64,000 bases of DNA from an uncultured Rhodocyclaceae bacterium. GTDB lineage: Bacteria > Pseudomonadota > Gammaproteobacteria > Burkholderiales > Rhodocyclaceae. Numbering within the stretch: position 1 is the stretch's first letter; every line of letters starts with the position of its first letter. Of this stretch, positions 1 to 64,000 are shown piece by piece. Both the position numbers and the translations under genes were made by a program. Location of the stretch: the NCBI GenBank assembly GCA_907163225.1, contig OU015322.1, forward strand, positions 3,384,501 to 3,448,500. Reading direction: 5' to 3'. The notes beneath the pieces are model-generated. The model did no database searches. It had not been told where the DNA came from and saw only the letters and a program-made list of their open reading frames with translations.

Positions 1-1033
1 CATCGAGCCGGATACCGATTTTCTCGCCGATGGCATGGTTGTGGTGCGACGGCACCAGCGATAGCACGGATGCACCACTGGCAAGACGCAGGGTGTAAAG
101 GATGTCGGCACCACGGAAGGCCTTGTGCAGCACCTCGGCCTGCAGCGGACTTTTATCGTCATGCACGATGTCGTCCGGGCGGAGCAGGACATCGACATCG
201 CAGCCATCGGCGCAATTGGCGCAGGTTTCGCTGCATTCGACCGGCGTATCGGAGACCAGTTGGCCGAGTTCCATATCGACATTGGTGCCGTCGGCCACCA
301 CACCGGGAAGCAGCACGCCCTGACCAATAAAATCGGCGACAAAGCGGTTGGCGGGCCGGTGATAAAGATTGTAGGAAACGTCCCACTGCTGGATTCGGCC
401 CTCGTACATGACGCCAATTTCGTCGGCCATGGCGAAGGCTTCGTGCTGGTCGTGGGTGACCATGATCGCTGTCGAACCCTCGCGTTTGAGAATTTCCCGA
501 ACCTCGGCCGAAAGCCGCTCGCGCAAACCGACGTCGAGATTGGAGAAGGGCTCGTCAAGCAGAATCAATTCCGGCCGCGGCGCCAGCGCCCGGGCGAGTG
601 CCACGCGCTGTTGCTGACCGCCGGACAGTTCGTGCGGAAATTTATTGCCCTGGCCATGCAGGCCAACGGTCGCCAGCAATTGACGGACGCGCAGATGGGC
701 GTCGGCAGCAGGCTTGCGGCCCAGCCCGAAGGCTACATTTTCTTCGATGGAAAGGTGCGGAAAAAGTGCGTAGTCCTGAAAGACCATCCCGATCCGCCGC
801 TTTTCAGGGGTAACCCGTTGTCCGGCCCGGCTCACCACCTCGCCGCGCAAACGAATTTCGCCACCCGCGATGTCTTCGAATCCGGCAATGCAGCGCAGCA
901 AGGTTGTCTTGCCGCAACCCGACGGCCCGAGCAGGCAGGCAATGCTGCCAGCTTCAAGCTGGAAATTCACACCATCTACCACGGTATTCTTGCCGTAGCG
1001 CTGGACAACGCCATTTAGTTCAAGTTGGGCCAT
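1..1033 (-). CDS. fbpC: Ferric iron ABC transporter ATP-binding protein, 3' end cut by window edge
   Basis: This is the ATPase that powers Fe3+ import through the inner membrane with FbpB, using iron delivered by FbpA. Read on the minus strand from an ATG at 1033, it begins MAQLELNGVVQRYGKN. It shows Walker A (GPSGCGKTT), a Q-loop (VFQDYALFPH), the ABC signature (LSGGQQQRVALARAL), Walker B (LILLDEPFSNLD) and the H-loop (VTHDQHEA), in the order usual for ABC ATPases. The C-terminal TOBE-like region contains LLRPDDIV. About 344 codons are visible and the stop lies left of position 1; relatives are about 340-360 residues, so little is missing. Just before LLRPDD there is an unusual four-cysteine stretch, CSETCANCADGC. 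The gene diverges from fbpB across a 29-base gap holding a weak Fur-like site. Confidence 0.9.
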   Translation of the reverse strand, partial: MAQLELNGVVQRYGKNTVVDGVNFQLEAGSIACLLGPSGCGKTTLLRCIAGFEDIAGGEIRLRGEVVSRAGQRVTPEKRRIGMVFQDYALFPHLSIEENVAFGLGRKPAADAHLRVRQLLATVGLHGQGNKFPHELSGGQQQRVALARALAPRPELILLDEPFSNLDVGLRERLSAEVREILKREGSTAIMVTHDQHEAFAMADEIGVMYEGRIQQWDVSYNLYHRPANRFVADFIGQGVLLPGVVADGTNVDMELGQLVSDTPVECSETCANCADGCDVDVLLRPDDIVHDDKSPLQAEVLHKAFRGADILYTLRLASGASVLSLVPSHHNHAIGEKIGIRLD

Positions 1034-1039
1034 GTGGTC

Positions 1040-1058
1040 GATTATAATTCGCATTCAC
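1040..1058. promoter_or_regulatory. Possible Fur box between divergent fbpC and fbpB
   Basis: GATTATAATTCGCATTCAC matches the 19-base Fur consensus at 12 of 19 positions by my hand alignment. It fills most of the gap between the two start codons, so one bound repressor could cover both promoters. The match is moderate, and the sequence also contains a TATAAT-like hexamer that could simply be a -10 element. The iron-uptake context is the main support. Confidence 0.35.
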
Positions 1059-1062
1059 AAAC

Positions 1063-2700
1063 ATGCGTACCGCCCCTTATTCCCCGCTGCTCATCGTCGG
1101 CATCGCCGTTGCCTTGCTGGCCGGTTTGCCGGTCGCCAGCGTTGGTCTGAATCTGTTTGTCGGTGGCACCAGCGCCACATGGGCGCATCTGGCCGCCACC
1201 GTTCTCTCCGAGTACATTGCAAATTCCCTGTGGCTCTGTCTCGGCGTCGGCTGCGGCGTCGGCATCGTTGGTGTGGCCACGGCCTGGCTGACGGCCATGC
1301 ACGACTTTCCCGGACGCCGTTTTTTCGAGTGGGCGCTGGTTCTCCCGCTGGCCGTGCCAGCATACGTTATGGCCTACGTTTACACCGATTTCCTGCAGTT
1401 CGTCGGGCCGGTGCAAAGCCTGTTGCGCGATACCTTCGGCTGGGAGCACGGTGACTACTGGTTTCCCGACATTCGCACGCTACCGGGCGCCATGCTGATG
1501 TTTATCAGCGTCCTTTACCCTTACGTTTACCTGCTTGCCCGCTCAGCCTTTCTCGAGCGCGCCAGCGGCATGCTGGAGGCTGCCCGTACGCTGGGCATGG
1601 GCCCGTGGCGTGCTTTCTTCGCCGTGTCGCTGCCGCTGGCCAGGCCGGCCATTGCTGCCGGCGTGGCGCTGGCCTTGATGGAGACGTTGGCTGATTACGG
1701 AACAGTGGCTTATTTTGCGGTCAACACGTTTACAACCGGAATTTACCGCGCCTGGTTTTCGCTCGGCGATCGCGTCGCAGCAGCCCAGCTGGCCGCCATG
1801 CTGCTTGCTTTCGTCTTCTTCTTGCTCATGGCCGAACGCATTTCGCGAGGCCGGGCGCGCTACCACAACACGACCGGACGCAATCGCCCGATGGCTGGCG
1901 CTCGCTTGCGTGGGCTGTCGGCATTGCTTGCAACCCTGGCTTGTGCCCTGCCGTTGCTTCTCGGCTTTGTGCTACCGGCAGCATTGCTGCTGAAAATGGC
2001 CTTGACCGATGGCGATGCGCAGTTTGGCGAGCGTTTCCTGGTTCTCTCGCGTAACAGCTTTGTGCTGGCCAGCGCCACGGCGGTCATCGGCGTGCTGCTG
2101 GCTTTGCTGCTGGGCTATGGGGCGCGCTTGTCCAAATCGGCGCTTTCCAGCGGGTTGAACCGGCTGGTTGGCTTGGGTTATGCAGTGCCCGGCTCGGTGA
2201 TCGCGGTCGGGGTGCTGATCCCTGTGACGCGACTTGATAACTGGCTGGCCGGACAGTGGGAGCATTGGTTAGGGCATAACCCCGGGTTGCTGATCACCGG
2301 GGGTATCGCTGCGCTGGTCTATGCCTATCTCGTGCGCTTTCTGGCGGTCGCGCTGCACACTGTTGAATCGAGTCTGTCCAAGATTACCCCGAATATGGAT
2401 GACGCGGCGCGCAGTCTCGGCCTGGGGCAGGGTGAGACCTTGCGTCGGGTGCATGTGCCCATGCTGCGTGGCAGTTTATTGACGGCAGGTTTGCTGGTTT
2501 TTGTCGATGTGATGAAGGAGCTGCCAGCTACGCTGGTCATGCGTCCCTTCAACTTCGATACGCTGGCGACTCAGGCCTACACACTGGCTTCGGACGAACG
2601 TCTGGCTGAAGCCTCGACGGCCTCACTGGCAATTGTTGTGGTCGGGTTGTTGCCACTGATTGCCTTGTCGCAGCAGATTACGGCGGCGCGCCGACCGTAG
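1063..2700 (+). CDS. fbpB: Ferric iron ABC transporter permease
   Basis: This 545-residue inner-membrane permease is the channel partner of the FbpC ATPase and FbpA binding protein. The length and pattern fit the FbpB/SfuB/HitB type, in which two homologous permease halves are fused. Each half has a run of hydrophobic helices followed by an EAA-type ATPase-contact loop: EAARTLGMGPWRAFF in the first half and DAARSLGLGQGETLRRVHVP in the second. Translation from the ATG at 1063 gives MRTAPYSPLL and a first membrane helix. The gene is divergent from fbpC, and fbpA lies about 0.7 kb beyond its end on the opposite strand, so the three components are not in a single operon. The family assignment is firm; the Fe3+ substrate is inferred mainly from the nearby fbpA. 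Confidence 0.9.
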   Translation: MRTAPYSPLLIVGIAVALLAGLPVASVGLNLFVGGTSATWAHLAATVLSEYIANSLWLCLGVGCGVGIVGVATAWLTAMHDFPGRRFFEWALVLPLAVPAYVMAYVYTDFLQFVGPVQSLLRDTFGWEHGDYWFPDIRTLPGAMLMFISVLYPYVYLLARSAFLERASGMLEAARTLGMGPWRAFFAVSLPLARPAIAAGVALALMETLADYGTVAYFAVNTFTTGIYRAWFSLGDRVAAAQLAAMLLAFVFFLLMAERISRGRARYHNTTGRNRPMAGARLRGLSALLATLACALPLLLGFVLPAALLLKMALTDGDAQFGERFLVLSRNSFVLASATAVIGVLLALLLGYGARLSKSALSSGLNRLVGLGYAVPGSVIAVGVLIPVTRLDNWLAGQWEHWLGHNPGLLITGGIAALVYAYLVRFLAVALHTVESSLSKITPNMDDAARSLGLGQGETLRRVHVPMLRGSLLTAGLLVFVDVMKELPATLVMRPFNFDTLATQAYTLASDERLAEASTASLAIVVVGLLPLIALSQQITAARRP

Positions 2701-2754
2701 TTGGTTTTGGCAAATTCAGGGCGTATTTTTGGGGCGAGCCGAGGTATCGTGAGC

Positions 2755-3312
2755 CTAGCTTTCGTCATGAAAGAGTAAATCCATGCTCAGTACATTGGTT
2801 TCCGTACCAAATTGACTTGGTATATCCAACAGATCCGTTACCGGCAAGCCATCGTGGTGTGAAAACTCGATGACGTTGCTGTCCGGTATGTTCTCCGGAA
2901 ATGTGGGTACCTCGGCATCGTCAAGCGTGAGTTCGGCCGGAGAGGGCGAGTGGACGGCAGCAAGCGTGGCCGGAATGGGAGAGGCATGGGCGACAAACCC
3001 CTCCGGCATTTGGGCGCCGTGCTGCTGAAGCAGGGCAACGACGTCCTGGTGCCCTTTTCGCAAGGCCAGGCGTAACGGCGCGGCCGGACCGTCGCTGGCT
3101 GCAGCATTCTCGTTGGCACCACGCGCCAGCAATTCGCGGACGATAGCCAGATTTCCCTCAAAACTTGCAGTACGCAAAGGAAGTCCGGCGAAGCCATGCA
3201 TATCCTCGGCGTCAATATCGGCGCCTTCGTTCAGCGCGTTGATGACATCGCTTATCTGGCCGGCATGGATCGCCCTGATCAAATCACTAGTTGGAGATTT
3301 TGTGGCTGTCAT
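2755..3312 (-). CDS. Small ankyrin-repeat protein
   Basis: This 185-residue protein has ankyrin repeats in its first 100 or so residues, with recognisable turns at LNEGADIDAEDMHG, LLARGANENAAASDG and LLQQHGAQM, each preceded by the helix pair usual in ankyrin repeats. The second half is acidic and proline-rich with no recognised domain. There is no signal peptide or membrane helix, so a cytoplasmic protein-binding role is most likely. It lies downstream of fbpA on the same strand, about 64 bases away with a stem-loop between them, and so may share fbpA transcription. A link to iron is only inferred from position. Confidence 0.75.
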   Translation of the reverse strand: MTATKSPTSDLIRAIHAGQISDVINALNEGADIDAEDMHGFAGLPLRTASFEGNLAIVRELLARGANENAAASDGPAAPLRLALRKGHQDVVALLQQHGAQMPEGFVAHASPIPATLAAVHSPSPAELTLDDAEVPTFPENIPDSNVIEFSHHDGLPVTDLLDIPSQFGTETNVLSMDLLFHDES

Positions 3313-3331
3313 ATATCAGGTTTCTCGACGA

Positions 3332-3358
3332 CCCCGGAATTGTAGGCAATTCGCGGGG
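3332..3358 (-). other. Stem-loop between fbpA and the ankyrin gene
   Basis: An imperfect inverted repeat pairs CCCC...GAATTG with CAATTC...GGGG around a TAGG loop. It lies just after the fbpA stop and before the ankyrin start. On the minus strand no T-run follows it, so it is not a textbook terminator. It could act as a partial terminator or an RNA-stability element that lets fbpA be expressed more strongly than the downstream gene. Confidence 0.35.
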
Positions 3359-3376
3359 CTTTGGCGAGATGCCCTG

Positions 3377-4393
3377 CTATTTGAAGCCGGCGCGATCAAA
3401 AATGATCTGGGCCTTGGTCTGATACATGGCGAGATTTTTGACCGGCAACCTGTCAGCCTTGAATTTTCCCATGGCATCAAGCCCGGGGTTTGCGACTTTT
3501 ATGCCGTCGACCGCAGGCCATTCGTTGTTGCCATCGGCGAAATAACGTTGTGCCGGTTCAGATGCGAGATACTCCAGAAACTTGACGGCGGCTTCACGGT
3601 GCGGGGCAGTTTTCAGCATGCCGCCACCAGAGACGTTGATGTGGGTTCCGTTTCCTGACTGGTCCGGCCAGACGATGCCAACCTTCTCCATCAATTTCCG
3701 ATCTTCCGGCTTGGTCGAGCGGAGCAGTCTGGCCACGTAGTAGGTGTTTGAAATTGCCACGCCACATTCACCCGCTGCAACTGCCTTGATCTGGTCTGTA
3801 TCGCCACCCTTCGGTGTGCGAGCCAGGTTGGCAACCATGCCGCGGGCAAGTTCCTCCGCCTTGGCTTCGCCCTGGTGGGCAATGATCGAGGCCATCAGCG
3901 ACAGGTTGTAGGGGTGAGAGCCTGAGCGCGAACAGAACTTTCCCTTCAGCTTCGGGTTACCCAGGTCGGCGTAATTTTGTACGTCCTCCGGCTTGACGGA
4001 ACCTCTGTTGTAGACGATGACCCGAGCGCGAGTCGAGAACGAAAACCAGTCCTCCGTGCGCAAATGGGCCGGAATTTTTGATTCCAGCAGTTTTGAAGCA
4101 ACCGGAGCAAACAAGCCCAGTTCGTGTGCTTTGGCCAGGCGGGCGGCATCAACTGTCAGGAAAATATCGGCCGGGCTGTTGGCGCCTTCATTCTTCAGGC
4201 GTTCAAGCAGTTCATCTTCCTTGCCTTCGATGCGGTTGATCTTGATGCCGGTCTGCTTGGTGAAATCCTCATATAGCGCCTCATCTGTCTGATAGTGGCG
4301 GGCCGAATATAGATTAAGGATTTTTTCTTCAGCAAATGCCGGATTGACTGCGGTGACGACGGCAGTGGCGATTAAGGCAGACATCAGCTTCAT
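3377..4393 (-). CDS. fbpA: Periplasmic Fe3+-binding protein
   Basis: This 338-residue protein is the periplasmic binding component that hands ferric iron to FbpBC. It begins at ATG 4393 with a classical signal peptide of about 21 residues ending in NPAFA, followed by EEKILNLYSARHYQTD, which is typical of the FbpA/FutA/IdiA family. The adjacent tyrosines in NTYYVARLL match the iron-coordinating tyrosine pair of transferrin-like bacterial binding proteins. Two Fur-box-like sites lie directly upstream, consistent with iron repression. The stop is a TAG at 3377-3379. Among family-1 binding proteins, the N-terminal motif and tyrosine pair favour ferric iron over thiamine or sulfate. Confidence 0.92.
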   Translation of the reverse strand: MKLMSALIATAVVTAVNPAFAEEKILNLYSARHYQTDEALYEDFTKQTGIKINRIEGKEDELLERLKNEGANSPADIFLTVDAARLAKAHELGLFAPVASKLLESKIPAHLRTEDWFSFSTRARVIVYNRGSVKPEDVQNYADLGNPKLKGKFCSRSGSHPYNLSLMASIIAHQGEAKAEELARGMVANLARTPKGGDTDQIKAVAAGECGVAISNTYYVARLLRSTKPEDRKLMEKVGIVWPDQSGNGTHINVSGGGMLKTAPHREAAVKFLEYLASEPAQRYFADGNNEWPAVDGIKVANPGLDAMGKFKADRLPVKNLAMYQTKAQIIFDRAGFK

Positions 4394-4412
4394 ACGGCGA
4401 CTCCAGTTGTTT

Positions 4413-4431
4413 ATTGAGAATGATTCCAGTT
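4413..4431 (-). promoter_or_regulatory. Fur-box-like site proximal to fbpA
   Basis: GAGAATGAT at 4416-4424 matches eight of the nine bases of a Fur half-site (GATAATGAT). It lies about 20-40 bases upstream of the fbpA start, in the position of a promoter or leader. The remainder of the 19-base consensus is poorly matched, so the call relies on the strong half-site and on the second site further upstream. Confidence 0.45.
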
Positions 4432-4451
4432 TACTGGGTGGCTTTTGTTTT

Positions 4452-4470
4452 GTAAATGAGAACGATTAAC
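4452..4470 (-). promoter_or_regulatory. Fur-box-like site distal to fbpA
   Basis: GTAAATGAGAACGATTAAC agrees with the 19-base Fur consensus at 13 of 19 positions by hand alignment. It lies about 60-75 bases upstream of the fbpA start, about 36 bases from the proximal half-site, an arrangement often seen for cooperative Fur binding. Confidence 0.5.
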
Positions 4471-4482
4471 GACTTTTGGCGT

Positions 4483-4508
4483 AAAAAAAGCGGCTTGTTT
4501 GCCGCTTT
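4483..4508 (-). terminator. Rho-independent terminator after the NlpC/P60 gene
   Basis: On the minus strand the sequence forms the stem AAAGCGGC/GCCGCTTT around a six-base loop and runs straight into a T-tract (the A-run at 4483-4489 on the plus strand). It starts just after the stop of the gene at 4512-5018 and ends that transcript before the fbpA control region. Confidence 0.85.
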
Positions 4509-4511
4509 GCT

Positions 4512-5018
4512 TTAATTGCCTTCGAGGATTCGTCGCGCCCCGTTGTAGCGGGCCATCCAATAACTGTTATCCATGTTTTCGACGCGAACTTCTGCGCCGG
4601 TACGTGGGGAGTGCAGAAAGTGGTTATCCCCCAGGTAAATGCCCACATGGGAGAAGGTGCGGCGCATGGTGTTAAAAAACACCAAGTCGCCCGGCTTAAG
4701 TTGGCTGGCATCGATTTGCTGACCGACTTCGCTCATTTCCTTAGCGGTACGCGGCAGGTTTGCGCCGATGCTGTCTTTGAAGACCAGTCGGACAAAACCG
4801 CTGCAATCAAGGCCACTGGTCGCATCATTGCCACCAAAGCGATAACGAACGCCGACCAGTTTAAGCCCTTGCAGGATGACATCCTGAGCGGCGTTGGTAT
4901 AACGTTCCAGGAAAGACTGCTCGTCTGGCTTGCGGCTTGGTTCGGCAGCAGAAGACGCGCTAACCCCGCCGAGGAGCAGCAAAGTGGCAAGCAGAAAAGA
5001 GGTGATTACTTTTTGCAT
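4512..5018 (-). CDS. Secreted NlpC/P60 family peptidoglycan hydrolase
   Basis: This 168-residue protein has a signal peptide (hydrophobic core ATLLLLGGV, likely cleaved near SSA-A) and an NlpC/P60 cysteine-peptidase domain over residues 45-165. The catalytic residues are visible: Cys72 in LDCSGFV, His124 in FSHVGIYLG and His136 in HFLHSP. Enzymes of this family cut peptide stems of peptidoglycan, usually the gamma-D-Glu to diamino-acid bond, so a periplasmic cell-wall remodelling role is likely (Spr/MepS type). Length and domain layout match the small single-domain members. It starts at ATG 5018 and is monocistronic, with a strong terminator directly downstream. Confidence 0.9.
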   Translation of the reverse strand: MQKVITSFLLATLLLLGGVSASSAAEPSRKPDEQSFLERYTNAAQDVILQGLKLVGVRYRFGGNDATSGLDCSGFVRLVFKDSIGANLPRTAKEMSEVGQQIDASQLKPGDLVFFNTMRRTFSHVGIYLGDNHFLHSPRTGAEVRVENMDNSYWMARYNGARRILEGN

Positions 5019-5140
5019 AGCTCTGAAATATATTTGAAAAGTGGGTAACTGTAAAGTCTGGGGGAAAATCAGGTGTGCTTAACTATGTTCATCCTCCGTA
5101 ATTATGAATACAATTTCCATTCACTGGAGTGAGGCGAACT

Positions 5141-6136
5141 ATGGATTCCTTCAAGGCTTTGTTGATTGAAGAGCGTGATGGCAAGGTAAGCAGTGGTTTT
5201 GTTCAGCTTGACGAAAGTCAGTTGGATAGCGGCAATGTAACGATTAGGGTCGCCTACTCCAGTATCAACTATAAAGACGCGCTGGCGGCAACTGGGGCGG
5301 GGAAGATCATTCGTCGCTTTCCCTGTGTCGGCGGTATCGACTTGTCCGGCACCGTTATCGAGAGCGGCGATTCGCGCTTCAAGCCTGGTGATCAGGTGAT
5401 CGCAACCAGTTTTGACATTGGTGTGGCTCACCATGGGGGCTATGCCGAATTGGCCCGAGTACCTGGTGATTGGGTCGTGCCGCTGCCGACAGGTTTGTCG
5501 CTTTATGATGCGATGGCTTTGGGAACGGCTGGTTTCACTGCTGCGCTCGCCATCGTGCGCATGGAAGAAAACGGTCTTCAGCCAGACAAGGGTCCGGTCA
5601 TCGTTACTGGTGCGACCGGTGGGGTCGGTAGTCTGGCGGTGGATATGCTGGCGAGAACTGGCTACCACGTGGTAGCGCTGACCGGCAAGGAGAGCGAGGC
5701 CGAGTATCTGCGTAGCCTTGGTGCTGCTGAAGTGATGCTGCGGCAGAGTCTGGATTTGTCAAAAATCAGGCCGCTTGACCGAGCCCGTTGGGCCGGGGCG
5801 GTCGACAATCTCGGCGGTGATGTCCTGGCGTGGATTGCGAGCACCATGGAGCAGGGCGGTACGATCGCCAGCATCGGCCTGGCTGCGAGCATGTCGTTGA
5901 ACACGACCGTGGCACCGTTCATTCTGCGCGGCGTTTCTTTGCTCGGCGTAGATTCCGGTTATATCCGGGAACCATACCGCAGCGGTGTGTGGCAGCGTCT
6001 GGCGACTGATCTCCGGCCGCCACATCTGGCAGCGATGTCGAGACGTATTCCTTTTGATGAGTTGCCTGCTACCTTCGGTGAATATATTGCTGGCCGCGCC
6101 AAGGGGCGTGTCGTAGTGGAGCTTGCTGGTGGCTGA
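5141..6136 (+). CDS. acuI: AcuI/YhdH-type zinc-free MDR oxidoreductase (acrylyl-CoA reductase family)
   Basis: This is a medium-chain dehydrogenase/reductase of the YhdH/AcuI subgroup, whose characterised members reduce acrylyl-CoA with NADPH. The N-terminal GroES-like part has SSINYKDALAATGAGKI and FPCVGGIDLSGTV, and the Rossmann fold shows VTGATGGVGSLAVDML. Zinc-binding residues of alcohol dehydrogenases are absent, as expected. I place the start at ATG 5141 (MDSFKALLIEE), preceded by GGAG; a GTG at 5129 is possible but lacks a better ribosome site. This gives 331 residues, the family length. The end overlaps the probable start of the next gene. An acrylyl-CoA role would suit the nearby propionyl-CoA synthetase, but the exact substrate is not proven. 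Confidence 0.85.
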   Translation: MDSFKALLIEERDGKVSSGFVQLDESQLDSGNVTIRVAYSSINYKDALAATGAGKIIRRFPCVGGIDLSGTVIESGDSRFKPGDQVIATSFDIGVAHHGGYAELARVPGDWVVPLPTGLSLYDAMALGTAGFTAALAIVRMEENGLQPDKGPVIVTGATGGVGSLAVDMLARTGYHVVALTGKESEAEYLRSLGAAEVMLRQSLDLSKIRPLDRARWAGAVDNLGGDVLAWIASTMEQGGTIASIGLAASMSLNTTVAPFILRGVSLLGVDSGYIREPYRSGVWQRLATDLRPPHLAAMSRRIPFDELPATFGEYIAGRAKGRVVVELAGG

Positions 6137-7253
6137 TGTGGCTGATCTGCCACGCATCCTGATTGTTGATGACTCGCGGGTCGTCCGGGTCTCCCTTATT
6201 CAGCATTTGAAGGGGCAGTACGAGGTCAGGGAAGAGAGTGATGGGGAGGCTGCGTGGCAATCGTTGGTAGTCGATCACTCGATCCGTGCAGTTATTTCCG
6301 ATTTGCAGATGCCCAAGTTGAATGGTTTCGAGTTGCTGGAGCGAGTCCGTACCTCGAAGTTGCGGCGTTTGCAGCAACTGCCGTTTATCTTGGTCACTGG
6401 CGAGGAAACCGAAGAGGAGCGGCTCAAGGCCAGGACGCTTGGTGTTTCTGATTTTGTGACGAAGGGGGCGGGAAGCGCCGAAGTGCTGACCCGGCTGAAT
6501 AACCTGCTTGTGTTGAATAGTGCTCAGGAGAACCTGGCGGCTGGGCGCGAGCAGATGGTCCACGATCCGGTGAGTGGTTTGTTTACACGAAAATATCTCG
6601 AATTGCAGGCGGCACAGGCCTTATCTCATTCGGCCAGACATGGTGTTGATGTCAGCGTAATGGTTCTTGGATTTGATGGGCTTGAGGGCCTGCGTGAACG
6701 GTTCGGGGTGCCTGTCGCCGATGAAGTCAGTAATCGATTTGCCAAGATGCTGGCTGGGAAAATGCGGCAGGAGGACAGTTTGGGGCATTTTGGCGCCGGG
6801 CAGTTTTCGGTCGTTTCGCCAGGAACGGCAGCGGCTTTTTGTGCCACGTTTGCGGAGCGTGTTCGCGAGGCGGTCGAGGTGGCGCGTTTGTCGGTTCAGG
6901 GACAGAGCGTCGCGCTGACGGTCAGCATCGGGTTGGCCAGCGTTCCGACTGATCGTGTCAGTTCCGCTGGTGCCTTGCTTGATCTGGCCGGGGAACGGAT
7001 GCAGGCGGCCATGCATTCGGGGGGGAATCGAACAGAGTCTGGCGGTATTTTGCCGGCTACTCGACCGATTTCTATCCATCACGCCCTGGAGTTGCTGGCA
7101 GCCAACCGCCAGTCGCCGGTTGTTCCGCATCTTCCCTCTCTGGTGGAGCGCTTGCTACCGTTGATGCAATTGATGAATCAGGAATTGAATTTGGCTCTGC
7201 CAGTGGCGGAGATCGAGCGTTTTTTGAGCGAACGGAAATCTCAAAACAATTAG
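6129..7253 (+). CDS. Response regulator with receiver and degenerate GGDEF domain
   Basis: The N-terminal receiver domain has the acidic pocket (ILIVDDS), the phospho-acceptor Asp in AVISDLQMP, the Thr in ILVTGEE and the Lys in FVTKGAG, so it should be phosphorylated by a histidine kinase. A GGDEF-fold domain follows (HDPVSGLFTRKYLE onward), but the signature loop reads GAGQF instead of GGDEF, losing the metal-binding and catalytic acids; it is unlikely to make cyclic di-GMP. A C-terminal helical segment of about 70 residues is unassigned. There is no in-frame ATG near the start; I chose GTG 6129, with TTG 6123 or GTG 6138 as alternatives, all overlapping or abutting the preceding gene. No partner kinase is adjacent. 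Confidence 0.85.
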   Translation: MADVADLPRILIVDDSRVVRVSLIQHLKGQYEVREESDGEAAWQSLVVDHSIRAVISDLQMPKLNGFELLERVRTSKLRRLQQLPFILVTGEETEEERLKARTLGVSDFVTKGAGSAEVLTRLNNLLVLNSAQENLAAGREQMVHDPVSGLFTRKYLELQAAQALSHSARHGVDVSVMVLGFDGLEGLRERFGVPVADEVSNRFAKMLAGKMRQEDSLGHFGAGQFSVVSPGTAAAFCATFAERVREAVEVARLSVQGQSVALTVSIGLASVPTDRVSSAGALLDLAGERMQAAMHSGGNRTESGGILPATRPISIHHALELLAANRQSPVVPHLPSLVERLLPLMQLMNQELNLALPVAEIERFLSERKSQNN

Positions 7254-7301
7254 TCCGTTCGGAATTTTGATGTGCAGGAATACCTAGTTAGAGGAATTTT
7301 T

Positions 7302-9194
7302 ATGGCGACATATAAAGAGTTTCACCAGTATTCGATCGAAAAACCGAATGAGTTCTGGACCGAGCAGGCCCAGCTAGTTGATTGGAAGGAGCCGTTCACC
7401 CAGGTGTGCGACTATTCCCGTCCGCCGTTCGCAAAATGGTTCGTCGGTGGCAAGACCAATCTGTGCCACAACGCGGTTGACCGCCATGCGGCCAAGCGTC
7501 CGGATGCTGCCGCGTTGATCTTCATTTCGACGGAAACCGATGAAGAGAAGGTCTACAGCTTTGCTGAACTGCAGCGCGAAATCGAGCGCATGGCGGCCAT
7601 TTACCAGAGTCTCGGCGTCAAGAAGGGCGACCGCGTCCTGATTTACATGCCGATGATCGCCCAGGCGACCTTTGCAATTCTCGCTGCAACCCGGATCGGT
7701 GCCATCCACTCGGTGGTGTTCGGCGGTTTTGCCTCCGGTTCGCTGGCGACGCGTATCGACGATGCCAAGCCGGTGCTGATCGTTTCGTCCGACGCCGGTA
7801 TGCGCGGCGGCAAGGCCGTGCCCTACAAGCACCTGCTCGATGAAGCCATCGATCTGGCCGAACACAAGCCAGCCAAGGTGCTGATGGTTGACCGTGGTCT
7901 GGACAAGGCTTTCAACAAGGTTGCCGGTCGCGATGTCGACTACGCGACCGAGCGTGCCAAGTTCATGGATGCCAAGGTGCCGTGCGAATGGCTGGAGTCT
8001 TCCGAGCCGTCCTACATCCTTTACACCTCCGGCACGACCGGCAAGCCGAAGGGCGTGCAGCGCGATACCGGCGGTTACGCCGTGGCGCTGGCTTCGTCGA
8101 TGAAGCACATCTACTGCGGCGGCGAGGGCGAAACCTTCTTCTCCACTTCCGACATCGGCTGGGTGGTCGGTCACTCTTACATCATCTACGGCCCGCTGAT
8201 CGCCGGCATGGCTACCGTGATGTACGAAGGCACGCCGCTGCGTCCGGATGCGGGTATCTGGTGGCAGATCGTCGAGAAGTACAAGGTTTCGGTCATGTTC
8301 TCCGCGCCGACCGCCGCACGCGTGCTGAAGAAGCAGGACCCGGCCTTCATGCACAAGTACGACCTGTCGTCGCTCAAGCATATCTTCATGGCCGGCGAGC
8401 CGCTCGACCAGCCGACGCATGAGTGGTTCATGACCGAACTGCAAAAGCCGGTCATCGACAACTACTGGCAGACCGAAACCGGCTGGCCGATGCTGGCCGC
8501 GCTGCCGGGCGTCGAGAAGACCGCGATCAAGTACGGTTCGCCGTCCTTCCCGGTCTACGGTTACAACCTGCAGATCTTCCGCGAAGACGGATCGGTTTGC
8601 GGCGCCAACGAGAAGGGTATCGCCGCCGTCATCCCGCCGCTGCCGCCCGGCTGTTTGTCTACCGTCTGGGGTCAGGATGACCGTTTCGTTTCGACCTACT
8701 TCACCCTGTTCAAGGAGCCGCTGGTTTACTCGTCGTACGACTGGGCGATCAAGGATGAAGATGGTTATTTCACCATCCTCGGCCGCACCGACGACGTGAT
8801 CAACGTTGCCGGTCACCGTCTGGGCACCCGCGAAATCGAAGAGGCCATCCAGAACCACGCGGCGATTGCCGAAGTGGCTGTGGTTGGTGTCGAGGACAAG
8901 CTCAAGGGCCAGGTGCCGATGGCCTTCGCCGTCGTCAAGGATGCTTCCAAGGTCGCTACGCCCGAGTTGGTCAAGGCGCTGGAGAAGGAGGTGTTTGGTA
9001 CGGTCGATAGCATTCTCGGTGCCATTGGCCGCCCGGCTCGCGTGCACTTCGTGACCGGTCTGCCCAAGACACGTTCCGGCAAGATGCTACGCCGCTCGCT
9101 GCAGGCGCTGGCTGAAGGCCGCGATCCGGGCGATCTGACGACCATCGACGATCCGTCGACGTTGGAGCAGATCAAAAACGCGCTGGCCAGCTAA
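7302..9194 (+). CDS. prpE: Propionyl-CoA synthetase
   Basis: This acyl-adenylate enzyme activates propionate (ATP + propionate + CoA to propionyl-CoA + AMP + PPi), feeding the methylcitrate or methylmalonyl pathway. The 630-residue protein carries the adenylation P-loop (YTSGTTGKPKG), the A5 region (YWQTETGWP), the A8 hinge (ILGRTDDVINVAGHRLGT) and the A10 catalytic lysine (KTRSGKMLRR). The overall sequence fits PrpE better than acetyl-CoA synthetase. The start is ATG 7302, with GAGGAA about seven bases upstream; an upstream GTG at 7272 has no comparable ribosome site. A hairpin terminator follows. No other prp genes are in the window. Confidence 0.93.
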   Translation: MATYKEFHQYSIEKPNEFWTEQAQLVDWKEPFTQVCDYSRPPFAKWFVGGKTNLCHNAVDRHAAKRPDAAALIFISTETDEEKVYSFAELQREIERMAAIYQSLGVKKGDRVLIYMPMIAQATFAILAATRIGAIHSVVFGGFASGSLATRIDDAKPVLIVSSDAGMRGGKAVPYKHLLDEAIDLAEHKPAKVLMVDRGLDKAFNKVAGRDVDYATERAKFMDAKVPCEWLESSEPSYILYTSGTTGKPKGVQRDTGGYAVALASSMKHIYCGGEGETFFSTSDIGWVVGHSYIIYGPLIAGMATVMYEGTPLRPDAGIWWQIVEKYKVSVMFSAPTAARVLKKQDPAFMHKYDLSSLKHIFMAGEPLDQPTHEWFMTELQKPVIDNYWQTETGWPMLAALPGVEKTAIKYGSPSFPVYGYNLQIFREDGSVCGANEKGIAAVIPPLPPGCLSTVWGQDDRFVSTYFTLFKEPLVYSSYDWAIKDEDGYFTILGRTDDVINVAGHRLGTREIEEAIQNHAAIAEVAVVGVEDKLKGQVPMAFAVVKDASKVATPELVKALEKEVFGTVDSILGAIGRPARVHFVTGLPKTRSGKMLRRSLQALAEGRDPGDLTTIDDPSTLEQIKNALAS

Positions 9195-9214
9195 GCGCCG
9201 TCCTTCTGGACAAG

Positions 9215-9243
9215 CCCGCCGATGTGAGTCGGTGGGTTTTTTT
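9215..9243 (+). terminator. Rho-independent terminator after prpE
   Basis: CCCGCCGA pairs with TCGGTGGG around a six-base loop (one G-T pair) and is followed by a run of seven T. It lies 21 bases after the prpE stop. The rest of the 194-base gap up to ppx shows nothing else I can support. Confidence 0.85.
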
Positions 9244-9388
9244 ACGTCTGTGATTTCAGTTTTGGCCATTTTTTCCGGTTGACCGCAGAATGCTGGCGCG
9301 CGATTCAGCTTTTGACCGGCGTCACAATCCGTTGTCCGGGCAGGTGGTAGAATGCCCGCCAATTCAAGCATCCTGTGGTTTGTCGAAC

Positions 9389-10891
9389 ATGATTTACGAA
9401 ACCGTCGCTGCCGTCGATCTCGGTTCCAATAGCTTCCGTCTTCAGGTCGGGCGAGTGGTAGACAACCAGATTTACACGCTGGATTCCATGAAAGAGCCGG
9501 TGCGTCTGGCATCAGGATTGATGCCAGACAAGCGCCTGGATGCGCCGGCCCAGGCGCGCGCACTGGACGCGCTGCGCCGCTTTGGCGAACGACTGGGTGG
9601 TCTGGACAAGGGGGCTGTTCGCGCGGTGGCGACGAATACCTTGCGCGTTGCCAAGAACACGTTTGAGTTTCTTCCGCTGGCCGAAGAGGCGCTCGGTTTT
9701 CCCATTGAAATCATCGCCGGCCGCGAAGAGGCTCGCCTGATTTATATCGGCGCCTCGCACTCCTTGCCGAGTGCAGCGCACAAGCGTCTGGTCATCGATA
9801 TTGGCGGCGGTTCCACCGAGTTCATCATTGGCAAGCGCCATGACCCGCAGTTGATGGAGTCGCTGTACATGGGCTGCGTCAGTTACACCCTGCGCTTTTT
9901 TCCCGATCGGCAGATCGACCGCAAGCGCCTGCGTGAGGCGCAAGTGGCCGCGGCCAAGGAAATCGAACTGATTGCTCACGACTATCAGCGACTGGGGTGG
10001 AAAGAGGCCATCGGCTCGTCGGGGTCAGCACGGGCGATTGCCGATGTGCTGGAACTGAACAACATGAACCCGAATGGCGAAAGCGGCATCACCCGGGTCG
10101 GGCTGGAAAAATTGTGCGCGCTGCTCATCAAGGCTGGCTCGGCCGAGGCGCTCGACCTGCCCGGGGTCAAGGGTGATCGGCTGCCGGTGTTTCCGGGCGG
10201 CGTGGCGATCATGTCGGCCATATTCGAAGAGCTGGACATTGAACGGATGTCCTACGCCGAAGGCGCCTTGCGCCTTGGCGTGCTCTACGATTTGCTCGGC
10301 CGTTTCCATCATCACGACATGCGCGATTCGACCGTCGCGCAGTTCCGCCGCCGCTATCAGGTGGAGGGCGATCAGGTTGAGCGGGTCGAGGCGACGGCCA
10401 TTTCAGCCCTGACCCAGTTGACCGCAGGTTCGCCAACCGAAGACGATGTGCAGTTCCTGTCCTGGGCTTGCCGCCTGCATGAAATTGGCATTTCAGTGGC
10501 CCACAACGCTTATCACAAGCACGGTGCCTACGTTCTGACCTACGCTGACATGCCGGGTTTTTCCAAGAAGGATCAGGCGCGCTTGGCGATGCTGGTGCTG
10601 GGCCATCGAGGCAAACTTGAAAAGCTGGGCGCGATTCCATTGGCCGATAGTGCATGGGATCTCATCTATTGCTTGCGACTGGCTGTGTTATTGCACCGCA
10701 CCCGCGATGACCGGGCTATCCCCGCCTGGCGAGCCAGCCGGAGCGGAAACGGCTACTTGATCGAACTGCCGGCGGACTGGCTGACCGCCAATCCCTGGAC
10801 GGCCGCAGCGTTTGGTGAAGAGGCGATCGTCTGGAAGCAACTGGGCCGTGAGTACATTGTCCGCTCCAAGCCGACGAGGAAAGTCACGTGA
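9389..10891 (+). CDS. ppx: Exopolyphosphatase (Ppx/GppA family)
   Basis: This 500-residue enzyme removes terminal phosphates from polyphosphate, or acts on pppGpp as GppA does. The actin-like ATPase fold is marked by AAVDLGSNSFRLQVG near the N-terminus, VATNTLRVAKN, the AGREEARLIY segment and the phosphate loop VIDIGGGSTEFIIG. The C-terminal region has an HD-type helical domain (CRLHEIGISVAHNAYHKHG), as in full-length Ppx proteins of about 500 residues. The start is ATG 9389, which places the conserved DLGSNS motif near residue 10; the open frame extends upstream without conservation. It ends overlapping the following permease gene by four bases. Ppx and GppA cannot be separated by eye. Confidence 0.88.
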   Translation: MIYETVAAVDLGSNSFRLQVGRVVDNQIYTLDSMKEPVRLASGLMPDKRLDAPAQARALDALRRFGERLGGLDKGAVRAVATNTLRVAKNTFEFLPLAEEALGFPIEIIAGREEARLIYIGASHSLPSAAHKRLVIDIGGGSTEFIIGKRHDPQLMESLYMGCVSYTLRFFPDRQIDRKRLREAQVAAAKEIELIAHDYQRLGWKEAIGSSGSARAIADVLELNNMNPNGESGITRVGLEKLCALLIKAGSAEALDLPGVKGDRLPVFPGGVAIMSAIFEELDIERMSYAEGALRLGVLYDLLGRFHHHDMRDSTVAQFRRRYQVEGDQVERVEATAISALTQLTAGSPTEDDVQFLSWACRLHEIGISVAHNAYHKHGAYVLTYADMPGFSKKDQARLAMLVLGHRGKLEKLGAIPLADSAWDLIYCLRLAVLLHRTRDDRAIPAWRASRSGNGYLIELPADWLTANPWTAAAFGEEAIVWKQLGREYIVRSKPTRKVT

Positions 10892-11994
10892 GCGAACTCC
10901 CCAGCTTGCATGCCGAGCCGGGGAGAGTCGTACTGTCTGGCTGCTGGACGCTGGCCGAAATGTTGCCGAACATGCCGGCCTTGCAGGCACAGTTGGCGGC
11001 TTGTTCGGCAACCACCAAGCATTGGGATTTGTCGGCCGTAACCCGGCTGGATAGCGCTGCCGCCGTGCTGCTCTGGCGCACCTGGGGATCGAGTTGGCCG
11101 GCAAGCCTGGCGATCAGCGACCTCCATCGGCAGTCGCTTGCCCGGGTTGCGGAATTGCCCGTGGATATCCCCGAACAAACCAGGCCGAGGCGGGGATTTC
11201 CCGAGATGGTTGGGGCCTTGCTGCTGAAGGCGATGGCCAATCTGCGGGGAATGATTGTGCTGTTCGGGCAATTGTTGCTCGACACCGCCTACCTGTGTCG
11301 CCATCCCAGGGATATTCCCTGGAAGGAATTCACCGCCAATGTTTACAAAGCCGGTGCACAGGCGCTGGCGGTCACGGCGCTGGTCGGGTTCCTCATCGGC
11401 GTGACAATCAGCTACCTGTCGGCGCTACAGCTCAAGAGCTTTGGCGCCGATTTGTTCATCGTCAATATCCTGGGTATTTCGATCATTCGCGAATTGGGGC
11501 CGGTGCTGGTGGCGGTGCTGGTCGCCGGGCGCTCCGGCTCGGCAATGACGGCGCAAATCGGGGTGATGCGGGTGACCGAAGAAATCGATGCCCTATCGAC
11601 CATGGGCATATCGCGCAGCATCCGTGTCGTTTTACCCAAGATTTTCGGGTTGACCGTAGCAATGCCCTTGCTCGTACTGTGGACGTCCGCGGTGGCGCTG
11701 TTTGGCGGCATGCTCGCCGCCTTGGTGCAGCTTGATCTGTCGCTGATCTACTTTCTCGAAAACCTGCCGCGGGCAGTGCCGATGGCCAATCTGGTCATCG
11801 GTCTGTGCAAGGGGGTGATGTTCGGATTTGTCATCGCCATCGTTGCCTGTCATTTCGGCCTGCACGTCAAACCGAACACCGAGAGCTTGTCGGCCAATAC
11901 AACAAGTGCGGTGGTGACGGCAATTACCACGGTCATCCTGGTCGATGCGATCTTTGCGATTTTCACCCGGCAGATCGGGGTGCCGCAGCTATGA
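10888..11994 (+). CDS. mlaE: MlaE-family lipid ABC transporter permease with N-terminal STAS domain
   Basis: This 368-residue protein fuses two parts of an MCE-type lipid transporter. Residues 1-95 form a STAS-like domain (VVLSGCWTL and the WDLSAVTRLDSAAAVLL switch region), the equivalent of the separate MlaB protein. Residues 120-368 are the MlaE permease, with QALAVTALVGFLIG, the conserved IIRELGPVLVAVLVAGRSGSAMTA segment and four to five further hydrophobic helices. In the Mla system the permease sits in the inner membrane and moves phospholipid between the inner membrane and the periplasmic MCE ring. It starts at ATG or GTG around 10888 (GTG), overlapping ppx, and overlaps the ATPase gene by four bases, forming an operon. 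Confidence 0.88.
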   Translation: MSELPSLHAEPGRVVLSGCWTLAEMLPNMPALQAQLAACSATTKHWDLSAVTRLDSAAAVLLWRTWGSSWPASLAISDLHRQSLARVAELPVDIPEQTRPRRGFPEMVGALLLKAMANLRGMIVLFGQLLLDTAYLCRHPRDIPWKEFTANVYKAGAQALAVTALVGFLIGVTISYLSALQLKSFGADLFIVNILGISIIRELGPVLVAVLVAGRSGSAMTAQIGVMRVTEEIDALSTMGISRSIRVVLPKIFGLTVAMPLLVLWTSAVALFGGMLAALVQLDLSLIYFLENLPRAVPMANLVIGLCKGVMFGFVIAIVACHFGLHVKPNTESLSANTTSAVVTAITTVILVDAIFAIFTRQIGVPQL

Positions 11995-12743
11995 AGCCGC
12001 CAGTCATCGAATTGCGCGGTGTCTGCGCGAGCTTTCGCGGGCAGGCCGTTCACCGCGATCTTTCATTGCGGGTGGATGAGGGCCAGATTGTTGGCTTGCT
12101 CGGCGGCTCGGGCAGCGGCAAAACGACCTTGTTGCGCGAGATTCTCGGCCTGCTGCGGCCGGAATCGGGCAGCGTGCACCTCTTCGGCGTCAATCTGAAT
12201 GATCCCGATGTCCGTTTGCAGCGGGATTTGCGCAGACGTCTGGGCATGCTGTTTCAACACGGCGCGCTGTTCTCCGCGCTCTCGGTCTTCGACAACATTG
12301 CCTTTCCGCTGCGCGAACTGCGTTGTCTGGATGCTGACTGGATTCGCCGGTTGGTGCACCTGAAGCTGGCGATGGTCGGGCTGGAGGCGGCCCACGGCAA
12401 GCTCATGCCGGCTGAGCTCTCGGGCGGTATGGTCAAGCGCGTCGCGCTGGCTCGCGCGCTGGCCCTGGAGCCGGAACTCTTGCTGCTCGATGAGCCGACG
12501 GCCGGCCTGGACCCCGACCGCAGCCAGAACTTCGTCGAACTCGTTGGCGACCTGCAGCGCGAACTCGGCCTGACCGTCGTCATGGTGACCCACGATCTTC
12601 ACACCCTTGCCGGGCTGGCCACTCATGTCGCCGTGCTGGCTGATCAGCGCATCATTGCCTTTGGTCCGAAAGACGAGGTCATGACGGTCGACCATTCTTT
12701 TGTTACCGGCTTTTTTGGCGCAGATCGCCGGAAACTGCTTTAA
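11991..12743 (+). CDS. mlaF: MlaF-family ABC transporter ATP-binding protein
   Basis: This 250-residue ATPase energises the lipid transporter formed with the preceding permease and the following MCE protein. Visible motifs are Walker A (GGSGSGKTTLLRE), Q-loop (MLFQHGALFSALSV), the signature LSGGMVKRVALARAL, Walker B (LLLLDEPTAGLDP) and the H-loop VTHDLH. The GALF and LSGGM(V/R) variants are typical of MlaF/Ttg2A ATPases rather than of other importers. I start it at ATG 11991, whose ATGA overlaps the stop of the permease gene. Confidence 0.92.
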   Translation: MKPPVIELRGVCASFRGQAVHRDLSLRVDEGQIVGLLGGSGSGKTTLLREILGLLRPESGSVHLFGVNLNDPDVRLQRDLRRRLGMLFQHGALFSALSVFDNIAFPLRELRCLDADWIRRLVHLKLAMVGLEAAHGKLMPAELSGGMVKRVALARALALEPELLLLDEPTAGLDPDRSQNFVELVGDLQRELGLTVVMVTHDLHTLAGLATHVAVLADQRIIAFGPKDEVMTVDHSFVTGFFGADRRKLL

Positions 12744-12751
12744 TTGGCTCC

Positions 12752-13678
12752 ATGGAAAACAAGTCATACGCCTTCGCTGCCGGTCTGTTCGCCTTGCTCC
12801 TCGGCGTGGCCGCGTTGTTGGCGCTGTATTGGCTGAATGGTGGCAAGGATGAGTCGCACGACTACATTGTCGTGACCAAGCAGAATATCGGCGGACTAAA
12901 CCCGCAGGCGCAGGTTCGCTATCGGGGAATACGGGTCGGCAAGGTCAGCGATATCCGCCTCGATCCCGATGACTACAGCAATATTCTGGTGACCATCTCC
13001 ATCAACGGCGATGTGCCGCTGACCCGGGGTACTGTCGCCAAGCTGAACTATCAGGGGGTCACCGGACTGGCCCATATTCTGTTGCTGGAAACCGGGAAGG
13101 ATTTGGCACCGCTGAAATCGGATGATGAACAACCGCCCCGCATCACGATGATTCCCTCTCTGCTGGAGGAACTCGGCGAAACCGGTATGGCAACGCTAAA
13201 GCAGGCGCGGCAGATGATGGCCAGCGCCAATGCCATGCTCAACGACGAGAATCGTGCCAACCTGACCAAGACGCTGGTCAACCTGGAGGCGGCCTCAAGC
13301 AGCATGAAGCCGGCGCTGGAAAACCTGAATCGAACCCTGGTGCAGGTCAAAAAGCTGCTCGACGATCGAAACATCAAGCATCTGTCGCAAGCGGCCGGCG
13401 AAGTCAGCCCCCTGCTGGCCGATACCCGCGTCCTTATCGGCAAAATGCAGGTAGCGACCGACAAGCTGGATGTGGCTATCGGCGACGCATCGGCTGGCGG
13501 CACTTCAGCACTGATGCCACGCCTGAATGAGCTGGCAAGCGATTTTTCGATGACGTCGCGCCAGTTGAGTCGCGTCCTTCGCATTCTGGAGGAGTCGCCG
13601 CAAGGCCTGGTCTTCGGTGCCCCTGCCCAGTCGCCGGGGCCGGGTGAAGCTGGATTCAATCCGAGCGGGGAAAAATAA
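12752..13678 (+). CDS. mlaD: MCE-domain lipid-binding protein (MlaD type)
   Basis: This 308-residue protein has one N-terminal membrane helix (AAGLFALLLGVAALLALYWL) and an MCE domain from about residue 35 to 115 (VVTKQNIGGLNPQAQVRYRGIRVGKV...NYQGVTGLAHILL). A long helical tail of about 170 residues follows, rich in heptad-like Leu/Ala, ending in a Pro/Gly-rich stretch. MCE proteins form hexameric rings that bind lipid in the periplasm. The tail is longer than in E. coli MlaD and could build a periplasmic tube or contact the lipoprotein encoded next. It lies eight bases after mlaF and two bases before the lipoprotein gene. Confidence 0.9.
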   Translation: MENKSYAFAAGLFALLLGVAALLALYWLNGGKDESHDYIVVTKQNIGGLNPQAQVRYRGIRVGKVSDIRLDPDDYSNILVTISINGDVPLTRGTVAKLNYQGVTGLAHILLLETGKDLAPLKSDDEQPPRITMIPSLLEELGETGMATLKQARQMMASANAMLNDENRANLTKTLVNLEAASSSMKPALENLNRTLVQVKKLLDDRNIKHLSQAAGEVSPLLADTRVLIGKMQVATDKLDVAIGDASAGGTSALMPRLNELASDFSMTSRQLSRVLRILEESPQGLVFGAPAQSPGPGEAGFNPSGEK

Positions 13679-13679
13679 C

Positions 13680-14285
13680 ATGCGTTGGCTGGCTTCACTG
13701 CTTATTTGTCTTCTCGTTTCGGGGTGCTTTACCTCGGGAAAACGAGGCGGTGACAATGCGATGGCAACCTACGATTTCGGGCCGCCAGCTAATAGCTTGC
13801 TTGCCGAGCCTCGCAAGCAAGCCATGGCCATCGAGGTTCGGGCGCCGCTATGGTTCGATTCCATGGGGATTGATTATCGGCTGGCCTATGCTGACGCGAC
13901 ACGCTTGCGCGAATATGCCCGAGCGCGCTGGGCAGGGCCGCCGGCGCAGCTGATTCAGCAACGATTGATGCAGCAGCTTGCTTTGTCGATGGCGGGGCAG
14001 GGACAGGCCCGTTGTCTCTTGCGGGTGGAGATCGCCGAATTCAGCCAAGTGTTTTCCACGCCAGACAGCAGCAAGGGGGTTTTGAAGGGGCGGGCTCAGC
14101 TTTTTGACCGCTCACGCCGCCTGTTGGCTGAGCTCGATCTCAACTTGGCGCAATCGGCATCCAGCCAGGATGCGGCCGGTGCCGTCAGTGCGTTGGCTGT
14201 GACGGTGGCGCAATTGGCAATAAATTTGCAGGCCTGGGAAAGCGTCCTGGTGAAAACGGGAAAAGCCGGCAGCTGTTCAGCTTAG
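13680..14285 (+). CDS. ABC-type transport auxiliary lipoprotein (PqiC-like)
   Basis: This 201-residue protein has a lipoprotein signal peptide with lipobox LVSGC, so it should be acylated at Cys17. The mature part fits the ABC_trans_aux/PqiC family: an early YDFGPP segment, IEVRAPLWFDSMGIDYRLAYAD, then LREYARARWAGPPAQLIQQRL. Such lipoproteins pair with MCE transport operons and sit in the outer membrane facing the periplasm. ATG 13680 is chosen because it begins the signal peptide; upstream codons overlap mlaD and encode no conserved sequence. The gene ends in a four-base convergent overlap with the tetR gene. No mlaC or mlaA is present here. Confidence 0.85.
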   Translation: MRWLASLLICLLVSGCFTSGKRGGDNAMATYDFGPPANSLLAEPRKQAMAIEVRAPLWFDSMGIDYRLAYADATRLREYARARWAGPPAQLIQQRLMQQLALSMAGQGQARCLLRVEIAEFSQVFSTPDSSKGVLKGRAQLFDRSRRLLAELDLNLAQSASSQDAAGAVSALAVTVAQLAINLQAWESVLVKTGKAGSCSA

Positions 14286-14905
14286 TTTGAAACAATTCGC
14301 TCTGCGATGCGCTGTTTCAGGCTGGCGAGATCGTCGTCAAATTGCCCGTAATGCATCAGCGACAAGCCAAAAACACAGGCGTAGAGAAGCAAGCTGCGGC
14401 TTTTCGCTTCGGCGTCCGACATGCCGGCCGCGACAAATAGCTTGCGCGTACATTCCAGCCGGTAAAGGTCGACAGACTCAACGACAGCAGCGGCCTGAGG
14501 ATCGTGTCGCGCCCAGTCACGTATCGCTAGTTCAATCGACATTCCCTTGCGATTTTTGTTCGCGCCATACAATTCGATGGCGTAATGCAGTTGGTTGCGT
14601 TCGTTTCCCGCGCTGACTGACGTAGTTTTTTCAATATCGCGAATTCGACCAAGTTTCCAGTGCTCCAGGACCGCGTCCAGCAGGGCTCGCCTGTCCTTGA
14701 AATGCCAATAAAAACTGCCCTTGGTAACCCCGCATTTTTTGGCCAATACTTCGACGCGCAGACCGGAAACGCCTTCGCGGGCCAAGACATCGATAGCCAC
14801 GTCCACCCAGCGATCCGGGTCGAGTTGAGTGCGCACCGGAGCAACTCGGCTACGCGGCGCGAGCGATGAGGTTATGATCGGGGACTTGACAGGTTTATTT
14901 TCCAT
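14282..14905 (-). CDS. TetR-family transcriptional repressor
   Basis: This 207-residue regulator has an N-terminal helix-turn-helix of the TetR type (VSGLRVEVLAKKCGVTKGSFYWHFKDRRALLDAVLEHW), preceded by a basic N-terminal arm of about 28 residues. The ligand-binding half is all-helical and not assignable by eye. It is transcribed away from etfBA, and two palindromes at 14903-14941 cover its own start codon and the shared intergenic region. It therefore probably represses itself and the electron transfer flavoprotein genes in response to an acyl-CoA or related metabolite. The ligand is inferred from context only. Confidence 0.9.
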   Translation of the reverse strand: MENKPVKSPIITSSLAPRSRVAPVRTQLDPDRWVDVAIDVLAREGVSGLRVEVLAKKCGVTKGSFYWHFKDRRALLDAVLEHWKLGRIRDIEKTTSVSAGNERNQLHYAIELYGANKNRKGMSIELAIRDWARHDPQAAAVVESVDLYRLECTRKLFVAAGMSDAEAKSRSLLLYACVFGLSLMHYGQFDDDLASLKQRIAERIVSN

Positions 14906-14918
14906 ACGCTACCGTATG
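14903..14918. promoter_or_regulatory. Operator-like palindrome overlapping the tetR start
   Basis: CATACGCTACCGTATG is a perfect palindrome with six-base arms CATACG/CGTATG and a four-base spacer. Its left end is the tetR start codon on the minus strand. With the second palindrome 22 bases further on, it forms a tandem operator typical of TetR-family autoregulation. Confidence 0.65.
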
Positions 14919-14923
14919 CTTTT

Positions 14924-14941
14924 CCATACGACACAGTATGG
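14924..14941. promoter_or_regulatory. Second operator-like palindrome between tetR and etfB
   Basis: CCATACGACACAGTATGG has perfect six-base arms CCATAC/GTATGG and a six-base spacer. CCATACG recurs at 14902 and 14924, a 22-base period of about two helical turns, which would place two repressor dimers on the same face of the DNA. It lies about 80 bases upstream of the etfB start. Confidence 0.65.
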
Positions 14942-15020
14942 TCATTGTGCTGGTTGAGTGATCGCCTGTCAAACAGCTGGAAATGCTTGAAGAAATCGAA
15001 CCGAGTAAAAGGAGAAACTT

Positions 15021-15770
15021 GTGAAGATACTTGTCCCCGTCAAACGGGTCGTTGATTACAACGTCAAAGTCCGCGTCAAAGCGGACGGCACTGGCGTTGA
15101 TCTGGCCAACGTCAAGATGAGCATGAACCCCTTTGACGAAATCGCCATCGAAGAAGCCGTCCGCCTCAAAGAAGCCGGCATCGCCACCGAAGTCATCGCC
15201 GTCTCCTGCGGCGTTGCCGCCTGCCAGGAAACCCTGCGCACCGCCATGGCCATCGGTGCCGACCGCGGCATCCTCGTCGAAACTGACGTCGACCTCCAGC
15301 CGCTCGCCGTCGCCAAGCTCCTGCAGGCCCTCTGCGCCAAAGAACAACCGCAAATCGTCATCTGCGGCAAACAAGCCATCGACGACGACGCCAACCAGAC
15401 CGGCCAGATGCTCGCCGCCCTGCAAAACTGGCCGCAAGCCACCTTCGCCTCCAAAGTCGTCCTCGCCAACGGCAAAGCCACCGTCACCCGCGAAATCGAC
15501 GGCGGCCTCGAAACCCTCGAGATCAGTCTCCCCGCCGTGGTCTCTACCGACCTGCGCCTGAACGAACCGCGCTACGCCACCCTCCCCAACATCATGAAAG
15601 CCAAGAAAAAGCCGCTCGACACCGTCAAGCCGGCTGACCTTGGCGTCGACGTCACCCCGCGCCTGACCACCCTCAAGGTCGCCGAACCCGCCAAGCGCAG
15701 CGCCGGCATCCGCGTTGCCGACGTCGCCGAACTCGTCAACAAACTCAAGAACGAAGCGAAGGTGATCTAA
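15021..15770 (+). CDS. etfB: Electron transfer flavoprotein beta subunit
   Basis: This 249-residue protein pairs with EtfA to carry electrons from acyl-CoA dehydrogenases to the respiratory chain through ETF-ubiquinone oxidoreductase. It begins [20 protein letters not shown], the standard EtfB start, and shows [16 protein letters not shown] and the AMP/nucleotide-binding segment [18 protein letters not shown]. The start is GTG 15021, with a strong AAGGAG seven bases upstream. The stop abuts the ATG of etfA without a gap. Codon use is extremely rich in C-ending codons compared with flanking genes. Tandem palindromes upstream suggest control by the divergent TetR protein. Confidence 0.95.
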
Positions 15771-16703
15771 ATGGCTATCCTCGTCATCGCCGAACACGAC
15801 AACACCGCCCTCAAGGCCGCCACCCTCAACACCGTTGCCGCCGCCCAGAAGATCGGGGGCGACATTCACCTCCTCGTCGCCGGCAGCAACTGCAGCGCTG
15901 CCGCCCAAGAAGCCGCCACGCTCAATGGCGTCAGCCTCGTCAAAGTCGCCGACGCCGCCCACTACCAAAACCAGACCGCCGAGAACCTCACCGCACTGGT
16001 CATTGCCAACGCCGCCGGCTACAGCCACATCCTCGCCCCGGCCACCACCTTCGGCAAGAACCTGGCCCCGCGTATAGCCGCACTCCTCGACGTCGCGCAA
16101 ATCTCCGAAATCACTGGTGTCGAATCCGCTGACACCTTCGTCCGCCCGATCTACGCCGGCAATGCCCTGGCCACCGTCAAGAGCGCCGACCAAACCAAAG
16201 TCATCACCGTGCGCAGCACGGCGTTTGATGCGGTCAACCGGGAAAATGCGGCAAAAATCGACAGCATCAGCCCAGCCGCCGACACCGCCCAAAGCACCCT
16301 CACGAACCGCGAACTCACCAAATCCGAGCGTCCCGAACTCGGGGCCGCCAAGATCATCGTTTCCGGTGGTCGTGGTCTGGGTAGTGGCGAGAACTACCAC
16401 ACCCTGCTCGAACCGCTCGCCGACAAACTCGGTGCGGCGCTCGGCGCAAGCCGTGCCGCCGTCGATGCCGGCTTCGTTCCGAACGACTACCAGGTTGGCC
16501 AGACCGGCAAGATCGTCGCCCCGCAGCTTTACATCGCGGTCGGTATTTCCGGTGCCATCCAGCATCTGGCCGGGATGAAGGAGTCGAAAGTCATCGTCGC
16601 CATCAACAAGGATCCCGATGCACCGATCTTTCAGGTGGCGGATTACGGGTTGGTCGGTGATCTGTTCGAAGTGGTGCCGCAACTGGTGGGTGCCGTCGGC
16701 TAA
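15771..16703 (+). CDS. etfA: Electron transfer flavoprotein alpha subunit
   Basis: This 310-residue FAD-binding partner of EtfB has an N-terminal nucleotide-binding-like domain ([20 protein letters not shown]) and the C-terminal FAD domain with [31 protein letters not shown] and [15 protein letters not shown], followed by [13 protein letters not shown]. All match the FAD-contact motifs of bacterial EtfA, and the length is typical. It shares the C-ending codon bias of etfB, which suggests high expression or a common history for the pair. Confidence 0.96.
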
Positions 16704-16739
16704 TCCCACAAAATTCGTGGCTGGCACTAAAATGGCCAC

Positions 16740-17405
16740 GTGAATCTGACTGACACCTTGATGGGCGAAGGGTGGTACTGGGCGGCGTGGGTCGTCTGGG
16801 TGCCACTCTTCGCTCTTTCGCTTTTGCGGGCGCCTTGGGGGCGCCTTGGAAATTCGGAGCAGTTGAATGTCTGGCTCGGCATGGTCGTATTTTTGACGCT
16901 TGTCTGGAGCATGAAGGCTGGCATCAAACCGGGGTTGTCCTTGCATCTGCTTGGCGCGACGGTGTTTTCCTTGAGTTTCGGGCCGCTGCTAGCCTTCATC
17001 GGACTTTCTCTTGTAACCGCCGCTGTCACGCTGAATGGGGCAGGTGGGCCGCTCGCCTATGCCGCAAATGCATTGTTGCTGGCAGGTTTTAGTGTTGGCC
17101 TCAGCCATTTTTATTTCCGGATTTTCTCCGGCATGCTACCCAAGAATTTTTTTGTATATATCTTTATAAATGGCTTTCTTGGCGCTGCGCTGACGATAGT
17201 TAGCGTCGGGTTTGCTGCGACACTACTGCTGGCCTTGGTTGGCGCATACGAGTGGGACTACCTGATCAGCGAGTATTTTCCATATTTTCTTTTACTTGCG
17301 TTTTCGGAAGCATGGTTGTCGGGGATGATAATGACGTTGTTCGTTATTTACCGCCCCCAATGGGTTGCCAGCTTCGATGATTCCAGTTATCTGGCCGAGA
17401 AATAA
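16740..17405 (+). CDS. CbiM-like integral membrane protein (COG3235 type)
   Basis: This 221-residue protein has six or so hydrophobic helices and no soluble domain. The layout, with the helix-rich middle and the late FSEAWLSGMIMTLFVIYRPQWV segment, resembles the uncharacterised membrane proteins related to the CbiM substrate-capture subunits of energy-coupling factor metal transporters. The N-terminal His motif of true CbiM/NikM proteins is not present, so metal uptake is uncertain. The start is a GTG at 16740; an ATG at 16732 runs into a stop. No ECF ATPase or CbiQ gene is adjacent. Confidence 0.65.
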   Translation: MNLTDTLMGEGWYWAAWVVWVPLFALSLLRAPWGRLGNSEQLNVWLGMVVFLTLVWSMKAGIKPGLSLHLLGATVFSLSFGPLLAFIGLSLVTAAVTLNGAGGPLAYAANALLLAGFSVGLSHFYFRIFSGMLPKNFFVYIFINGFLGAALTIVSVGFAATLLLALVGAYEWDYLISEYFPYFLLLAFSEAWLSGMIMTLFVIYRPQWVASFDDSSYLAEK

Positions 17406-17442
17406 CGGCTACAATTTGAATAATTTTTTGTCATTGGGGGCC

Positions 17443-19245
17443 GTGTCTTTGAATCGCTTTGTTCTTCGCTATTCCTTGCCGATATTCCTGTTGTCGTTGT
17501 CAGGAGGAGTTTCAGCGGTTGGCCTGGGCGAATTGCGCGGCCAACCTGCTTTGGGCGAACGCATACAGCTGGAAATCGATCTGCTGGGCGTCGACAAACA
17601 AAAGCTCGATTCAAGCTGTTTTCGTCTCGTACAACCCGCCGGTAGCGCTGATTTTCCTTGGCTGAAGAAGGCCGTGCTGAATGTGCGCAAAGGCGCTCAT
17701 CCCGTTCTGGAGGTTAGTTCTGAAACCCCAATGCGTGAGCCAATTATGCAGTTGGCGGTTCAGCTGGGCTGTGGGCACGAAATTTCCCGGGACTACACGC
17801 TTTTGGCATCACCTGTCAGAGGGACAACGTCACCGCCGCCCGCGCCGCGCGCCGCGGAAATTGACGCTCGTACACTGCAGCCTGCCGTGCGGCGGCCGGT
17901 AAAGGTTCGTTCGACGGCGCCCGCTGCAGCGGAGGCGCCGTCCAGATTGGCGCCCAGGAAATTGGAGAAATCTCCGCGCGCTTTGCCCATGGCAGATCGC
18001 TTGATGTTGTCGGACGGCGTTGTTGGAGACCCGTCGTTACGGTTGGCAACTGAGCTACTTGCCGGGGGCGCTTCTGGCAACGAAGAGCAGCGCGAAATCC
18101 TGCGCCTCGAATTTCGGATGCTGATGGCAATGCATCAGCAGGCCACCTCTCAAATGGCGACAGCTGAAAAGCTGAGAAATATGGAGTCCACGCTGGGGGC
18201 GCTTCAGCAACACGCTGCCGGATTCGCGCAGCGTGTCGAGAAGGATGGTAGTGGGCCAATGTCGTCTGGTGTGGTACCAGCGCCTCAACCAATTTCCCCT
18301 GCCCCTGCCGTTGTTTCGGAGCCACGTTCCGATGTTCCAGATAGATCTACGTCAAAAGCGCTTCCGGTACCTCAGGTCGATGCCTCATCCGGATTGTCCG
18401 AGTGGAGTCTTTACGGCGTTTTGATCGGGACGGTGCTTGGTCTGGCGGGTTGGCTGGGTTGGCGGAACTATAGCCGCCAAAAACTCGGCAGCGACGATAG
18501 CAGCGTCCAGATATTTGTGCCCGATGTGAAAATAGACCCAAAGCGGGCCGAGGAGCGAGAAGAGCCTGGCGGTATTGATCTTCCATTTGAGCCGGCGGCT
18601 GTGGGTGGCACTCCCATGCAGGTGGATCTTGAATTGGATGCGGGAAATGAAAGCCCGTCCTCCAGTTACACAGATGTTTCGTCGATCGGTCATTCTCGCG
18701 GACCGGACTCGATGATGTCGATCAACGCCACTACACTGGACGAACACTTTGAGGCCAATCCGGTCATGGAATTGGCTGACATCATGCTCTCCTTTGGCAG
18801 GGTAAAGGGAGCTGCCCAGGCTTTGCAGGAATATATCGACAATAATCCTCAAGAAGCCTTGCAGCCGTGGATCCGCTTGATGGATGTGTACCGTATGGCC
18901 GGAATGCGTGCGGAGTTTGAAAATGTAGCGCGAAATCTGAATCTGCATTTCAATGTTGAGGTTCAGAGTTGGGACGACGCACTGTCTGGGATTTCAATTC
19001 CTTCTCCGGAAATTGCCAGCGGATCGCCGGTTGCGCCTCGGGCAACGTGCCTTGAGGATTTGCCTCGACTGATGAATACCGTTGTCGGTCTCTGGAGTGA
19101 CGGCGATGTGGTTGGGTATCTCTATCAGTTGCTGCGTGATAATCGTGGCGGTCAGCGTTCCGGATTCAGCTTGCCCGTTGTTGAGGACGTATTGTTCCTG
19201 ATCGAGCTAAAAGAAACAGCCAATCGCATGGAGAGTCTTAAATGA
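17443..19245 (+). CDS. FimV-like membrane-anchored pole/pilus protein
   Basis: The roughly 600-residue protein begins with a signal peptide and then VGLGELRGQPALGERIQLEIDLL, the N-terminal hallmark of FimV/HubP proteins. A Pro/Ala-rich linker follows, then a helical segment, one membrane helix (WSLYGVLIGTVLGLAGWLGW at about 350), an acidic cytoplasmic region, and a TPR-like C-terminal part (ELADIMLSFGRVKGAAQAL...). FimV proteins bind peptidoglycan and organise type IV pili and polar proteins. No LysM motif is obvious. I chose GTG 17443 (TTG 17449 is possible) because it begins the signal peptide. The end overlaps the acyl-CoA dehydrogenase gene by four bases. Confidence 0.78.
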   Translation: MSLNRFVLRYSLPIFLLSLSGGVSAVGLGELRGQPALGERIQLEIDLLGVDKQKLDSSCFRLVQPAGSADFPWLKKAVLNVRKGAHPVLEVSSETPMREPIMQLAVQLGCGHEISRDYTLLASPVRGTTSPPPAPRAAEIDARTLQPAVRRPVKVRSTAPAAAEAPSRLAPRKLEKSPRALPMADRLMLSDGVVGDPSLRLATELLAGGASGNEEQREILRLEFRMLMAMHQQATSQMATAEKLRNMESTLGALQQHAAGFAQRVEKDGSGPMSSGVVPAPQPISPAPAVVSEPRSDVPDRSTSKALPVPQVDASSGLSEWSLYGVLIGTVLGLAGWLGWRNYSRQKLGSDDSSVQIFVPDVKIDPKRAEEREEPGGIDLPFEPAAVGGTPMQVDLELDAGNESPSSSYTDVSSIGHSRGPDSMMSINATTLDEHFEANPVMELADIMLSFGRVKGAAQALQEYIDNNPQEALQPWIRLMDVYRMAGMRAEFENVARNLNLHFNVEVQSWDDALSGISIPSPEIASGSPVAPRATCLEDLPRLMNTVVGLWSDGDVVGYLYQLLRDNRGGQRSGFSLPVVEDVLFLIELKETANRMESLK

Positions 19246-21023
19246 GTGAATACGTTGCCCCGCTGAAAGACATCCGCTTTGTCATGCAGGAACTGGCGGA
19301 TCTGGAGCAGGTAATTTCGTTGCCTGGTTGTGAAGAAGCTTCTCCTGACGTGGTGGATGCCATTCTTGAAGAGGCAGCAAGGTTTTCCAGCGAGGTGCTA
19401 TCACCATTGAATATTGTTGGCGACAGAAATGGTGCCAAATGGTTGGACAAGAAGGTAGCAACGCCGCCTGGTTTCAAGGAGGCTTATAGCCAGTTTGTAG
19501 ACAATGGCTGGAATGGTCTTGGTTGCGATCCGGAATTTGGTGGTCAAGGCTTGCCCAAACTGCTGTCAACTGCAGTCAGTGAAATGTGGAAAGGGGCCAA
19601 CCACGCATTTTCTCTTTGCCCCATGTTGACGCAAGGTGCCATAGAAGCTTTGGTGATTGCGGGAACGGATGAGCAGAAGGCTGCATATCTTCCCAAGCTT
19701 GTCTCGGGAGAGTGGACCGGGACAATGAATTTGACAGAGCCTTCGGCTGGCTCTGATTTGGCGGCAGTGCGCACGCGCGCCGAGCCGGTGGGTGACGGAA
19801 CGTACAAGATTTTTGGCCAAAAGATTTTTATTACGTACGGTGAGCACGACATGACGGACAACATCGTCCATCTCGTCTTGGCCCGCACACCGAACGCTCC
19901 GGAAGGCGTCAAGGGTATTTCACTATTTGTTGTCCCCAAATTCCTGCTTCACGCAGATGGACAGCCGGGTGAGCGCAACGATGTTTTTTGTGTATCCATT
20001 GAACATAAGCTGGGTATTCACGGTAGTCCTACGGCTGTGCTGGCATTTGGCGATAACACAGGTGCGATTGGCACACTTGTCGGCGAAGAGAATCGTGGTC
20101 TCGAGTACATGTTTATCATGATGAATGCCGCTCGCTTCAATGTCGGCCTTGAGGGGCTTGGCGATGCCGAGCGTGCCTATCAGCGTGCCGTAGCCTATGC
20201 GAAGGATCGTGTCCAAGGGACCGAGGTTGGTGTAAGGGGTGGGCCGAAAGTGCCGATCATCAAGCATCCGGATGTGCGCCGCATGCTGATGTCCATGCGT
20301 TCCCGCGTCGAGGCCATGCGGGCGCTAGCGTATGTGACTGCTGCCGCGCTGGATAACGCTCACAGCAATCCCGATTTCGCAGCGCGTCAGAAGGCTCAGG
20401 CGACAGCTGATCTGCTAATTCCAGTCGTCAAGGGGTGGAGCACGGAGAGTGCAGTCGATATAGCATCGATTGGCGTTCAGGTGCATGGCGGCATGGGGTA
20501 TATCGAGGAAACTGGGGCTGCTCAGCACCTCCGTGATGCTCGTATCACTGCTATTTACGAGGGAACTACCGCTATTCAGGCGAACGATCTGATCGGTCGC
20601 AAGATCGCCCGTGAACAGGGCGCTACCATTAAGGGAATTATTGCCGAAATGCGTGCCGCTGTGTCACAGTTGAATGGGGATCTTGTTGCTGTTGGTGTGC
20701 GCCAAAGTGCCGCAATTGATGCGCTGGAAAAGGCTGTTTTCTGGATCGTGGCCAATTTTTCAACGGAACCGAAGGCAGTGCACGCTGGTGCCGTGCCTTT
20801 TCTCAACTTGTTCGGTGTTGTAGCCGGAGGTTGGCAGATGGGGCGTGCGGCCGTGATGGCTCGAGCCAGGATCGCCGCAGGTGATACGGATGGGTTCTGG
20901 TCTGCAAAAATAGCCACCGCGCAGTTTTACGCTGACCATTTCCTGACCCAGGCGCAAGGCCTTGCCGAGTCAGTTACTGCTGGCGCAAAAGGTGCGCTGG
21001 ATATCGCCGACGACAGTTTTTAA
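19242..21023 (+). CDS. Acyl-CoA dehydrogenase
   Basis: This 593-residue FAD enzyme oxidises acyl-CoA to enoyl-CoA and passes electrons to ETF, encoded about 3 kb upstream. Motifs are [19 protein letters not shown] (flavin contact), [22 protein letters not shown], and the C-terminal [31 protein letters not shown] segment where the substrate base and FAD-binding residues lie. A C-terminal extension of about 120 residues matches the longer betaproteobacterial and pseudomonad group. The chain-length preference cannot be read. It overlaps the fimV-like gene by four bases but is unrelated to it in function. Confidence 0.92.
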
Positions 21024-21045
21024 GGGGCTGCTTTCAGATCACGCC

Positions 21046-21081
21046 AAAAGCCCTTGATTGTTGTTATAATCTTGGGCTTTT
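21046..21081 (+). promoter_or_regulatory. Extended -10 promoter inside an inverted repeat, upstream of rpsF
   Basis: TGTTATAAT at 21062-21070 is a perfect extended -10 element (TGnTATAAT). It lies in the loop of a hairpin with arms AAAAGCCC (21046-21053) and GGGCTTTT (21074-21081). The hairpin followed by T and pyrimidines could terminate the acyl-CoA dehydrogenase transcript, while the loop provides the start signal for the ribosomal operon. No good -35 is visible, as is common with extended -10 promoters. Confidence 0.55.
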
Positions 21082-21136
21082 CCACCTTGCCCTACCGCAC
21101 TCGCATGGCGGAGGGTTTATCCCAAAAGGAGATTGC

Positions 21137-21520
21137 ATGCGCCATTACGAAATCTGCTTTATCGTCCACCCGGACCAAAGCGAACAAGTGCCCGGCATGG
21201 TCGAGCGCTATCGCGCCATCGTTACTGCCAAGAACGGTACGATTCATCGTCTGGAAGACTGGGGCCGCCGTCAACTGGCTTACCCGATCCAGAAGATCCA
21301 CAAGGCCCACTACGTTCTGATGAACATCGAGTGCGACGGCGAAACGCTGAACGAACTCGAACATTCGTTCAAGTTCAACGACGCTGTGCTGCGCCACCTC
21401 ACCGTCAAGATGAAGGCCGCTGTGACGACTCCTTCCCCGATGATGAAGGAAGAGAAGTCCAAGTCCATGATGCCTGGTGATGCCGCTCCGGCTGCACCGC
21501 TCGAAACGGCTGCTGCTTAA
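21137..21520 (+). CDS. rpsF: 30S ribosomal protein S6
   Basis: This 127-residue small-subunit protein binds 16S rRNA together with S18, encoded two genes downstream. It begins [28 protein letters not shown] and shows [26 protein letters not shown], as in other S6 proteins. The C-terminal tail is an Ala/Pro/Ser/Met-rich extension of about 30 residues. ATG 21137 follows AAAAGGAGATTGC, a strong ribosome-binding site. It is the first gene of rpsF-priB-rpsR-rplI. Confidence 0.97.
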
Positions 21521-21544
21521 GCATATTTGTACGGGAATTAACGG

Positions 21545-21874
21545 CTGAACTGCATCACACTTTCCGGAAAACTGGTTGAACGCAAAGCTTTGCGTTACAC
21601 ACCTGCCGGCGTTCCGGTTAGCGAAGGATGGCTGCAACACAGCTCTTCGCAGGCAGAAAGTGGTGTAGAGCGTCTGGTGGAAGTGGAAATCGCTGTCGTG
21701 GCTCTGGGTGAAAACGCCCGCTGGTTACAGGCAGCGCCCCTAGGGGCGCTAGTCAAATTGACCGGATTTCTCGCTGCCAAGAGTCGCAACAGCAAAGCGC
21801 CCGTGCTGCATGTGAATACACTCGAATATTTGGAAGGAAACGAAAATGGCTCGATTCTTCAAGAAGAAGGATGA
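21545..21874 (+). CDS. priB: Primosomal replication protein N, with apparent CTG start
   Basis: This 109-residue OB-fold protein binds single-stranded DNA and helps PriA restart stalled forks. The frame reads (M)[33 protein letters not shown], clearly PriB, and continues to EYLEGNENG. No ATG, GTG or TTG precedes the conserved start in this frame: an in-frame TAA lies at 21539-21541, so the only initiation codon giving full-length PriB is CTG at 21545, with CGGGA about nine bases upstream. A TTG at 21590 would delete the first OB strand. The end overlaps the rpsR start by 29 bases. Position between rpsF and rpsR is the classical one. Confidence 0.85.
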
Positions 21875-22121
21875 CGACAAGAAAAAGAAGCGTGGTGGCG
21901 GCCTGTTCAAGCGTCGCAAGTTCTGCCGCTTCACGGCTGAAAAAGTCGAACAGATCGACTACAAGGATGTGGACGTTCTGAAGGAATTCATTCAGGAAAA
22001 CGCCAAGATCATGCCGGCTCGCCTGACCGGTACCAAGGCCGGCTATCAGCGCCAGCTGGGCACCGCTATCAAGCGCGCCCGCTTCATGGCCCTGCTGCCT
22101 TACACCGACAACCATCAATAA
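21846..22121 (+). CDS. rpsR: 30S ribosomal protein S18
   Basis: This 91-residue protein begins [19 protein letters not shown] and contains [23 protein letters not shown] and [21 protein letters not shown], the S18 core. It binds S6 and the 16S rRNA platform. The lysine-rich N-terminal extension is longer than in E. coli S18 (75 residues) but common in betaproteobacteria. The AAGGAAACGAA ribosome site of rpsR lies inside the 3' end of priB, so the two are probably translationally coupled. Confidence 0.97.
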
Positions 22122-22139
22122 TTTTCGGGGAGACTAAAC

Positions 22140-22586
22140 ATGCAAATTATTCTGCTCGAAAAGGTTGTTAACCTCGGTAACCTCGGCGATATCGTCAAGG
22201 TCAAGGATGGTTACGCTCGCAACTTTCTGATTCCGCAACGTATGGCCAAGCGTGCTACGCCGGCTGCCATGGCTGAATTTGAAGTCCGCCGCGCTGAACT
22301 GGAAAAGCTGGCTGCTGAAAAGCTGGCCGCTGCTCAAGTTGTCGCAGACAAGATGAACGGTACTGCCGTGTCTGTCGCCCGCAAGGCAGGCATGGACGGT
22401 CGTCTGTTCGGTTCTGTTGGCAACGTTGACATCGCTGACGCGCTCAAGGCCGCTGGTTTTGATATCGACAAGTCTGCTATCCGCATGCCTGAGGGGCCGC
22501 TCAAGGCGATTGGCGAGTTCCCGCTTGACGTAGCGCTGCATACCGATGTGCTGGCTAATATTACTGTGGCCGTGGTTGCTGAGTAA
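22140..22586 (+). CDS. rplI: 50S ribosomal protein L9
   Basis: This 148-residue protein starts [33 protein letters not shown], the conserved 23S-binding domain of L9, followed by a long connecting helix ([22 protein letters not shown]) and the C-terminal domain. Length matches E. coli L9 closely. It is the last gene of the rpsF operon and is followed by a strong terminator. Confidence 0.97.
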
Positions 22587-22606
22587 TTTCAGCTAGCCAC
22601 CCACCA

Positions 22607-22637
22607 AAAAGGGCCTCGCGATAGCGAGGCCTTTTTA
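22607..22637 (+). terminator. Rho-independent terminator after rplI
   Basis: GGCCTCGC and GCGAGGCC form a perfect eight-base stem with a GATA loop, flanked by five A on the left and five T on the right. It ends the rpsF-priB-rpsR-rplI transcript before dnaB and, being A/T symmetric, could work in either direction. Confidence 0.92.
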
Positions 22638-22653
22638 ATTTAAACTTGTCGCC

Positions 22654-24063
22654 ATGAATCAACGTCCTTCTAAACCTAGAGTTTCAGACTCTTCCCTCGA
22701 TCATTTGCGAGTTCCGCAGCATTCCATTGAGGCCGAACAATCCGTTCTTGGTGGCCTGTTGCTGGACAATCAGGCGTGGGACAGGATCGGTGATCAGGTT
22801 GCTGAAACCGATTTTTATCGGGACGAACATCGACGAATATTCCGCCAGATTCGCAAGCTGCTGGACAGTGCCAAGCCGGCCGACGTAGTTACCGTTGCCG
22901 AAGCACTGGATGTGGCGGGAGAGGGCGATCAGACCGGCGGTCTGGCCTACCTGGGCGAATTGGCTGCGAATACGCCGTCGGCGGCCAATATTAAACGCTA
23001 TGCCGAAATCGTTCGCGAGCGTTCGGTATTGCGTCAGTTAGTAGCGACGGCTGACGAAATCGCGGCCGATGCTCTGAATCCTATGGGCCGCGATGCCGAG
23101 AGCCTGCTGGATGAGGCTGAATCAAAGATATTCAGGATTGCCGAGGCTGGTGCCGGTCACAACGAGGGATTCATTCACATCAATCCCTTGCTGACTCAGG
23201 TGGTTGAACGCATTCAGGAGCTGCATGACCGTGACAATCCTTCGGATATTACCGGGGTGCCGACTGGATTCATCGATCTTGACCAAAAGACATCAGGTTT
23301 TCAGCCGGGTGATCTGATCATTGTAGCTGGCCGCCCATCCATGGGTAAGACGGCTTTTGCGTTGAATATTGCCGAAAACGTTGCAGTCGATACGGGTTTG
23401 CCGGTCGGGATTTTTTCGATGGAAATGGGGGGGGCGCAATTGGCCATGCGTATGCTGGCCTCGATTGGCCGTCTCAATTCACAGAGCCTGCGCACGGGCA
23501 GAATGTCGGATGACGAATGGTCGCGCCTGTCGTTTGCACTCGGTAAGCTTCATGAAGCGCCGATCTATATCGATGAAACCGGTGGCCTGAGCCCTGCCAA
23601 TCTACGCGCTCGCGCCCGGCGCCTGGCGCGCAAATATGGCGGCAAGCTCGGCTTGCTGGTTATCGACTACATTCAGTTGATGAGCGGTAACAGGCAGGGC
23701 GAAAACCGGGCGACTGAGGTGTCGGAAATCTCTCGCTCGATCAAGTCGCTGGCTAAAGAGTTGCAGGTGCCCATTGTCGCTTTGTCGCAGCTCTCCCGGA
23801 AGGTCGAGGAGCGCACCGACAAGCGGCCGATGATGTCGGACTTGCGCGAATCGGGTGCTATCGAACAGGATGCCGACGTGATCCTGATGATGTACCGGGA
23901 TGAGTATTACAACAAGGAAAGCAACGACAACAAGGGACTGGCCGAGGTGATCATCGGCAAACAGCGTAACGGCCCCACAGGAACCGTACGCATGGCCTTT
24001 ATCGGTGAGTACACTCGCTTTGAAAACCTGGCAAGCGGTGGCTTTGTCGATGCCCAGAACTGA
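22654..24063 (+). CDS. dnaB: Replicative DNA helicase
   Basis: This 469-residue hexameric helicase unwinds DNA at the replication fork. The N-terminal primase-interacting domain begins around VPQHSIEAEQSVLGGLLLDN. The RecA-like domain shows Walker A (GRPSMGKTAFALNIAENVA), the EMGGAQLAMRML segment, Walker B (LLVIDYIQLM), KSLAKELQVPIVALSQLSRKVE and the SDLRESGAIEQDADVI region with the arginine finger downstream. No intein interrupts it. It starts at ATG 22654, 17 bases beyond the rplI terminator. Confidence 0.97.
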   Translation: MNQRPSKPRVSDSSLDHLRVPQHSIEAEQSVLGGLLLDNQAWDRIGDQVAETDFYRDEHRRIFRQIRKLLDSAKPADVVTVAEALDVAGEGDQTGGLAYLGELAANTPSAANIKRYAEIVRERSVLRQLVATADEIAADALNPMGRDAESLLDEAESKIFRIAEAGAGHNEGFIHINPLLTQVVERIQELHDRDNPSDITGVPTGFIDLDQKTSGFQPGDLIIVAGRPSMGKTAFALNIAENVAVDTGLPVGIFSMEMGGAQLAMRMLASIGRLNSQSLRTGRMSDDEWSRLSFALGKLHEAPIYIDETGGLSPANLRARARRLARKYGGKLGLLVIDYIQLMSGNRQGENRATEVSEISRSIKSLAKELQVPIVALSQLSRKVEERTDKRPMMSDLRESGAIEQDADVILMMYRDEYYNKESNDNKGLAEVIIGKQRNGPTGTVRMAFIGEYTRFENLASGGFVDAQN

Positions 24064-24069
24064 GGTTGG

Positions 24070-25404
24070 TTAAAGCACAACCTGGCGTGTTCTGATGCTG
24101 TACTGGGGGGCGGCAGAACTGCCCCCATCGAAACGGCTGCCCGAGTTTTCCAGTTGTGGCATTAGCATGAAGGGGATCGCTGAATTTTTTCCAGGGAGAA
24201 CGATGTCCGTTCCCAGGTTGAAGGCGATCCAGTTCATTTCCCAGACACCGAACAGGATTTTTTTCAGCGAAATCAGCTTGCTGTCGCGGTCAGACAGGGC
24301 CTCCATCGAAATGGCACGTCGTACATCGCTGGGGTCGACCGGAATCCACCCGTAACCTGGTACGTAGAATTCTGCACGAACGTGCTGGCCGCGCGTCGCA
24401 TCGTCGCTACTCAGCCCCAGGCTGCGGAACAGGCGTGATGAGCCCGTACGCATCCCATAGATGCAACGGGCCGGGATGCCAATTGCCCGGCAGATAGCGA
24501 CGAACAGGCCATTAATATCGGCCGAGCGCCCACCGTATTGCCCCTGGATCAACTGTTTTCGAACATCGCCATTGCCGCATCCGGGCAGGCTGGGATCGTA
24601 AATGGAATTGTCGACCACCCAGTCATAGATCGCTTTGGCTTGGGCAACAGGGTCTTTGATACGACCCAGAATGCGTTCGCCAAGCTGAAAGGCAAGACCA
24701 TCGTTGGGTATCAGTTGCGATGCCTGCAGGTTGCGGCGGAGGATGTCTTCACGTTCGGGGGCTACGGTGCGCTTGGTGATATCAAAGTGTCGGTCGGCGG
24801 TGGTGACTAGGGTTGTGAGTTGAAGTCTGGCATCGCTGCTGTCCGGCCACTCGCAGAAAAAGACTTCAAGGTCACCATCAGGCAGTCGGCGCATGCTGGC
24901 ATTGGCCGGGTTGCCTATCCATGTATGGCCAAGAGTGCGTTGAAACAGCGTGTCCTGATTGAGCGGCAAGGGGAGCCATAGTTTCGTCTGCTCACTCTTG
25001 CTCTTCAGATTGATCGTTGTCGTGATTTCGAATGTACGCCATTCGCTGGGTGGCTCTGGGGCCCTTACTGGTGGAAGCTTTGAGGCCGTTGTTCCTTGCG
25101 GTGGGCGCTCGATGACGGGGTCTTCTGCTGTGTGGGCGACCGGCTCGCGCGGTCGGTAGACTATTTTTTCAGGACGGGGGCGCTCAGGCCTCGCGTTCGT
25201 TTTTTTGGATAGCTTGCTTGATTTTGCTGATTTGGATGCCTTGCCTGCTTTGCTCGAGGATCCCTTGCCGGCTGCCCCCTTCTGTTTGGCGCCAGCAGTG
25301 GCTTGCTTGGATGAACTGGCCTTGGCCTGCTTCTTGGCGGCCCAAGCATCCGTGACGAACAGCGACAGTGCGGCTGCAGATGTTAGAAAATCGCGACGTT
25401 TCAA
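24070..25404 (-). CDS. Exported transglutaminase-fold protein with Ser at the nucleophile position
   Basis: The 444-residue protein starts with a probable Tat signal (MKRRDFLTSAAALSLF, cleavage near AWA-A), followed by a low-complexity Lys/Ala/Ser-rich stretch of about 55 residues and a Pro/Arg linker. From about residue 120 an N-terminal beta domain leads into a transglutaminase-like core at about 230-380. In related proteins the nucleophile lies in G-x-C-x-D-x-N-x-L-F; here it reads GGRSADINGLF, so Ser294 replaces Cys. His in GQHVRAEFY and Asp in PVDPSD of the triad are kept. It may be a pseudoenzyme or use a different chemistry. The gene follows the phoH terminator and is convergent with dnaB, seven bases apart. 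Confidence 0.8.
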   Translation of the reverse strand: MKRRDFLTSAAALSLFVTDAWAAKKQAKASSSKQATAGAKQKGAAGKGSSSKAGKASKSAKSSKLSKKTNARPERPRPEKIVYRPREPVAHTAEDPVIERPPQGTTASKLPPVRAPEPPSEWRTFEITTTINLKSKSEQTKLWLPLPLNQDTLFQRTLGHTWIGNPANASMRRLPDGDLEVFFCEWPDSSDARLQLTTLVTTADRHFDITKRTVAPEREDILRRNLQASQLIPNDGLAFQLGERILGRIKDPVAQAKAIYDWVVDNSIYDPSLPGCGNGDVRKQLIQGQYGGRSADINGLFVAICRAIGIPARCIYGMRTGSSRLFRSLGLSSDDATRGQHVRAEFYVPGYGWIPVDPSDVRRAISMEALSDRDSKLISLKKILFGVWEMNWIAFNLGTDIVLPGKNSAIPFMLMPQLENSGSRFDGGSSAAPQYSIRTRQVVL

Positions 25405-25440
25405 GTAAATCCTCCGGCGGAGCCTATCCGTGGTTGAAAC

Positions 25441-25466
25441 GAAAAGGCCGTGTCACTGACACGGCC
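25441..25466 (-). terminator. Rho-independent terminator after phoH
   Basis: GGCCGTGTCA and TGACACGGCC form a perfect inverted repeat around a single base (in practice a seven-base loop closed by GGCCGTG/CACGGCC). On the minus strand it is followed by TTTTCGTTTC. It lies just after the stop of the PIN-PhoH gene and before the transglutaminase gene. Confidence 0.85.
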
Positions 25467-25484
25467 CATTAACCATTGAAGAGA

Positions 25485-26909
25485 TTATAACACTTCGGCG
25501 GCGTGGTCAGCCAGACGGGAGCGCTCCCCGCGTTGTAACGTGATGTGACCGGAATGCGGCCAGCCCTTGAAGCGATCGACTACATAAGTCAAGCCGGAAC
25601 TGCCTTCGGTCAGGTAGGGGGTGTCGATCTGGGCAATATTGCCTAGGCAGACTACCTTGGTGCCGGGGCCAGCGCGGGTGACCAGCGTTTTCATCTGCTT
25701 CGGCGTCAGATTTTGCGCCTCATCAATGATCAGGTATTTTTTCAGGAAAGTCCGACCGCGCATGAAATTCATCGACTTGACCTTGATTCGCGAACGGATG
25801 ATGTCATTGGTCGCTGCCTTGCCCCAGTCGCCACCGTAGGGGCCGCTGCTGCTTTCGTCGGTGTGGGTGAGCACGTCGAGGTTGTCTTCGAGCGCGCCCA
25901 TCCACGGGGCCATCTTTTCTTCTTCTGTGCCGGGCAGAAAGCCGATGTCTTCGCCGACCGGCACCGTGGCGCGAGTCATGATGATCTCGACGAAAAGCTT
26001 GCTTTCCAGCACCTGGGTCAGGCCGGCGGCCAGCGTCAGGAGCGTTTTGCCGGTACCGGCCTGGCCGAGCAGGGTGACGAAATCGATATCCGGATTCATC
26101 AGAAGGTTCATCGCGAAGTTCTGCTCGCGATTGCGCGCCATGATGCCCCACACCGCATTTTTCGGGTGTGTGTAATCGACCAAGGTTTCGAGAATCGCGG
26201 TCTTGCCGGCAGTTTCCTTCACGATGGCCGTCAAGCCGTCTTTTTCCAGCCAGACGCATTCATTGACCAGCATCTGCGTACAGAGCGGGCCGGTGACCTT
26301 GTAATAGGTCTTGGCATCCTTTTTCCAGGATTCCATGCCCTTGCCGTGCTTGTCCCAGAAGTTGTCGGGCAGGGCGCGGGTGCCGGTGTAGAGGATGTCG
26401 GTATCCTCCAGCACCTTGTCGTTGAAGTAGTCTTCGGCCAGCAGGTTGAGGGCGCGCGACTTGATGCGCATGTTGATGTCTTTCGACACCAGGATGACTG
26501 GGCGCTTGGGGTATTTCTTCTGGAGGTGGATGACGACCGAAAGAATCTGGTTGTCGACCTTGGAGGTTGGCAGGCCTTGCGGTAGATCGGCGTTGATCGC
26601 TTCAGTCTGCAGGAAGAGCCGGCCACTGGCCTGCTTGCTGGAGGGCGCGTAGAGCTCAATACCCTCGTCGATATCGCCATTATTGGCCAGCAGCTCGTCC
26701 AGCATGCGCGAGGTCTGGCGGGCATTGCGGGCAATTTCCGACATGCCCTTCTTGTGGTTGTCGAGCTCTTCCAGCGTCATGATGGGCAGGAAGACGTCGT
26801 GTTCTTCAAAGCGGAACAGGCAACTGGGGTCGTGCATCAGCACGTTGGTATCAAGGACGAAGATTTTGGTAACGGCGGGCTTCTTTGTGGCTGCGGGCTT
26901 GCGCGGCAT
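25485..26909 (-). CDS. PIN-PhoH fusion ATPase (PhoH2 type)
   Basis: This 474-residue protein joins an N-terminal PIN ribonuclease domain (residues 15-160; KIFVLDTNVLMHDPSCL with the metal Asp, IMTLEELDNHKKG, and NQILSVVIHL) to a C-terminal PhoH ATPase (residues 240-460; Walker A LLGQAGTGKTLLTLAAGL, Walker B YLIIDEAQNLTPKQMK, LGNIAQIDTPYL). PhoH2-type proteins are reported RNA helicases/ribonucleases, so a role in RNA processing or stress is likely. I chose ATG 26909 (MPRKPAATKKP); the frame stays open upstream but the extra 59 codons overlap the next gene's control region and look non-coding. A terminator follows. Confidence 0.9.
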   Translation of the reverse strand: MPRKPAATKKPAVTKIFVLDTNVLMHDPSCLFRFEEHDVFLPIMTLEELDNHKKGMSEIARNARQTSRMLDELLANNGDIDEGIELYAPSSKQASGRLFLQTEAINADLPQGLPTSKVDNQILSVVIHLQKKYPKRPVILVSKDINMRIKSRALNLLAEDYFNDKVLEDTDILYTGTRALPDNFWDKHGKGMESWKKDAKTYYKVTGPLCTQMLVNECVWLEKDGLTAIVKETAGKTAILETLVDYTHPKNAVWGIMARNREQNFAMNLLMNPDIDFVTLLGQAGTGKTLLTLAAGLTQVLESKLFVEIIMTRATVPVGEDIGFLPGTEEEKMAPWMGALEDNLDVLTHTDESSSGPYGGDWGKAATNDIIRSRIKVKSMNFMRGRTFLKKYLIIDEAQNLTPKQMKTLVTRAGPGTKVVCLGNIAQIDTPYLTEGSSGLTYVVDRFKGWPHSGHITLQRGERSRLADHAAEVL

Positions 26910-26952
26910 GGAGTGGGCCTTTGGTCTGGGTGGGTAAAGTGAAGAGGGTCGG

Positions 26953-27408
26953 TTAAAGGGTTTTGACGTAATCCAGTACTTCCTGGACGTGGCCGGGAAC
27001 TTTGACGCCGCGCCATTCGCGGCGAAGGACGCCTTCGCGGTCGATGATGAAGGTGCTCCGTTCAACGCCCCGCACCTGTTTCCCATACATGTTTTTCATT
27101 TTCATGACAGCGAACAGGTTGCAGATGGCTTCGTCGGTATCGGAACCCAATTCGAAGGGGAATTCCTGCTTGGCTTTGAAATTTTCGTGCGACTTCAGGC
27201 TATCGCGCGAAATGCCCAGGACGACTGCATTGGCTGCAGAAAACTGCTCGAAAAGGTCGCGGAAGTTTTGGCCCTGAGTTGTGCAGCCGGGCGTGCTGTC
27301 CTTTGGGTAGAAATATATGATCACGATTTTTCCAGCCTGAGCGGCCAGGTTGAACGTGGTGCTGCTGGTTGCAGGCAGCGAGAAGTCGGGGAATTTCGTG
27401 TCGAGCAT
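26953..27408 (-). CDS. bcp: Peroxiredoxin (BCP/PrxQ family) lacking the usual resolving Cys
   Basis: This 151-residue thiol peroxidase reduces hydroperoxides. The peroxidatic Cys42 sits in YFYPKDSTPGCTTQG. In many BCP proteins a resolving Cys lies five residues later; here that position is Gln47, so recycling must use Cys94 (AICNLF) or an external thiol. The remainder (VLGISRDSLKSHENFKAKQEFPFELGSD, RSTFIIDREGVLRREWRGV) is standard for the family. It starts at ATG 27408 and lies 43 bases upstream of the phoH gene on the same strand. Confidence 0.9.
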   Translation of the reverse strand: MLDTKFPDFSLPATSSTTFNLAAQAGKIVIIYFYPKDSTPGCTTQGQNFRDLFEQFSAANAVVLGISRDSLKSHENFKAKQEFPFELGSDTDEAICNLFAVMKMKNMYGKQVRGVERSTFIIDREGVLRREWRGVKVPGHVQEVLDYVKTL

Positions 27409-27503
27409 GGGGATGCCTCTGTGTTGTAAGCGTTTGAGTCATTGTGGGCAATTCCCGCCCGTCAGGTCAAGCGGCGTGGCGGGCATTTGCTAAACTGCGA
27501 GTC

Positions 27504-29675
27504 ATGCAAAAAATATGCGCCGGTTTCCTCGCTGTCATTGCCCTGTCCGGCTGCGGTCAGGCTTGGAATGATCCGTATCCGGCTGCGGATTTGGGGCGAA
27601 ATATTCTTTATTCGGCCTTTACCGAACGTCCCAAGCATCTCGATCCCGCTCAGTCGTACACCGAGGATGAAATTACCTTTACGGCGCAGATCTACGAGCC
27701 GCCACTGCAGTACCACTATCTGAAGCGGCCGTATCAGTTGATTCCGTCGACTGTCGAGCAGGTGCCGGTGCCGCGTTTCTACGATTCGGCGGGCCGCGAG
27801 TTGCCGAGCGATGCGCCGGTTGAGCGGATTGCCGAGAGCGTTTACGAGCTGAAATTGAAGCCGGGCATCCGCTTTCAGCCCCATCCGGCCTTTGCAGTTG
27901 ATTCCCTCGACCATAAAAGCAAAGGCTGGCCCCACGGTCAACCGGATATTTTGACCAAAAATGAAATTGCTGCCCGGCAGACGATTGCCGATTTTTCCCT
28001 GGTAGGAACCCGCGAACTGACCGCCGACGACTATATCTACCAGATCAAGCGGCTGGCCCACCCGCGCCTGCATTCGCCGATTTTCGGCATGATGGCGGAC
28101 AAGATTGTCGGGCTGAAAGAGCTTGGCGAAACGCTGCAAAAAGCAGCCAAGGACAAGCCAGCGAACGAATGGCTGGATCTCGATGCCTTCCCGCTCTCCG
28201 GAGTCGAGAAAGTCGATAGCCACACCTGGCGTGTTCGCATCAAGGGCAAGTATCCCCAATTTCTTTACTGGCTGGCGATGCCTTTCTTCGCCCCGGTACC
28301 GCGCGAAGCCGACCGCTTTTTCGCCCAGCCCGGCATGGCAGAGAAGAACTTGACGCTTGACTGGTGGCCGGTCGGTACCGGGCCCTACATGCTGAGCGAA
28401 AACGATCCGAATCGCCGCATGGTGCTGTCACGCAACCCGAATTTCCACGGCCAGGCTTACCCCTGCGAGGGCGAAGCGAGTGACCGCGAGGCTGGTTTGT
28501 TGGCCGATTGCGGCAAAGCCTTGCCGTTTATTGACCAGGCCATCTTCACCCGAGAAAAGGAGGCAATTCCGTACTGGAACAAATTCCTTCAGGGTTACTT
28601 CGATGCCTCGGGAATATCCTCGGACAGCTTCGACCAGGCTGTTCGTGTCAATGTCGGCGGCGACGTGGCGCTGACTGAAGAGATGCGCGACAAGGGTATC
28701 CGCCTGCTGACTTCGGTCAAGAGTTCGACCTTCTACATGGGTTTCAACATGCTGGATCCTGTCATTGGCGGGTTGTCTCCGCGGGCGACCAAGCTGCGCC
28801 AGGCGATCTCGATAGCCATCGATCAGGAAGAGTACATTTCCATTTTCCAGAACGGTCGAGGCATTGCCGCGCAGAGCCCGTTGCCACCAGGTATTTTTGG
28901 TTACGAACCGGGCGAGCCTGGCATCGACGCCACGGTCTACGACTGGTTTGATGGCAAGCCGAAACGCAAGTCGGTAGACGTGGCGAAAAAACTGGTTGCC
29001 GAAGCGGGATACCCGAATGGTCGCGACGAGAAAACCGGCGAGCCGCTGGTCGTCAATCTCGATACCACCAGCGGCGGCATGGGCGAAAAATCCCGCCTTG
29101 ACTGGCTGACTCGGCAATTTGCGAAGATCGACGTGCAACTCGTGGTTCGTTCGACGGATTTCAATCGCTTCCAGGACAAAATCCGCAAGGGCAACGTCCA
29201 GCTTTATTACCTGGGCTGGAATGCCGATTACCCCGACCCGGAAAATTTCTTCTTCCTGCTCGACGGCAACGAAGGCAAGGTAGCAAAAGGTGGTGAGAAT
29301 GCCTCGAACTACGCCAACCCTGAGTTCGATCGCCTGTTTGTGCGAATGAAGAATATGGACAACAGTCCGGAGCGCCTCGGTATCGTCCGCCAGATGAATC
29401 AGATCCTGCAGCACGATGCACCCTGGGTCTTCGGCCTGCACCCCAAGAGCTACACGCTCGGCCATCGCTGGCTGAAGAACCGCAAGCCGAACGATGTCGG
29501 CAACAATATTCTGAAATACCAGCGCATCGACACTGAAGATCGGGCCGCCGCCCGCCGGCAATGGAATGGCCCGGTTTTATGGCCGCTCGGGCTTGGCCTG
29601 CTGGCGCTGGTGCTCGCCATTGTGCCCGCTGTCATCGGGTATCGCCGGCGTGAGCGTCGGGCTGCGTTGAAGTGA
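27504..29675 (+). CDS. Extracellular solute-binding lipoprotein, family 5 (peptide/opine/nickel type), with C-terminal membrane helix
   Basis: This 723-residue protein has a lipoprotein signal (VIALSGC, Cys17) and a family-5 solute-binding domain: FTERPKHLDPAQSYTEDE near the start, IKRLAHPRLHSPIFG, VGTGPYMLSENDPNRRMVLSRNPNF, KLRQAISIAIDQEEYISIF and YYLGWNADYPDPENFFFLL. Members bind oligopeptides or similar ligands for ABC import. Unusually, it ends in a membrane helix (LGLGLLALVLAIVPAVIGY) followed by a basic tail, so it may be anchored at both ends. No permease or ATPase genes are adjacent. ATG 27504 is chosen for the signal peptide. The stop overlaps the next gene. Confidence 0.85.
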   Translation: MQKICAGFLAVIALSGCGQAWNDPYPAADLGRNILYSAFTERPKHLDPAQSYTEDEITFTAQIYEPPLQYHYLKRPYQLIPSTVEQVPVPRFYDSAGRELPSDAPVERIAESVYELKLKPGIRFQPHPAFAVDSLDHKSKGWPHGQPDILTKNEIAARQTIADFSLVGTRELTADDYIYQIKRLAHPRLHSPIFGMMADKIVGLKELGETLQKAAKDKPANEWLDLDAFPLSGVEKVDSHTWRVRIKGKYPQFLYWLAMPFFAPVPREADRFFAQPGMAEKNLTLDWWPVGTGPYMLSENDPNRRMVLSRNPNFHGQAYPCEGEASDREAGLLADCGKALPFIDQAIFTREKEAIPYWNKFLQGYFDASGISSDSFDQAVRVNVGGDVALTEEMRDKGIRLLTSVKSSTFYMGFNMLDPVIGGLSPRATKLRQAISIAIDQEEYISIFQNGRGIAAQSPLPPGIFGYEPGEPGIDATVYDWFDGKPKRKSVDVAKKLVAEAGYPNGRDEKTGEPLVVNLDTTSGGMGEKSRLDWLTRQFAKIDVQLVVRSTDFNRFQDKIRKGNVQLYYLGWNADYPDPENFFFLLDGNEGKVAKGGENASNYANPEFDRLFVRMKNMDNSPERLGIVRQMNQILQHDAPWVFGLHPKSYTLGHRWLKNRKPNDVGNNILKYQRIDTEDRAAARRQWNGPVLWPLGLGLLALVLAIVPAVIGYRRRERRAALK

Positions 29676-30844
29676 GATTGATCGAACGCCAGCAGGAACT
29701 GGATGCGTCGTTACTGGATTTTCGTGACCTGTGGCACCCGCAGCCCTTTCGGGAAAATCGACCGTCGTGGTGCGAGCGCTGGCCGGCTTTGCTGGATGAG
29801 CTTCTGAGCCTTCCGGAAGACGACGTCTCGCACCTGAACGACGACGTTGCGCAGGGACTGAGCCTATTGGCAAAACATATTCCGGCGGTCGCCAACATGG
29901 CTCCGTTGGCTTCCTTGCCGGCAAGAGCGAGTGTGGTATTGCCAAATCTTGCAACGAATTGGGCTTGGGAAATCCCCGGGCGAAAACAGCAGCAGATTGA
30001 GGCGTTTGCTAGTGCGGCAAGCCCAAGTGGCCAGCCAGTGCTTGACTGGTGTGGTGGCAAGGGGCATCTCGGGCGCCTGCTTGCCCAGGCTTGGGACGCG
30101 CCAGTTCATACGCTGGAGATCGATGTCGGCCTGTGTGAAGCAGGTGTGGGGCTGGCCCGGCGCGCCCGGGTGAACCAGAAATTTGTCGCTTCTGACGCGT
30201 TGACCGTAGCAGAGTGGCCACAGGCCGGGCAGCATGCCGTCGCGCTGCATGCGTGCGGTGAACTGCATCGGCGCCTGATCCGCGACGGTGCCGAGAAAGG
30301 TGTCGGTCGCTTTGACGTGGCACCTTGCTGTTACTACCGCGGCGTGGCCGATGTCTATCAGCCTTTGTCCAGCAATATGCGGCTCGCCCTGACGCGCGAC
30401 GATACGCGTCTGGCTGTCACGGAAACGGTAACCTCGGCACCGCGGGAAACCCGGCTGCGAGACAGGGGTATTGCCTGGAAACTGGGTTTTGATGCTTACC
30501 GCCGAGCAGTTTCCGGCGACGCCTACCGTTCATTCAAGCCCGTCCCTGATGCTTGGTTGCGTGCTGAGTTTTCTGATTTTTTGACGAAAATGGCTGACCG
30601 GGAAGGCTTGCCGCTTCCCTCTGAGAGCGCGGTTGCAACATTTGAGAGGGAAGGCTGGCTACGTCGCGACGAGGTGATGCGATTGTCCATCGTGCGCCAC
30701 GCCTTCCGCCGGGCCATCGAAGTCTGGCTGTCCCTGGATCTTTGTTGCTATCTGGCAGATCGCGGTTATGTGGTCGAACTTGGCAGTTTTTGCCAACGCC
30801 AATTGACCCCGCGCAACCTGCTTATCTCTGCCCGGCTTGCTTGA
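29672..30844 (+). CDS. SAM-dependent methyltransferase
   Basis: This 390-residue protein has a central class I methyltransferase fold with motif I VLDWCGGKGHLGRLLAQAW and the acidic residue in HTLEIDVGLCEAG. FVASDALTVAEW, the ALHACGEL strand and FDVAPCCYYRG follow. The HACGEL and PCCYY motifs resemble the Methyltransf_32 group, which includes small-molecule and RNA/protein enzymes, so the substrate cannot be named. The start is GTG 29672, overlapping the preceding stop by four bases. The 3' end overlaps the converging gph gene by 23 bases. Confidence 0.75.
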   Translation: MRLIERQQELDASLLDFRDLWHPQPFRENRPSWCERWPALLDELLSLPEDDVSHLNDDVAQGLSLLAKHIPAVANMAPLASLPARASVVLPNLATNWAWEIPGRKQQQIEAFASAASPSGQPVLDWCGGKGHLGRLLAQAWDAPVHTLEIDVGLCEAGVGLARRARVNQKFVASDALTVAEWPQAGQHAVALHACGELHRRLIRDGAEKGVGRFDVAPCCYYRGVADVYQPLSSNMRLALTRDDTRLAVTETVTSAPRETRLRDRGIAWKLGFDAYRRAVSGDAYRSFKPVPDAWLRAEFSDFLTKMADREGLPLPSESAVATFEREGWLRRDEVMRLSIVRHAFRRAIEVWLSLDLCCYLADRGYVVELGSFCQRQLTPRNLLISARLA

Positions 30845-31490
30845 CCAGATAGTCTGCCAGTTCGGCCGGGTGATCGATGATCAGGTCTGCACCCCAGGTA
30901 TGCAGGGGGCCGCTGTCGCCAAGATACCCGTAGGAAACGGCGACCGTTATGCAGCCAGCAGCATTGCCGGCCACGATGTCGCGCCGGTCATCGCCGACGT
31001 AGAGCGTACTTTCCGGCCTGCATTCGAGCAATCGGCAGGCATGCAAAATAGGTAGCGGCGACGGCTTGGCCTCGGCTACCGTGTCGCCGCTGACCACACA
31101 GTTTGTTCGTGGCGACAATTGCAGCAATTCGACCAGCGGATCGGTGAAGCGCATGCGCTTGTTGGTGACAATGCCCCAGCCCAAATCCATGGCCTCAAGC
31201 CTGTCGAGCAGTTCAGGAATACCATCGAAAAGACGCGTCTCAAGGCAAAGGCGCTGGATGTAGATGTCAAGAAAACGCTGCGCCAGATCGTCGTATTCAG
31301 AATGTGTCGCATCGATGCCGAAGCCTGCCTTCAGAAGTCCACGAACGCCTTGCGACGTGTAAGGCCGGAGTATTTCGAGTGTTTTCTGCGGTCGACCTTC
31401 CTGCTCCAGCAGAATATTGACGGCTCCACCCAGATCGGGCGCCGTATCGGCCAGCGTCCCGTCCAGGTCGAAAAGAACCGCTTTAATCAT
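30822..31490 (-). CDS. gph: Phosphoglycolate phosphatase (HAD family)
   Basis: This 222-residue HAD hydrolase removes phosphate from 2-phosphoglycolate, a product of DNA 3'-end repair. HAD motif I is [17 protein letters not shown] with nucleophile Asp8, motif II lies in WGIVTNKRM and motif III in [10 protein letters not shown], with the last acids in [16 protein letters not shown]. The cap domain sits between motifs I and II. It overlaps ubiG by eight bases on the same strand, a pairing seen across betaproteobacteria. The exact substrate is a family-level inference. Confidence 0.88.
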
Positions 31491-32181
31491 GCCGGATGGC
31501 GCGCATCAGGTAATTGATGCTGGTGTCGCGCCCAAGTGCATAGACCTTGGTTACCGGGTTATAACTCATCCCGACAACCTCTTCGGGCTCAAGATTGGCC
31601 TGTTTTGCCCAGCGAGCCAGTTCAGATGGTTTGATGAACTTGGCGTAGTCATGCGTACCCTTGGGTAGCATGTTCAGTACATATTCGGCGCCGATAACCG
31701 CAAACAGGTAGGACTTCGGGTTGCGGTTAAGCGTGGACAGGAATACCTGGCCGCCCGGCTTGACCAATCGGGCACATGCAGCGATCACGCTAGAGGGATT
31801 GGGCACGTGTTCCAGCATTTCAAGACAGGTTACGGCATCGAACGCACCCGGCATTTCGTCGGCCAATTGCTCGACTGATACCTTGCGATAATCAACCTTC
31901 TGGCCGCTCTCCAGCAGATGCAACCTGGCCACGCCGAGTGGCTTCTCCGAAAGATCAATGCCGATCACATTGGCGCCACGTACTGCCATTCCTTCTGAAA
32001 GCAAACCGCCACCGCAGCCGACATCCAGAATTCGCTTGCCGGCGAGGCCGATGCTTTGATCTATCCAGTCCAGGCGCAGCGGGTTGATGTCGTGTAGCGG
32101 CTTGAATTCGCTGTTCGGATCCCACCAGTGGTGGGCAAGGTCACCAAATTTTTCAAGTTCGGCGGGGTCGGCGTTAAGCAT
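31483..32181 (-). CDS. ubiG: Ubiquinone biosynthesis O-methyltransferase
   Basis: This SAM-dependent enzyme performs both O-methylation steps of ubiquinone synthesis. I start it at ATG 32181 ([24 protein letters not shown], 232 residues), because this matches the conserved UbiG start; a TTG at 32199 adds only six residues. Motif I is [16 protein letters not shown], followed by [17 protein letters not shown] and [16 protein letters not shown]; the C-terminal segment has [14 protein letters not shown] and [17 protein letters not shown], all typical of UbiG. Confidence 0.94.
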
Positions 32182-32214
32182 GGCTTGTTTTTCGAGCAAA
32201 TTTGATCAGAAAAG

Positions 32215-32240
32215 AAAAAAGCCCCGCTGAGCGGGGCTTT
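32215..32240 (-). terminator. Rho-independent terminator after the OmpA-family gene
   Basis: GCCCCGC and GCGGGGC form a seven-base stem with a TGA loop, extended by AAA/TTT; on the minus strand it runs into a T-tract (A-run on the plus strand at 32215-32220). It separates the OmpA-family gene from ubiG. Confidence 0.9.
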
Positions 32241-32258
32241 CATTGAAGCGTCGGCCGA

Positions 32259-32918
32259 TTACTTGGTGCCGATAACTTCGATATCAACGCGACGATCCGG
32301 CTGCAGGCAGTCGATCAGCGCCTTGGACTTCTTGTCGCCCTTGCACTTGTCGCCAGTAACCGGCTGCTTCTCGCCCTTGCCTTCGGTGTAAACACGGTTG
32401 GCTTCGATGCCCTTGGCCACCAGGTATTCCTTGACGGCGGCAGCGCGCTTCTCGGACAGCTTCTGGTTGTAGGCGTCACCACCGACGCGGTCGGTGTGGC
32501 CAACGGCCAGGATCACTTCCAGCTTGATGGCCTTGGCCTTGGAGACCAGCTCGTCGAGCTTGGCCTTGCCAGCCGGACGCAGAACAGCCTTGTTGAAGTC
32601 GAACAGGGCGTCAGCAGCGACGGTGATCTTCTCACCGGACGGCTTGACGCCGGCAGCTGCAGGCATGGCGGGCTTGGCGGCAGCCTTCGGCTCGCAGGTT
32701 TCTTTCGGCAGCAGATCCTTGTCGCACTCGCAACCAGCCTTGTCGGCGGCAGCAGCGGCCGGGGTCCAGTAGCCATCACGCCAGCACAGGCCGTAACCGG
32801 ACTTGGCGACGACGTCACGCTGGTCGATCAGGTAAACGCGCTCTTGCGCAACAGCGGTAAAACCGATACCGGCCAGCAGGGCCAGAACCAGAGATTTCTT
32901 GGCGATGTTCTTGATCAT
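32259..32918 (-). CDS. OmpA-family outer membrane/peptidoglycan-associated protein
   Basis: This 219-residue exported protein has a signal peptide ending FTAVA-QERVYL, a short N-terminal domain with several cysteines (GLCWRDGYW, AGCECDKDLL, ETCEP), an Ala/Pro linker, and a C-terminal OmpA-like peptidoglycan-binding domain from about residue 95 (ITVAADALFDFNKAVLRPAGKAKLDELV, GHTDRVGGDAYNQKLSEKRAAAVKEYL, PDRRVDIEV). The beta-barrel domain of true OmpA is absent; the short N-terminus resembles betaproteobacterial OmpA-like proteins encoded next to ubiG. It should sit in the periplasm and bind peptidoglycan. It has its own terminator. Confidence 0.9.
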   Translation of the reverse strand: MIKNIAKKSLVLALLAGIGFTAVAQERVYLIDQRDVVAKSGYGLCWRDGYWTPAAAAADKAGCECDKDLLPKETCEPKAAAKPAMPAAAGVKPSGEKITVAADALFDFNKAVLRPAGKAKLDELVSKAKAIKLEVILAVGHTDRVGGDAYNQKLSEKRAAAVKEYLVAKGIEANRVYTEGKGEKQPVTGDKCKGDKKSKALIDCLQPDRRVDIEVIGTK

Positions 32919-32967
32919 TGTTTTCCCTCGTTGAAGAAAATTTGGAAATCTTTAACCCGCACTTCGG

Positions 32968-34308
32968 CTAAATACAAGCCTGCCGGCGGACTTCCAAACT
33001 ATTTTGCCATAGTGCAACGGCCGATTCCAAGTGATTTTGGTCAATGCCGGGTAAAGTTTTGTGGTCTACGCAACACTTTCCCGCCACCCAGACATGGCTG
33101 ACGCATTCTCGTCCGGCGACATTGATTAGATGAGAGACTGGATCAAAGCACGGCCGCATTTCCATTGAGCCAAGGTCGACGGCGCATAGATCGGCCGATT
33201 TTCCTGGTGTGATGGAGCCTATTTCCTGGCCGAGGCCAAGTGCGTTGGCTGCGTTGAGCGTTGCCATGCGCAGTATTTCGTGGGCTGGCAGCGCGCTCGC
33301 GTCGCCTGTCAGCCCCTTTGCCAGCAGCGAGGCCAGGCGCATTTCACCGAACAGGTCGAGCCGGTTGTTGCTGGCGGCGCTATCGGTGCCCAATCCAACA
33401 TTGATGCCAAGTTGTCGCATCTGCGCCACAGGTGCGAAGCCGCTGGCTAACTTGAGGTTGGAGCTTGGGCAGTGGGCGACGTTGCTGCCGGTTTCGGCGA
33501 GCAGTTTCAGTTCATGCTCGTTAATTTGAACGGCGTGCACGCCAATGAAGTTGGGGCCAAGCTGGCCCAGTTCGCGCAGGCGATCGAGCGGTCGGCATTT
33601 GTATCGCCTCAGGCTTTCATCGATTTCGTGCCGTGTTTCGTGAATGTGGCAGTGCACTGGCAAGTTGAGTTGCTCCGAAAGCGTCAGGATCCTTTCGAAA
33701 GTGGCGTCGGAGACGGTGTAAGGGGCGTGTGGCGCCAGGCAGAAGCCGATTTGTGGGTTGTGCAGCCACTTTTCGCGGACGGTCAGCCCTTTGTTTAAAT
33801 AGTCGTCGGCATCGCTGGCGTAGGGTGTCGGAAATTCCAATGCGGTAATGCCCAGCATGGCGCGCATGCCATATTCGGAGGCTGCTGCAGCGGCTGCTTC
33901 CGGGAAAAAGTACATGTCGTTGAAGCAGGTGATCCCGCCCTTCAACATTTCGGCGCAGGCCAGGCGCGTGCCGTCGTAAACGAACTGGGCTGACATGTGG
34001 GCTGCTTCGGCGGGCCAGATGTGGTTTTGCAGCCAGTCCATCAGTGGCAAGTCGTCAGCCAGTCCGCGCATCAGGCTCATCGCTGCGTGGGTGTGGAGGT
34101 TGATCAGCCCGGGGATCAGGATGTGGTCGGCGAGGCTGACTTGCTTGTCCGGATTGAAGCGTGCGCGGGCTTCGCCGGTGGGCAGGACGGCCAGAATTCT
34201 GCCGTTGTCGATCGCGACGGCATGGTTATTGAGCACGATATCGGGGTCGACCGCAGCAATCCAGCGGGAGTCGATTAGCAGGTCGATATTCTGGGGAGTG
34301 GTTGTCAT
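32968..34308 (-). CDS. mtaD: TRZ/ATZ-family amidohydrolase (MTA/SAH deaminase type)
   Basis: This 446-residue metal-dependent deaminase carries the amidohydrolase signatures: the zinc pair His72/His74 in LINLHTHAAMSLMRGLADDLPLMDWL, His in APHAPYTVSD, HIHET, GVHAVQINEHE, and the catalytic Asp in GLGTDSAASNN. The LPLMDWLQNHIWPAE segment is typical of 5-methylthioadenosine/S-adenosylhomocysteine deaminases, which remove the 6-amino group from the purine. Next to ubiG in many betaproteobacteria, it may clear SAH made by the methyltransferase. It is divergent from gyrA. Confidence 0.88.
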   Translation of the reverse strand: MTTTPQNIDLLIDSRWIAAVDPDIVLNNHAVAIDNGRILAVLPTGEARARFNPDKQVSLADHILIPGLINLHTHAAMSLMRGLADDLPLMDWLQNHIWPAEAAHMSAQFVYDGTRLACAEMLKGGITCFNDMYFFPEAAAAAASEYGMRAMLGITALEFPTPYASDADDYLNKGLTVREKWLHNPQIGFCLAPHAPYTVSDATFERILTLSEQLNLPVHCHIHETRHEIDESLRRYKCRPLDRLRELGQLGPNFIGVHAVQINEHELKLLAETGSNVAHCPSSNLKLASGFAPVAQMRQLGINVGLGTDSAASNNRLDLFGEMRLASLLAKGLTGDASALPAHEILRMATLNAANALGLGQEIGSITPGKSADLCAVDLGSMEMRPCFDPVSHLINVAGRECVSHVWVAGKCCVDHKTLPGIDQNHLESAVALWQNSLEVRRQACI

Positions 34309-34406
34309 GAAAAACGGGGTCTGTACGGTGAGGGCAGCGTGTTAAAATAGCAAATTACGCTTGAATCAACTAATAAAGGCATCGCGCAAGCGGTGCGAAG
34401 TGAGAC

Positions 34407-37055
34407 ATGGACCAATTCGCCAAAGAAACATTGCCGATCAGCCTCGAAGACGAGATGCGGCGTTCCTATCTCGATTACGCGATGAGCGTGATCGTTGGCC
34501 GGGCACTGCCAGATGCGCGCGATGGCCTTAAGCCGGTGCATCGCCGCGTTTTGTTCGCGATGCACGAGCTCAACAATGACTGGAATAAGGCGTACAAGAA
34601 ATCGGCCCGTATTGTCGGTGATGTGATCGGTAAGTACCACCCGCACGGCGATACGGCGGTTTATGACACGATCGTCCGCATGGCGCAGGATTTTTCGCTG
34701 CGCTACATGCTGGTCGATGGTCAGGGTAACTTCGGCTCGGTCGACGGCGATAACGCGGCGGCCATGCGTTATACCGAAGTTCGCATGGCCAAGATCGGCC
34801 ATCAGTTGCTGGAAGATCTGGAGAAGGAAACGGTAGATTTCGGGCCGAACTATGACGGTTCCGAGAACGAGCCGCTGGTCATGCCGGCTCGCATCCCCAA
34901 TCTGCTGATCAACGGTTCGTCCGGTATCGCGGTGGGCATGGCGACCAACATTCCGCCGCATAATTTGAACGAAGTAGTTGCAGGTTGTCTGGCCTTGCTG
35001 GAGAACCCGGCGATCACCATCGACGATCTGATCGAGTACATCCCGGCTCCCGACTTTCCGACTGCCGCGCTGATTTATGGCGTGATGGGTGTGCGCGAAG
35101 GCTACAAGACAGGTCGCGGCCGCGTCATCATGCGCGCCCGGACGCACTTCGAGGACATGGAAAAGAGCAACGGCCGTCAGGCGTTGATCGTTGACGAGCT
35201 TCCCTACCAGGTTAACAAGAAGTCGCTGATCGAGAAGATTGCCGAGCTGGTTAACGATAAGAAGATCGAGGGCATCTCCGATATCCGCGACGAGTCTGAT
35301 AAATCGGGCATGCGCGTTGTCATCGAACTAAAGCGTGGCGAAGTCGGCGAGGTCATCCTCAACAACCTGTACAAGCAAACGCAGTTACAGGACACCTTCG
35401 GCATGAACATGGTGGCGCTTGTCGACGGCCAGCCGCGCCTGCTGAACCTCAAGCAGATGCTGGAGTGCTTCCTGTCGCACCGTCGTGAAGTAGTGACGCG
35501 GCGCACTGTGTTCGAGCTGCGCAAGGCGCGCGAACGCGGTCACATTCTTGAGGGTTTGGCTGTCGCGCTGTCCAACGTCGATGACATCATTACCCTGATC
35601 AAGGCGGCACCGACGCCGGCCGACGCCAAGCGTGGGCTGATGGAACGTACCTGGCGCAGCGCCATGGTCGAGGAAATGTTGGTCCGCGCGGCTTCCGACG
35701 CATCGCGTCCGGATGGTCTGGCGCCGGAATTCGGTTTGTCGGAGCAGGGCTATCGCCTCTCCGATGCCCAGGCCCAGGCTATTCTCGAGCTGCGTCTGCA
35801 GCGCCTGACCGGTCTGGAGCAGGACAAGATTGTCAGCGAGTACAAGGACGTCATGGCCAAGATCCTTGATCTGCTCGACATCCTGGCCAAACCAGAACGC
35901 ATTACCGAAATCATCGTCGGCGAACTGACGGCGATCCGTGATCAGTTCGGCGACGAGCGTCGCTCCGAGATCGTCCTGCACACGCAGGAACTCGGTATCG
36001 AAGATTTCATTACACCGATGGACATGGTCGTTACCCTGTCGCATGGCGGCTACATCAAGGCCCAGCCGCTGGCCGACTACCGCGCCCAGAAGCGTGGCGG
36101 GCGCGGCAAGCAGGCGGCGGCGATCAAGGACGAGGATTTTGTCGATCACCTGTTCGTCGCCAATACGCACGATTACATCCTGTGCTTCTCGAACCGTGGC
36201 CGCTGCTACTGGCTGAAGGTTTATGAAGCGCCGCAGGGCAGCCGGACCAGCCGTGGCAAGCCGATCGTCAATCTCTTTCCGCTGGAAGAGGGCGAACGGA
36301 TTAACGCCGTGCTGCCGGTCAAGGAATTCTCCGACGACCAGTATGTGTTCATGGCCACCGTCATGGGTACCGTCAAAAAGACGCCGCTGTCCGATTACTC
36401 CAACCCGCGCAAGGCCGGCATCATCGCCGTTGCGCTGGACGAGGGCGATTACCTGATCGGCGTCGAGCTGACGAGCGGCACCAGCGATATCGTGCTGGTT
36501 TCCAATGCCGGCAAGGCCGTCTGGTTCGACGAAGAAGACGTCCGTCCGATGGGCCGTGGTGCTCGCGGTGTGCGGGGCATGCGCCTGATGGAAGGGCAGT
36601 CGGTCATTTCCTTGTTGGTTGCAGAAGACGATCAGCAGACGGTACTCGTCGCGACCGAGAATGGTTTCGGCAAGCGCACGGTGCTGGCTGATTTCCGCCA
36701 CTCAGGTCGGGGTACGCAGGGCGTCCGCGCCATTGCCGACAGCGAGCGCAACGGCATCGTCGTCGGTGCCAAGCTGGTCAATGATGAAGATGAAATCATG
36801 CTGATCACCACTGGCGGCGTCTTGATCCGCACCCGCGTCGCCGAGATTCGCGGCATGGGCCGGGCGACGCAGGGTGTCACGCTGATTTCGCTGGATGACG
36901 GCGAGAAATTGGCAGGACTGGAGAAGGTCGCTGAATCGGTGGCCGAAGTCGATGCCGACGCTGAATCCGACGCTGAAGTGGTGAATCCTGCGGTCAACCC
37001 GGAAAATGAGCAAAATCCGGAATCGTCCGAACCTAACGAAGGCGGAGAAGCCTAA
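34407..37055 (+). CDS. gyrA: DNA gyrase subunit A
   Basis: This 882-residue topoisomerase subunit cuts and rejoins DNA with GyrB. The N-terminal breakage domain contains the quinolone region [27 protein letters not shown] and the catalytic Tyr in [11 protein letters not shown]; the C-terminal beta-pinwheel shows the GyrA-box region [11 protein letters not shown]. Residue 83 is Thr and 87 is Asp (E. coli numbering coincides); Thr83 also occurs as a natural state in other bacteria such as Pseudomonas. A long acidic C-terminal tail follows the pinwheel. The stop directly abuts the serC ATG. Confidence 0.97.
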
Positions 37056-38141
37056 ATGAGCCGCATCTGGAATTTCAGCGCCGGTCCGGCTGCTCTTCCC
37101 GAGGAAGTCCTGCGCCAGTCGCAGGAGGAACTGCTCGACTGGCATGGCGCCGGTTGCAGCGTCATGGAGATGAGCCATCGCGGCAAGGAATTCACCAGCA
37201 TCATCGAGCAGGCCGAAGCCGACCTGCGCGAGTTGATGGGCATTCCCGAGCAATACAAAGTCTTGTTCCTGCAGGGCGGGGCGACGCAGCAGTTTGCTCA
37301 GATTCCGATGAACTTGCTGGCAGGTCGCTCGGCCGATTACATCGTCACCGGCTCGTGGTCGAAGAAAGCGTTCAAGGAAGCACAGCGCATCGGCAATGTC
37401 CGCTGCGCGGCGACGACCGAGAGCAGCGGCTTCACGCGTCTGCCGATGGCCGAGGAAATCAAGCTCGACCCGTTCGCTGCCTACCTGCACGTGTGCACCA
37501 ACGAAACCATCCACGGCGTCGAGATCCCGGCTGAGCGCATCGCCGATACCGGCGTGCCGCTGGTCGCCGACATGTCGTCGCACATCCTGTCGAGGCCGGT
37601 CAATGTCGAAAAATTCGGCCTGATCTACGCCGGCGCGCAGAAGAATATCGGCCCGTCCGGCCTGACGCTGGTCATCGTGCATCGCGACCTGCTCGGCATG
37701 GCGCCGATGAGCACGCCGTCCGTCATGGATTTTGCGGTGATGGCCGAGCATGGCTCGATGCTGAATACGCCGCCGACCTACGGCATCTACATCGCCGGCC
37801 TGGTTTTTCAATGGCTGAAGCGGCAGGGCGGTTTGCCGGGCATTGCTGCGGTCAACGCGGAAAAAGCCCTGATTTTGTACGATGCCATCGACGATTCCGA
37901 AGGCTTCTACACCAACCCGGTCGATCCCGATTGCCGCTCGAATATGAATGTCCCCTTCGTGCTGGCCAATCCTGCACTTGACGTCGCCTTCCTGGCGGAA
38001 TCCAAGGCAGCTGGCCTGGTTTCGCTGAAGGGCCACAAGTCGGTGGGTGGCATGCGGGCCTCGATCTACAACGCGGTGCCGCTGGCCGGCGTCAAGGCGT
38101 TGGTCGAATTCATGAACGATTTCGCCAAACGCAACGGTTGA
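37056..38141 (+). CDS. serC: Phosphoserine aminotransferase
   Basis: This 361-residue PLP enzyme makes 3-phosphoserine in serine synthesis and also acts in pyridoxal phosphate synthesis. It begins MSRIWNFSAGPAALPEEVL and shows EMSHRGKEF, LFLQGGATQQFAQIPMNLL, SHILSRPVNVEKFGLIYAGAQKNIGPSGLT (PLP lysine in AQKN) and SLKGHKSVGGMRASIYNAV. It begins immediately after gyrA, so the two are probably cotranscribed, as in other betaproteobacteria. Confidence 0.97.
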   Translation: MSRIWNFSAGPAALPEEVLRQSQEELLDWHGAGCSVMEMSHRGKEFTSIIEQAEADLRELMGIPEQYKVLFLQGGATQQFAQIPMNLLAGRSADYIVTGSWSKKAFKEAQRIGNVRCAATTESSGFTRLPMAEEIKLDPFAAYLHVCTNETIHGVEIPAERIADTGVPLVADMSSHILSRPVNVEKFGLIYAGAQKNIGPSGLTLVIVHRDLLGMAPMSTPSVMDFAVMAEHGSMLNTPPTYGIYIAGLVFQWLKRQGGLPGIAAVNAEKALILYDAIDDSEGFYTNPVDPDCRSNMNVPFVLANPALDVAFLAESKAAGLVSLKGHKSVGGMRASIYNAVPLAGVKALVEFMNDFAKRNG

Positions 38142-38146
38142 GTTTT

Positions 38147-39238
38147 ATGAGCGACGATCTGCAACAAGCCCTGGCCGGTGTGCGCACCGATATCGACCGC
38201 ATAGACGGCGAATTGCTCAAATTGCTGAACGAGCGTGCCCGTTGCGCCCAGCGCGTTGGCGAGATCAAGGCCGAGCACGGTGAGGCCGGGCACATCTACC
38301 GGCCGGAGCGCGAGGCGCAGGTCTTGCGCCGCTTGCAGGACACCAATCAGGGGCCGCTACCCAATGAAAACATCACCTTTTTCTTCCGGGAAGTGATGTC
38401 GGCCTGTTTGTCGCTGGAGGAGCCGTTGGGGATTTCCTTCCTTGGACCGCTAGGTTCCTTTACCGGCAGCGCGGCGACCAAGCATTTCGGCCACGCTGCC
38501 CGTTTGCTGCCGCAGGCGTCGATTGACGATGTCTTCCGCGAAGTCGAGTCCGGTCACGCCCATTACGCCGTTGTGCCAGTCGAAAATTCGACCGAAGGTG
38601 CGGTCGGTCGAACGATGGATCTGCTGCTCGGCACGCCGCTGAAAATCTGTGGCGAAGTCGTGTTGCGCATCCACCAGAACCTGCTGACCCACGAAACTGA
38701 TCTGAGCAAGATCACCAAGATTTATTCGCACGCCCAGTCGCTCGCCCAGTGCCATGAATGGCTGAACCGCAACCTGCCGGGCATTCCGCGCATTTCGGTA
38801 TCGAGCAATTCGCTGGCTGCCCAGATGGCAGCCGAGGAGCCCGGCGTCGCAGCGATTGCCGGCGTGGCTGCGGCCGAGCGCTACAAGCTTCCCAAGCTGG
38901 TCGAGAACATCGAAGACGAGCCGAACAACACGACGCGTTTCCTGATTCTCGGCAAGCACGACGCCGGTCTTTCCGGCCGCGACAAGACTTCGCTGATTAT
39001 GTCCGCGCCGAATCGCACCGGTGCGCTGCACGAGCTGCTGCTGCCCTTGTCGACGGCGGGTGTTTCGATGTGTCGCCTGGAATCCCGCCCGGCCCGCAAC
39101 GCGCTGTGGGAATACGTTTTCTACGTCGACATCGAGGGCCATCGCGACGAACCAGCGATCAAGGCCGCGCTTGAAAAACTGGCGGCCTATGCCGCCTATC
39201 TGAAAGTTCTCGGGTCCTACCCCGTTGCCGTTTATTGA
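38147..39238 (+). CDS. pheA: Chorismate mutase/prephenate dehydratase (P-protein)
   Basis: This 363-residue bifunctional enzyme leads from chorismate to phenylpyruvate. Residues 1-90 are an AroQ-type chorismate mutase (LAGVRTDIDRIDGELLKLLNERA); the prephenate dehydratase part shows ISFLGPLGSFTGSAA, PVENSTEGAVGRTMDLLL and NNTTRFLILG; the ACT domain (APNRTGALHELLLPLSTAGVSMCRLESRPAR) binds phenylalanine for feedback control. The start is ATG 38147, five bases after serC; a TTG three codons upstream is less likely. Confidence 0.96.
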   Translation: MSDDLQQALAGVRTDIDRIDGELLKLLNERARCAQRVGEIKAEHGEAGHIYRPEREAQVLRRLQDTNQGPLPNENITFFFREVMSACLSLEEPLGISFLGPLGSFTGSAATKHFGHAARLLPQASIDDVFREVESGHAHYAVVPVENSTEGAVGRTMDLLLGTPLKICGEVVLRIHQNLLTHETDLSKITKIYSHAQSLAQCHEWLNRNLPGIPRISVSSNSLAAQMAAEEPGVAAIAGVAAAERYKLPKLVENIEDEPNNTTRFLILGKHDAGLSGRDKTSLIMSAPNRTGALHELLLPLSTAGVSMCRLESRPARNALWEYVFYVDIEGHRDEPAIKAALEKLAAYAAYLKVLGSYPVAVY

Positions 39239-39248
39239 GGAAAGCTCC

Positions 39249-40337
39249 ATGAGCCTTGCCGAACAGGCGCTGCCTTACGTCCGCGCCATTTCGCCCTACC
39301 TGCCGGGCAAGCCGATCACCGAACTGGCCCGCGAAATGGGCATTCCGGTCGACAACATCCTCAAGCTGGCATCGAACGAGAATCCGCTGGGCATGAGCCC
39401 CAAGGCCAGGACGGCCGTCGAGGCGGCGATTGGCGGCATCGAACGCTATCCTGACCAGTTCGACCTCATCGCCAAGGTGGCCGGACGCTGCGGCGTGGCG
39501 CCGGGGCAAGTGGTTCTTGGCAACGGCTCGAACGACGTGCTTGACCTGATCGCCCGCGTTTTCCTGGCGCCGGGGCGTTCCGCCGTTTTTGCCCAACACG
39601 CATTTGCCGTTTATCCGCTAGCCACGCTGTCGACCGGTGCCGAGCTGATTTCCACGCCAGCCAGGAATTACGGCCATGACCTCGACGCCATGCGTGCGGC
39701 CATCCGTCCCGACACGCGCATCGTGTGGATCGCCAACCCGAACAATCCGACCGGCAATTTTGTGCCCTATCCTGAGGTGCGCGCGTTTCTTGAATCGGTG
39801 CCCAGGGATGTCGTCGTTGTTCTCGATGAGGCATACAACGAATACCTGCCACCGGCGGACCGCGTCGATACGGCGACCTGGATCAAGGATTTTCCCAACC
39901 TGGTCGTTTGCCGCACGCTGTCGAAAATCTACGGCTTGGCCGGCCTGCGCATCGGTTACGCGCTGGCGTCTGCCGAGGTGGCAGACCTGATGAATCGGGT
40001 TCGCCAGCCGTTCAACGTCAACAACCTGGCGCTGGCGGGTGCCTTGGCAGCGCTTGATGACGATGAATTCCTGCTGGCCAGCTACGAGCTGAACCGGCGC
40101 GGCATGGCGCAGATCGTCGCCGGTCTGGAAAAGCTGGGGCTGGAATACATCAAGCCGCATGGCAATTTCGTGACTTTCAGGGTGGGCGATGGCGCCGGAG
40201 TCAATCAGAAGCTTCTCAAGCAGGGCGTCATCGTCCGGCCGATTGGCGGCTACGGCTTGCCTGAGTGGCTGCGCGTGACCATAGGCAGCGAACCGGAAAA
40301 TGCCCGTTTCCTGGCAGCGCTGGAGAAGGCGCTCTAA
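39249..40337 (+). CDS. hisC: Histidinol-phosphate aminotransferase
   Basis: This 362-residue PLP aminotransferase works in histidine synthesis and, in this gene context, may also transaminate aromatic keto acids. Motifs are LASNENPLGMSP, ERYPDQ, LGNGSNDVLDLIARVFL, IANPNNPTGNFVP, LDEAYNEYLPPAD and the PLP lysine in CRTLSKIYGLAGLRIGYALA. The start is ATG 39249 with GAGGAAAG upstream. It sits between pheA and tyrA, the common betaproteobacterial order. Confidence 0.95.
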   Translation: MSLAEQALPYVRAISPYLPGKPITELAREMGIPVDNILKLASNENPLGMSPKARTAVEAAIGGIERYPDQFDLIAKVAGRCGVAPGQVVLGNGSNDVLDLIARVFLAPGRSAVFAQHAFAVYPLATLSTGAELISTPARNYGHDLDAMRAAIRPDTRIVWIANPNNPTGNFVPYPEVRAFLESVPRDVVVVLDEAYNEYLPPADRVDTATWIKDFPNLVVCRTLSKIYGLAGLRIGYALASAEVADLMNRVRQPFNVNNLALAGALAALDDDEFLLASYELNRRGMAQIVAGLEKLGLEYIKPHGNFVTFRVGDGAGVNQKLLKQGVIVRPIGGYGLPEWLRVTIGSEPENARFLAALEKAL

Positions 40338-40341
40338 TTCG

Positions 40342-41211
40342 ATGGCCGAATTCGGCAAAGTCGTTGTCTTTGGCACCGGCCTGATCGGCGGGTCGTTCTC
40401 ATTGGCGCTGAAGGAAGCCGAGGCGGTCGAGGAAGTCGTCGGTTTCGGCCGTACGCCTGCCACCTTGCGCAAGGCGCAGGAACTGGGCGTCATCGACCGT
40501 GCCGGCATCAATCCGACGCACGAGATCGAGGATGCCGACATCGTCCTGGTAGCGACGCCGGTGGCGCAGATGGCCGACATTTTCGAGCGCATCGCCGCGT
40601 ATCTCGGGCCAAATACCATCGTCACCGACGGTGGTTCGACCAAGGGCGACGTGGTCGCTGCGGCGCGGGCTGGCCTGGGTGATCGTATCGGCCAGTTTGT
40701 TCCGGCGCATCCGATTGCCGGCGCAGAAAACAGTGGCCCGGCGGCAGCGCGCTGGGATCTTTACCAGGGCAAGAAGGTCGTTGTCACGCCGCTGCCGGAA
40801 AACAGCGACGAGGCGCTCGACCACATCAAGCGCGCCTGGTCGCTGTGTGGCGCCGACATCTACGAACTGACGCCGGAAATGCACGACCGCGTCTTTGCTG
40901 CCGTCAGTCATTTGCCGCACCTGCTGTCCTACGCGCTGGTGCACGATCTGGCGGTGCGCGACGATGCCGATCTGTTCTTCACCTTCGCCGCTTCCGGCTT
41001 CCGCGATTTCACGCGCATTGCGGCCAGTCACCCGGAAATGTGGCGCGACATCTGTCTTGCCAACCGTGAGGCGCTACTCGGCGAGCTGGATAGCTACCGG
41101 GCGCAACTCGACGAGTTGCGAATGGCGCTGGCGCGCAACGATGGGCAGCGGCTGGAGGAGGTCTTTGGCATTGCCCGACGCGCCCGACGCGACTGGGCCG
41201 GCGAGGGCTGA
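40342..41211 (+). CDS. tyrA: Prephenate dehydrogenase
   Basis: This 289-residue NAD(P)-dependent enzyme oxidises prephenate (or arogenate) on the way to tyrosine. The Rossmann motif VVVFGTGLIGGSFSLAL is followed by DIVLVATPV, TDGGSTKGDVV and HPIAGAENSGPAAARWDLY, the substrate-binding region. No chorismate mutase or ACT domain is attached. In related genomes aroA, cmk and rpsA often follow; here the stop overlaps a DNA ligase gene by one base instead. Confidence 0.94.
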   Translation: MAEFGKVVVFGTGLIGGSFSLALKEAEAVEEVVGFGRTPATLRKAQELGVIDRAGINPTHEIEDADIVLVATPVAQMADIFERIAAYLGPNTIVTDGGSTKGDVVAAARAGLGDRIGQFVPAHPIAGAENSGPAAARWDLYQGKKVVVTPLPENSDEALDHIKRAWSLCGADIYELTPEMHDRVFAAVSHLPHLLSYALVHDLAVRDDADLFFTFAASGFRDFTRIAASHPEMWRDICLANREALLGELDSYRAQLDELRMALARNDGQRLEEVFGIARRARRDWAGEG

Positions 41212-42053
41212 TGCCCCGCCTCTTGGCCGCCGTCCTTCTTGGGCTGGCATTTGCACTGCCAGCGTATTCAAATGCCGACGAAGCACCCCCCATCCTTCTG
41301 GCGAACGTCTATCGCGACCAGATTGATCTTTCGCGTTACATGGTCAGCGAAAAGCTCGATGGCATTCGGGCGATCTGGGATGGTCAGGTCTTGCGTTTCC
41401 GCAGTGGCCGAACCATCAATGCGCCAGCCTGGTTTATCGCCGATCTGCCGAAACAGCCTCTGGATGGCGAGCTCTGGATCGCGCGCGGCCAATTCGAGCG
41501 CGTTTCCGGTATCGTGCGGCGCGAGGTTCCGGATGACGCCGGCTGGCGAGATGTGCGCTACATGGTTTTCGAATTGCCGGGGGCGCCCGGGCCGTTCAGC
41601 CAACGCGTCGAGCAGATACGCCATCTGGTTCGCCAAGCCAATGTGCCTTGGTTGATAGAAATTCAGCAGTTTTTTCCGGTTGACCGTGGAAGTCTGAAAA
41701 AGCGCTTCGACGACGTCGTTCGCGGCGGCGGCGAAGGCCTGATGCTGCACCTCGCCGATGCACCCTACCAAACGGGGCGCAGCGATGTGCTGCTCAAAAT
41801 GAAACCGCTGCAGGATGCCGAAGCGGTGGTAGTCGGCCATCAGCCGGGCAAGGGACGCTTTGCCGGCATGCTCGGCGCCTTGCGGGTGCGCATGCCGGAT
41901 GGACGCGAATTTATGCTCGGCACCGGATTTTCAGACGCCCAGCGACGCCAGCCACCGGCCTTGGGTACGACGGTCACCTATCGCTACCGCGACCTGACAG
42001 CCAAAGGGTTGCCGAGGTTCGCCAACTTTTTGCGGGTGCGCGAGGCGTTGTAG
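41211..42053 (+). CDS. ligE: Secreted ATP-dependent DNA ligase (Lig E type)
   Basis: This 280-residue minimal ligase has a signal peptide (LLAAVLLGLAFALPAYS, cleaved near SNA-D). The adenylation domain carries motif I SEKLDGIRA with Lys48 as the AMP-accepting residue, motif III YMVFELP, motif IV GGEGLMLH and motif V VLLKMKPLQDAEAVV; a short OB-fold follows, with TGFSDAQRR. It should seal nicked DNA in the periplasm using ATP; characterised Lig E enzymes come from naturally competent proteobacteria such as Neisseria and Haemophilus. It overlaps tyrA by one base, so its expression is probably tied to the amino-acid genes. Confidence 0.92.
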   Translation: MPRLLAAVLLGLAFALPAYSNADEAPPILLANVYRDQIDLSRYMVSEKLDGIRAIWDGQVLRFRSGRTINAPAWFIADLPKQPLDGELWIARGQFERVSGIVRREVPDDAGWRDVRYMVFELPGAPGPFSQRVEQIRHLVRQANVPWLIEIQQFFPVDRGSLKKRFDDVVRGGGEGLMLHLADAPYQTGRSDVLLKMKPLQDAEAVVVGHQPGKGRFAGMLGALRVRMPDGREFMLGTGFSDAQRRQPPALGTTVTYRYRDLTAKGLPRFANFLRVREAL

Positions 42054-42149
42054 GGGCGTCCCCCATCGCACGAGTACTTTACTTTAGTCGTAATGCCCCG
42101 GTGACGTCCGACTGGTAAAATTGCCGCTTTATCCGATGGCGAACTGCAA

Positions 42150-43154
42150 ATGATTCTCGTGACTGGCGGGGCCGGCTATATCGGCTCACATACCTGTGTC
42201 GAACTTCTTCAGGCAGGGCAGGATGTGGTTGTTTTTGACAACCTCTGCAACAGCCATCCCGAGTCGCTAAAGCGGGTCGAGGCAATCACAGGCAAAAAGC
42301 TTCAGTTTGTCGAGGGCGATATTCGCGATCAGTCGGCGATGTCGGCGACATTGCGCCAGTACGGTTGTACTTCGGTCATTCACTTCGCCGGCCTGAAAGC
42401 TGTTGGCGAGTCAGTCGAAAAACCGCTCGAGTACTACGACAACAACGTCATCGGTACGCACCGCTTGCTGAGCGCGATGGGCGAGTGCGGTGTAAAGAAG
42501 CTGGTTTTCAGCTCGTCAGCCACTGTCTATGGCGAACCGCAGCGCCTGCCGCTGACGGAGGATCATCCCTTGTCTGCCACGAATCCCTATGGCCGAACGA
42601 AGCTGGTCATTGAGGATATGTTGCGTGACCACTATCGTTCCGACCCGTCATGGCAGATCGGCATATTGCGTTACTTTAACCCTGTCGGTGCGCATGAAAG
42701 CGGCCTGATTGGCGAGGATCCGCAAGGCATTCCGAATAATTTGATGCCATTTGTCGCCCAGGTGGCCGTTGGTCGCCGCGAACAACTGAAAGTGTGGGGC
42801 AACGATTACCCGACGCCAGATGGCACCGGTGTGCGCGACTACATTCATGTCGTCGATCTGGCTCGCGGCCACCTCAAGGCGCTGGAGCGTCTGAACGAGG
42901 CGCAGTGCTTTGAAGTGAATCTCGGTACCGGTACCGGCTACAGCGTGCTGGATGTCGTCAAGGCCTTCGAGAAGGCCAGCGGTCGCCCAGTACCTTACGA
43001 CCTGGCACCGCGCCGTTCCGGCGATGTCGCTTCTTGCTACGCCGACCCGGCTTTCGCGGCCGGGCTGCTCAATTGGCGCGCCGAACGAAATATCGACGCC
43101 ATGTGTGTCGATGCCTGGCGCTGGCAAAGCAACAACCCCAACGGTTTCCGGTAA
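42150..43154 (+). CDS. galE: UDP-glucose 4-epimerase
   Basis: This 334-residue extended SDR enzyme interconverts UDP-glucose and UDP-galactose, or their N-acetyl forms. It begins [23 protein letters not shown] and shows [32 protein letters not shown] and the catalytic YGRTKLVIE, then [19 protein letters not shown]. It opens the surface-polysaccharide locus and follows a 96-base gap with a TAAAAT hexamer near 42115, which could be the -10 of the locus promoter. Confidence 0.95.
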
Positions 43155-43180
43155 TTGAATCTGCATTTCAGGGAAAATAC

Positions 43181-44248
43181 ATGACTATCCTCGTCACCGG
43201 CGCGGCTGGATTCATCGGCAGCAACTTCGTCCTCGACTGGCTGGCCCAGTCCGACGAAACCGTCATCAACCTCGATGACCTGACCTACGCGGGTAACCTG
43301 GAAAACCTCGCCTCGCTGGACGGTGATGCGCGCCACATCTTCATCAAAGGCAGCATCGGCGACTTCGATCTCGTAGCCAAACTGCTGGCCGAACATCAGC
43401 CGCGCGCCGTCGTCAATTTTGCTGCCGAATCGCATGTCGACCGCAGCATTCATGGTCCGGAAGACTTCATCCAGACCAATATCGTCGGTACCTTCCGCCT
43501 GCTCGAAGCCGTACGCGCCTTCTACGGTCAACTGGAAAAAACGGCCAAAAATCAATTCCGTTTTTTGCATGTTTCGACCGATGAAGTTTACGGCTCGCTG
43601 GCCAAGGACGATCCAGCCTTCACCGAAACCCACCAGTACGAACCGAATAGCCCGTACTCGGCCAGCAAGGCCGCGAGTGACCACCTCGTGCGCGCCTATC
43701 ACCACACCTACGGCCTGCCAGTCCTGACCACCAACTGCTCCAACAACTACGGCCCCTACCATTTCCCGGAAAAGCTGATCCCGCTGGTCATTCACAACGC
43801 CCTGGCCGGCAAGCCCTTGCCCATCTATGGTGACGGCCAGCAAATCCGCGACTGGCTCTACGTCAAGGATCACTGCAGCGCCATCCGCCGCGTCCTCGAA
43901 GCCGGCCGTCTCGGCGAGACCTACAACGTCGGTGGCTGGAACGAGAAACCGAATCTCGATGTTGTCCATACCCTGTGCGCCATCCTCGACGAACTCAGCC
44001 CGCGGGCTGACGGCAAGGCGTACAAGGAACAGATCACCTACGTCACAGATCGCCCCGGCCATGATCGCCGCTATGCCATCGATGCCACCAAGATCGAACG
44101 TGAACTTGGCTGGAAACCGGCGGAAACCTTTGAGACCGGCATCAAGAAGACGGTGCAGTGGTATCTGGATAACCAGGGCTGGGTGGCCAATGTCACCAGT
44201 GGCGCCTATCGTGAATGGCTGGGCAAGCAATACGGAGAATCAAAATGA
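43181..44248 (+). CDS. rfbB: dTDP-glucose 4,6-dehydratase
   Basis: This 355-residue SDR enzyme makes dTDP-4-keto-6-deoxyglucose. Landmarks are [43 protein letters not shown], the active-site [23 protein letters not shown], and [21 protein letters not shown]. The start is ATG 43181; upstream codons in this frame overlap galE. The end overlaps rfbA by four bases. Confidence 0.96.
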
Positions 44249-45129
44249 GTCAGCGCAAAGGCATCATCCTCGCCGGCGGGTCCGGCACCCGTCTGTACCC
44301 GGCCACCCTGTCGGTCTCCAAGCAACTGCTGCCGATTTACGACAAACCGATGATCTATTACCCGCTGACCACGCTCATGCTGGCCGGCATCAGGGATATC
44401 CTGATCATCTCCACCCCGCAAGACACCCCGCGCTTCGAGCAACTGCTCGGTGACGGTAACCAGTGGGGCATCAACCTCCAATATTGCGTCCAGCCCAGCC
44501 CGGATGGTTTGGCCCAGGCTTTCATACTGGGCGCCGATTTTGTCGGCAATAACCCGTCGGCCTTGATCCTCGGCGACAACATCTTCCATGGTCACGAATT
44601 TAGTCAACGCCTGCAAGGTGCCAATTCCAACCAGCTAGGTGCGACCGTCTTTGCCTACGCAGTGACTGATCCCGAGCGCTATGGCGTCGTTGAATTCGAC
44701 AAAGACCAACGTGCCATCAGCATCGAAGAAAAGCCCAAGCAACCCAAGTCCCGCTATGCGGTTACCGGTCTCTATTTCTACGACAACAGTGTCGTCGACA
44801 TCGCCCGCAATATCAAACCCAGCGCCCGTGGCGAACTCGAAATCACCGACGTCAACCGCGTCTACCTAGAGCAACAAAAGCTCAAGGTCGAAATCATGGG
44901 CCGCGGCTACGCCTGGCTCGATACCGGCACCCACGACAGCCTCCTCGAAGCCGGTCAGTTCATCGCCACCATCGAAAAGCGGCAGGGACTAAAAGTGGCT
45001 TGCCCCGAAGAAATCGCCTGGCGCCAGAACTGGGTTAACGACGAAGAGCTCGAACAGCTGGCCCAAAGCTACGCCAAGACAGGCTACGGCCAGTACCTCT
45101 TCAATCTGCTGAAGGAAAAGGTCTACTGA
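44245..45129 (+). CDS. rfbA: Glucose-1-phosphate thymidylyltransferase
   Basis: This 294-residue nucleotidyltransferase makes dTDP-glucose from glucose-1-phosphate and dTTP, supplying RfbB. Motifs are [37 protein letters not shown] at the N-terminus, [11 protein letters not shown] and the [20 protein letters not shown] segment. ATG 44245 overlaps the stop of rfbB, and the gene's own stop overlaps rfbC by one base. Confidence 0.97.
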
Positions 45130-45677
45130 TGAAAGTCACGCCGACCCGGATTCCCGATGTTCTGATCATCGAACCCAAAGTCTTCGGTGACGACCGTGGC
45201 TTCTTTTTTGAGAGCTTCAACCACAAAGCCTTCAATGAGGCTGTCGGGCAAGATGTTACTTTTGTTCAGGACAACCACTCGAGAAGTGCGAAGAACGTTC
45301 TCAGGGGGCTGCATTACCAGTTGCCGCCCAAAGCGCAAGGCAAGCTCGTCAGAGTCGTGCAGGGCGAGGTTTTCGATGTTGCGGTCGACCTGAAAAAAGG
45401 CTCAAAAACCTACGGTCAATGGGTGGGAGAAATCCTTAGCGCCGAGAACAAGAAGCAAATGTGGATTCCGCCGGGCTTTGCCCATGGTTTCGTGACGCTC
45501 TCTGAAACAGCTGAGTTCCTTTACAAGACGACTGAATACTATGCACAGGAATACGAACGTAGTCTGCTGTGGAGTGATCCTGAACTTGGCATTGACTGGC
45601 CATTCGAAGCAGAGCCAAAACTTGCTGCCAAGGATGCGGCTGCGACTTTGTTTCTCAAGGCTGAGGCATTTCATTGA
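45129..45677 (+). CDS. rfbC: dTDP-4-dehydrorhamnose 3,5-epimerase
   Basis: This 182-residue cupin epimerase acts on dTDP-4-keto-6-deoxyglucose. The family residues are seen in FFFESFNHKAFNEAVG, FVQDNHSRSAKNVLRGLHYQ (catalytic His region), VVQGEVFDVAVDLKKGS and IPPGFAHGFVTLSE. In complete rhamnose operons rfbD (the 4-reductase) accompanies these genes; it is not in this window. Confidence 0.96.
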   Translation: MKVTPTRIPDVLIIEPKVFGDDRGFFFESFNHKAFNEAVGQDVTFVQDNHSRSAKNVLRGLHYQLPPKAQGKLVRVVQGEVFDVAVDLKKGSKTYGQWVGEILSAENKKQMWIPPGFAHGFVTLSETAEFLYKTTEYYAQEYERSLLWSDPELGIDWPFEAEPKLAAKDAAATLFLKAEAFH

Positions 45678-45702
45678 CTCAGTTTTCAAAGAGTAAATAG
45701 CT

Positions 45703-47526
45703 ATGTGTGGCATCGTCGCAGCAGCAGCCGGCAACAACATCGTTCCCGTTCTCGTCGAAGGCCTGAAGAAGCTGGAATACAGGGGCTATGACTCAGCCGG
45801 TCTGGCCGTGATCGCAGGTAGCAGTATCGAGCGTGTCCGCTCGGTTGGCCGCGTGGCCGAACTGGAAACTGCATCGGCCAGCACGCAAGCCGTCACCGGC
45901 ATCGCCCACACCCGCTGGGCCACCCATGGCGTGCCCTGCGAGCGCAACGCCCACCCGCACGTTTCCGGCAGTATCGCCGTCGTCCACAACGGCATCATCG
46001 AAAATTATGAAATCCTGCGCACCGAGCTGACCGCTCAGGGCTACGTGTTCACCTCGGACACCGATACCGAAAGCATCGCCCACCTGATCGAAGCCACGCT
46101 CAAAAGCGAGCCCGATCTGTTCAAAGCTGTACAGGCTGCCTGCCAGCGACTGATCGGCGCCTACGCCATTGCCGTTATCGACCACACCCAACCCGGCAAA
46201 GTGATCGTCGCCCGTGAAGGCTCGCCCTTGCTGCTCGGCGTATCGGATACCGGCAACTACGCCGCCTCCGATGCCTCTGCCCTGCTGCAAGTCACCCGTA
46301 ACATGGTCTATCTGGAAAACGGCGATATTGCCGAGTTGACCGCAGCAAACGTCAAAATCACCCGCCTCGATGGCACGCCGGTCAGCCGCCCAGTGCATGA
46401 ATCCCAGCTCTCGGCCGCTGCCGTCGAACTCGGCAACTACCAGCACTACATGCAGAAGGAAATCTTCGAGCAGCCGGAAGCGCTAGCCAACACGCTCGAA
46501 ATCGTCGGCGGCAGCAAGACCATCCAGCCCGGCATTTTCGGCGCAGAAGCCGGCAACTTGCTGGCCGATGTCGACTCCATCCTGATCCTTGCCTGCGGCA
46601 CCAGCAGCCACTCCGGCTACACCGCCCGCTACTGGCTCGAAGCCATTGCCGGCGTGCCGTGCAATGTCGAAATCGCCAGTGAATACCGCTACCGCAGCTC
46701 GGTCGCCAATCCGCGCCAGCTGATCGTCGCCATCTCCCAGTCCGGTGAAACCGCCGACACGCTGGCCGCCCTGCGCCATGCCAAGAGCCTTGGCCAGACC
46801 AAGACGCTGGCCATCTGCAACGTGCCGGAGTCGGCCATCGTCCGCGAATGCGCCCTGCGCTTCATTACCCGCGCCGGCCCGGAAATCGGCGTCGCCTCGA
46901 CCAAAGCTTTCACCACCCAGCTCGCCGCGCTCTTCCTGCTCGTACTGGTCGCCGCCAAGGTCAAGAACCGTCTGACGGCCGAACAGGAAGCCGCCTACAT
47001 TCACCAGCTTCGCCACCTGCCGGTCGCAGTCAACAAGGTGCTCGAGCTCGAAGACGAGATCAAGGCCTGGGCTCAGCGCTTTGCCGACAAGCATCACGCC
47101 CTTTTCCTCGGTCGCGGTCGCCACTACCCGATCGCCATGGAAGGCGCGCTCAAGCTCAAGGAAATCTCCTACATCCACGCCGAAGCCTACCCGGCTGGTG
47201 AGCTCAAGCATGGCCCGCTGGCGCTGGTGGACAGCGACATGCCGGTCATTTCGATTGCTCCAAACGACCAGTTGATCGACAAGCTGAAATCCAACCTCAA
47301 GGAAGTTCAGGCCCGTGGCGGCGAACTGTATGTTTTTGCCGATGCCGACTCGGAAATCCCGGAATCGGATGGCGTCCATATCCTGCGTCTGCCGGAACAC
47401 TACGGCGAACTGTCGCCAATCCTTCACGTCATTCCGCTGCAACTGTTGTCGTACCACGCCGCACTGGTCAAGGGCACGGACGTCGATAAACCGCGCAACC
47501 TGGCGAAGTCGGTAACGGTGGAATGA
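45703..47526 (+). CDS. glmS: Glutamine-fructose-6-phosphate aminotransferase
   Basis: This 607-residue enzyme makes glucosamine-6-phosphate, the precursor of UDP-GlcNAc for the wall and for the Wbp sugars encoded downstream. The class II glutaminase domain begins [17 protein letters not shown] with Cys2 as nucleophile and shows [10 protein letters not shown]; the two SIS domains carry [28 protein letters not shown] and the C-terminal [11 protein letters not shown]. No glmS ribozyme is evident in the 25 bases before the gene. It could be the only glmS or a locus-specific extra copy. Confidence 0.96.
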
Positions 47527-49400
47527 TCTTGGGTACAACTGCTACGATCCCGGACTCGGATAGTTTTCGGGGTGACATCCAGGGTCTGCGTGCTATAGCT
47601 GTTTTGGCTGTCATTTTGTTTCACGTCAACAAAGAATGGCTTCCAGGCGGATTTGTCGGGGTTGATGTTTTCTTTGTCATTTCCGGGTTTCTTATTGGTG
47701 GAATCATTCTGAAGAAGCGAGGGGCGGGTACGTTCTCGCTGCGCGATTTTTATATCGGTCGGGTCAAGCGCATCATTCCTGTCTATGTGGTTCTCTTGGC
47801 TGTCACCGCAATCGTTGCTGCGGTTCTTTTTGCACCAAAGGATTTCGGCTTTTTCCGGGATAGTGCCAAGTCAGCCCTTTATTTCGGGAGTAACGGGTAC
47901 TTCAGTAAATTCGGCGACTATTTTGCGCCTAGTGTCCATGAGTTGCCACTCCTGCATACTTGGTCGTTGGCGGTTGAAATGCAGTTCTATTTGCTCTTGC
48001 CGATCGCATTGACAATGCTCCCTCAGCGGTTATGGGCTGCTTCGCTGATGGTGGCGGTAATTGTGTTGGTCGGTTATGGGTTCCGCGAAGTGAATTTTGG
48101 GCAAAGGCAGACGGCCTATTTCTCGCTCCTCGTTCGTATCCCTGAATTTTTGTTGGGTGTTGGTCTTGCTGTTTTCGAAAGTGGTCGCGGGCAGGAAAAA
48201 CTTCGCAAACTGATTGATCGCTCGGCCAACTGGATTGGAGCCATGGCCTTCACTCTACTTGTCGGAAGTTTCTGGTTGATCAGTGAAAATTCTGCTTTCC
48301 CCGGGTTTTGGGTGCTTGCTCCGTGTATTGGGGCGGTTGTGGTCATGGGGGCCAGGAATAGCGCCATTTCATTGCTCCTCGCGCATCCGGCTCTGGTATG
48401 GATTGGGGGGCTGTCCTATTCCCTCTATTTGTGGCATTGGCCAATCCTGGCGTTTCTCAGATATGTAGTCGAGAGTTATCAACTAAGCATCGACTTGCTG
48501 GTGGTTTTCCTCGTCTTGTTGCTGATTTTGTCCTATGCTTCCTTGCAGTGGATCGAGATTCCATATCGGCGCCGTGTGGATAAGACGAGTTCTTCGGTTT
48601 GGCGTATGGCGATGTTGATTGTTGGTGTTGCCATGCCACTGTCACTCGCATCCATGCTCAATGCGGCTATTGACGACCCGTTGCCTGTTGCATATACGCG
48701 CTATGCGGCCGGGGATGAAATCTGTCATGGCAGAGTCGTAAAGGACTGCATTCGAGGGGCGCGGGAAGCTGCTACTGAACCTATTCTGGTGCTCGGTGAT
48801 AGCCATGCGGCCCAATTGAATATCTTTTTCGACACTGTTGGGAAAATTAATGGCCAACGTTTCCGAGTCATTTCTGCAAGTAGTTGCGTAACGATTCCGG
48901 AGTTTGATGTCATCCGCCTTCCGGATTGGGCGCGCGCGGACTGTCAGGCTTCGATTAATTTTGCGAAGCGATACCTTGCAGAGTCCAAGGTTATTGTGAT
49001 CGCCGGTATGTGGCAATATCAGATATCAAGCGTGGATTTTATCAAGGCTTTTCGCGCATTTCTGGCGGATGCCGACGTGCATGGAAAGAGCGTTATCGTC
49101 TTGGCCCAGATTCCCATGTTATCTTCAAACGTTCTGCGTTTGAGGCGCTTTGAAAAGCTTGGAATCAGTAATCAGGTTTCCCTTCATCCAGAGTGGCTTC
49201 AGGCAAACTCTGCCGTAAGGAACATTGTTTCGGAGTACGGTTCGGCGCGGTTCGTAGATTTTTCGGGCTATGAGTTGTTTGCTCATGCGCCGTTCTTAGG
49301 TGGGCGACTTATCTACCACGACAACCACCATTTGAACGAGATTGGGGCAGACGAGTATGCAAAAATCGCTGCGCAGTCTTTTGAGAATCAACACAATTAG
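47523..49400 (+). CDS. Acyltransferase 3 with C-terminal SGNH domain (OafA type)
   Basis: This 625-residue membrane protein probably O-acetylates the surface polysaccharide. The acyltransferase-3 domain begins at [22 protein letters not shown] with the catalytic-type His, then [14 protein letters not shown] and the [17 protein letters not shown] motif, across about ten membrane helices. From about residue 420 a periplasmic SGNH domain appears, with the nucleophile region [12 protein letters not shown] and the final [14 protein letters not shown] motif. It overlaps glmS by four bases. Base composition is lower in GC than in glmS. Confidence 0.9.
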
Positions 49401-49420
49401 TTGGGTAATAGGAGTTTAGT

Positions 49421-50716
49421 GTGCAGTTGGATAACAAGAAAATAGCAATCATCGGTCTAGGCTACGTTGGCCTGCCGCTGGCGGTCGAATTCGGCAAGTC
49501 GCGTCCGGTAGTGGGATTCGACATCAACTTGGCGCGGATCGCCGAATTGCGATCCGGCAAGGACAGCACGCTGGAGGTCACGTCCGAGGATCTGCTTGCT
49601 GCAAAGCAGCTTTCCTACAGCAACCGTTTGGAAGATATTGCCGATTACGGCGTCTTCATCGTCACGGTGCCGACGCCGATTGACAAGGCCAATCGCCCAG
49701 ATTTGACGCCTTTGGTCAAGGCCAGCGAAACGGTGGGCAAGGTAATGAAGGCCGGGTCTGTCGTGATCTACGAATCCACGGTTTACCCAGGGTGTACTGA
49801 GGAGGTTTGCGTTCCGGTTCTGGAAAAGCATTCCGGCCTCAAGTTCAACGTTGATTTCTTCTGCGGCTACAGCCCGGAGCGCATCAACCCGGGCGACAAG
49901 GTCAATACACTGACCAAGATCAGGAAGATCACCAGCGGCTCCACACCGGATGTTGCCAAGGCGGTCGACGCCCTCTATGGCAGCATCATTACGGCAGGCA
50001 CCTTTCCGGCGACCAGCCTAAAGGTGGCCGAAGCAGCCAAAGTGATCGAGAACACCCAGCGCGACCTGAATATTGCCTTGGTCAACGAACTTTCGGTCAT
50101 TTTCGACCGGTTGGACATCGATACCCTTGAAGTCCTTGAGGCTGCTGGCAGCAAGTGGAACTTCTTGCCTTTCCGACCGGGCATGGTCGGCGGGCACTGC
50201 ATCGGCGTCGACCCTTACTACCTGACGCACAAGGCGGAAGAGGTCGGCTATCACCCGCAGGTCATCCTCGCTGGTCGCCGGATCAACGATGACATGGCAC
50301 GTTATGCTGCCCGGAACGTGATCAGACTGATGCTGCGTAATGGCATCGACGTCGCGCGCAGTACCGTCGGCGTGCAAGGTATTACCTTCAAGGAGAACTG
50401 CCCGGATATCCGTAACAGCAAGGTTGCGGATCTGGTGCGGGAACTGGAGGGCTGGGGCATCAAGGTGGTCGTTGCGGATCCATGGGCTGATGCTCAAGAG
50501 GTGGCCCATGAATATGGCATTCAGTTGGGCGCCATCGATGCCGCCCGTCCTGTGGATGCCTTGGTAGTGGCTGTCGGGCACAACGAGTTCAGGCGCGAGA
50601 ACGTTGGGGAACTGCGCGCGCTCTGCCGCGGCGAAAAGCCGGTCTTGGCTGACCTGAAGTGCCTGTTCGACCGCCATGTCGCAGCTGATGCCGGCTTCAC
50701 CGTTTTCCGCCTGTAA
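49421..50716 (+). CDS. wbpA: UDP-N-acetylglucosamine 6-dehydrogenase (WbpA/TviB type)
   Basis: This 431-residue NAD-dependent enzyme oxidises C6 of UDP-GlcNAc to give UDP-GlcNAcA, the first step toward the diacetamido uronic acid. It shows IAIIGLGYVGLPLAVEFGK, VPTPIDKANRPDLTPL, YESTVYPGCTEEVC, GYSPERINPGDK, the catalytic-Cys segment GGHCIGVDPYYLTHKAEEVG and GITFKENCPDIRNSKV. These fit the WbpA/WbpO/TviB group rather than UDP-glucose dehydrogenase. The start is GTG 49421. Confidence 0.93.
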   Translation: MQLDNKKIAIIGLGYVGLPLAVEFGKSRPVVGFDINLARIAELRSGKDSTLEVTSEDLLAAKQLSYSNRLEDIADYGVFIVTVPTPIDKANRPDLTPLVKASETVGKVMKAGSVVIYESTVYPGCTEEVCVPVLEKHSGLKFNVDFFCGYSPERINPGDKVNTLTKIRKITSGSTPDVAKAVDALYGSIITAGTFPATSLKVAEAAKVIENTQRDLNIALVNELSVIFDRLDIDTLEVLEAAGSKWNFLPFRPGMVGGHCIGVDPYYLTHKAEEVGYHPQVILAGRRINDDMARYAARNVIRLMLRNGIDVARSTVGVQGITFKENCPDIRNSKVADLVRELEGWGIKVVVADPWADAQEVAHEYGIQLGAIDAARPVDALVVAVGHNEFRRENVGELRALCRGEKPVLADLKCLFDRHVAADAGFTVFRL

Positions 50717-50725
50717 GAGGACAAA

Positions 50726-51784
50726 ATGCGTAACTACCCCACGATTACTGGCCGCAAGATCCGCATGGCGCTGGTTGGCTGCGGCCGCATCGCCGCCAAC
50801 CATTTCGGTGCCATGGAGCAGCACGCTAGTGACATCGAAATCGTCGATGTGTGCGACGTTGACCGCAACGCGCTCGACAAGGCTGTCCAGCGTACCGGTG
50901 CCAAAGGGCACCTGAGCATGACCGAAATGCTTGAGACCACGACAGCGGACGTCGTTGTACTCACGACGCCGAGTGGCTTGCATCCGGAGCAGGCGATCGA
51001 GGTTGCCGAGTCCGGCCGTCAGGTGATGACTGAGAAGCCGATGGCCACCCGCTGGCACGATGGCCTGCGCATGGTCAAGGCCTGCGACGATGCAGGGGTG
51101 AGAATGTTTGTAGTCAAGCAGAACCGCCGTAACGCCACATTGCAGCTTCTGAAACGTGCGGTCGAGCAGAAGCGCTTCGGGCGCATCTACATGGTCAACA
51201 TCAACGTCTTTTGGACGCGCCCGCAGGAATACTACGACAGCGCCAAGTGGCGCGGCACCTGGGAATTCGACGGTGGCGCGTTTATGAACCAAGCTAGCCA
51301 CTACGTCGATCTGCTCGACTGGCTGATCGGCCCGATCGAAAGCATCCAGGCTTATACCGCTACCCTCGAGCGGGACATCGAGGTCGAGGACAGTGGCGTA
51401 CTCAGCATCCGCTGGCGCTCCGGCGCGCTGGGTTCGATGAACGTCACCATGCTGACTTACCCCAAGAACCTGGAAGGCAGCATCACCATCCTCGGAGAAA
51501 AAGGCACAGTCCGCGTCGGCGGTGTTGCGGTCAACGAAATTCAGCACTGGGAATTTGCCGAGAAGTTGCCGGAAGACGAGCAGATCGCCTCGGCCAACTA
51601 CGAAACCACCTCGGTCTACGGCTTTGGTCACCCGCTCTACTACGATAACGTGATCAAGGTCATGCGCGGCGCGGCCGAGCCGGAGACCGATGGGCGCGAA
51701 GGGCTCAAGTCGCTGGAGACACTGATTGCCGCCTACCTCGCTGCGCGTGACGGCAAGCGTGTCGCGTTGCCGCTGGATTACTGA
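50726..51784 (+). CDS. wbpB: UDP-GlcNAcA 3-dehydrogenase (WbpB type)
   Basis: This 352-residue Gfo/Idh/MocA oxidoreductase oxidises C3 of UDP-GlcNAcA to the 3-keto sugar, the substrate of the WbpE aminotransferase. Motifs are [48 protein letters not shown] (the EKP catalytic lysine region) and [27 protein letters not shown]. It lies nine bases after wbpA and just before wbpD. Confidence 0.9.
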
Positions 51785-51785
51785 G

Positions 51786-52361
51786 ATGGCTGTGACCATT
51801 CATCCGAGCGCCATCGTCGATGAGGGCGCAGAAATCGGCGACGGCAGTCGCGTCTGGCACTTCGCCCACATTTGTGGCGGTGCCCGCATTGGCAAGGGCT
51901 GCTCGTTCGGCCAGAACGTCTTCGTCGGCAATGATGTCACCATCGGCAACAACGTCAAGGTCCAGAACAACGTTTCCATCTACGATGCGGTGTATCTTGA
52001 GGACGATGTCTTCTGTGGCCCGAGCATGGTATTCACCAACGTCTACAACCCGCGCTCGGCGGTTACCCGCAAGGACGAGTACCGAGTAACGCGGATCAAG
52101 AAGGGCGCGACGTTAGGCGCTAACAGTACCATCGTCTGCGGCGTCACCGTTGGCGAGTTCGCTTTTGTCGCCGCCGGCGCCGTCATCAATCGCGACGTCA
52201 AACCCTATGCACTGATGGCTGGCGTACCGGCCAGACAGATCGGCTGGATGAGCGAGCACGGCGAACGCCTCGATCTGCCGCTTGAGGGCAACGCATCCGT
52301 CAAGTGTCCGATCACCGGTAAGACTTACCGGTTGGCTGGAACGACACTGGCGGTTGAATGA
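51786..52361 (+). CDS. wbpD: UDP-GlcNAc3NA 3-N-acetyltransferase (WbpD type)
   Basis: This 191-residue left-handed beta-helix enzyme transfers acetyl from acetyl-CoA to the 3-amino group to give UDP-GlcNAc3NAcA. Hexapeptide repeats run from about residue 5 to 150 ([34 protein letters not shown]...), with the extra loop [18 protein letters not shown] typical of WbpD/WlbB. It starts at ATG 51786, overlapping the wbpB stop region. The decayed glpD-like gene begins four bases before its end. Confidence 0.93.
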
Positions 52362-53132
52362 GGGTTGCGGTTATCGGTGGCGGGATCAATGGTGTCATGG
52401 CTGCCTGGGCGTTTGCCCGGCGCGGCCACAGTGTCGATCTGTTCGAAAAAAGGCCGGCTGATGTCGGCCACCAGTCGCGCCTCCACCAAGATGTTGCACG
52501 GCGGCTTGCGTTACCTGGAACATGGCCACCTGGGGCTGGTTCGTGAGGCGCGTCAAGAGCGCTCCTGGTGGATTCAACAGGCCCCTCAATTTGCCAGCCC
52601 GCTGGAGTTACTCGTGCCGATCTATCGCAATGGCGAACGTGCGAAGTGGCTGGTTGGTGCCGGCATCCGGCTCTACGGCCTGCTGGCAAAGGGGTCGGGG
52701 TTCCCGCGCAGCTGCTGGTACAGCGCCGAGGAGGTCATCGAACGCTTTCCGGGTCTGAAGCGCGACTAGCTGCTGGGCGCCTACGGCTACTGGGATGCCC
52801 GGATGGATGACTACCGGCTTGGCCTGTGGGCGGCGGAGCAGGCCAGGGAAGCGGGGGGTTGCCATCAACGAACAGATGCCTGTCCTTTGGCTCGAGCCTG
52901 AGACAGGGGCCGTGGATACTATAACCGTTGGTTCTGTAAAGAAATAGCACGTCGGGATATAATCATAAATTTTGCCGGCATCCGACCGATTGTCGCGAGC
53001 AAGAAAGATTTTAGTGTCGCCAGCCGCGAATCAGTCATTGAGCGTCAAGGCAGGCTGATCAACGTCTTTGGTGGCAAGTGGACAACCTCGCGCGCCCTTG
53101 CCGAGGCAGTATTAATGAAATCGCAACATTGA
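52358..53132 (+). pseudogene. Decayed glycerol-3-phosphate dehydrogenase-like (GlpD/DAO family) gene
   Basis: The start is intact: [22 protein letters not shown] with the FAD-binding GGGINGxxAA motif. The run of six A at 52446-52451 has one base too many; dropping one restores GRLMSATSRASTKMLHGGLRYLEHG. The corrected frame then meets TAG at 52767-52769, after which LLGAYGYWDARMDDYRLGLW continues. A run of six G at 52853-52858 causes a second shift (corrected: GVAINEQMPVLWLEPETG). The middle of the protein is missing, and the C-terminal motif (FAGIRPIVASKKDF...INVFGGKWTTSRALAEAVL) resumes at 52971 and ends at TGA 53132. A working protein would be far longer. It stands between wbpD and wbpE, so its original role may have been sugar-related, but that is inference. 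Confidence 0.85.
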
Positions 53133-53140
53133 AAGAAACC

Positions 53141-54247
53141 ATGACAATCCAGTTCATCGACCTGAAGGCGCAGTATCAGGCGCTCAAGAACTCAATCGAC
53201 GCCCGCATCCACAAGGTGCTCGACCACGGCCAGTACATCATGGGCCCCGAAGTGGCTGAACTTGAAGGCAAGCTCGTTGAATACACGGGTGCCAAGCACT
53301 GCATCACGGTCGCCTCCGGTACCGAGGCACTGCTCATTGCCCTGATGGCAATGGGCATCAAGCCGGGCGACGAAATCATCACTACCCCGTTCACCTTCGT
53401 TGCCACCGCCGAAGTCATCGTCCTGCTGGGTGCTGTCCCGGTCTTCGTCGACATTGAAGCGGACACCTGCAACATCGATGCCAGCAAGATCGAAGCGGCA
53501 ATCACCGCGAAAACCCGCGCCATCATGCCGGTCAGCCTCTACGGTCAACCGGCCGATATGGACGAAATCAATGCTATCGCCGCCAGGCACAATCTGGTGG
53601 TGATCGAAGATGCCGCCCAGAGCTTCGGCGCCGAATACAAGGGTCGGAAAAGCTGTAACCTCTCCACCATTGGCTGCACCAGCTTCTTTCCGAGCAAGCC
53701 GCTCGGTTGCTACGGCGATGGCGGGGCGATCTTCTCCAGTGACGACGAGTTGGCCAAGGCCATGCGCGAGATCCGAGTGCACGGCCAGGAAAGACGCTAT
53801 TTCCATACCCGCATTGGTGTTGGTGGCCGAATGGATACCCTGCAATGTGCGATTGTACTGGCCAAGCTGGAGCGCTTCGACTGGGAGGTCGAGCAGCGCC
53901 TGAAGCTTGGTGCGCGCTACAACGAGATGCTGGCCGGCAAGGTGTCGACGGTGACTCAGCGCCCGGACCGGACCAGTGTTTTTGCGCAATACACCGTGTT
54001 CGTCGAGAACCGCGAGCAGGTACAGGAGAAACTCAAGGCGGCGGGAGTGCCGACGGCAGTGCATTACCCTGTACCGCTCCATCTTCAGCCGGCATATAAA
54101 GACCACTGCCGCGTGAATGCTGGGGTTCCCTCGGCAGAAGAAATGTCCGCACGCGTGATGAGCTTGCCAATGAGCGCTGATCTGACTGAGGACCCGCAAA
54201 CAGAAATTTCTGATGCATTGGCAGTGGCGATCGACAATCCCATATGA
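53141..54247 (+). CDS. wbpE: UDP-3-keto-GlcNAcA aminotransferase (WbpE type)
   Basis: This 368-residue DegT/DnrJ/EryC1 aminotransferase puts an amino group on C3 of the keto sugar made by WbpB. It shows FIDLKAQYQALKNSIDARI, ASGTEALLIALMAMGIKPGDEIITTPFTF, IEDAAQSFGAEYKGRKSCNL and the PLP-lysine segment CTSFFPSKPLGCYGDGG, then RYFHTRIGVGGRMDTLQCAIV. The start is ATG 53141, nine bases after the pseudogene stop; the upstream frame extension lies inside the pseudogene. It completes the wbpA-B-D-E set. Confidence 0.92.
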   Translation: MTIQFIDLKAQYQALKNSIDARIHKVLDHGQYIMGPEVAELEGKLVEYTGAKHCITVASGTEALLIALMAMGIKPGDEIITTPFTFVATAEVIVLLGAVPVFVDIEADTCNIDASKIEAAITAKTRAIMPVSLYGQPADMDEINAIAARHNLVVIEDAAQSFGAEYKGRKSCNLSTIGCTSFFPSKPLGCYGDGGAIFSSDDELAKAMREIRVHGQERRYFHTRIGVGGRMDTLQCAIVLAKLERFDWEVEQRLKLGARYNEMLAGKVSTVTQRPDRTSVFAQYTVFVENREQVQEKLKAAGVPTAVHYPVPLHLQPAYKDHCRVNAGVPSAEEMSARVMSLPMSADLTEDPQTEISDALAVAIDNPI

Positions 54248-54262
54248 ATCCGCTTTTAAGAG

Positions 54263-55495
54263 ATGACTAGCGGGTTCCTGCGCAGTGTCGGTTCTGTCTT
54301 GTCCGGTACATTGGTCGCACAACTAATCCCGATAGCTGGCACTCTGGTTGTCGCAAGAATTTTTGACCCCGCAGCATTCGGTGTCTTTTCTGCCTGGCTG
54401 GGAGGGGTTCTTTTCCTCGCGGTAGTGTTGTCATGCCGTTTTGAAACATCGCTGGCGGTCGTGCCTGATGGTCAGCCGAGGCGTTCCGGTGTTGCCTTGA
54501 CGCTGGTCACAATTGCTTTGACGTCATTGATAGCTGCCGCGCTCGTATGGCTGGCAGCGCTTGTGAAATTGGAGGCATTGAACCGGTTGCCAGTGGCGCT
54601 GTTGGTGTCCGCTGTTCCGACCGCAGCCTTGATCGCAGTAAGCCAGACCTTGCAGAACTGGGCAGCGGCTGACGGGCGCTACCGGCACCTCACCTTCATG
54701 CGGATTGCGCAGGCAGGGTCGATTGTGCTGTTACAGATCGGAATTGGTATGCTGTGGCCGGATGCGACCGGCTTGGGAGTTGCTTATCTCGCGGGAACAC
54801 TCTTTGGGCTAATCGTAGGGATAGTGGTTATGCCGCTTCAGGTGACCCGTTCTCCTGGGCTAGGACGACAGTTGTTTGCCTTTTGGAGAGGCTACCGCAA
54901 CTTTCCTTTATATTCTTTGCCGGCAGATGCGGTGAACGCCGCTGCGGCTCAGTTGCCTTTACTTGTCGTCGCTGCACGCTTCGGTTCCGAAGCAGCAGGC
55001 TTGCTGGCGATGGCCATGCGCATGCTAGGCGCGCCAATGTCGCTGCTGGCCGCGTCCGTCCTTGATGTGTTTAAGCGTCATGCGGGTAAGGCCTATCGTG
55101 AGCGGGGCGAATGTAGGGCAGAGTATGTCCATGCCTTTAAAATTCTCTTGGTGGTCGCCGTTGCTGCAGCCGTGGCTATAGCGTTTGGAGCCGAGCCTGT
55201 CTTTGCTGCGGTTTTCGGCGAGATGTGGCTGGGGGCGGGTACGATGGCGCTGTGGCTTCTTCCTCGTTTTGCAATCGGGTTTGTCGCCAGCCCCCTAAGC
55301 TACATGGTCTATGTTGCCGGAAAACAGCATCTTGACCTGATCTGGCAACTTACGCTGCTTGGCATGACTTTGGCCACACTGCTTCTGAGCGATTCGACGC
55401 AATGGGCTCTGATATCATATGGCATCGGCTATGGGGGGCTTTATTTGGTTTATATTCTAATGTCATATAAGTTCAGTCTCGGGGGCAGACGGTGA
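54263..55495 (+). CDS. wzx: Wzx-type oligosaccharide flippase
   Basis: This 410-residue membrane protein has about twelve hydrophobic helices in the pattern of the polysaccharide-biosynthesis (MATE-like) exporters, starting FLRSVGSVLSGTLVAQLIPIAG. It should flip lipid-linked repeat units across the inner membrane for the polymerase encoded downstream. No soluble domain is present. It starts at ATG 54263, 15 bases after wbpE, and overlaps the hisH paralogue by four bases. Confidence 0.85.
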   Translation: MTSGFLRSVGSVLSGTLVAQLIPIAGTLVVARIFDPAAFGVFSAWLGGVLFLAVVLSCRFETSLAVVPDGQPRRSGVALTLVTIALTSLIAAALVWLAALVKLEALNRLPVALLVSAVPTAALIAVSQTLQNWAAADGRYRHLTFMRIAQAGSIVLLQIGIGMLWPDATGLGVAYLAGTLFGLIVGIVVMPLQVTRSPGLGRQLFAFWRGYRNFPLYSLPADAVNAAAAQLPLLVVAARFGSEAAGLLAMAMRMLGAPMSLLAASVLDVFKRHAGKAYRERGECRAEYVHAFKILLVVAVAAAVAIAFGAEPVFAAVFGEMWLGAGTMALWLLPRFAIGFVASPLSYMVYVAGKQHLDLIWQLTLLGMTLATLLLSDSTQWALISYGIGYGGLYLVYILMSYKFSLGGRR

Positions 55496-56097
55496 TCGCA
55501 ATAATTGACTACGACGTTGGCAATATCTCCGCCGTAGCAAACATGCTGCAACGCCTCGGAGTGCGATCAGTAATGACCAGTGATCCTGCTGTCGTAGCCG
55601 AGGCCGACCGGATCATCTTGCCGGGCAATGGCTCCTTCGACGCCTGCATGAGGAACCTGCGGGCTACTGGATTGGTGCCGCTTCTTGAGCAACGTGTCCT
55701 GGACGATGGGGTTCCGCTGCTCGGAATCTGTGTTGGAGCGCAGATGCTGGGTTCGCGTAGCGAGGAGGGGAGCGAACCTGGTTTGGGTTGGCTAGACATG
55801 ACGGTCCATCGCTTTCCCAATGTGGATGGTTTCCCAGTCCCACACATGGGGTGGTGCGAAGTGTTTCCTGCCCAGAGGGGGCATCCCCTGGCAAATGATC
55901 TGGCGGATAACTCACGATTTTATTTCGTCCATAGTTATTTTATGCTACCGGCCGATCCTGCTGATGTGCTGCTTAAGGCTACTTACGGTCGAGAGTTCGC
56001 CGCAGCGGTCGCGCGCGATAACGTGTCGGGCGTTCAATTCCATCCCGAGAAGAGCCATCGCTACGGCAAAGAGCTTCTTGCGGCTTTTGCGAGGTAG
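55492..56097 (+). CDS. hisH: HisH-like class I glutaminase for sugar amidination
   Basis: This 201-residue glutamine amidotransferase releases ammonia from glutamine. The catalytic triad is present: Cys80 in LLGICVGAQML, and His184 and Glu186 in GVQFHPEKSH. True histidine-pathway HisH proteins are close in sequence, but the gene sits in a polysaccharide locus beside a hisF paralogue and wbpG, as in P. aeruginosa O5, where HisH2/HisF2 supply ammonia to WbpG. GTG 55492 overlaps the wzx stop. Confidence 0.9.
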   Translation: MIAIIDYDVGNISAVANMLQRLGVRSVMTSDPAVVAEADRIILPGNGSFDACMRNLRATGLVPLLEQRVLDDGVPLLGICVGAQMLGSRSEEGSEPGLGWLDMTVHRFPNVDGFPVPHMGWCEVFPAQRGHPLANDLADNSRFYFVHSYFMLPADPADVLLKATYGREFAAAVARDNVSGVQFHPEKSHRYGKELLAAFAR

Positions 56098-56102
56098 ATG
56101 CA

Positions 56103-56846
56103 ATGCGCCGGGCACGAGTCATTCCCTGTCTGCTGATTCAAGGAAACGGTCTCGTCAAGACGAGGAAATTTAAAGACCCAGTGTACGTCGGCGATCCCAT
56201 TAATGCGATGAGGATCTTCAGCGACAAGGAAGCTGACGAGATTGTGGTTCTTGACATCGACGCATCAAAGAGGGGATTCGAGCCAAACTACGAGTTGATC
56301 TCCGAGATGGCTGGCGAGGCGTTCATGCCCATGGCTTACGGTGGCGGCGTGACCAACGCTGAGCAAGTGCGGCGTTTGATACGCTGCGGTATAGAAAAAG
56401 TTGTAGTTAACTCGGCATCTGTTCGTTCGATGGAATGGATACGTGAGGCAGTTGGTGTTTTCGGGAGCCAAGCCATCGTCGGGGCGGTGGATGTCAAGAA
56501 AACCTTGTTGGGCGGCTATCGTGTGGTCACAAGATCGGCGACTGAAGATGCTCAGGTTGACCTAGATCACCATATTGCGAATCTCGTGACCGCCGGGGTA
56601 GGCGAAATATTCATTAATTCAGTCGATCGTGACGGTTCTATGTCGGGGTACGACCTGCAACTCATCCAGAGAGTGGTGAGAAATCTGAGTGTGCCGCTTG
56701 TCGCATGCGGTGGCGCGGGAACGGTCGAGCACTTGGCAGAGGGTGTTCGCAACGGCGCCTCTGCGGTTGCCGCAGGCAGCATGTTTGTTTTTCACGGCAA
56801 GCATCGTGCAGTACTGATAAATTACTCAAACGAATTGTCGCTTTGA
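56103..56846 (+). CDS. hisF: HisF-like ammonia-channel subunit, active-site Asp replaced
   Basis: This 247-residue TIM barrel starts MRRARVIPCLLIQGNGLVKTRKF. In functional HisF the segment reads PCLDV-type, with a catalytic Asp (Asp11 of Thermotoga maritima); here residue 11 is Leu. The second catalytic Asp, in GAVDVKK, is kept, as is SVDRDGSMSGYD. Loss of the first Asp argues against imidazole-glycerol-phosphate synthesis and for a dedicated role with WbpG. AYGGGVTN and CGGAGTVEHL are the usual phosphate-binding loops. It abuts the polymerase gene. Confidence 0.9.
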   Translation: MRRARVIPCLLIQGNGLVKTRKFKDPVYVGDPINAMRIFSDKEADEIVVLDIDASKRGFEPNYELISEMAGEAFMPMAYGGGVTNAEQVRRLIRCGIEKVVVNSASVRSMEWIREAVGVFGSQAIVGAVDVKKTLLGGYRVVTRSATEDAQVDLDHHIANLVTAGVGEIFINSVDRDGSMSGYDLQLIQRVVRNLSVPLVACGGAGTVEHLAEGVRNGASAVAAGSMFVFHGKHRAVLINYSNELSL

Positions 56847-58114
56847 TGAGTTTACCTATCGGCAGTCAGAGGGTTAGATTGAGCTATGCACTTGTCAGCC
56901 TTGGTCTGTTGCTTTCTATCGTATTTTGTTATTCGGCTTTTATACAAGTTACAAATGAGTATCTTGGGTATCTGGTTGTTTCATATGGCGCAACGGACAT
57001 TTTCTTGATGGCAGGAGTGCTTGCGCTCTTGGTGCTGCAGTTGAAAAATGGCGTCCGTTTACCTTCGGATTTCTTTTGTTTCATATATATTATTTTCGTA
57101 TTGATGCCGTTTTGTGTCCTATTCAAGATTAGAGGCGAGATTGATGATGGGGTGCTCATTATTGGATCTTTTTTTCTTGTATTTCCTTTGGTGGTTTTTA
57201 GCTTAACGAGAAGAATTAGTTACAAAGTAATGTTTTCAGGGTTTTTGTCATGGCGTTGGACCATGTACGCATTGTTTGTACTCTTGGCAATTTCGGTTTG
57301 GCTGTTGATGAGTAGCGGTATTCCTTCTTCGAGTTTCGATGTTGATTCGTCTTATGATCGACGTCTTGAAGGGCGAGATGCCTTTCAAACGGGCGCGATA
57401 GCCAGCTATATTGTTTCGATGGTTAGCAATTCGGTTCTTCCATTGCTGGCGTTCTGGTCGGGGTATTCCAGACGCGCCCATATGTTTATTCTCGCGATTG
57501 CCGGGTGTTTATTGATGTATTTTTATCTTGGCGTGAAGGCTCCATTTCTTTACGTTGTTATTGGATTTGTTTTTTCTCTGGCGGTGCGTTCTGGGGCTAT
57601 TGTTCATTCAAAACGGTTGTTTGCTTATGCTGTATTGCTGGCGTTTTCGTTGTTTTTTGTTGAGTTGATGGTTTTGGACTACTCATATATCGGAGATTAT
57701 TTGCTTAGGCGTGCATTTGCGGTGCCGCCTTTCCTGGTTTCTGCATACCTCGAGATGTTTTTTAACTCCAGTGGATATTGGGATTTGGTAAGTGGGGTTT
57801 TGGTTGACCAACCCGTAACCATGGTAATGGGAGAGTATCTCGGAGATCCCGCACTGAATGCAAACACGAATTCATTTATATATGCATTGGGCTCGGGTGG
57901 AGTAGGTGGTTATGTTTTGGATATCTTGCTCGTTTGCGCCGTATTCAACTTCATGGACCGTTTGTACATCGAACGCAGCGACCCAGCGATGCTGTGGCTA
58001 GGTTTTCTTTTTTCCTTGCTACTTGTCGAGCAAAGTTCGAAGACGGCATTGGTCTCCAGCGGAATTGCTTTGGTGTTGTTGATTTCATTTTTTGGCCGGT
58101 ATCGTGTGCGTTAG
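56846..58114 (+). CDS. wzy: Wzy-like O-antigen polymerase
   Basis: This 422-residue membrane protein has about ten to twelve hydrophobic segments and a large periplasmic loop in the second half (AVPPFLVSAYLEMFFNSSGYWDLVSG...VMGEYLGDPALNANTNSFIYALGSGGVGG). The NTNSF...G.GG pattern fits O-antigen and oligosaccharide polymerases. It is visibly AT-rich compared with its neighbours, as wzy genes usually are. I chose ATG 56846, overlapping the hisF stop, over the upstream frame extension inside hisF. Sequence identity to any named polymerase cannot be judged, but context and topology support it. Confidence 0.8.
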   Translation: MSLPIGSQRVRLSYALVSLGLLLSIVFCYSAFIQVTNEYLGYLVVSYGATDIFLMAGVLALLVLQLKNGVRLPSDFFCFIYIIFVLMPFCVLFKIRGEIDDGVLIIGSFFLVFPLVVFSLTRRISYKVMFSGFLSWRWTMYALFVLLAISVWLLMSSGIPSSSFDVDSSYDRRLEGRDAFQTGAIASYIVSMVSNSVLPLLAFWSGYSRRAHMFILAIAGCLLMYFYLGVKAPFLYVVIGFVFSLAVRSGAIVHSKRLFAYAVLLAFSLFFVELMVLDYSYIGDYLLRRAFAVPPFLVSAYLEMFFNSSGYWDLVSGVLVDQPVTMVMGEYLGDPALNANTNSFIYALGSGGVGGYVLDILLVCAVFNFMDRLYIERSDPAMLWLGFLFSLLLVEQSSKTALVSSGIALVLLISFFGRYRVR

Positions 58115-58219
58115 TCGGCAATATATTCACGCCATTATCACCAAATCGTATTGGATTAGGAGTGGTCATTAGAGTAAAATCAACGCTTTTGCCCTAATTC
58201 AAGGGTAGTGAGTTGATGC
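58115..58219 (+). other. AT-rich gap between wzy and wbpG
   Basis: This 105-base stretch shows no open frame, clear hairpin or repeat. Its composition resembles the 3' part of wzy rather than wbpG, which marks it as a possible recombination joint between blocks of different origin. Confidence 0.4.
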
Positions 58220-59368
58220 ATGATAAGTACAACTGCTCGGCGTCTGTGCACGAAATGCGTAATGGATTGTTCAGATCCAGAGATATTGTTCGACGATTCT
58301 GGAGTTTGTAATCATTGCCTCAAGTTTGATCAGGTTGCGTCGCAGCAATGGTTTCCTGACGCAGAGGGACGCCGCCGTTGGGCGGGAATTGCCGATGAGA
58401 TCAAGGTAGCCGGTGCTGGGCGTGAGTATGACTGCATCCTCGGCTTGAGTGGCGGCGTCGATAGCTCGTATCTTGCACTGAAGGCTCTGGATTGGGGGTT
58501 ACGGCCATTGGTCGTGCATGTCGATGCCGGCTGGAACAGTGAACTCGCTGTTGCAAACATCGAGCAGATAGTCAAGCATTGCGGCTATGACCTTCATACC
58601 CATGTCGTCGACTGGGAGGAGATGCGTGACTTACATCTTGCCTACCTGCGGGCCGGGGTCGCCAACCAGGATGTCCCGCAGGATCACATCTTCTTCGCTA
58701 GTCTTTATCACTTCGCGACGAAAAATGGAATCCGCTACATCCTGTCCGGAGGCAATCTCGCGACGGAGGGCATATTTCCTGATGCCTGGCATGGTAGCGC
58801 GATGGATGCGATCAACCTGCGGGCTATCCACAAACGCTTTGGAGAGCGCCCCCTCAAGCACTATAAGACGATCAGTTTCTTCGACTATTACCTTTGGTAT
58901 CCATTCGTCAAGAAGATGCGGACGGTGCGTCCGCTCAACTTCATGCCCTATGTCAAGGCTGAGGCTCTGCTGGAACTGGAGCAGACAGTCCGGTATAAGC
59001 CCTATCCGCGAAAGCACGGGGAGTCGCTCTTCACCAAGCTCTTTCAGAATTATTATCTGCCCACCAAGTTTGGTTATGACAAACGCCGGCCGCATTTGTC
59101 GAGCCTGATTGTCTCCGGGCAGATGACCCGGCAAGAGGCTTTGGCCAAGCTTAAAGAGCCGCTCTACGATGCACAGGAGCTAGAGATCGATATTGCCTAT
59201 TTCTGCAAGAAGTTGCGGATCAGCCGAGCACAGTTCGACGAGCTGATGAATGTCGCTCCGCATCATTTCTCCGACTTCGCCACCTGGGACGGGCGGTATC
59301 GCCTGCTCAAGAAGGCGCAGGCGCATGTCGAGCGCATCATTGGTAAGCGAGTCCGTGTTTACTCCTGA
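58220..59368 (+). CDS. wbpG: N-acetyl sugar amidotransferase (WbpG type)
   Basis: This 382-residue PP-loop ATPase uses ammonia from the HisH/HisF paralogues to turn an acetamido group of a nucleotide sugar into an acetamidino group. Cys10/Cys13 (CTKC) and Cys30/Cys33 (CNHC) look like a metal-binding site; the PP-loop is LGLSGGVDSSYLALKAL (77-83 core). ILSGGNLATEG and FFDYYLWYPFVKKMRTVRPLNFMPY follow, typical of the WbpG/PseA group. The chain lacks its own glutaminase domain. Together with hisH and hisF it forms a three-gene amidination module split by wzy. Confidence 0.9.
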   Translation: MISTTARRLCTKCVMDCSDPEILFDDSGVCNHCLKFDQVASQQWFPDAEGRRRWAGIADEIKVAGAGREYDCILGLSGGVDSSYLALKALDWGLRPLVVHVDAGWNSELAVANIEQIVKHCGYDLHTHVVDWEEMRDLHLAYLRAGVANQDVPQDHIFFASLYHFATKNGIRYILSGGNLATEGIFPDAWHGSAMDAINLRAIHKRFGERPLKHYKTISFFDYYLWYPFVKKMRTVRPLNFMPYVKAEALLELEQTVRYKPYPRKHGESLFTKLFQNYYLPTKFGYDKRRPHLSSLIVSGQMTRQEALAKLKEPLYDAQELEIDIAYFCKKLRISRAQFDELMNVAPHHFSDFATWDGRYRLLKKAQAHVERIIGKRVRVYS

Positions 59369-60524
59369 GGCTGTCATAACGCCGCGTACGCAGAGTTTGG
59401 CGGGGCGGACGCGCATCGCCCACCTGACTTCGGCTCACCCGCGGGACGATATTCGCATATTTCTGAAGGAGTGCCGGAGTCTCGCCCTCGGTGGGTACGA
59501 TGTCCATCTGGTAGTCGCGGACGGGCTTGGCGACGCAGAATCGAATGGGGTTTGCATCCACGATGTTGGTAGGCTCACAGGTCGTTTGAATCGCATGTTC
59601 AGGACCACACGAAATGTCTTTGCATTGGCCAAGTTGCTGAAGGCTGACATTTATCACTTGCATGATCCGGAACTGATCCCAATTGGACTTAAGCTCAAAA
59701 AATGCGGAAAGATAGTCATTTTTGATGCGCACGAGGATGTACCCAAGCAACTTCTGAGCAAGCCTTATCTGAACAAGCCCGCGCTGTGGGCGCTGTCCAA
59801 GGTATTTGGCGCGTTCGAGTCGTGGGCATGCCGCCGCTTTGGCGGCGTGATTGCAGCCACGCCTTTCATCCGTGACAAATTTTTGGCCATCAACCCCAAT
59901 ACGGTGGACATCAACAACTTTCCCATGCAGGGCGATCTGGCCAGTGACGTGGCATGGGGCACCAAACAGCCCGAAGTTTGTTATGTGGGTGGGATTGCCC
60001 AAATCAGGGGCATTCAAGAGGTGTGTCAGGCAATGGGTTTGGTCACTTCCAACGCACGGCTCAATTTGTGTGGTGGGTTCGAAAGCCCTGTGCTTGAACA
60101 AGCTGTTCGAGCCATGCCCGGCTGGCAGCGCGTGCATGCCCATGGGTTTGTCAGCCGTGAGGGCGTGCGTGATGTGTTGTCGCGCTCTGTGGCGGGTTTG
60201 GTGACCTTGCACCCGACGATCAATTACTTAGACGCACTGCCTGTCAAGATGTTTGAATATATGTGTGCTGGCATTCCTGTGATTGCATCGGATTTTCCGC
60301 TGTGGCGCGACATCATTGCAGGCAACAATTGTGGCTTGTTGGTGGACCCGATGAAACCTAAAGCCATCGCCGAGGCCATTGATTATTTAGTGACGCACCC
60401 GCAAGAAGCCATCCGCATGGGAGCCAACGGCCGCCGTGCGGTGGATGAGGGTTACAACTGGGCCGTGGAAGAGCAGAAGCTGCTGGCGTTTTATGAACGC
60501 GTGTTGGGGAATCAACAGAATTAA
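59355..60524 (+). CDS. Glycosyltransferase, GT4 family
   Basis: This roughly 389-residue GT-B enzyme transfers a sugar to the growing lipid-linked oligosaccharide on the cytoplasmic face. It shows RIAHLTSAHPRDDIRIFLKECRSLALGGYDVHLV, IYHLHDPELIPIG, DAHEDVPKQ and the donor-binding ALPVKMFEYMCAGIPVIASDFPLWRDI. The start is uncertain: GTG 59355 overlaps wbpG by 14 bases, while ATG 59325 gives ten more residues. It occupies the position of wbpH. The second half of the gene uses codons and bases more like the fused amidotransferase downstream than like wbpG. Confidence 0.87.
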   Translation: MFTPEAVITPRTQSLAGRTRIAHLTSAHPRDDIRIFLKECRSLALGGYDVHLVVADGLGDAESNGVCIHDVGRLTGRLNRMFRTTRNVFALAKLLKADIYHLHDPELIPIGLKLKKCGKIVIFDAHEDVPKQLLSKPYLNKPALWALSKVFGAFESWACRRFGGVIAATPFIRDKFLAINPNTVDINNFPMQGDLASDVAWGTKQPEVCYVGGIAQIRGIQEVCQAMGLVTSNARLNLCGGFESPVLEQAVRAMPGWQRVHAHGFVSREGVRDVLSRSVAGLVTLHPTINYLDALPVKMFEYMCAGIPVIASDFPLWRDIIAGNNCGLLVDPMKPKAIAEAIDYLVTHPQEAIRMGANGRRAVDEGYNWAVEEQKLLAFYERVLGNQQN

Positions 60525-60648
60525 AAAAGTTACCGTCTTGAGTGCACGCCCACCGTTGTGGGCCTTGGGGCAGCAGGGTGCAAATGTGCAGCCTTATGGG
60601 GCCGGGGATGCGGCACAGAGAATTGTGGAAAAGCTGAGGAATTATTGA
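60525..60648 (+). pseudogene. C-terminal remnant of a UDP-GlcNAc(3NAc)A 2-epimerase (WbpI/WecB family)
   Basis: The frame ending in TGA at 60646-60648 reads GANVQPYGAGDAAQRIVEKL and then RNY. This matches the very C-terminus of non-hydrolysing 2-epimerases, where E. coli WecB ends NPYGDGQACSRILEALKN. The residues P-Y-G-x-G-x-A-x-x-R-I-x-E-x-L align. The rest of the protein is gone: just upstream is the stop of the glycosyltransferase gene. Its stop overlaps the ATG of the fused amidotransferase by one base, as if the complete epimerase gene once led into it. In P. aeruginosa O5 wbpI lies exactly here, after wbpG and wbpH. Confidence 0.7.
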
Positions 60649-62468
60649 TGTGTGGAATTTTTGGGATTATTTCGAATTTAAATATTGTAAAAAATGACCT
60701 CAGGCTGTTGGCCCATCACTCAGAACAGCGCGGTAAAGACTCAAGCGGCCTGTTTATGAGCAACGTCAATGGCTACGACCTTCACCGTGCCAACAAGGCC
60801 ATCACTTCTTTGTTGAAAGATATCAACACTGCCACAAGCGGCTTGGTCATGGGGCATAGTCGCTTGATTACTAATGGCTTGGCGGACAATCAACCCGTTT
60901 ATCGTGATGATGTCTGTGTGATTCACAACGGTATTGTTGTAAATCATGACGCTTTGTGGGCTCAGGTCGGTAAAACACGGCAACAAGAGATTGACACCGA
61001 AATCATTGCGGCCATTGCTGCAGACCACCTGGAAAATGGTGGCACAGCGGAGGGCGTTGCCAAGCGCGTGCTCAGCCTTTGTGAGGGTGTAGTGGCCTGC
61101 GCCTTGGCCTTGCCAAGGCTGGGCAAGCTCTGTTTGTTCTCTAACAACGGTAGCCTTTACCACGGTACCAAGGATGGTGCGCATTATTTTGCTTCGGAGA
61201 GCTTCCCGCTGAAGCAGTTGAAATGCGAGTCTGTAGTCCAAGTGCGAACTGAGGGAGTGGTGCTTGACATTCCCGCCGCAGCGAATCAGCCGCAAATTCA
61301 TGAGCATGCCCAGCGCACCACGAATCTGATCCCCAGCCTGGGCACACACAAGGCCGAAGAGGCGATGTTAGAGTACAAACGCCACAACATTCAGCGGTGT
61401 ACGCGTTGCATTCTCCCTGAAACCATGCCTTACATCCGCTTTGATGGTGCTGGTGTTTGCAACTATTGCCACACCTACAAACCGCGCAATAGACCACGCC
61501 CTGTTGAGGAGATCTTTAATCTGGTTGAGCCTTATCGCCGTGCGCATGGTGACGATTGTATCGTTCCGTTTTCGGGCGGTCGTGACAGTTGTTATGGTCT
61601 GCATTTGATCGCCAAAGAGCTGAAGATGAAGCCGGTCACCTATACCTATGATTGGGGAATGGTGACGGATTTGGGACGTCGCAACATTAGCCGCATGTGT
61701 GCCGAGATGGGCATCGAGAATATCATCGTGGCTGATGACATCGCGCTGAAACGTCGAAATATCGCCAAGAATTTGCAAGCATGGCTCAAAGCCCCCCATT
61801 TGGGTATGGTGAGCATTTTGACTGCCGGTGATAAACATTTTTTCCGCCATGTAGAGACCGTGAAGCAGCAAACCGGCATTTCACTCAATCTGTGGGGCGT
61901 TAACCCGCTGGAAGTGACGCACTTCAAGGCTGGTTTCCTGGGCGTGCCACCAGACTTTGAAGAAGAAAGAGTGTATTCGCATGGCGCTATGAAGCAGTTG
62001 CGTTACCAGTGGCTGCGGTTAAAGGCCATGGCCCAAAGCCCCGGCTATTTCAACAGTTCGTTGTGGGATACCCTGTCTGGTGAGTATTACCGCAGTTTTA
62101 ACAAGAAGACAGACTATTACCACATATTTGATTACTGGCGTTGGGATGAAAAGACTATCGACGATACCCTGATTAACCAGTACGACTGGGAAACGGCGCC
62201 CGATACAAATACCACTTGGCGCATTGGTGATGGAACTGCAGCTATTTACAACTATATCTATTACACCGTTGCAGGGTTCACAGAGCACGACACTTTTCGC
62301 AGCAACCAGATTCGCGAAGGTGACTTGACTCGCGAGGAGGCTTTAGCGTTGGTGGAGGATGAAAACCGCCCCCGCTATCCCAACATTAAATGGTATTTGG
62401 ATGCAATTGGGATGGATTTTGCTGATGTGATTCCGGTCATCAACCAAATACCCAAACTTTATTGTTGA
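60648..62468 (+). CDS. Class II glutamine amidotransferase fused to a WbpG-like PP-loop sugar amidotransferase
   Basis: This 606-residue protein starts MCGIFGIIS at ATG 60648, putting the Ntn nucleophile at Cys2. Residues 1-215 form a class II glutaminase (HSEQRGKDSSGLF, GHSRLITNG, VIHNGIVVNHD). Residues 245-606 form an N-acetyl sugar amidotransferase: Cys251/Cys254 (CTRC) and Cys271/Cys274 (CNYC), the PP-loop FSGGRDSCYGL (308-315 core), YTYDWGMVTDLGRRNISRM, then NPLEVTHFKAGFLG. It should make its own ammonia and deliver it internally, so unlike WbpG it needs no HisH/HisF. The substrate is unknown; an acetamido sugar of the locus is the likely candidate. It is not asparagine synthetase, whose synthetase domain differs. 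Confidence 0.88.
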   Translation: MCGIFGIISNLNIVKNDLRLLAHHSEQRGKDSSGLFMSNVNGYDLHRANKAITSLLKDINTATSGLVMGHSRLITNGLADNQPVYRDDVCVIHNGIVVNHDALWAQVGKTRQQEIDTEIIAAIAADHLENGGTAEGVAKRVLSLCEGVVACALALPRLGKLCLFSNNGSLYHGTKDGAHYFASESFPLKQLKCESVVQVRTEGVVLDIPAAANQPQIHEHAQRTTNLIPSLGTHKAEEAMLEYKRHNIQRCTRCILPETMPYIRFDGAGVCNYCHTYKPRNRPRPVEEIFNLVEPYRRAHGDDCIVPFSGGRDSCYGLHLIAKELKMKPVTYTYDWGMVTDLGRRNISRMCAEMGIENIIVADDIALKRRNIAKNLQAWLKAPHLGMVSILTAGDKHFFRHVETVKQQTGISLNLWGVNPLEVTHFKAGFLGVPPDFEEERVYSHGAMKQLRYQWLRLKAMAQSPGYFNSSLWDTLSGEYYRSFNKKTDYYHIFDYWRWDEKTIDDTLINQYDWETAPDTNTTWRIGDGTAAIYNYIYYTVAGFTEHDTFRSNQIREGDLTREEALALVEDENRPRYPNIKWYLDAIGMDFADVIPVINQIPKLYC

Positions 62469-62475
62469 GCGGTCC

Positions 62476-63723
62476 ATGAGCAAATGTATCTGGTACGTCT
62501 CTAAGTATGTCGCGCCGCCCGGGAAGTGCAGCGCCGGGGGGCGAGGCTACCTGCTGATGAAGGAATTTGCCCGGCTCGGGTGCCGTTCTGTCATCATCAC
62601 CTCGGATTCCAACCAGTTGACACAGGTTCCAAGCTTGGACCAACCGTATCTTCGTCAGGAAGTCGACGGCATCCAACTGTGGTGGGTTCGGACCCTGAAG
62701 TATCAGGTGGCGAAATCGGTTCGCCGCATTCTGAGCTGGATCGATTTCGAATGGCGCCTGCTATTGATCCCGAGGGGGAATATTCCAAGGCCCGATGTTG
62801 TCGTGGTGTCAAGCCTTTCGCCATTGACGGTGGTGAATGGATTCCTGCTCCGGAGGCGTTACCGGTGCCGTCTGGTTTTCGAGATCCGGGATATTTGGCC
62901 ACTGACGATTACTGAGGAGGGCGGATTCAGTCGCTACAACCCTCTCGTTGTTGGACTGGCATGGATCGAACGCCTGGGGTATCGCTATGCTGACGCCATT
63001 GTGGGGACGATGCCGAACCTCCGCGAGCATGTCGCAGATGTGTTGGGCCAGGAGAAATCTGTCGGGTGTATTCCGATGGGGATTGACGGCTCGATGCTTG
63101 TCGAGTCGCTCGACGTTCCGGATGATTACGACGCCAAGTACCTTCCCAAGGGGAAGTTCGTGGTCGCGCACGCAGGCACGATCGGCATCACGAATGCACT
63201 TGACACCTTTCTCGATTGTGCCGAGTCGCTAGCCGGCAATCCCGCGATCCATTTCCTTGTCGTGGGCGATGGAGACCTGCGCGAGCACTATCAAACCAAA
63301 TATGGGCATCTGCCAAACCTGACCTTCGCACCGAAGGTGCCGAAGGGAATGGTGCAGGCAGTCCTCGCCAAGTGCGACCTGCTTTATTTCTCTGTCCATG
63401 TGTCGGCGGTGTGGCGTTTCGGCCAGTCCCTGAACAAGGTGATCGACTACATGCTCTCCGGCAAGCCGATCGTTGCGTCGTACACGGGGTACCCCTCGAT
63501 GATCAATGAGGCGGATTGCGGAACCTACGTTCCTGCTGGCGATGTGGCGGCGCTGTGTGCCGAGGTCCTTCGCTACAGCCTGTTGCCGGAATCCGAACGG
63601 AACGCCATGGGCGCGCGGGGTCGGGAATGGATTCTTGCCCATCGCAGCTACGAGGAGTTGGCCAGGGAGTATCTGGCGATACTGTTTCCCTTGCCACCAC
63701 TGGCTTCGGCGGCCACCGGATGA
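62476..63723 (+). CDS. Glycosyltransferase, GT4 family (WbuB-like)
   Basis: This 415-residue GT-B enzyme has SKYVAPPGKCSAGGRGYLLMKEFARLGCRSVIITSD at the N-terminus, the RDIWPLTI motif common in WbuB-type transferases, VVAHAGTIGITNALDTFL and the donor-site SLNKVIDYMLSGKPIVASYTGYPSMI. WbuB-type enzymes add N-acetylfucosamine or related amino sugars. It occupies the position of wbpJ in the O5 order. Its GC-rich codon use returns to that of the chromosome. The end overlaps the phosphoglycosyl transferase gene by four bases. Confidence 0.88.
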   Translation: MSKCIWYVSKYVAPPGKCSAGGRGYLLMKEFARLGCRSVIITSDSNQLTQVPSLDQPYLRQEVDGIQLWWVRTLKYQVAKSVRRILSWIDFEWRLLLIPRGNIPRPDVVVVSSLSPLTVVNGFLLRRRYRCRLVFEIRDIWPLTITEEGGFSRYNPLVVGLAWIERLGYRYADAIVGTMPNLREHVADVLGQEKSVGCIPMGIDGSMLVESLDVPDDYDAKYLPKGKFVVAHAGTIGITNALDTFLDCAESLAGNPAIHFLVVGDGDLREHYQTKYGHLPNLTFAPKVPKGMVQAVLAKCDLLYFSVHVSAVWRFGQSLNKVIDYMLSGKPIVASYTGYPSMINEADCGTYVPAGDVAALCAEVLRYSLLPESERNAMGARGREWILAHRSYEELAREYLAILFPLPPLASAATG

Positions 63724-64000
63724 AGCGGCTGTTCGACGTCCTTGCTGCCGCGTTGGCATTGGCTGTGCTCGGTTTGCCCATGCTTGTCCTTGCAGGAGTT
63801 GTGCGCTCAAAGCTCGGTTCGCCAGTTCTGTTTCAGCAGGTTCGCCCTGGCCGTTACGGTCGACCGTTCAAAATGATCAAATTCCGAACAATGCGCGATG
63901 CTGTCGACGCGCATGGAAAGCCGCTACCGGATGCCGAAAGGATGACGCCGTTCGGTAATTTTTTGCGTTCGGCTAGCCTCGATGAATTGCCGGAGTTGTG
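63720..64000 (+). CDS. Undecaprenyl-phosphate sugar-1-phosphate transferase, 3' end cut by window edge
   Basis: Only the first 93 codons are visible. They show a single N-terminal membrane helix or re-entrant hairpin (MKRLFDVLAAALALAVLGLPMLVLAG), SKLGSPVLFQQVRPGRYG, FKMIKFRTM and SLDELPEL, whose Asp-Glu pair is the catalytic dyad of PglC-like monotopic phosphoglycosyl transferases. It should start each repeat unit by moving a sugar-1-phosphate onto undecaprenyl phosphate. The short N-terminus without four extra helices fits the small PglC/WcaJ-core type rather than WbpL, which is polytopic. Confidence 0.9.
   Translation, partial: MKRLFDVLAAALALAVLGLPMLVLAGVVRSKLGSPVLFQQVRPGRYGRPFKMIKFRTMRDAVDAHGKPLPDAERMTPFGNFLRSASLDELPEL

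Follow-up and report, generated by a model that had tools for sequence, protein, structure and literature searches.

A fused class II glutaminase and NASAT-type PP-loop protein, a putative amidotransferase of O-antigen gene clusters

An O-antigen gene cluster in the 64,000-nucleotide stretch of Rhodocyclaceae DNA analysed here (the window) encodes a 606-amino-acid-residue protein (60648..62468, + strand) in which a class II glutaminase is fused to a PP-loop amidotransferase domain of the N-acetyl sugar amidotransferase (NASAT) type. The fusion is very probably a glutamine-dependent PP-loop amidotransferase, and its substrate is in all likelihood of the WbpD type, that is, a WbpD-dependent 2,3-diacetamido hexuronate. 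With some reserve, we propose that it is a self-contained glutamine- and ATP-dependent O-antigen amidotransferase which makes an acetamidino group on a sugar produced by the WbpA/B/E/D pathway. The family is a genuine and well-conserved one; its members are often misnamed, and our searches brought up no study of it. Acetamidino sugars affect both serotype and surface charge, and a single chain without partners would make acetamidino chemistry directly testable. The working of NASATs is described as poorly understood in PMC10607449. What is new here is the association of the fusion with WbpD, which gives a testable substrate prediction.

Results and Discussion

Domain organization of the fused protein

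Translation of 60648-62468 gives 606 amino acids followed by a stop, with MCGIFG at the N-terminus and therefore Cys at position 2. The mechanical ORF list also offers a longer frame beginning at GTG 60558; its start is the less probable of the two, as Ntn glutaminases need Cys at position 2. The Ntn glutaminase half comprises residues 1-205 (60648..61262, +). Both GATase_6 (residues 63-184) and GATase_7 (residues 77-187) of Pfam exceed their own cut-offs in it, and NCBIfam matched residues 1-206 to the N-terminal parts of GlmS, PurF and AsnB. In addition to Cys2 it has Arg72, Asn94-Gly95 and Asp116, for which we assume the roles of their GlmS counterparts, with Arg72 presumably binding glutamine and Asn94-Gly95 presumably serving as the oxyanion residues.

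The NASAT-type half comprises residues 247-606 (61386..62465, +). It contains a tetracysteine motif made up of RCTRC (Cys251, Cys254) and CNYC (Cys271, Cys274), spanning 61398..61469 (+), and a PP-loop SGGRDS at residues 309-314 (61572..61589, +) within the sequence FSGGRDSC. In the solved relative 8WEX, the tetracysteine is a zinc site according to PMC10607449. The NCBIfam model TIGR03573, 'N-acetyl sugar amidotransferase' (WbuX), matched residues 249-571 with 131.3 bits (E 5.3e-38), below its curated cut-off of 203.2, which the fusions in all 41 genomes scored likewise did not reach. The profile check proposed in the earlier note was thus positive for the glutaminase, and for the second half it gave a match beneath the cut-off.

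The top PDB sequence matches of the fusion were the Legionella pneumophila NASAT 8wex and the GlmS glutaminase 1xff. An AlphaFold model built with 45 natural sequences reached a pLDDT of 89.9 and a pTM of 0.90, the loop at 439-445 being its one weak part. Foldseek placed 8wex first for this model (E 1.7e-15, TMt 0.58, 19% identity), followed by asparagine synthetase and GlmS, the GlmS glutaminase domain giving TMt 0.67-0.68. In hhalign, a profile of the C-terminal half matched that of stand-alone WbpG (15 proteins) at 24% identity across 327 columns (probability 99.8%, E 2.6e-28), as against a probability of 1.5% for an AsnB/WbpS profile of four sequences. No AsnB-type match was found in the C-terminal half by Pfam or NCBIfam. 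Sequence and predicted structure together indicate the domain identity, residues and fold of the protein. The earlier note had described a class II glutaminase joined to a WbpG-like PP-loop enzyme, and the Pfam, NCBIfam, PDB, Foldseek and hhalign results all agree with it; the outcomes it named as contrary, a C-terminal half belonging to a known synthetase family or a missing glutaminase fold, were not what these searches returned.

The C-terminal half thus resembles WbpG, WbuX and the L. pneumophila enzyme (LpNASAT) in its tetracysteine, its SGGxDS PP-loop and its 8WEX fold. The fusion differs from them in bearing a class II glutaminase on its own chain, in forming a clade of its own and in scoring 131 bits where the cut-off is 203. 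The N-terminal half resembles the glutaminase domains of GlmS and PurF in sequence and fold, but the Pfam scan found neither a SIS isomerase domain nor a phosphoribosyltransferase domain in the fusion. This bears on the public name 'glucosamine 6-phosphate synthetase', which is carried by an E. coli record and by one of two Agrobacterium records. By that name the fusion would be a GlmS-type sugar-phosphate aminotransferase, a role that its GlmS-like N-terminal half might suggest. With no SIS domain in the Pfam scan, a PP-loop domain as C-terminal half and two GlmS copies already present in the window's genome, we give this identity practically no credence, and it was rejected as contradicted by the domain searches. 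For a family as common as this one (at least 67 loci), renaming such records would improve O-antigen predictions.

Family spread and phylogeny

A pattern-based scan of the genome collection found relatives of the fusion at 67 loci or more, and the fusion is therefore not a chance product. At 62 of the 67 loci the protein aligns from residue 1 to 604 or 605, in 60 of these 62 at 61-87% identity (best segment). The hosts are Beta- and Gammaproteobacteria, Bacteroidota and Campylobacterota, with single records under other labels; plasmid matches comprise two Agrobacterium records at 73% and one of Solidesulfovibrio at 42%. The full-length fusion profile was found (E <= 1e-60) in 3 of 369 genomes sampled from the window's class, its own among the three; of 299 genomes from the window's phylum, 33 had a TIGR03573 match above cut-off. 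By blastn sensitivity the fusion occurs in 2 of 5426 E. coli genomes. Our literature search, which reached few of the subscription journals, found no published description of the fusion.

The NASAT-domain tree holds 88 of 114 domains, near-identical fusions and fragments shorter than 280 aa having been removed. In this tree 47 fusions, together with a phage domain (L078), split from 40 stand-alone NASATs with support of 100/100. From the glutaminase tree nine rows were dropped (a second fusion copy at L081, near-duplicates and overlapping loci), and the AsnB group was chosen as outgroup. The glutaminase halves of 20 fusion rows group together in a single clade, placed with GlmS/PurF and opposite 18 AsnB-type domains (100/98), in a tree with only three GlmS/PurF rows and PurF on a long branch.

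AsnB combines a class II glutaminase with a PP-loop synthetase. The fusion shares with WbpS and AsnB this overall layout and the presumed logic, in which an Ntn glutaminase supplies an AMP-forming PP-loop site, and differs from them in its tetracysteine motif. In these comparisons neither half proved close to WbpS or AsnB, and the AsnB-like layout looks convergent. Membership of the AsnB/WbpS family was rejected on the hhalign probability for the C-terminal half and the GlmS/PurF-side position of the N-terminal half. One other locus (L103) likewise joins parts of the amidination machinery, there as a single open frame encoding HisF2 and NASAT, next to a HisH-like one (labels by inspection); unlike the fusion it retains the HisF barrel together with a class I glutaminase, and the two are widely separated in the tree.

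The O-antigen cluster in the window

The gene order of the cluster is dehydrogenase, Gfo/Idh, WbpD, aminotransferase, flippase, HisH2, HisF2, polymerase-like, WbpG, glycosyltransferase, fusion, glycosyltransferase and sugar transferase; all coordinates given here are on the + strand. The first gene encodes a nucleotide-sugar 6-dehydrogenase of the TviB/WbpA type (49421..50716), above cut-off for TIGR03026 and, at 574.7 bits, just under the 592 of the TviB model. A Gfo/Idh/MocA-type dehydrogenase (50726..51784) with sub-cut-off matches only is assigned to WbpB by position. It is followed by a WbpD-type hexapeptide N-acetyltransferase (51786..52361), named from its Hexapep match, its position and its homology to the acyltransferase of the E. 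coli cluster described below, and by a DegT-type aminotransferase (53144..54247), WbpE by position, whose PseC/WecE-like matches are below cut-offs. The Wzx-like flippase (54263..55495) scores above cut-off for Polysacc_synt_3.

Next come a HisH2-type class I glutaminase (55492..56097; TIGR01855, 218 bits, above cut-off), a HisF2 of the AglZ/HisF2 acetamidino family (56103..56846; NF038364, 337.7 bits, cut-off 310) and a stand-alone NASAT of the WbpG/WbuX type (58220..59368; TIGR03573, 315.8 bits, above cut-off). The earlier note was right that the fusion uses a glutaminase class different from that of HisH2, class II against class I. Its further claim that the fusion replaces a three-protein machine does not hold in this genome, where HisH2, HisF2 and WbpG stand in the same cluster; it does fit 23 of 41 other fusion genomes.

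The fusion is flanked by two GT4-type glycosyltransferases. The upstream one (59250..60524) we take to be WbpH-like from gene order only; the downstream one (62476..63723) is WcaI-like, below the family cut-off. On inspection, the ORF that starts at 63717 is an initiating sugar transferase; it continues past the window end (63717..63998), beyond which (L135) there are acetyltransferase-, aminotransferase- and dehydratase-like ORFs, also named by inspection. The order wbpG-wbpH-wbpI-wbpJ of P. aeruginosa O5 is similar, and would put the fusion near the position of wbpI. Relatives of the window's downstream glycosyltransferase are the commonest next gene, starting within 400 bases of the fusion end at 40 of 70 loci. 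The remaining loci have an ORF of cluster c22 (8), one of c21 (6; a second glycosyltransferase-like cluster by sequence inspection), something else (10) or none (6, four of them at a contig end). Two WecB-like epimerases with 40% identity are encoded elsewhere in the window's genome.

Occurrence with and without WbpG and HisF2

The genomes of 41 of the 67 loci, a set to which the E. coli locus L073 does not belong, were searched for HisF2, stand-alone NASAT and WbpD; the HisF2 search additionally covered two plasmid records. HisF2 was found above cut-off in 17 of the 41 and not in the other 24 (many genomes being drafts), a departure from WbpG with its HisH2/HisF2 partners. A stand-alone NASAT scored above the curated cut-off in 18 genomes and in 23 none did. 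Neopusillimonas maritima and Marinobacterium sp. xm-d-530 are examples of strains with the fusion alone, and Pseudomonas fildesensis of those with both systems. The two go together: HisF2 was present in 17 of the 18 genomes with a stand-alone NASAT and in 0 of the 23 without (table 17/1/0/23; Fisher, 1.2e-10). The sole NASAT-bearing genome without HisF2 (G683) is the home of L059, a fusion with a degenerate glutaminase half. Single absences are weak evidence since many genomes are drafts, but the overall pattern is not weak, and the fusion occurs without HisF2.

One of the two E. coli genomes was read between galF and gnd (L073). Apart from two transposase remnants, the annotation of this compact cluster lists the fusion, TviB, a Gfo/Idh protein, a WecB-type epimerase, an acyltransferase and an aminotransferase, together with two glycosyltransferases, an O-antigen polymerase and a flippase-like protein; HisH2, HisF2 and WbpG are not annotated in this cluster, and the nearby hisH and hisF are part of the histidine operon. 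From the gene set, the O-antigen is predicted to have GlcNAc and two ManNAc3NAcA-type residues, one of them modified. The PAO1 O-antigen carries ManNAc3NAcA and ManNAc3NAmA, according to a figure legend. PAO1 is serotype O5. By the title of Zheng et al. 2017, the E. albertii O1 O-antigen reportedly resembles that of P. aeruginosa O5.

Such clusters would be expected if the fusion were a redundant single-chain equivalent of WbpG/HisH2/HisF2, giving the same N-3 acetamidino product on the same sugar and being exchanged or doubled between clusters. The E. coli cluster, with a ManNAc3NAcA-type gene set and the fusion alone, fits such an exchange, as do the 23 genomes with the fusion alone, each of which has WbpD within 27 kb. 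Redundancy explains poorly why a stand-alone NASAT is kept in 18 of 41 genomes and in the window itself, a surprising pairing if the products and sugars of the two enzymes were identical, and why fusions and stand-alone NASATs are separate clades (100/100); we regard it as improbable. The presence of both systems in shared clusters suggests that the fusion's target, be it the sugar or the position on it, is not that of WbpG.

Association with WbpD and the putative substrate

A homologue of the window's WbpD was found in all 41 fusion genomes (E <= 1e-40, the weakest 4.5e-63). In 36 of them it is on the fusion's contig, always within 27 kb (median 11.3 kb), and these 36 include all 23 fusion-only genomes; the five genomes with WbpD on another contig all carry a stand-alone NASAT as well. 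As controls, a WbpD homologue was found in 10 of 31 genomes with a stand-alone NASAT only, some matches lying inside longer frames, and in 32 of 340 genomes of the class, at least three of which (G000, G162, G231) carry the fusion. The taxon samples in this comparison are unlike and the genomes non-independent (several are Chryseobacterium or Pseudomonas), so that a p-value for it is not to be read at face value. The fusion is associated with WbpD.

Stretches of about 28 kb from 20 of the 23 fusion-only genomes were also compared. WbpD (by E. coli query) and WbpE were both found in 15 of the 20; in the other five WbpD is 21-27 kb away from the fusion, outside the stretch. A 2-epimerase was found in 3 of the 20 and seems to be optional. 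The WbpA/B/E/D pathway leads to a 2,3-diacetamido uronic sugar, according to PMC10622841 and PMC7468200. Given WbpD in 41/41 fusion genomes, the enzyme probably acts on a 2,3-diacetamido hexuronate, irrespective of epimer. Within the pathway, WbpD acetylates N-3.

Proposed reaction

In the reaction that we propose, the N-terminal Ntn half, with Cys2 as nucleophile, would release ammonia from glutamine, and the ammonia would be channelled between the halves. At the PP-loop of the C-terminal NASAT half, ATP would activate an acyl oxygen of the sugar in an AMP-forming step, and ammonia would replace this oxygen. The substrate would be the WbpA/B/E/D-made 2,3-diacetamido-2,3-dideoxy hexuronate, either as nucleotide sugar or lipid-linked, and the fusion would be used together with the neighbouring glycosyltransferase. 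The product would most likely carry an acetamidino (N-acetimidoyl) group, an N-acetyl group having been converted with nitrogen from glutamine. Where both systems exist, the residue or nitrogen modified would differ from that of WbpG/HisH2/HisF2.

For the product, we lean towards an amidine rather than an amide, in view of the acetamidino products of the NASAT relatives and the strict tie to WbpD. The main competing explanation is a uronamide synthase, which would amidate the C6 carboxylate of the 2,3-diacetamido hexuronate, a chemistry of the WbpS type carried out by a NASAT-type PP-loop domain. A class II glutaminase with a PP-loop domain is the layout of WbpS and AsnB, known uronamide enzymes according to PMC7468200, and clusters shared with WbpG would be accounted for, WbpG then making the amidine. 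A nucleotide-sugar 6-dehydrogenase, which forms the uronate, was found in 32 of 32 fusion genomes tested and in 13 of 14 control genomes. Because all 32 have one, absence of the dehydrogenase gave no test of uronamide formation, which therefore keeps its place among the readings.

The WbpD link cuts both ways. It suits a synthase that recognises 2,3-diacetamido uronates, yet an enzyme that acted on the carboxylate alone would not have to depend on WbpD, which is nonetheless in 41/41 genomes. Neither half is WbpS-like (1.5% for the C-terminal half; the N-terminal half on the GlmS/PurF side of the tree), and the NASATs known to have an assigned role, WbpG and WbuX, make acetamidino groups according to PMC10607449. 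Another WbpS/AsnB-type match was present in 25 of 42 genomes (E <= 1e-80). Such matches weaken the amide reading as coexistence with WbpG weakens redundancy; only one, in the window's genome, exceeds the family cut-off, and it is an exosortase-type gene far from the cluster. We consider uronamide formation rather unlikely. The acetamidino proposal has points against it as well: a TIGR03573 score well below cut-off means that the chemistry need not have been inherited, and two natural variants (L059 and phage L078) are without a normal glutaminase half.

A further possibility, put forward tentatively and held less firmly than the acetamidino proposal, is that the fusions are a separate, unrecognised class, in which one chain with a GlmS-like glutaminase and a NASAT-like domain is dedicated to 2,3-diacetamido hexuronates and installs a modification different from WbpG's, such as an N-2 acetamidino group or a uronamide formed by NASAT chemistry. 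If so, clusters of the window's type would make two different nitrogen modifications with ammonia delivered by two unrelated routes, and the enzyme or its synthetase half would also occur in some tailed phages.

Conservation and natural variants

The fusion alignment has 74 rows representing 72 different proteins, L025/L080 and L076/L077 being identical pairs; the partial L064 was omitted. Cys251, Cys254, Cys271 and Cys274, and the SGGxDS residues Ser309, Gly310, Gly311, Asp313 and Ser314, are retained in 74/74 rows. Gly95 and Asp116 are likewise kept in 74/74, and Arg72 and Asn94 in 73/74, the exception being L059. Met1-Cys2-Gly3 is invariant across 45 rows; this start is lost in L059, which is outside those rows. 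Median identity to the window protein is 51% for the glutaminase half (73 rows) and 79% for the NASAT half (72 rows).

The viral scan found relatives of the fusion on three contigs, and a second viral scan the same three. In L078 the glutaminase half is absent. None of five neighbours of L076 had a Pfam match, and one of nine phage neighbour proteins matched PHROGs. In the phage collection, four records match the fusion in its glutaminase part only.

Variant forms of the fusion protein and of NASAT proteins

All three IMG/VR contigs among the relatives' loci (L076, L077 and L078) have a terminase match above the cut-off, and the fusion-type enzyme appears to be carried by tailed phages. The fusion gene of L076 is located at 5001-6827, and its product is 57% identical to the window fusion protein. 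L077 encodes a fusion protein identical to that of L076; because the encoded proteins are identical, these two contigs are perhaps one phage seen twice. The third contig, L078 (119.5 kb), contains a free-standing NASAT half at 4989-6101, adjoined by glycosyltransferase and pyruvyltransferase genes, with no glutaminase ORF within the preceding 5 kb.

A fusion with a degenerate glutaminase half was found in Alcaligenes endophyticus (locus L059, 8001-9713). This half is without the MCGIFG start, the residues at the Arg72 and Asn94 positions are altered, and its identity to the window fusion is 22%. The NASAT half is intact and 71% identical to that of the window fusion. The same genome also encodes a stand-alone NASAT, and no HisF2 above the cut-off was found in it. 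Given the degenerate glutaminase half and the lack of a HisF2 match above the cut-off, both the fusion and the stand-alone NASAT may use free ammonia or another donor.

The fusions at four loci (L062, L063, L075 and L081) are longer, with 648-673 amino acids, and make up a sister group at about 40% identity; inserts in the glutaminase half were seen for L063. The member on a Solidesulfovibrio plasmid is annotated as '7-cyano-7-deazaguanine synthase' and is followed by two asnB genes.

At locus L103, a single open frame (202-2619) combines a NASAT domain with a HisF2-like barrel and is overlapped by a HisH-like frame; both the HisF and HisH labels were assigned by inspection. L103 is a further fused form of the amidination system.

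Other genes in the window

On the margin of the O-antigen cluster lies a complete GlmS gene (45703-47526), which is a second copy, near-identical (99%) to GlmS elsewhere in the same genome. Between WbpD and WbpE lies a short frame (52365-52769) whose match to DAO, an FAD-dependent oxidoreductase, covers 110 residues of the 353-position profile; it appears to be the remnant of a gene. The frame at 41211-42053 encodes a small protein that resembles ATP-dependent DNA ligases and matches DNA_ligase_OB_2 above the cut-off. Judged by eye, this protein seems to have a signal peptide.
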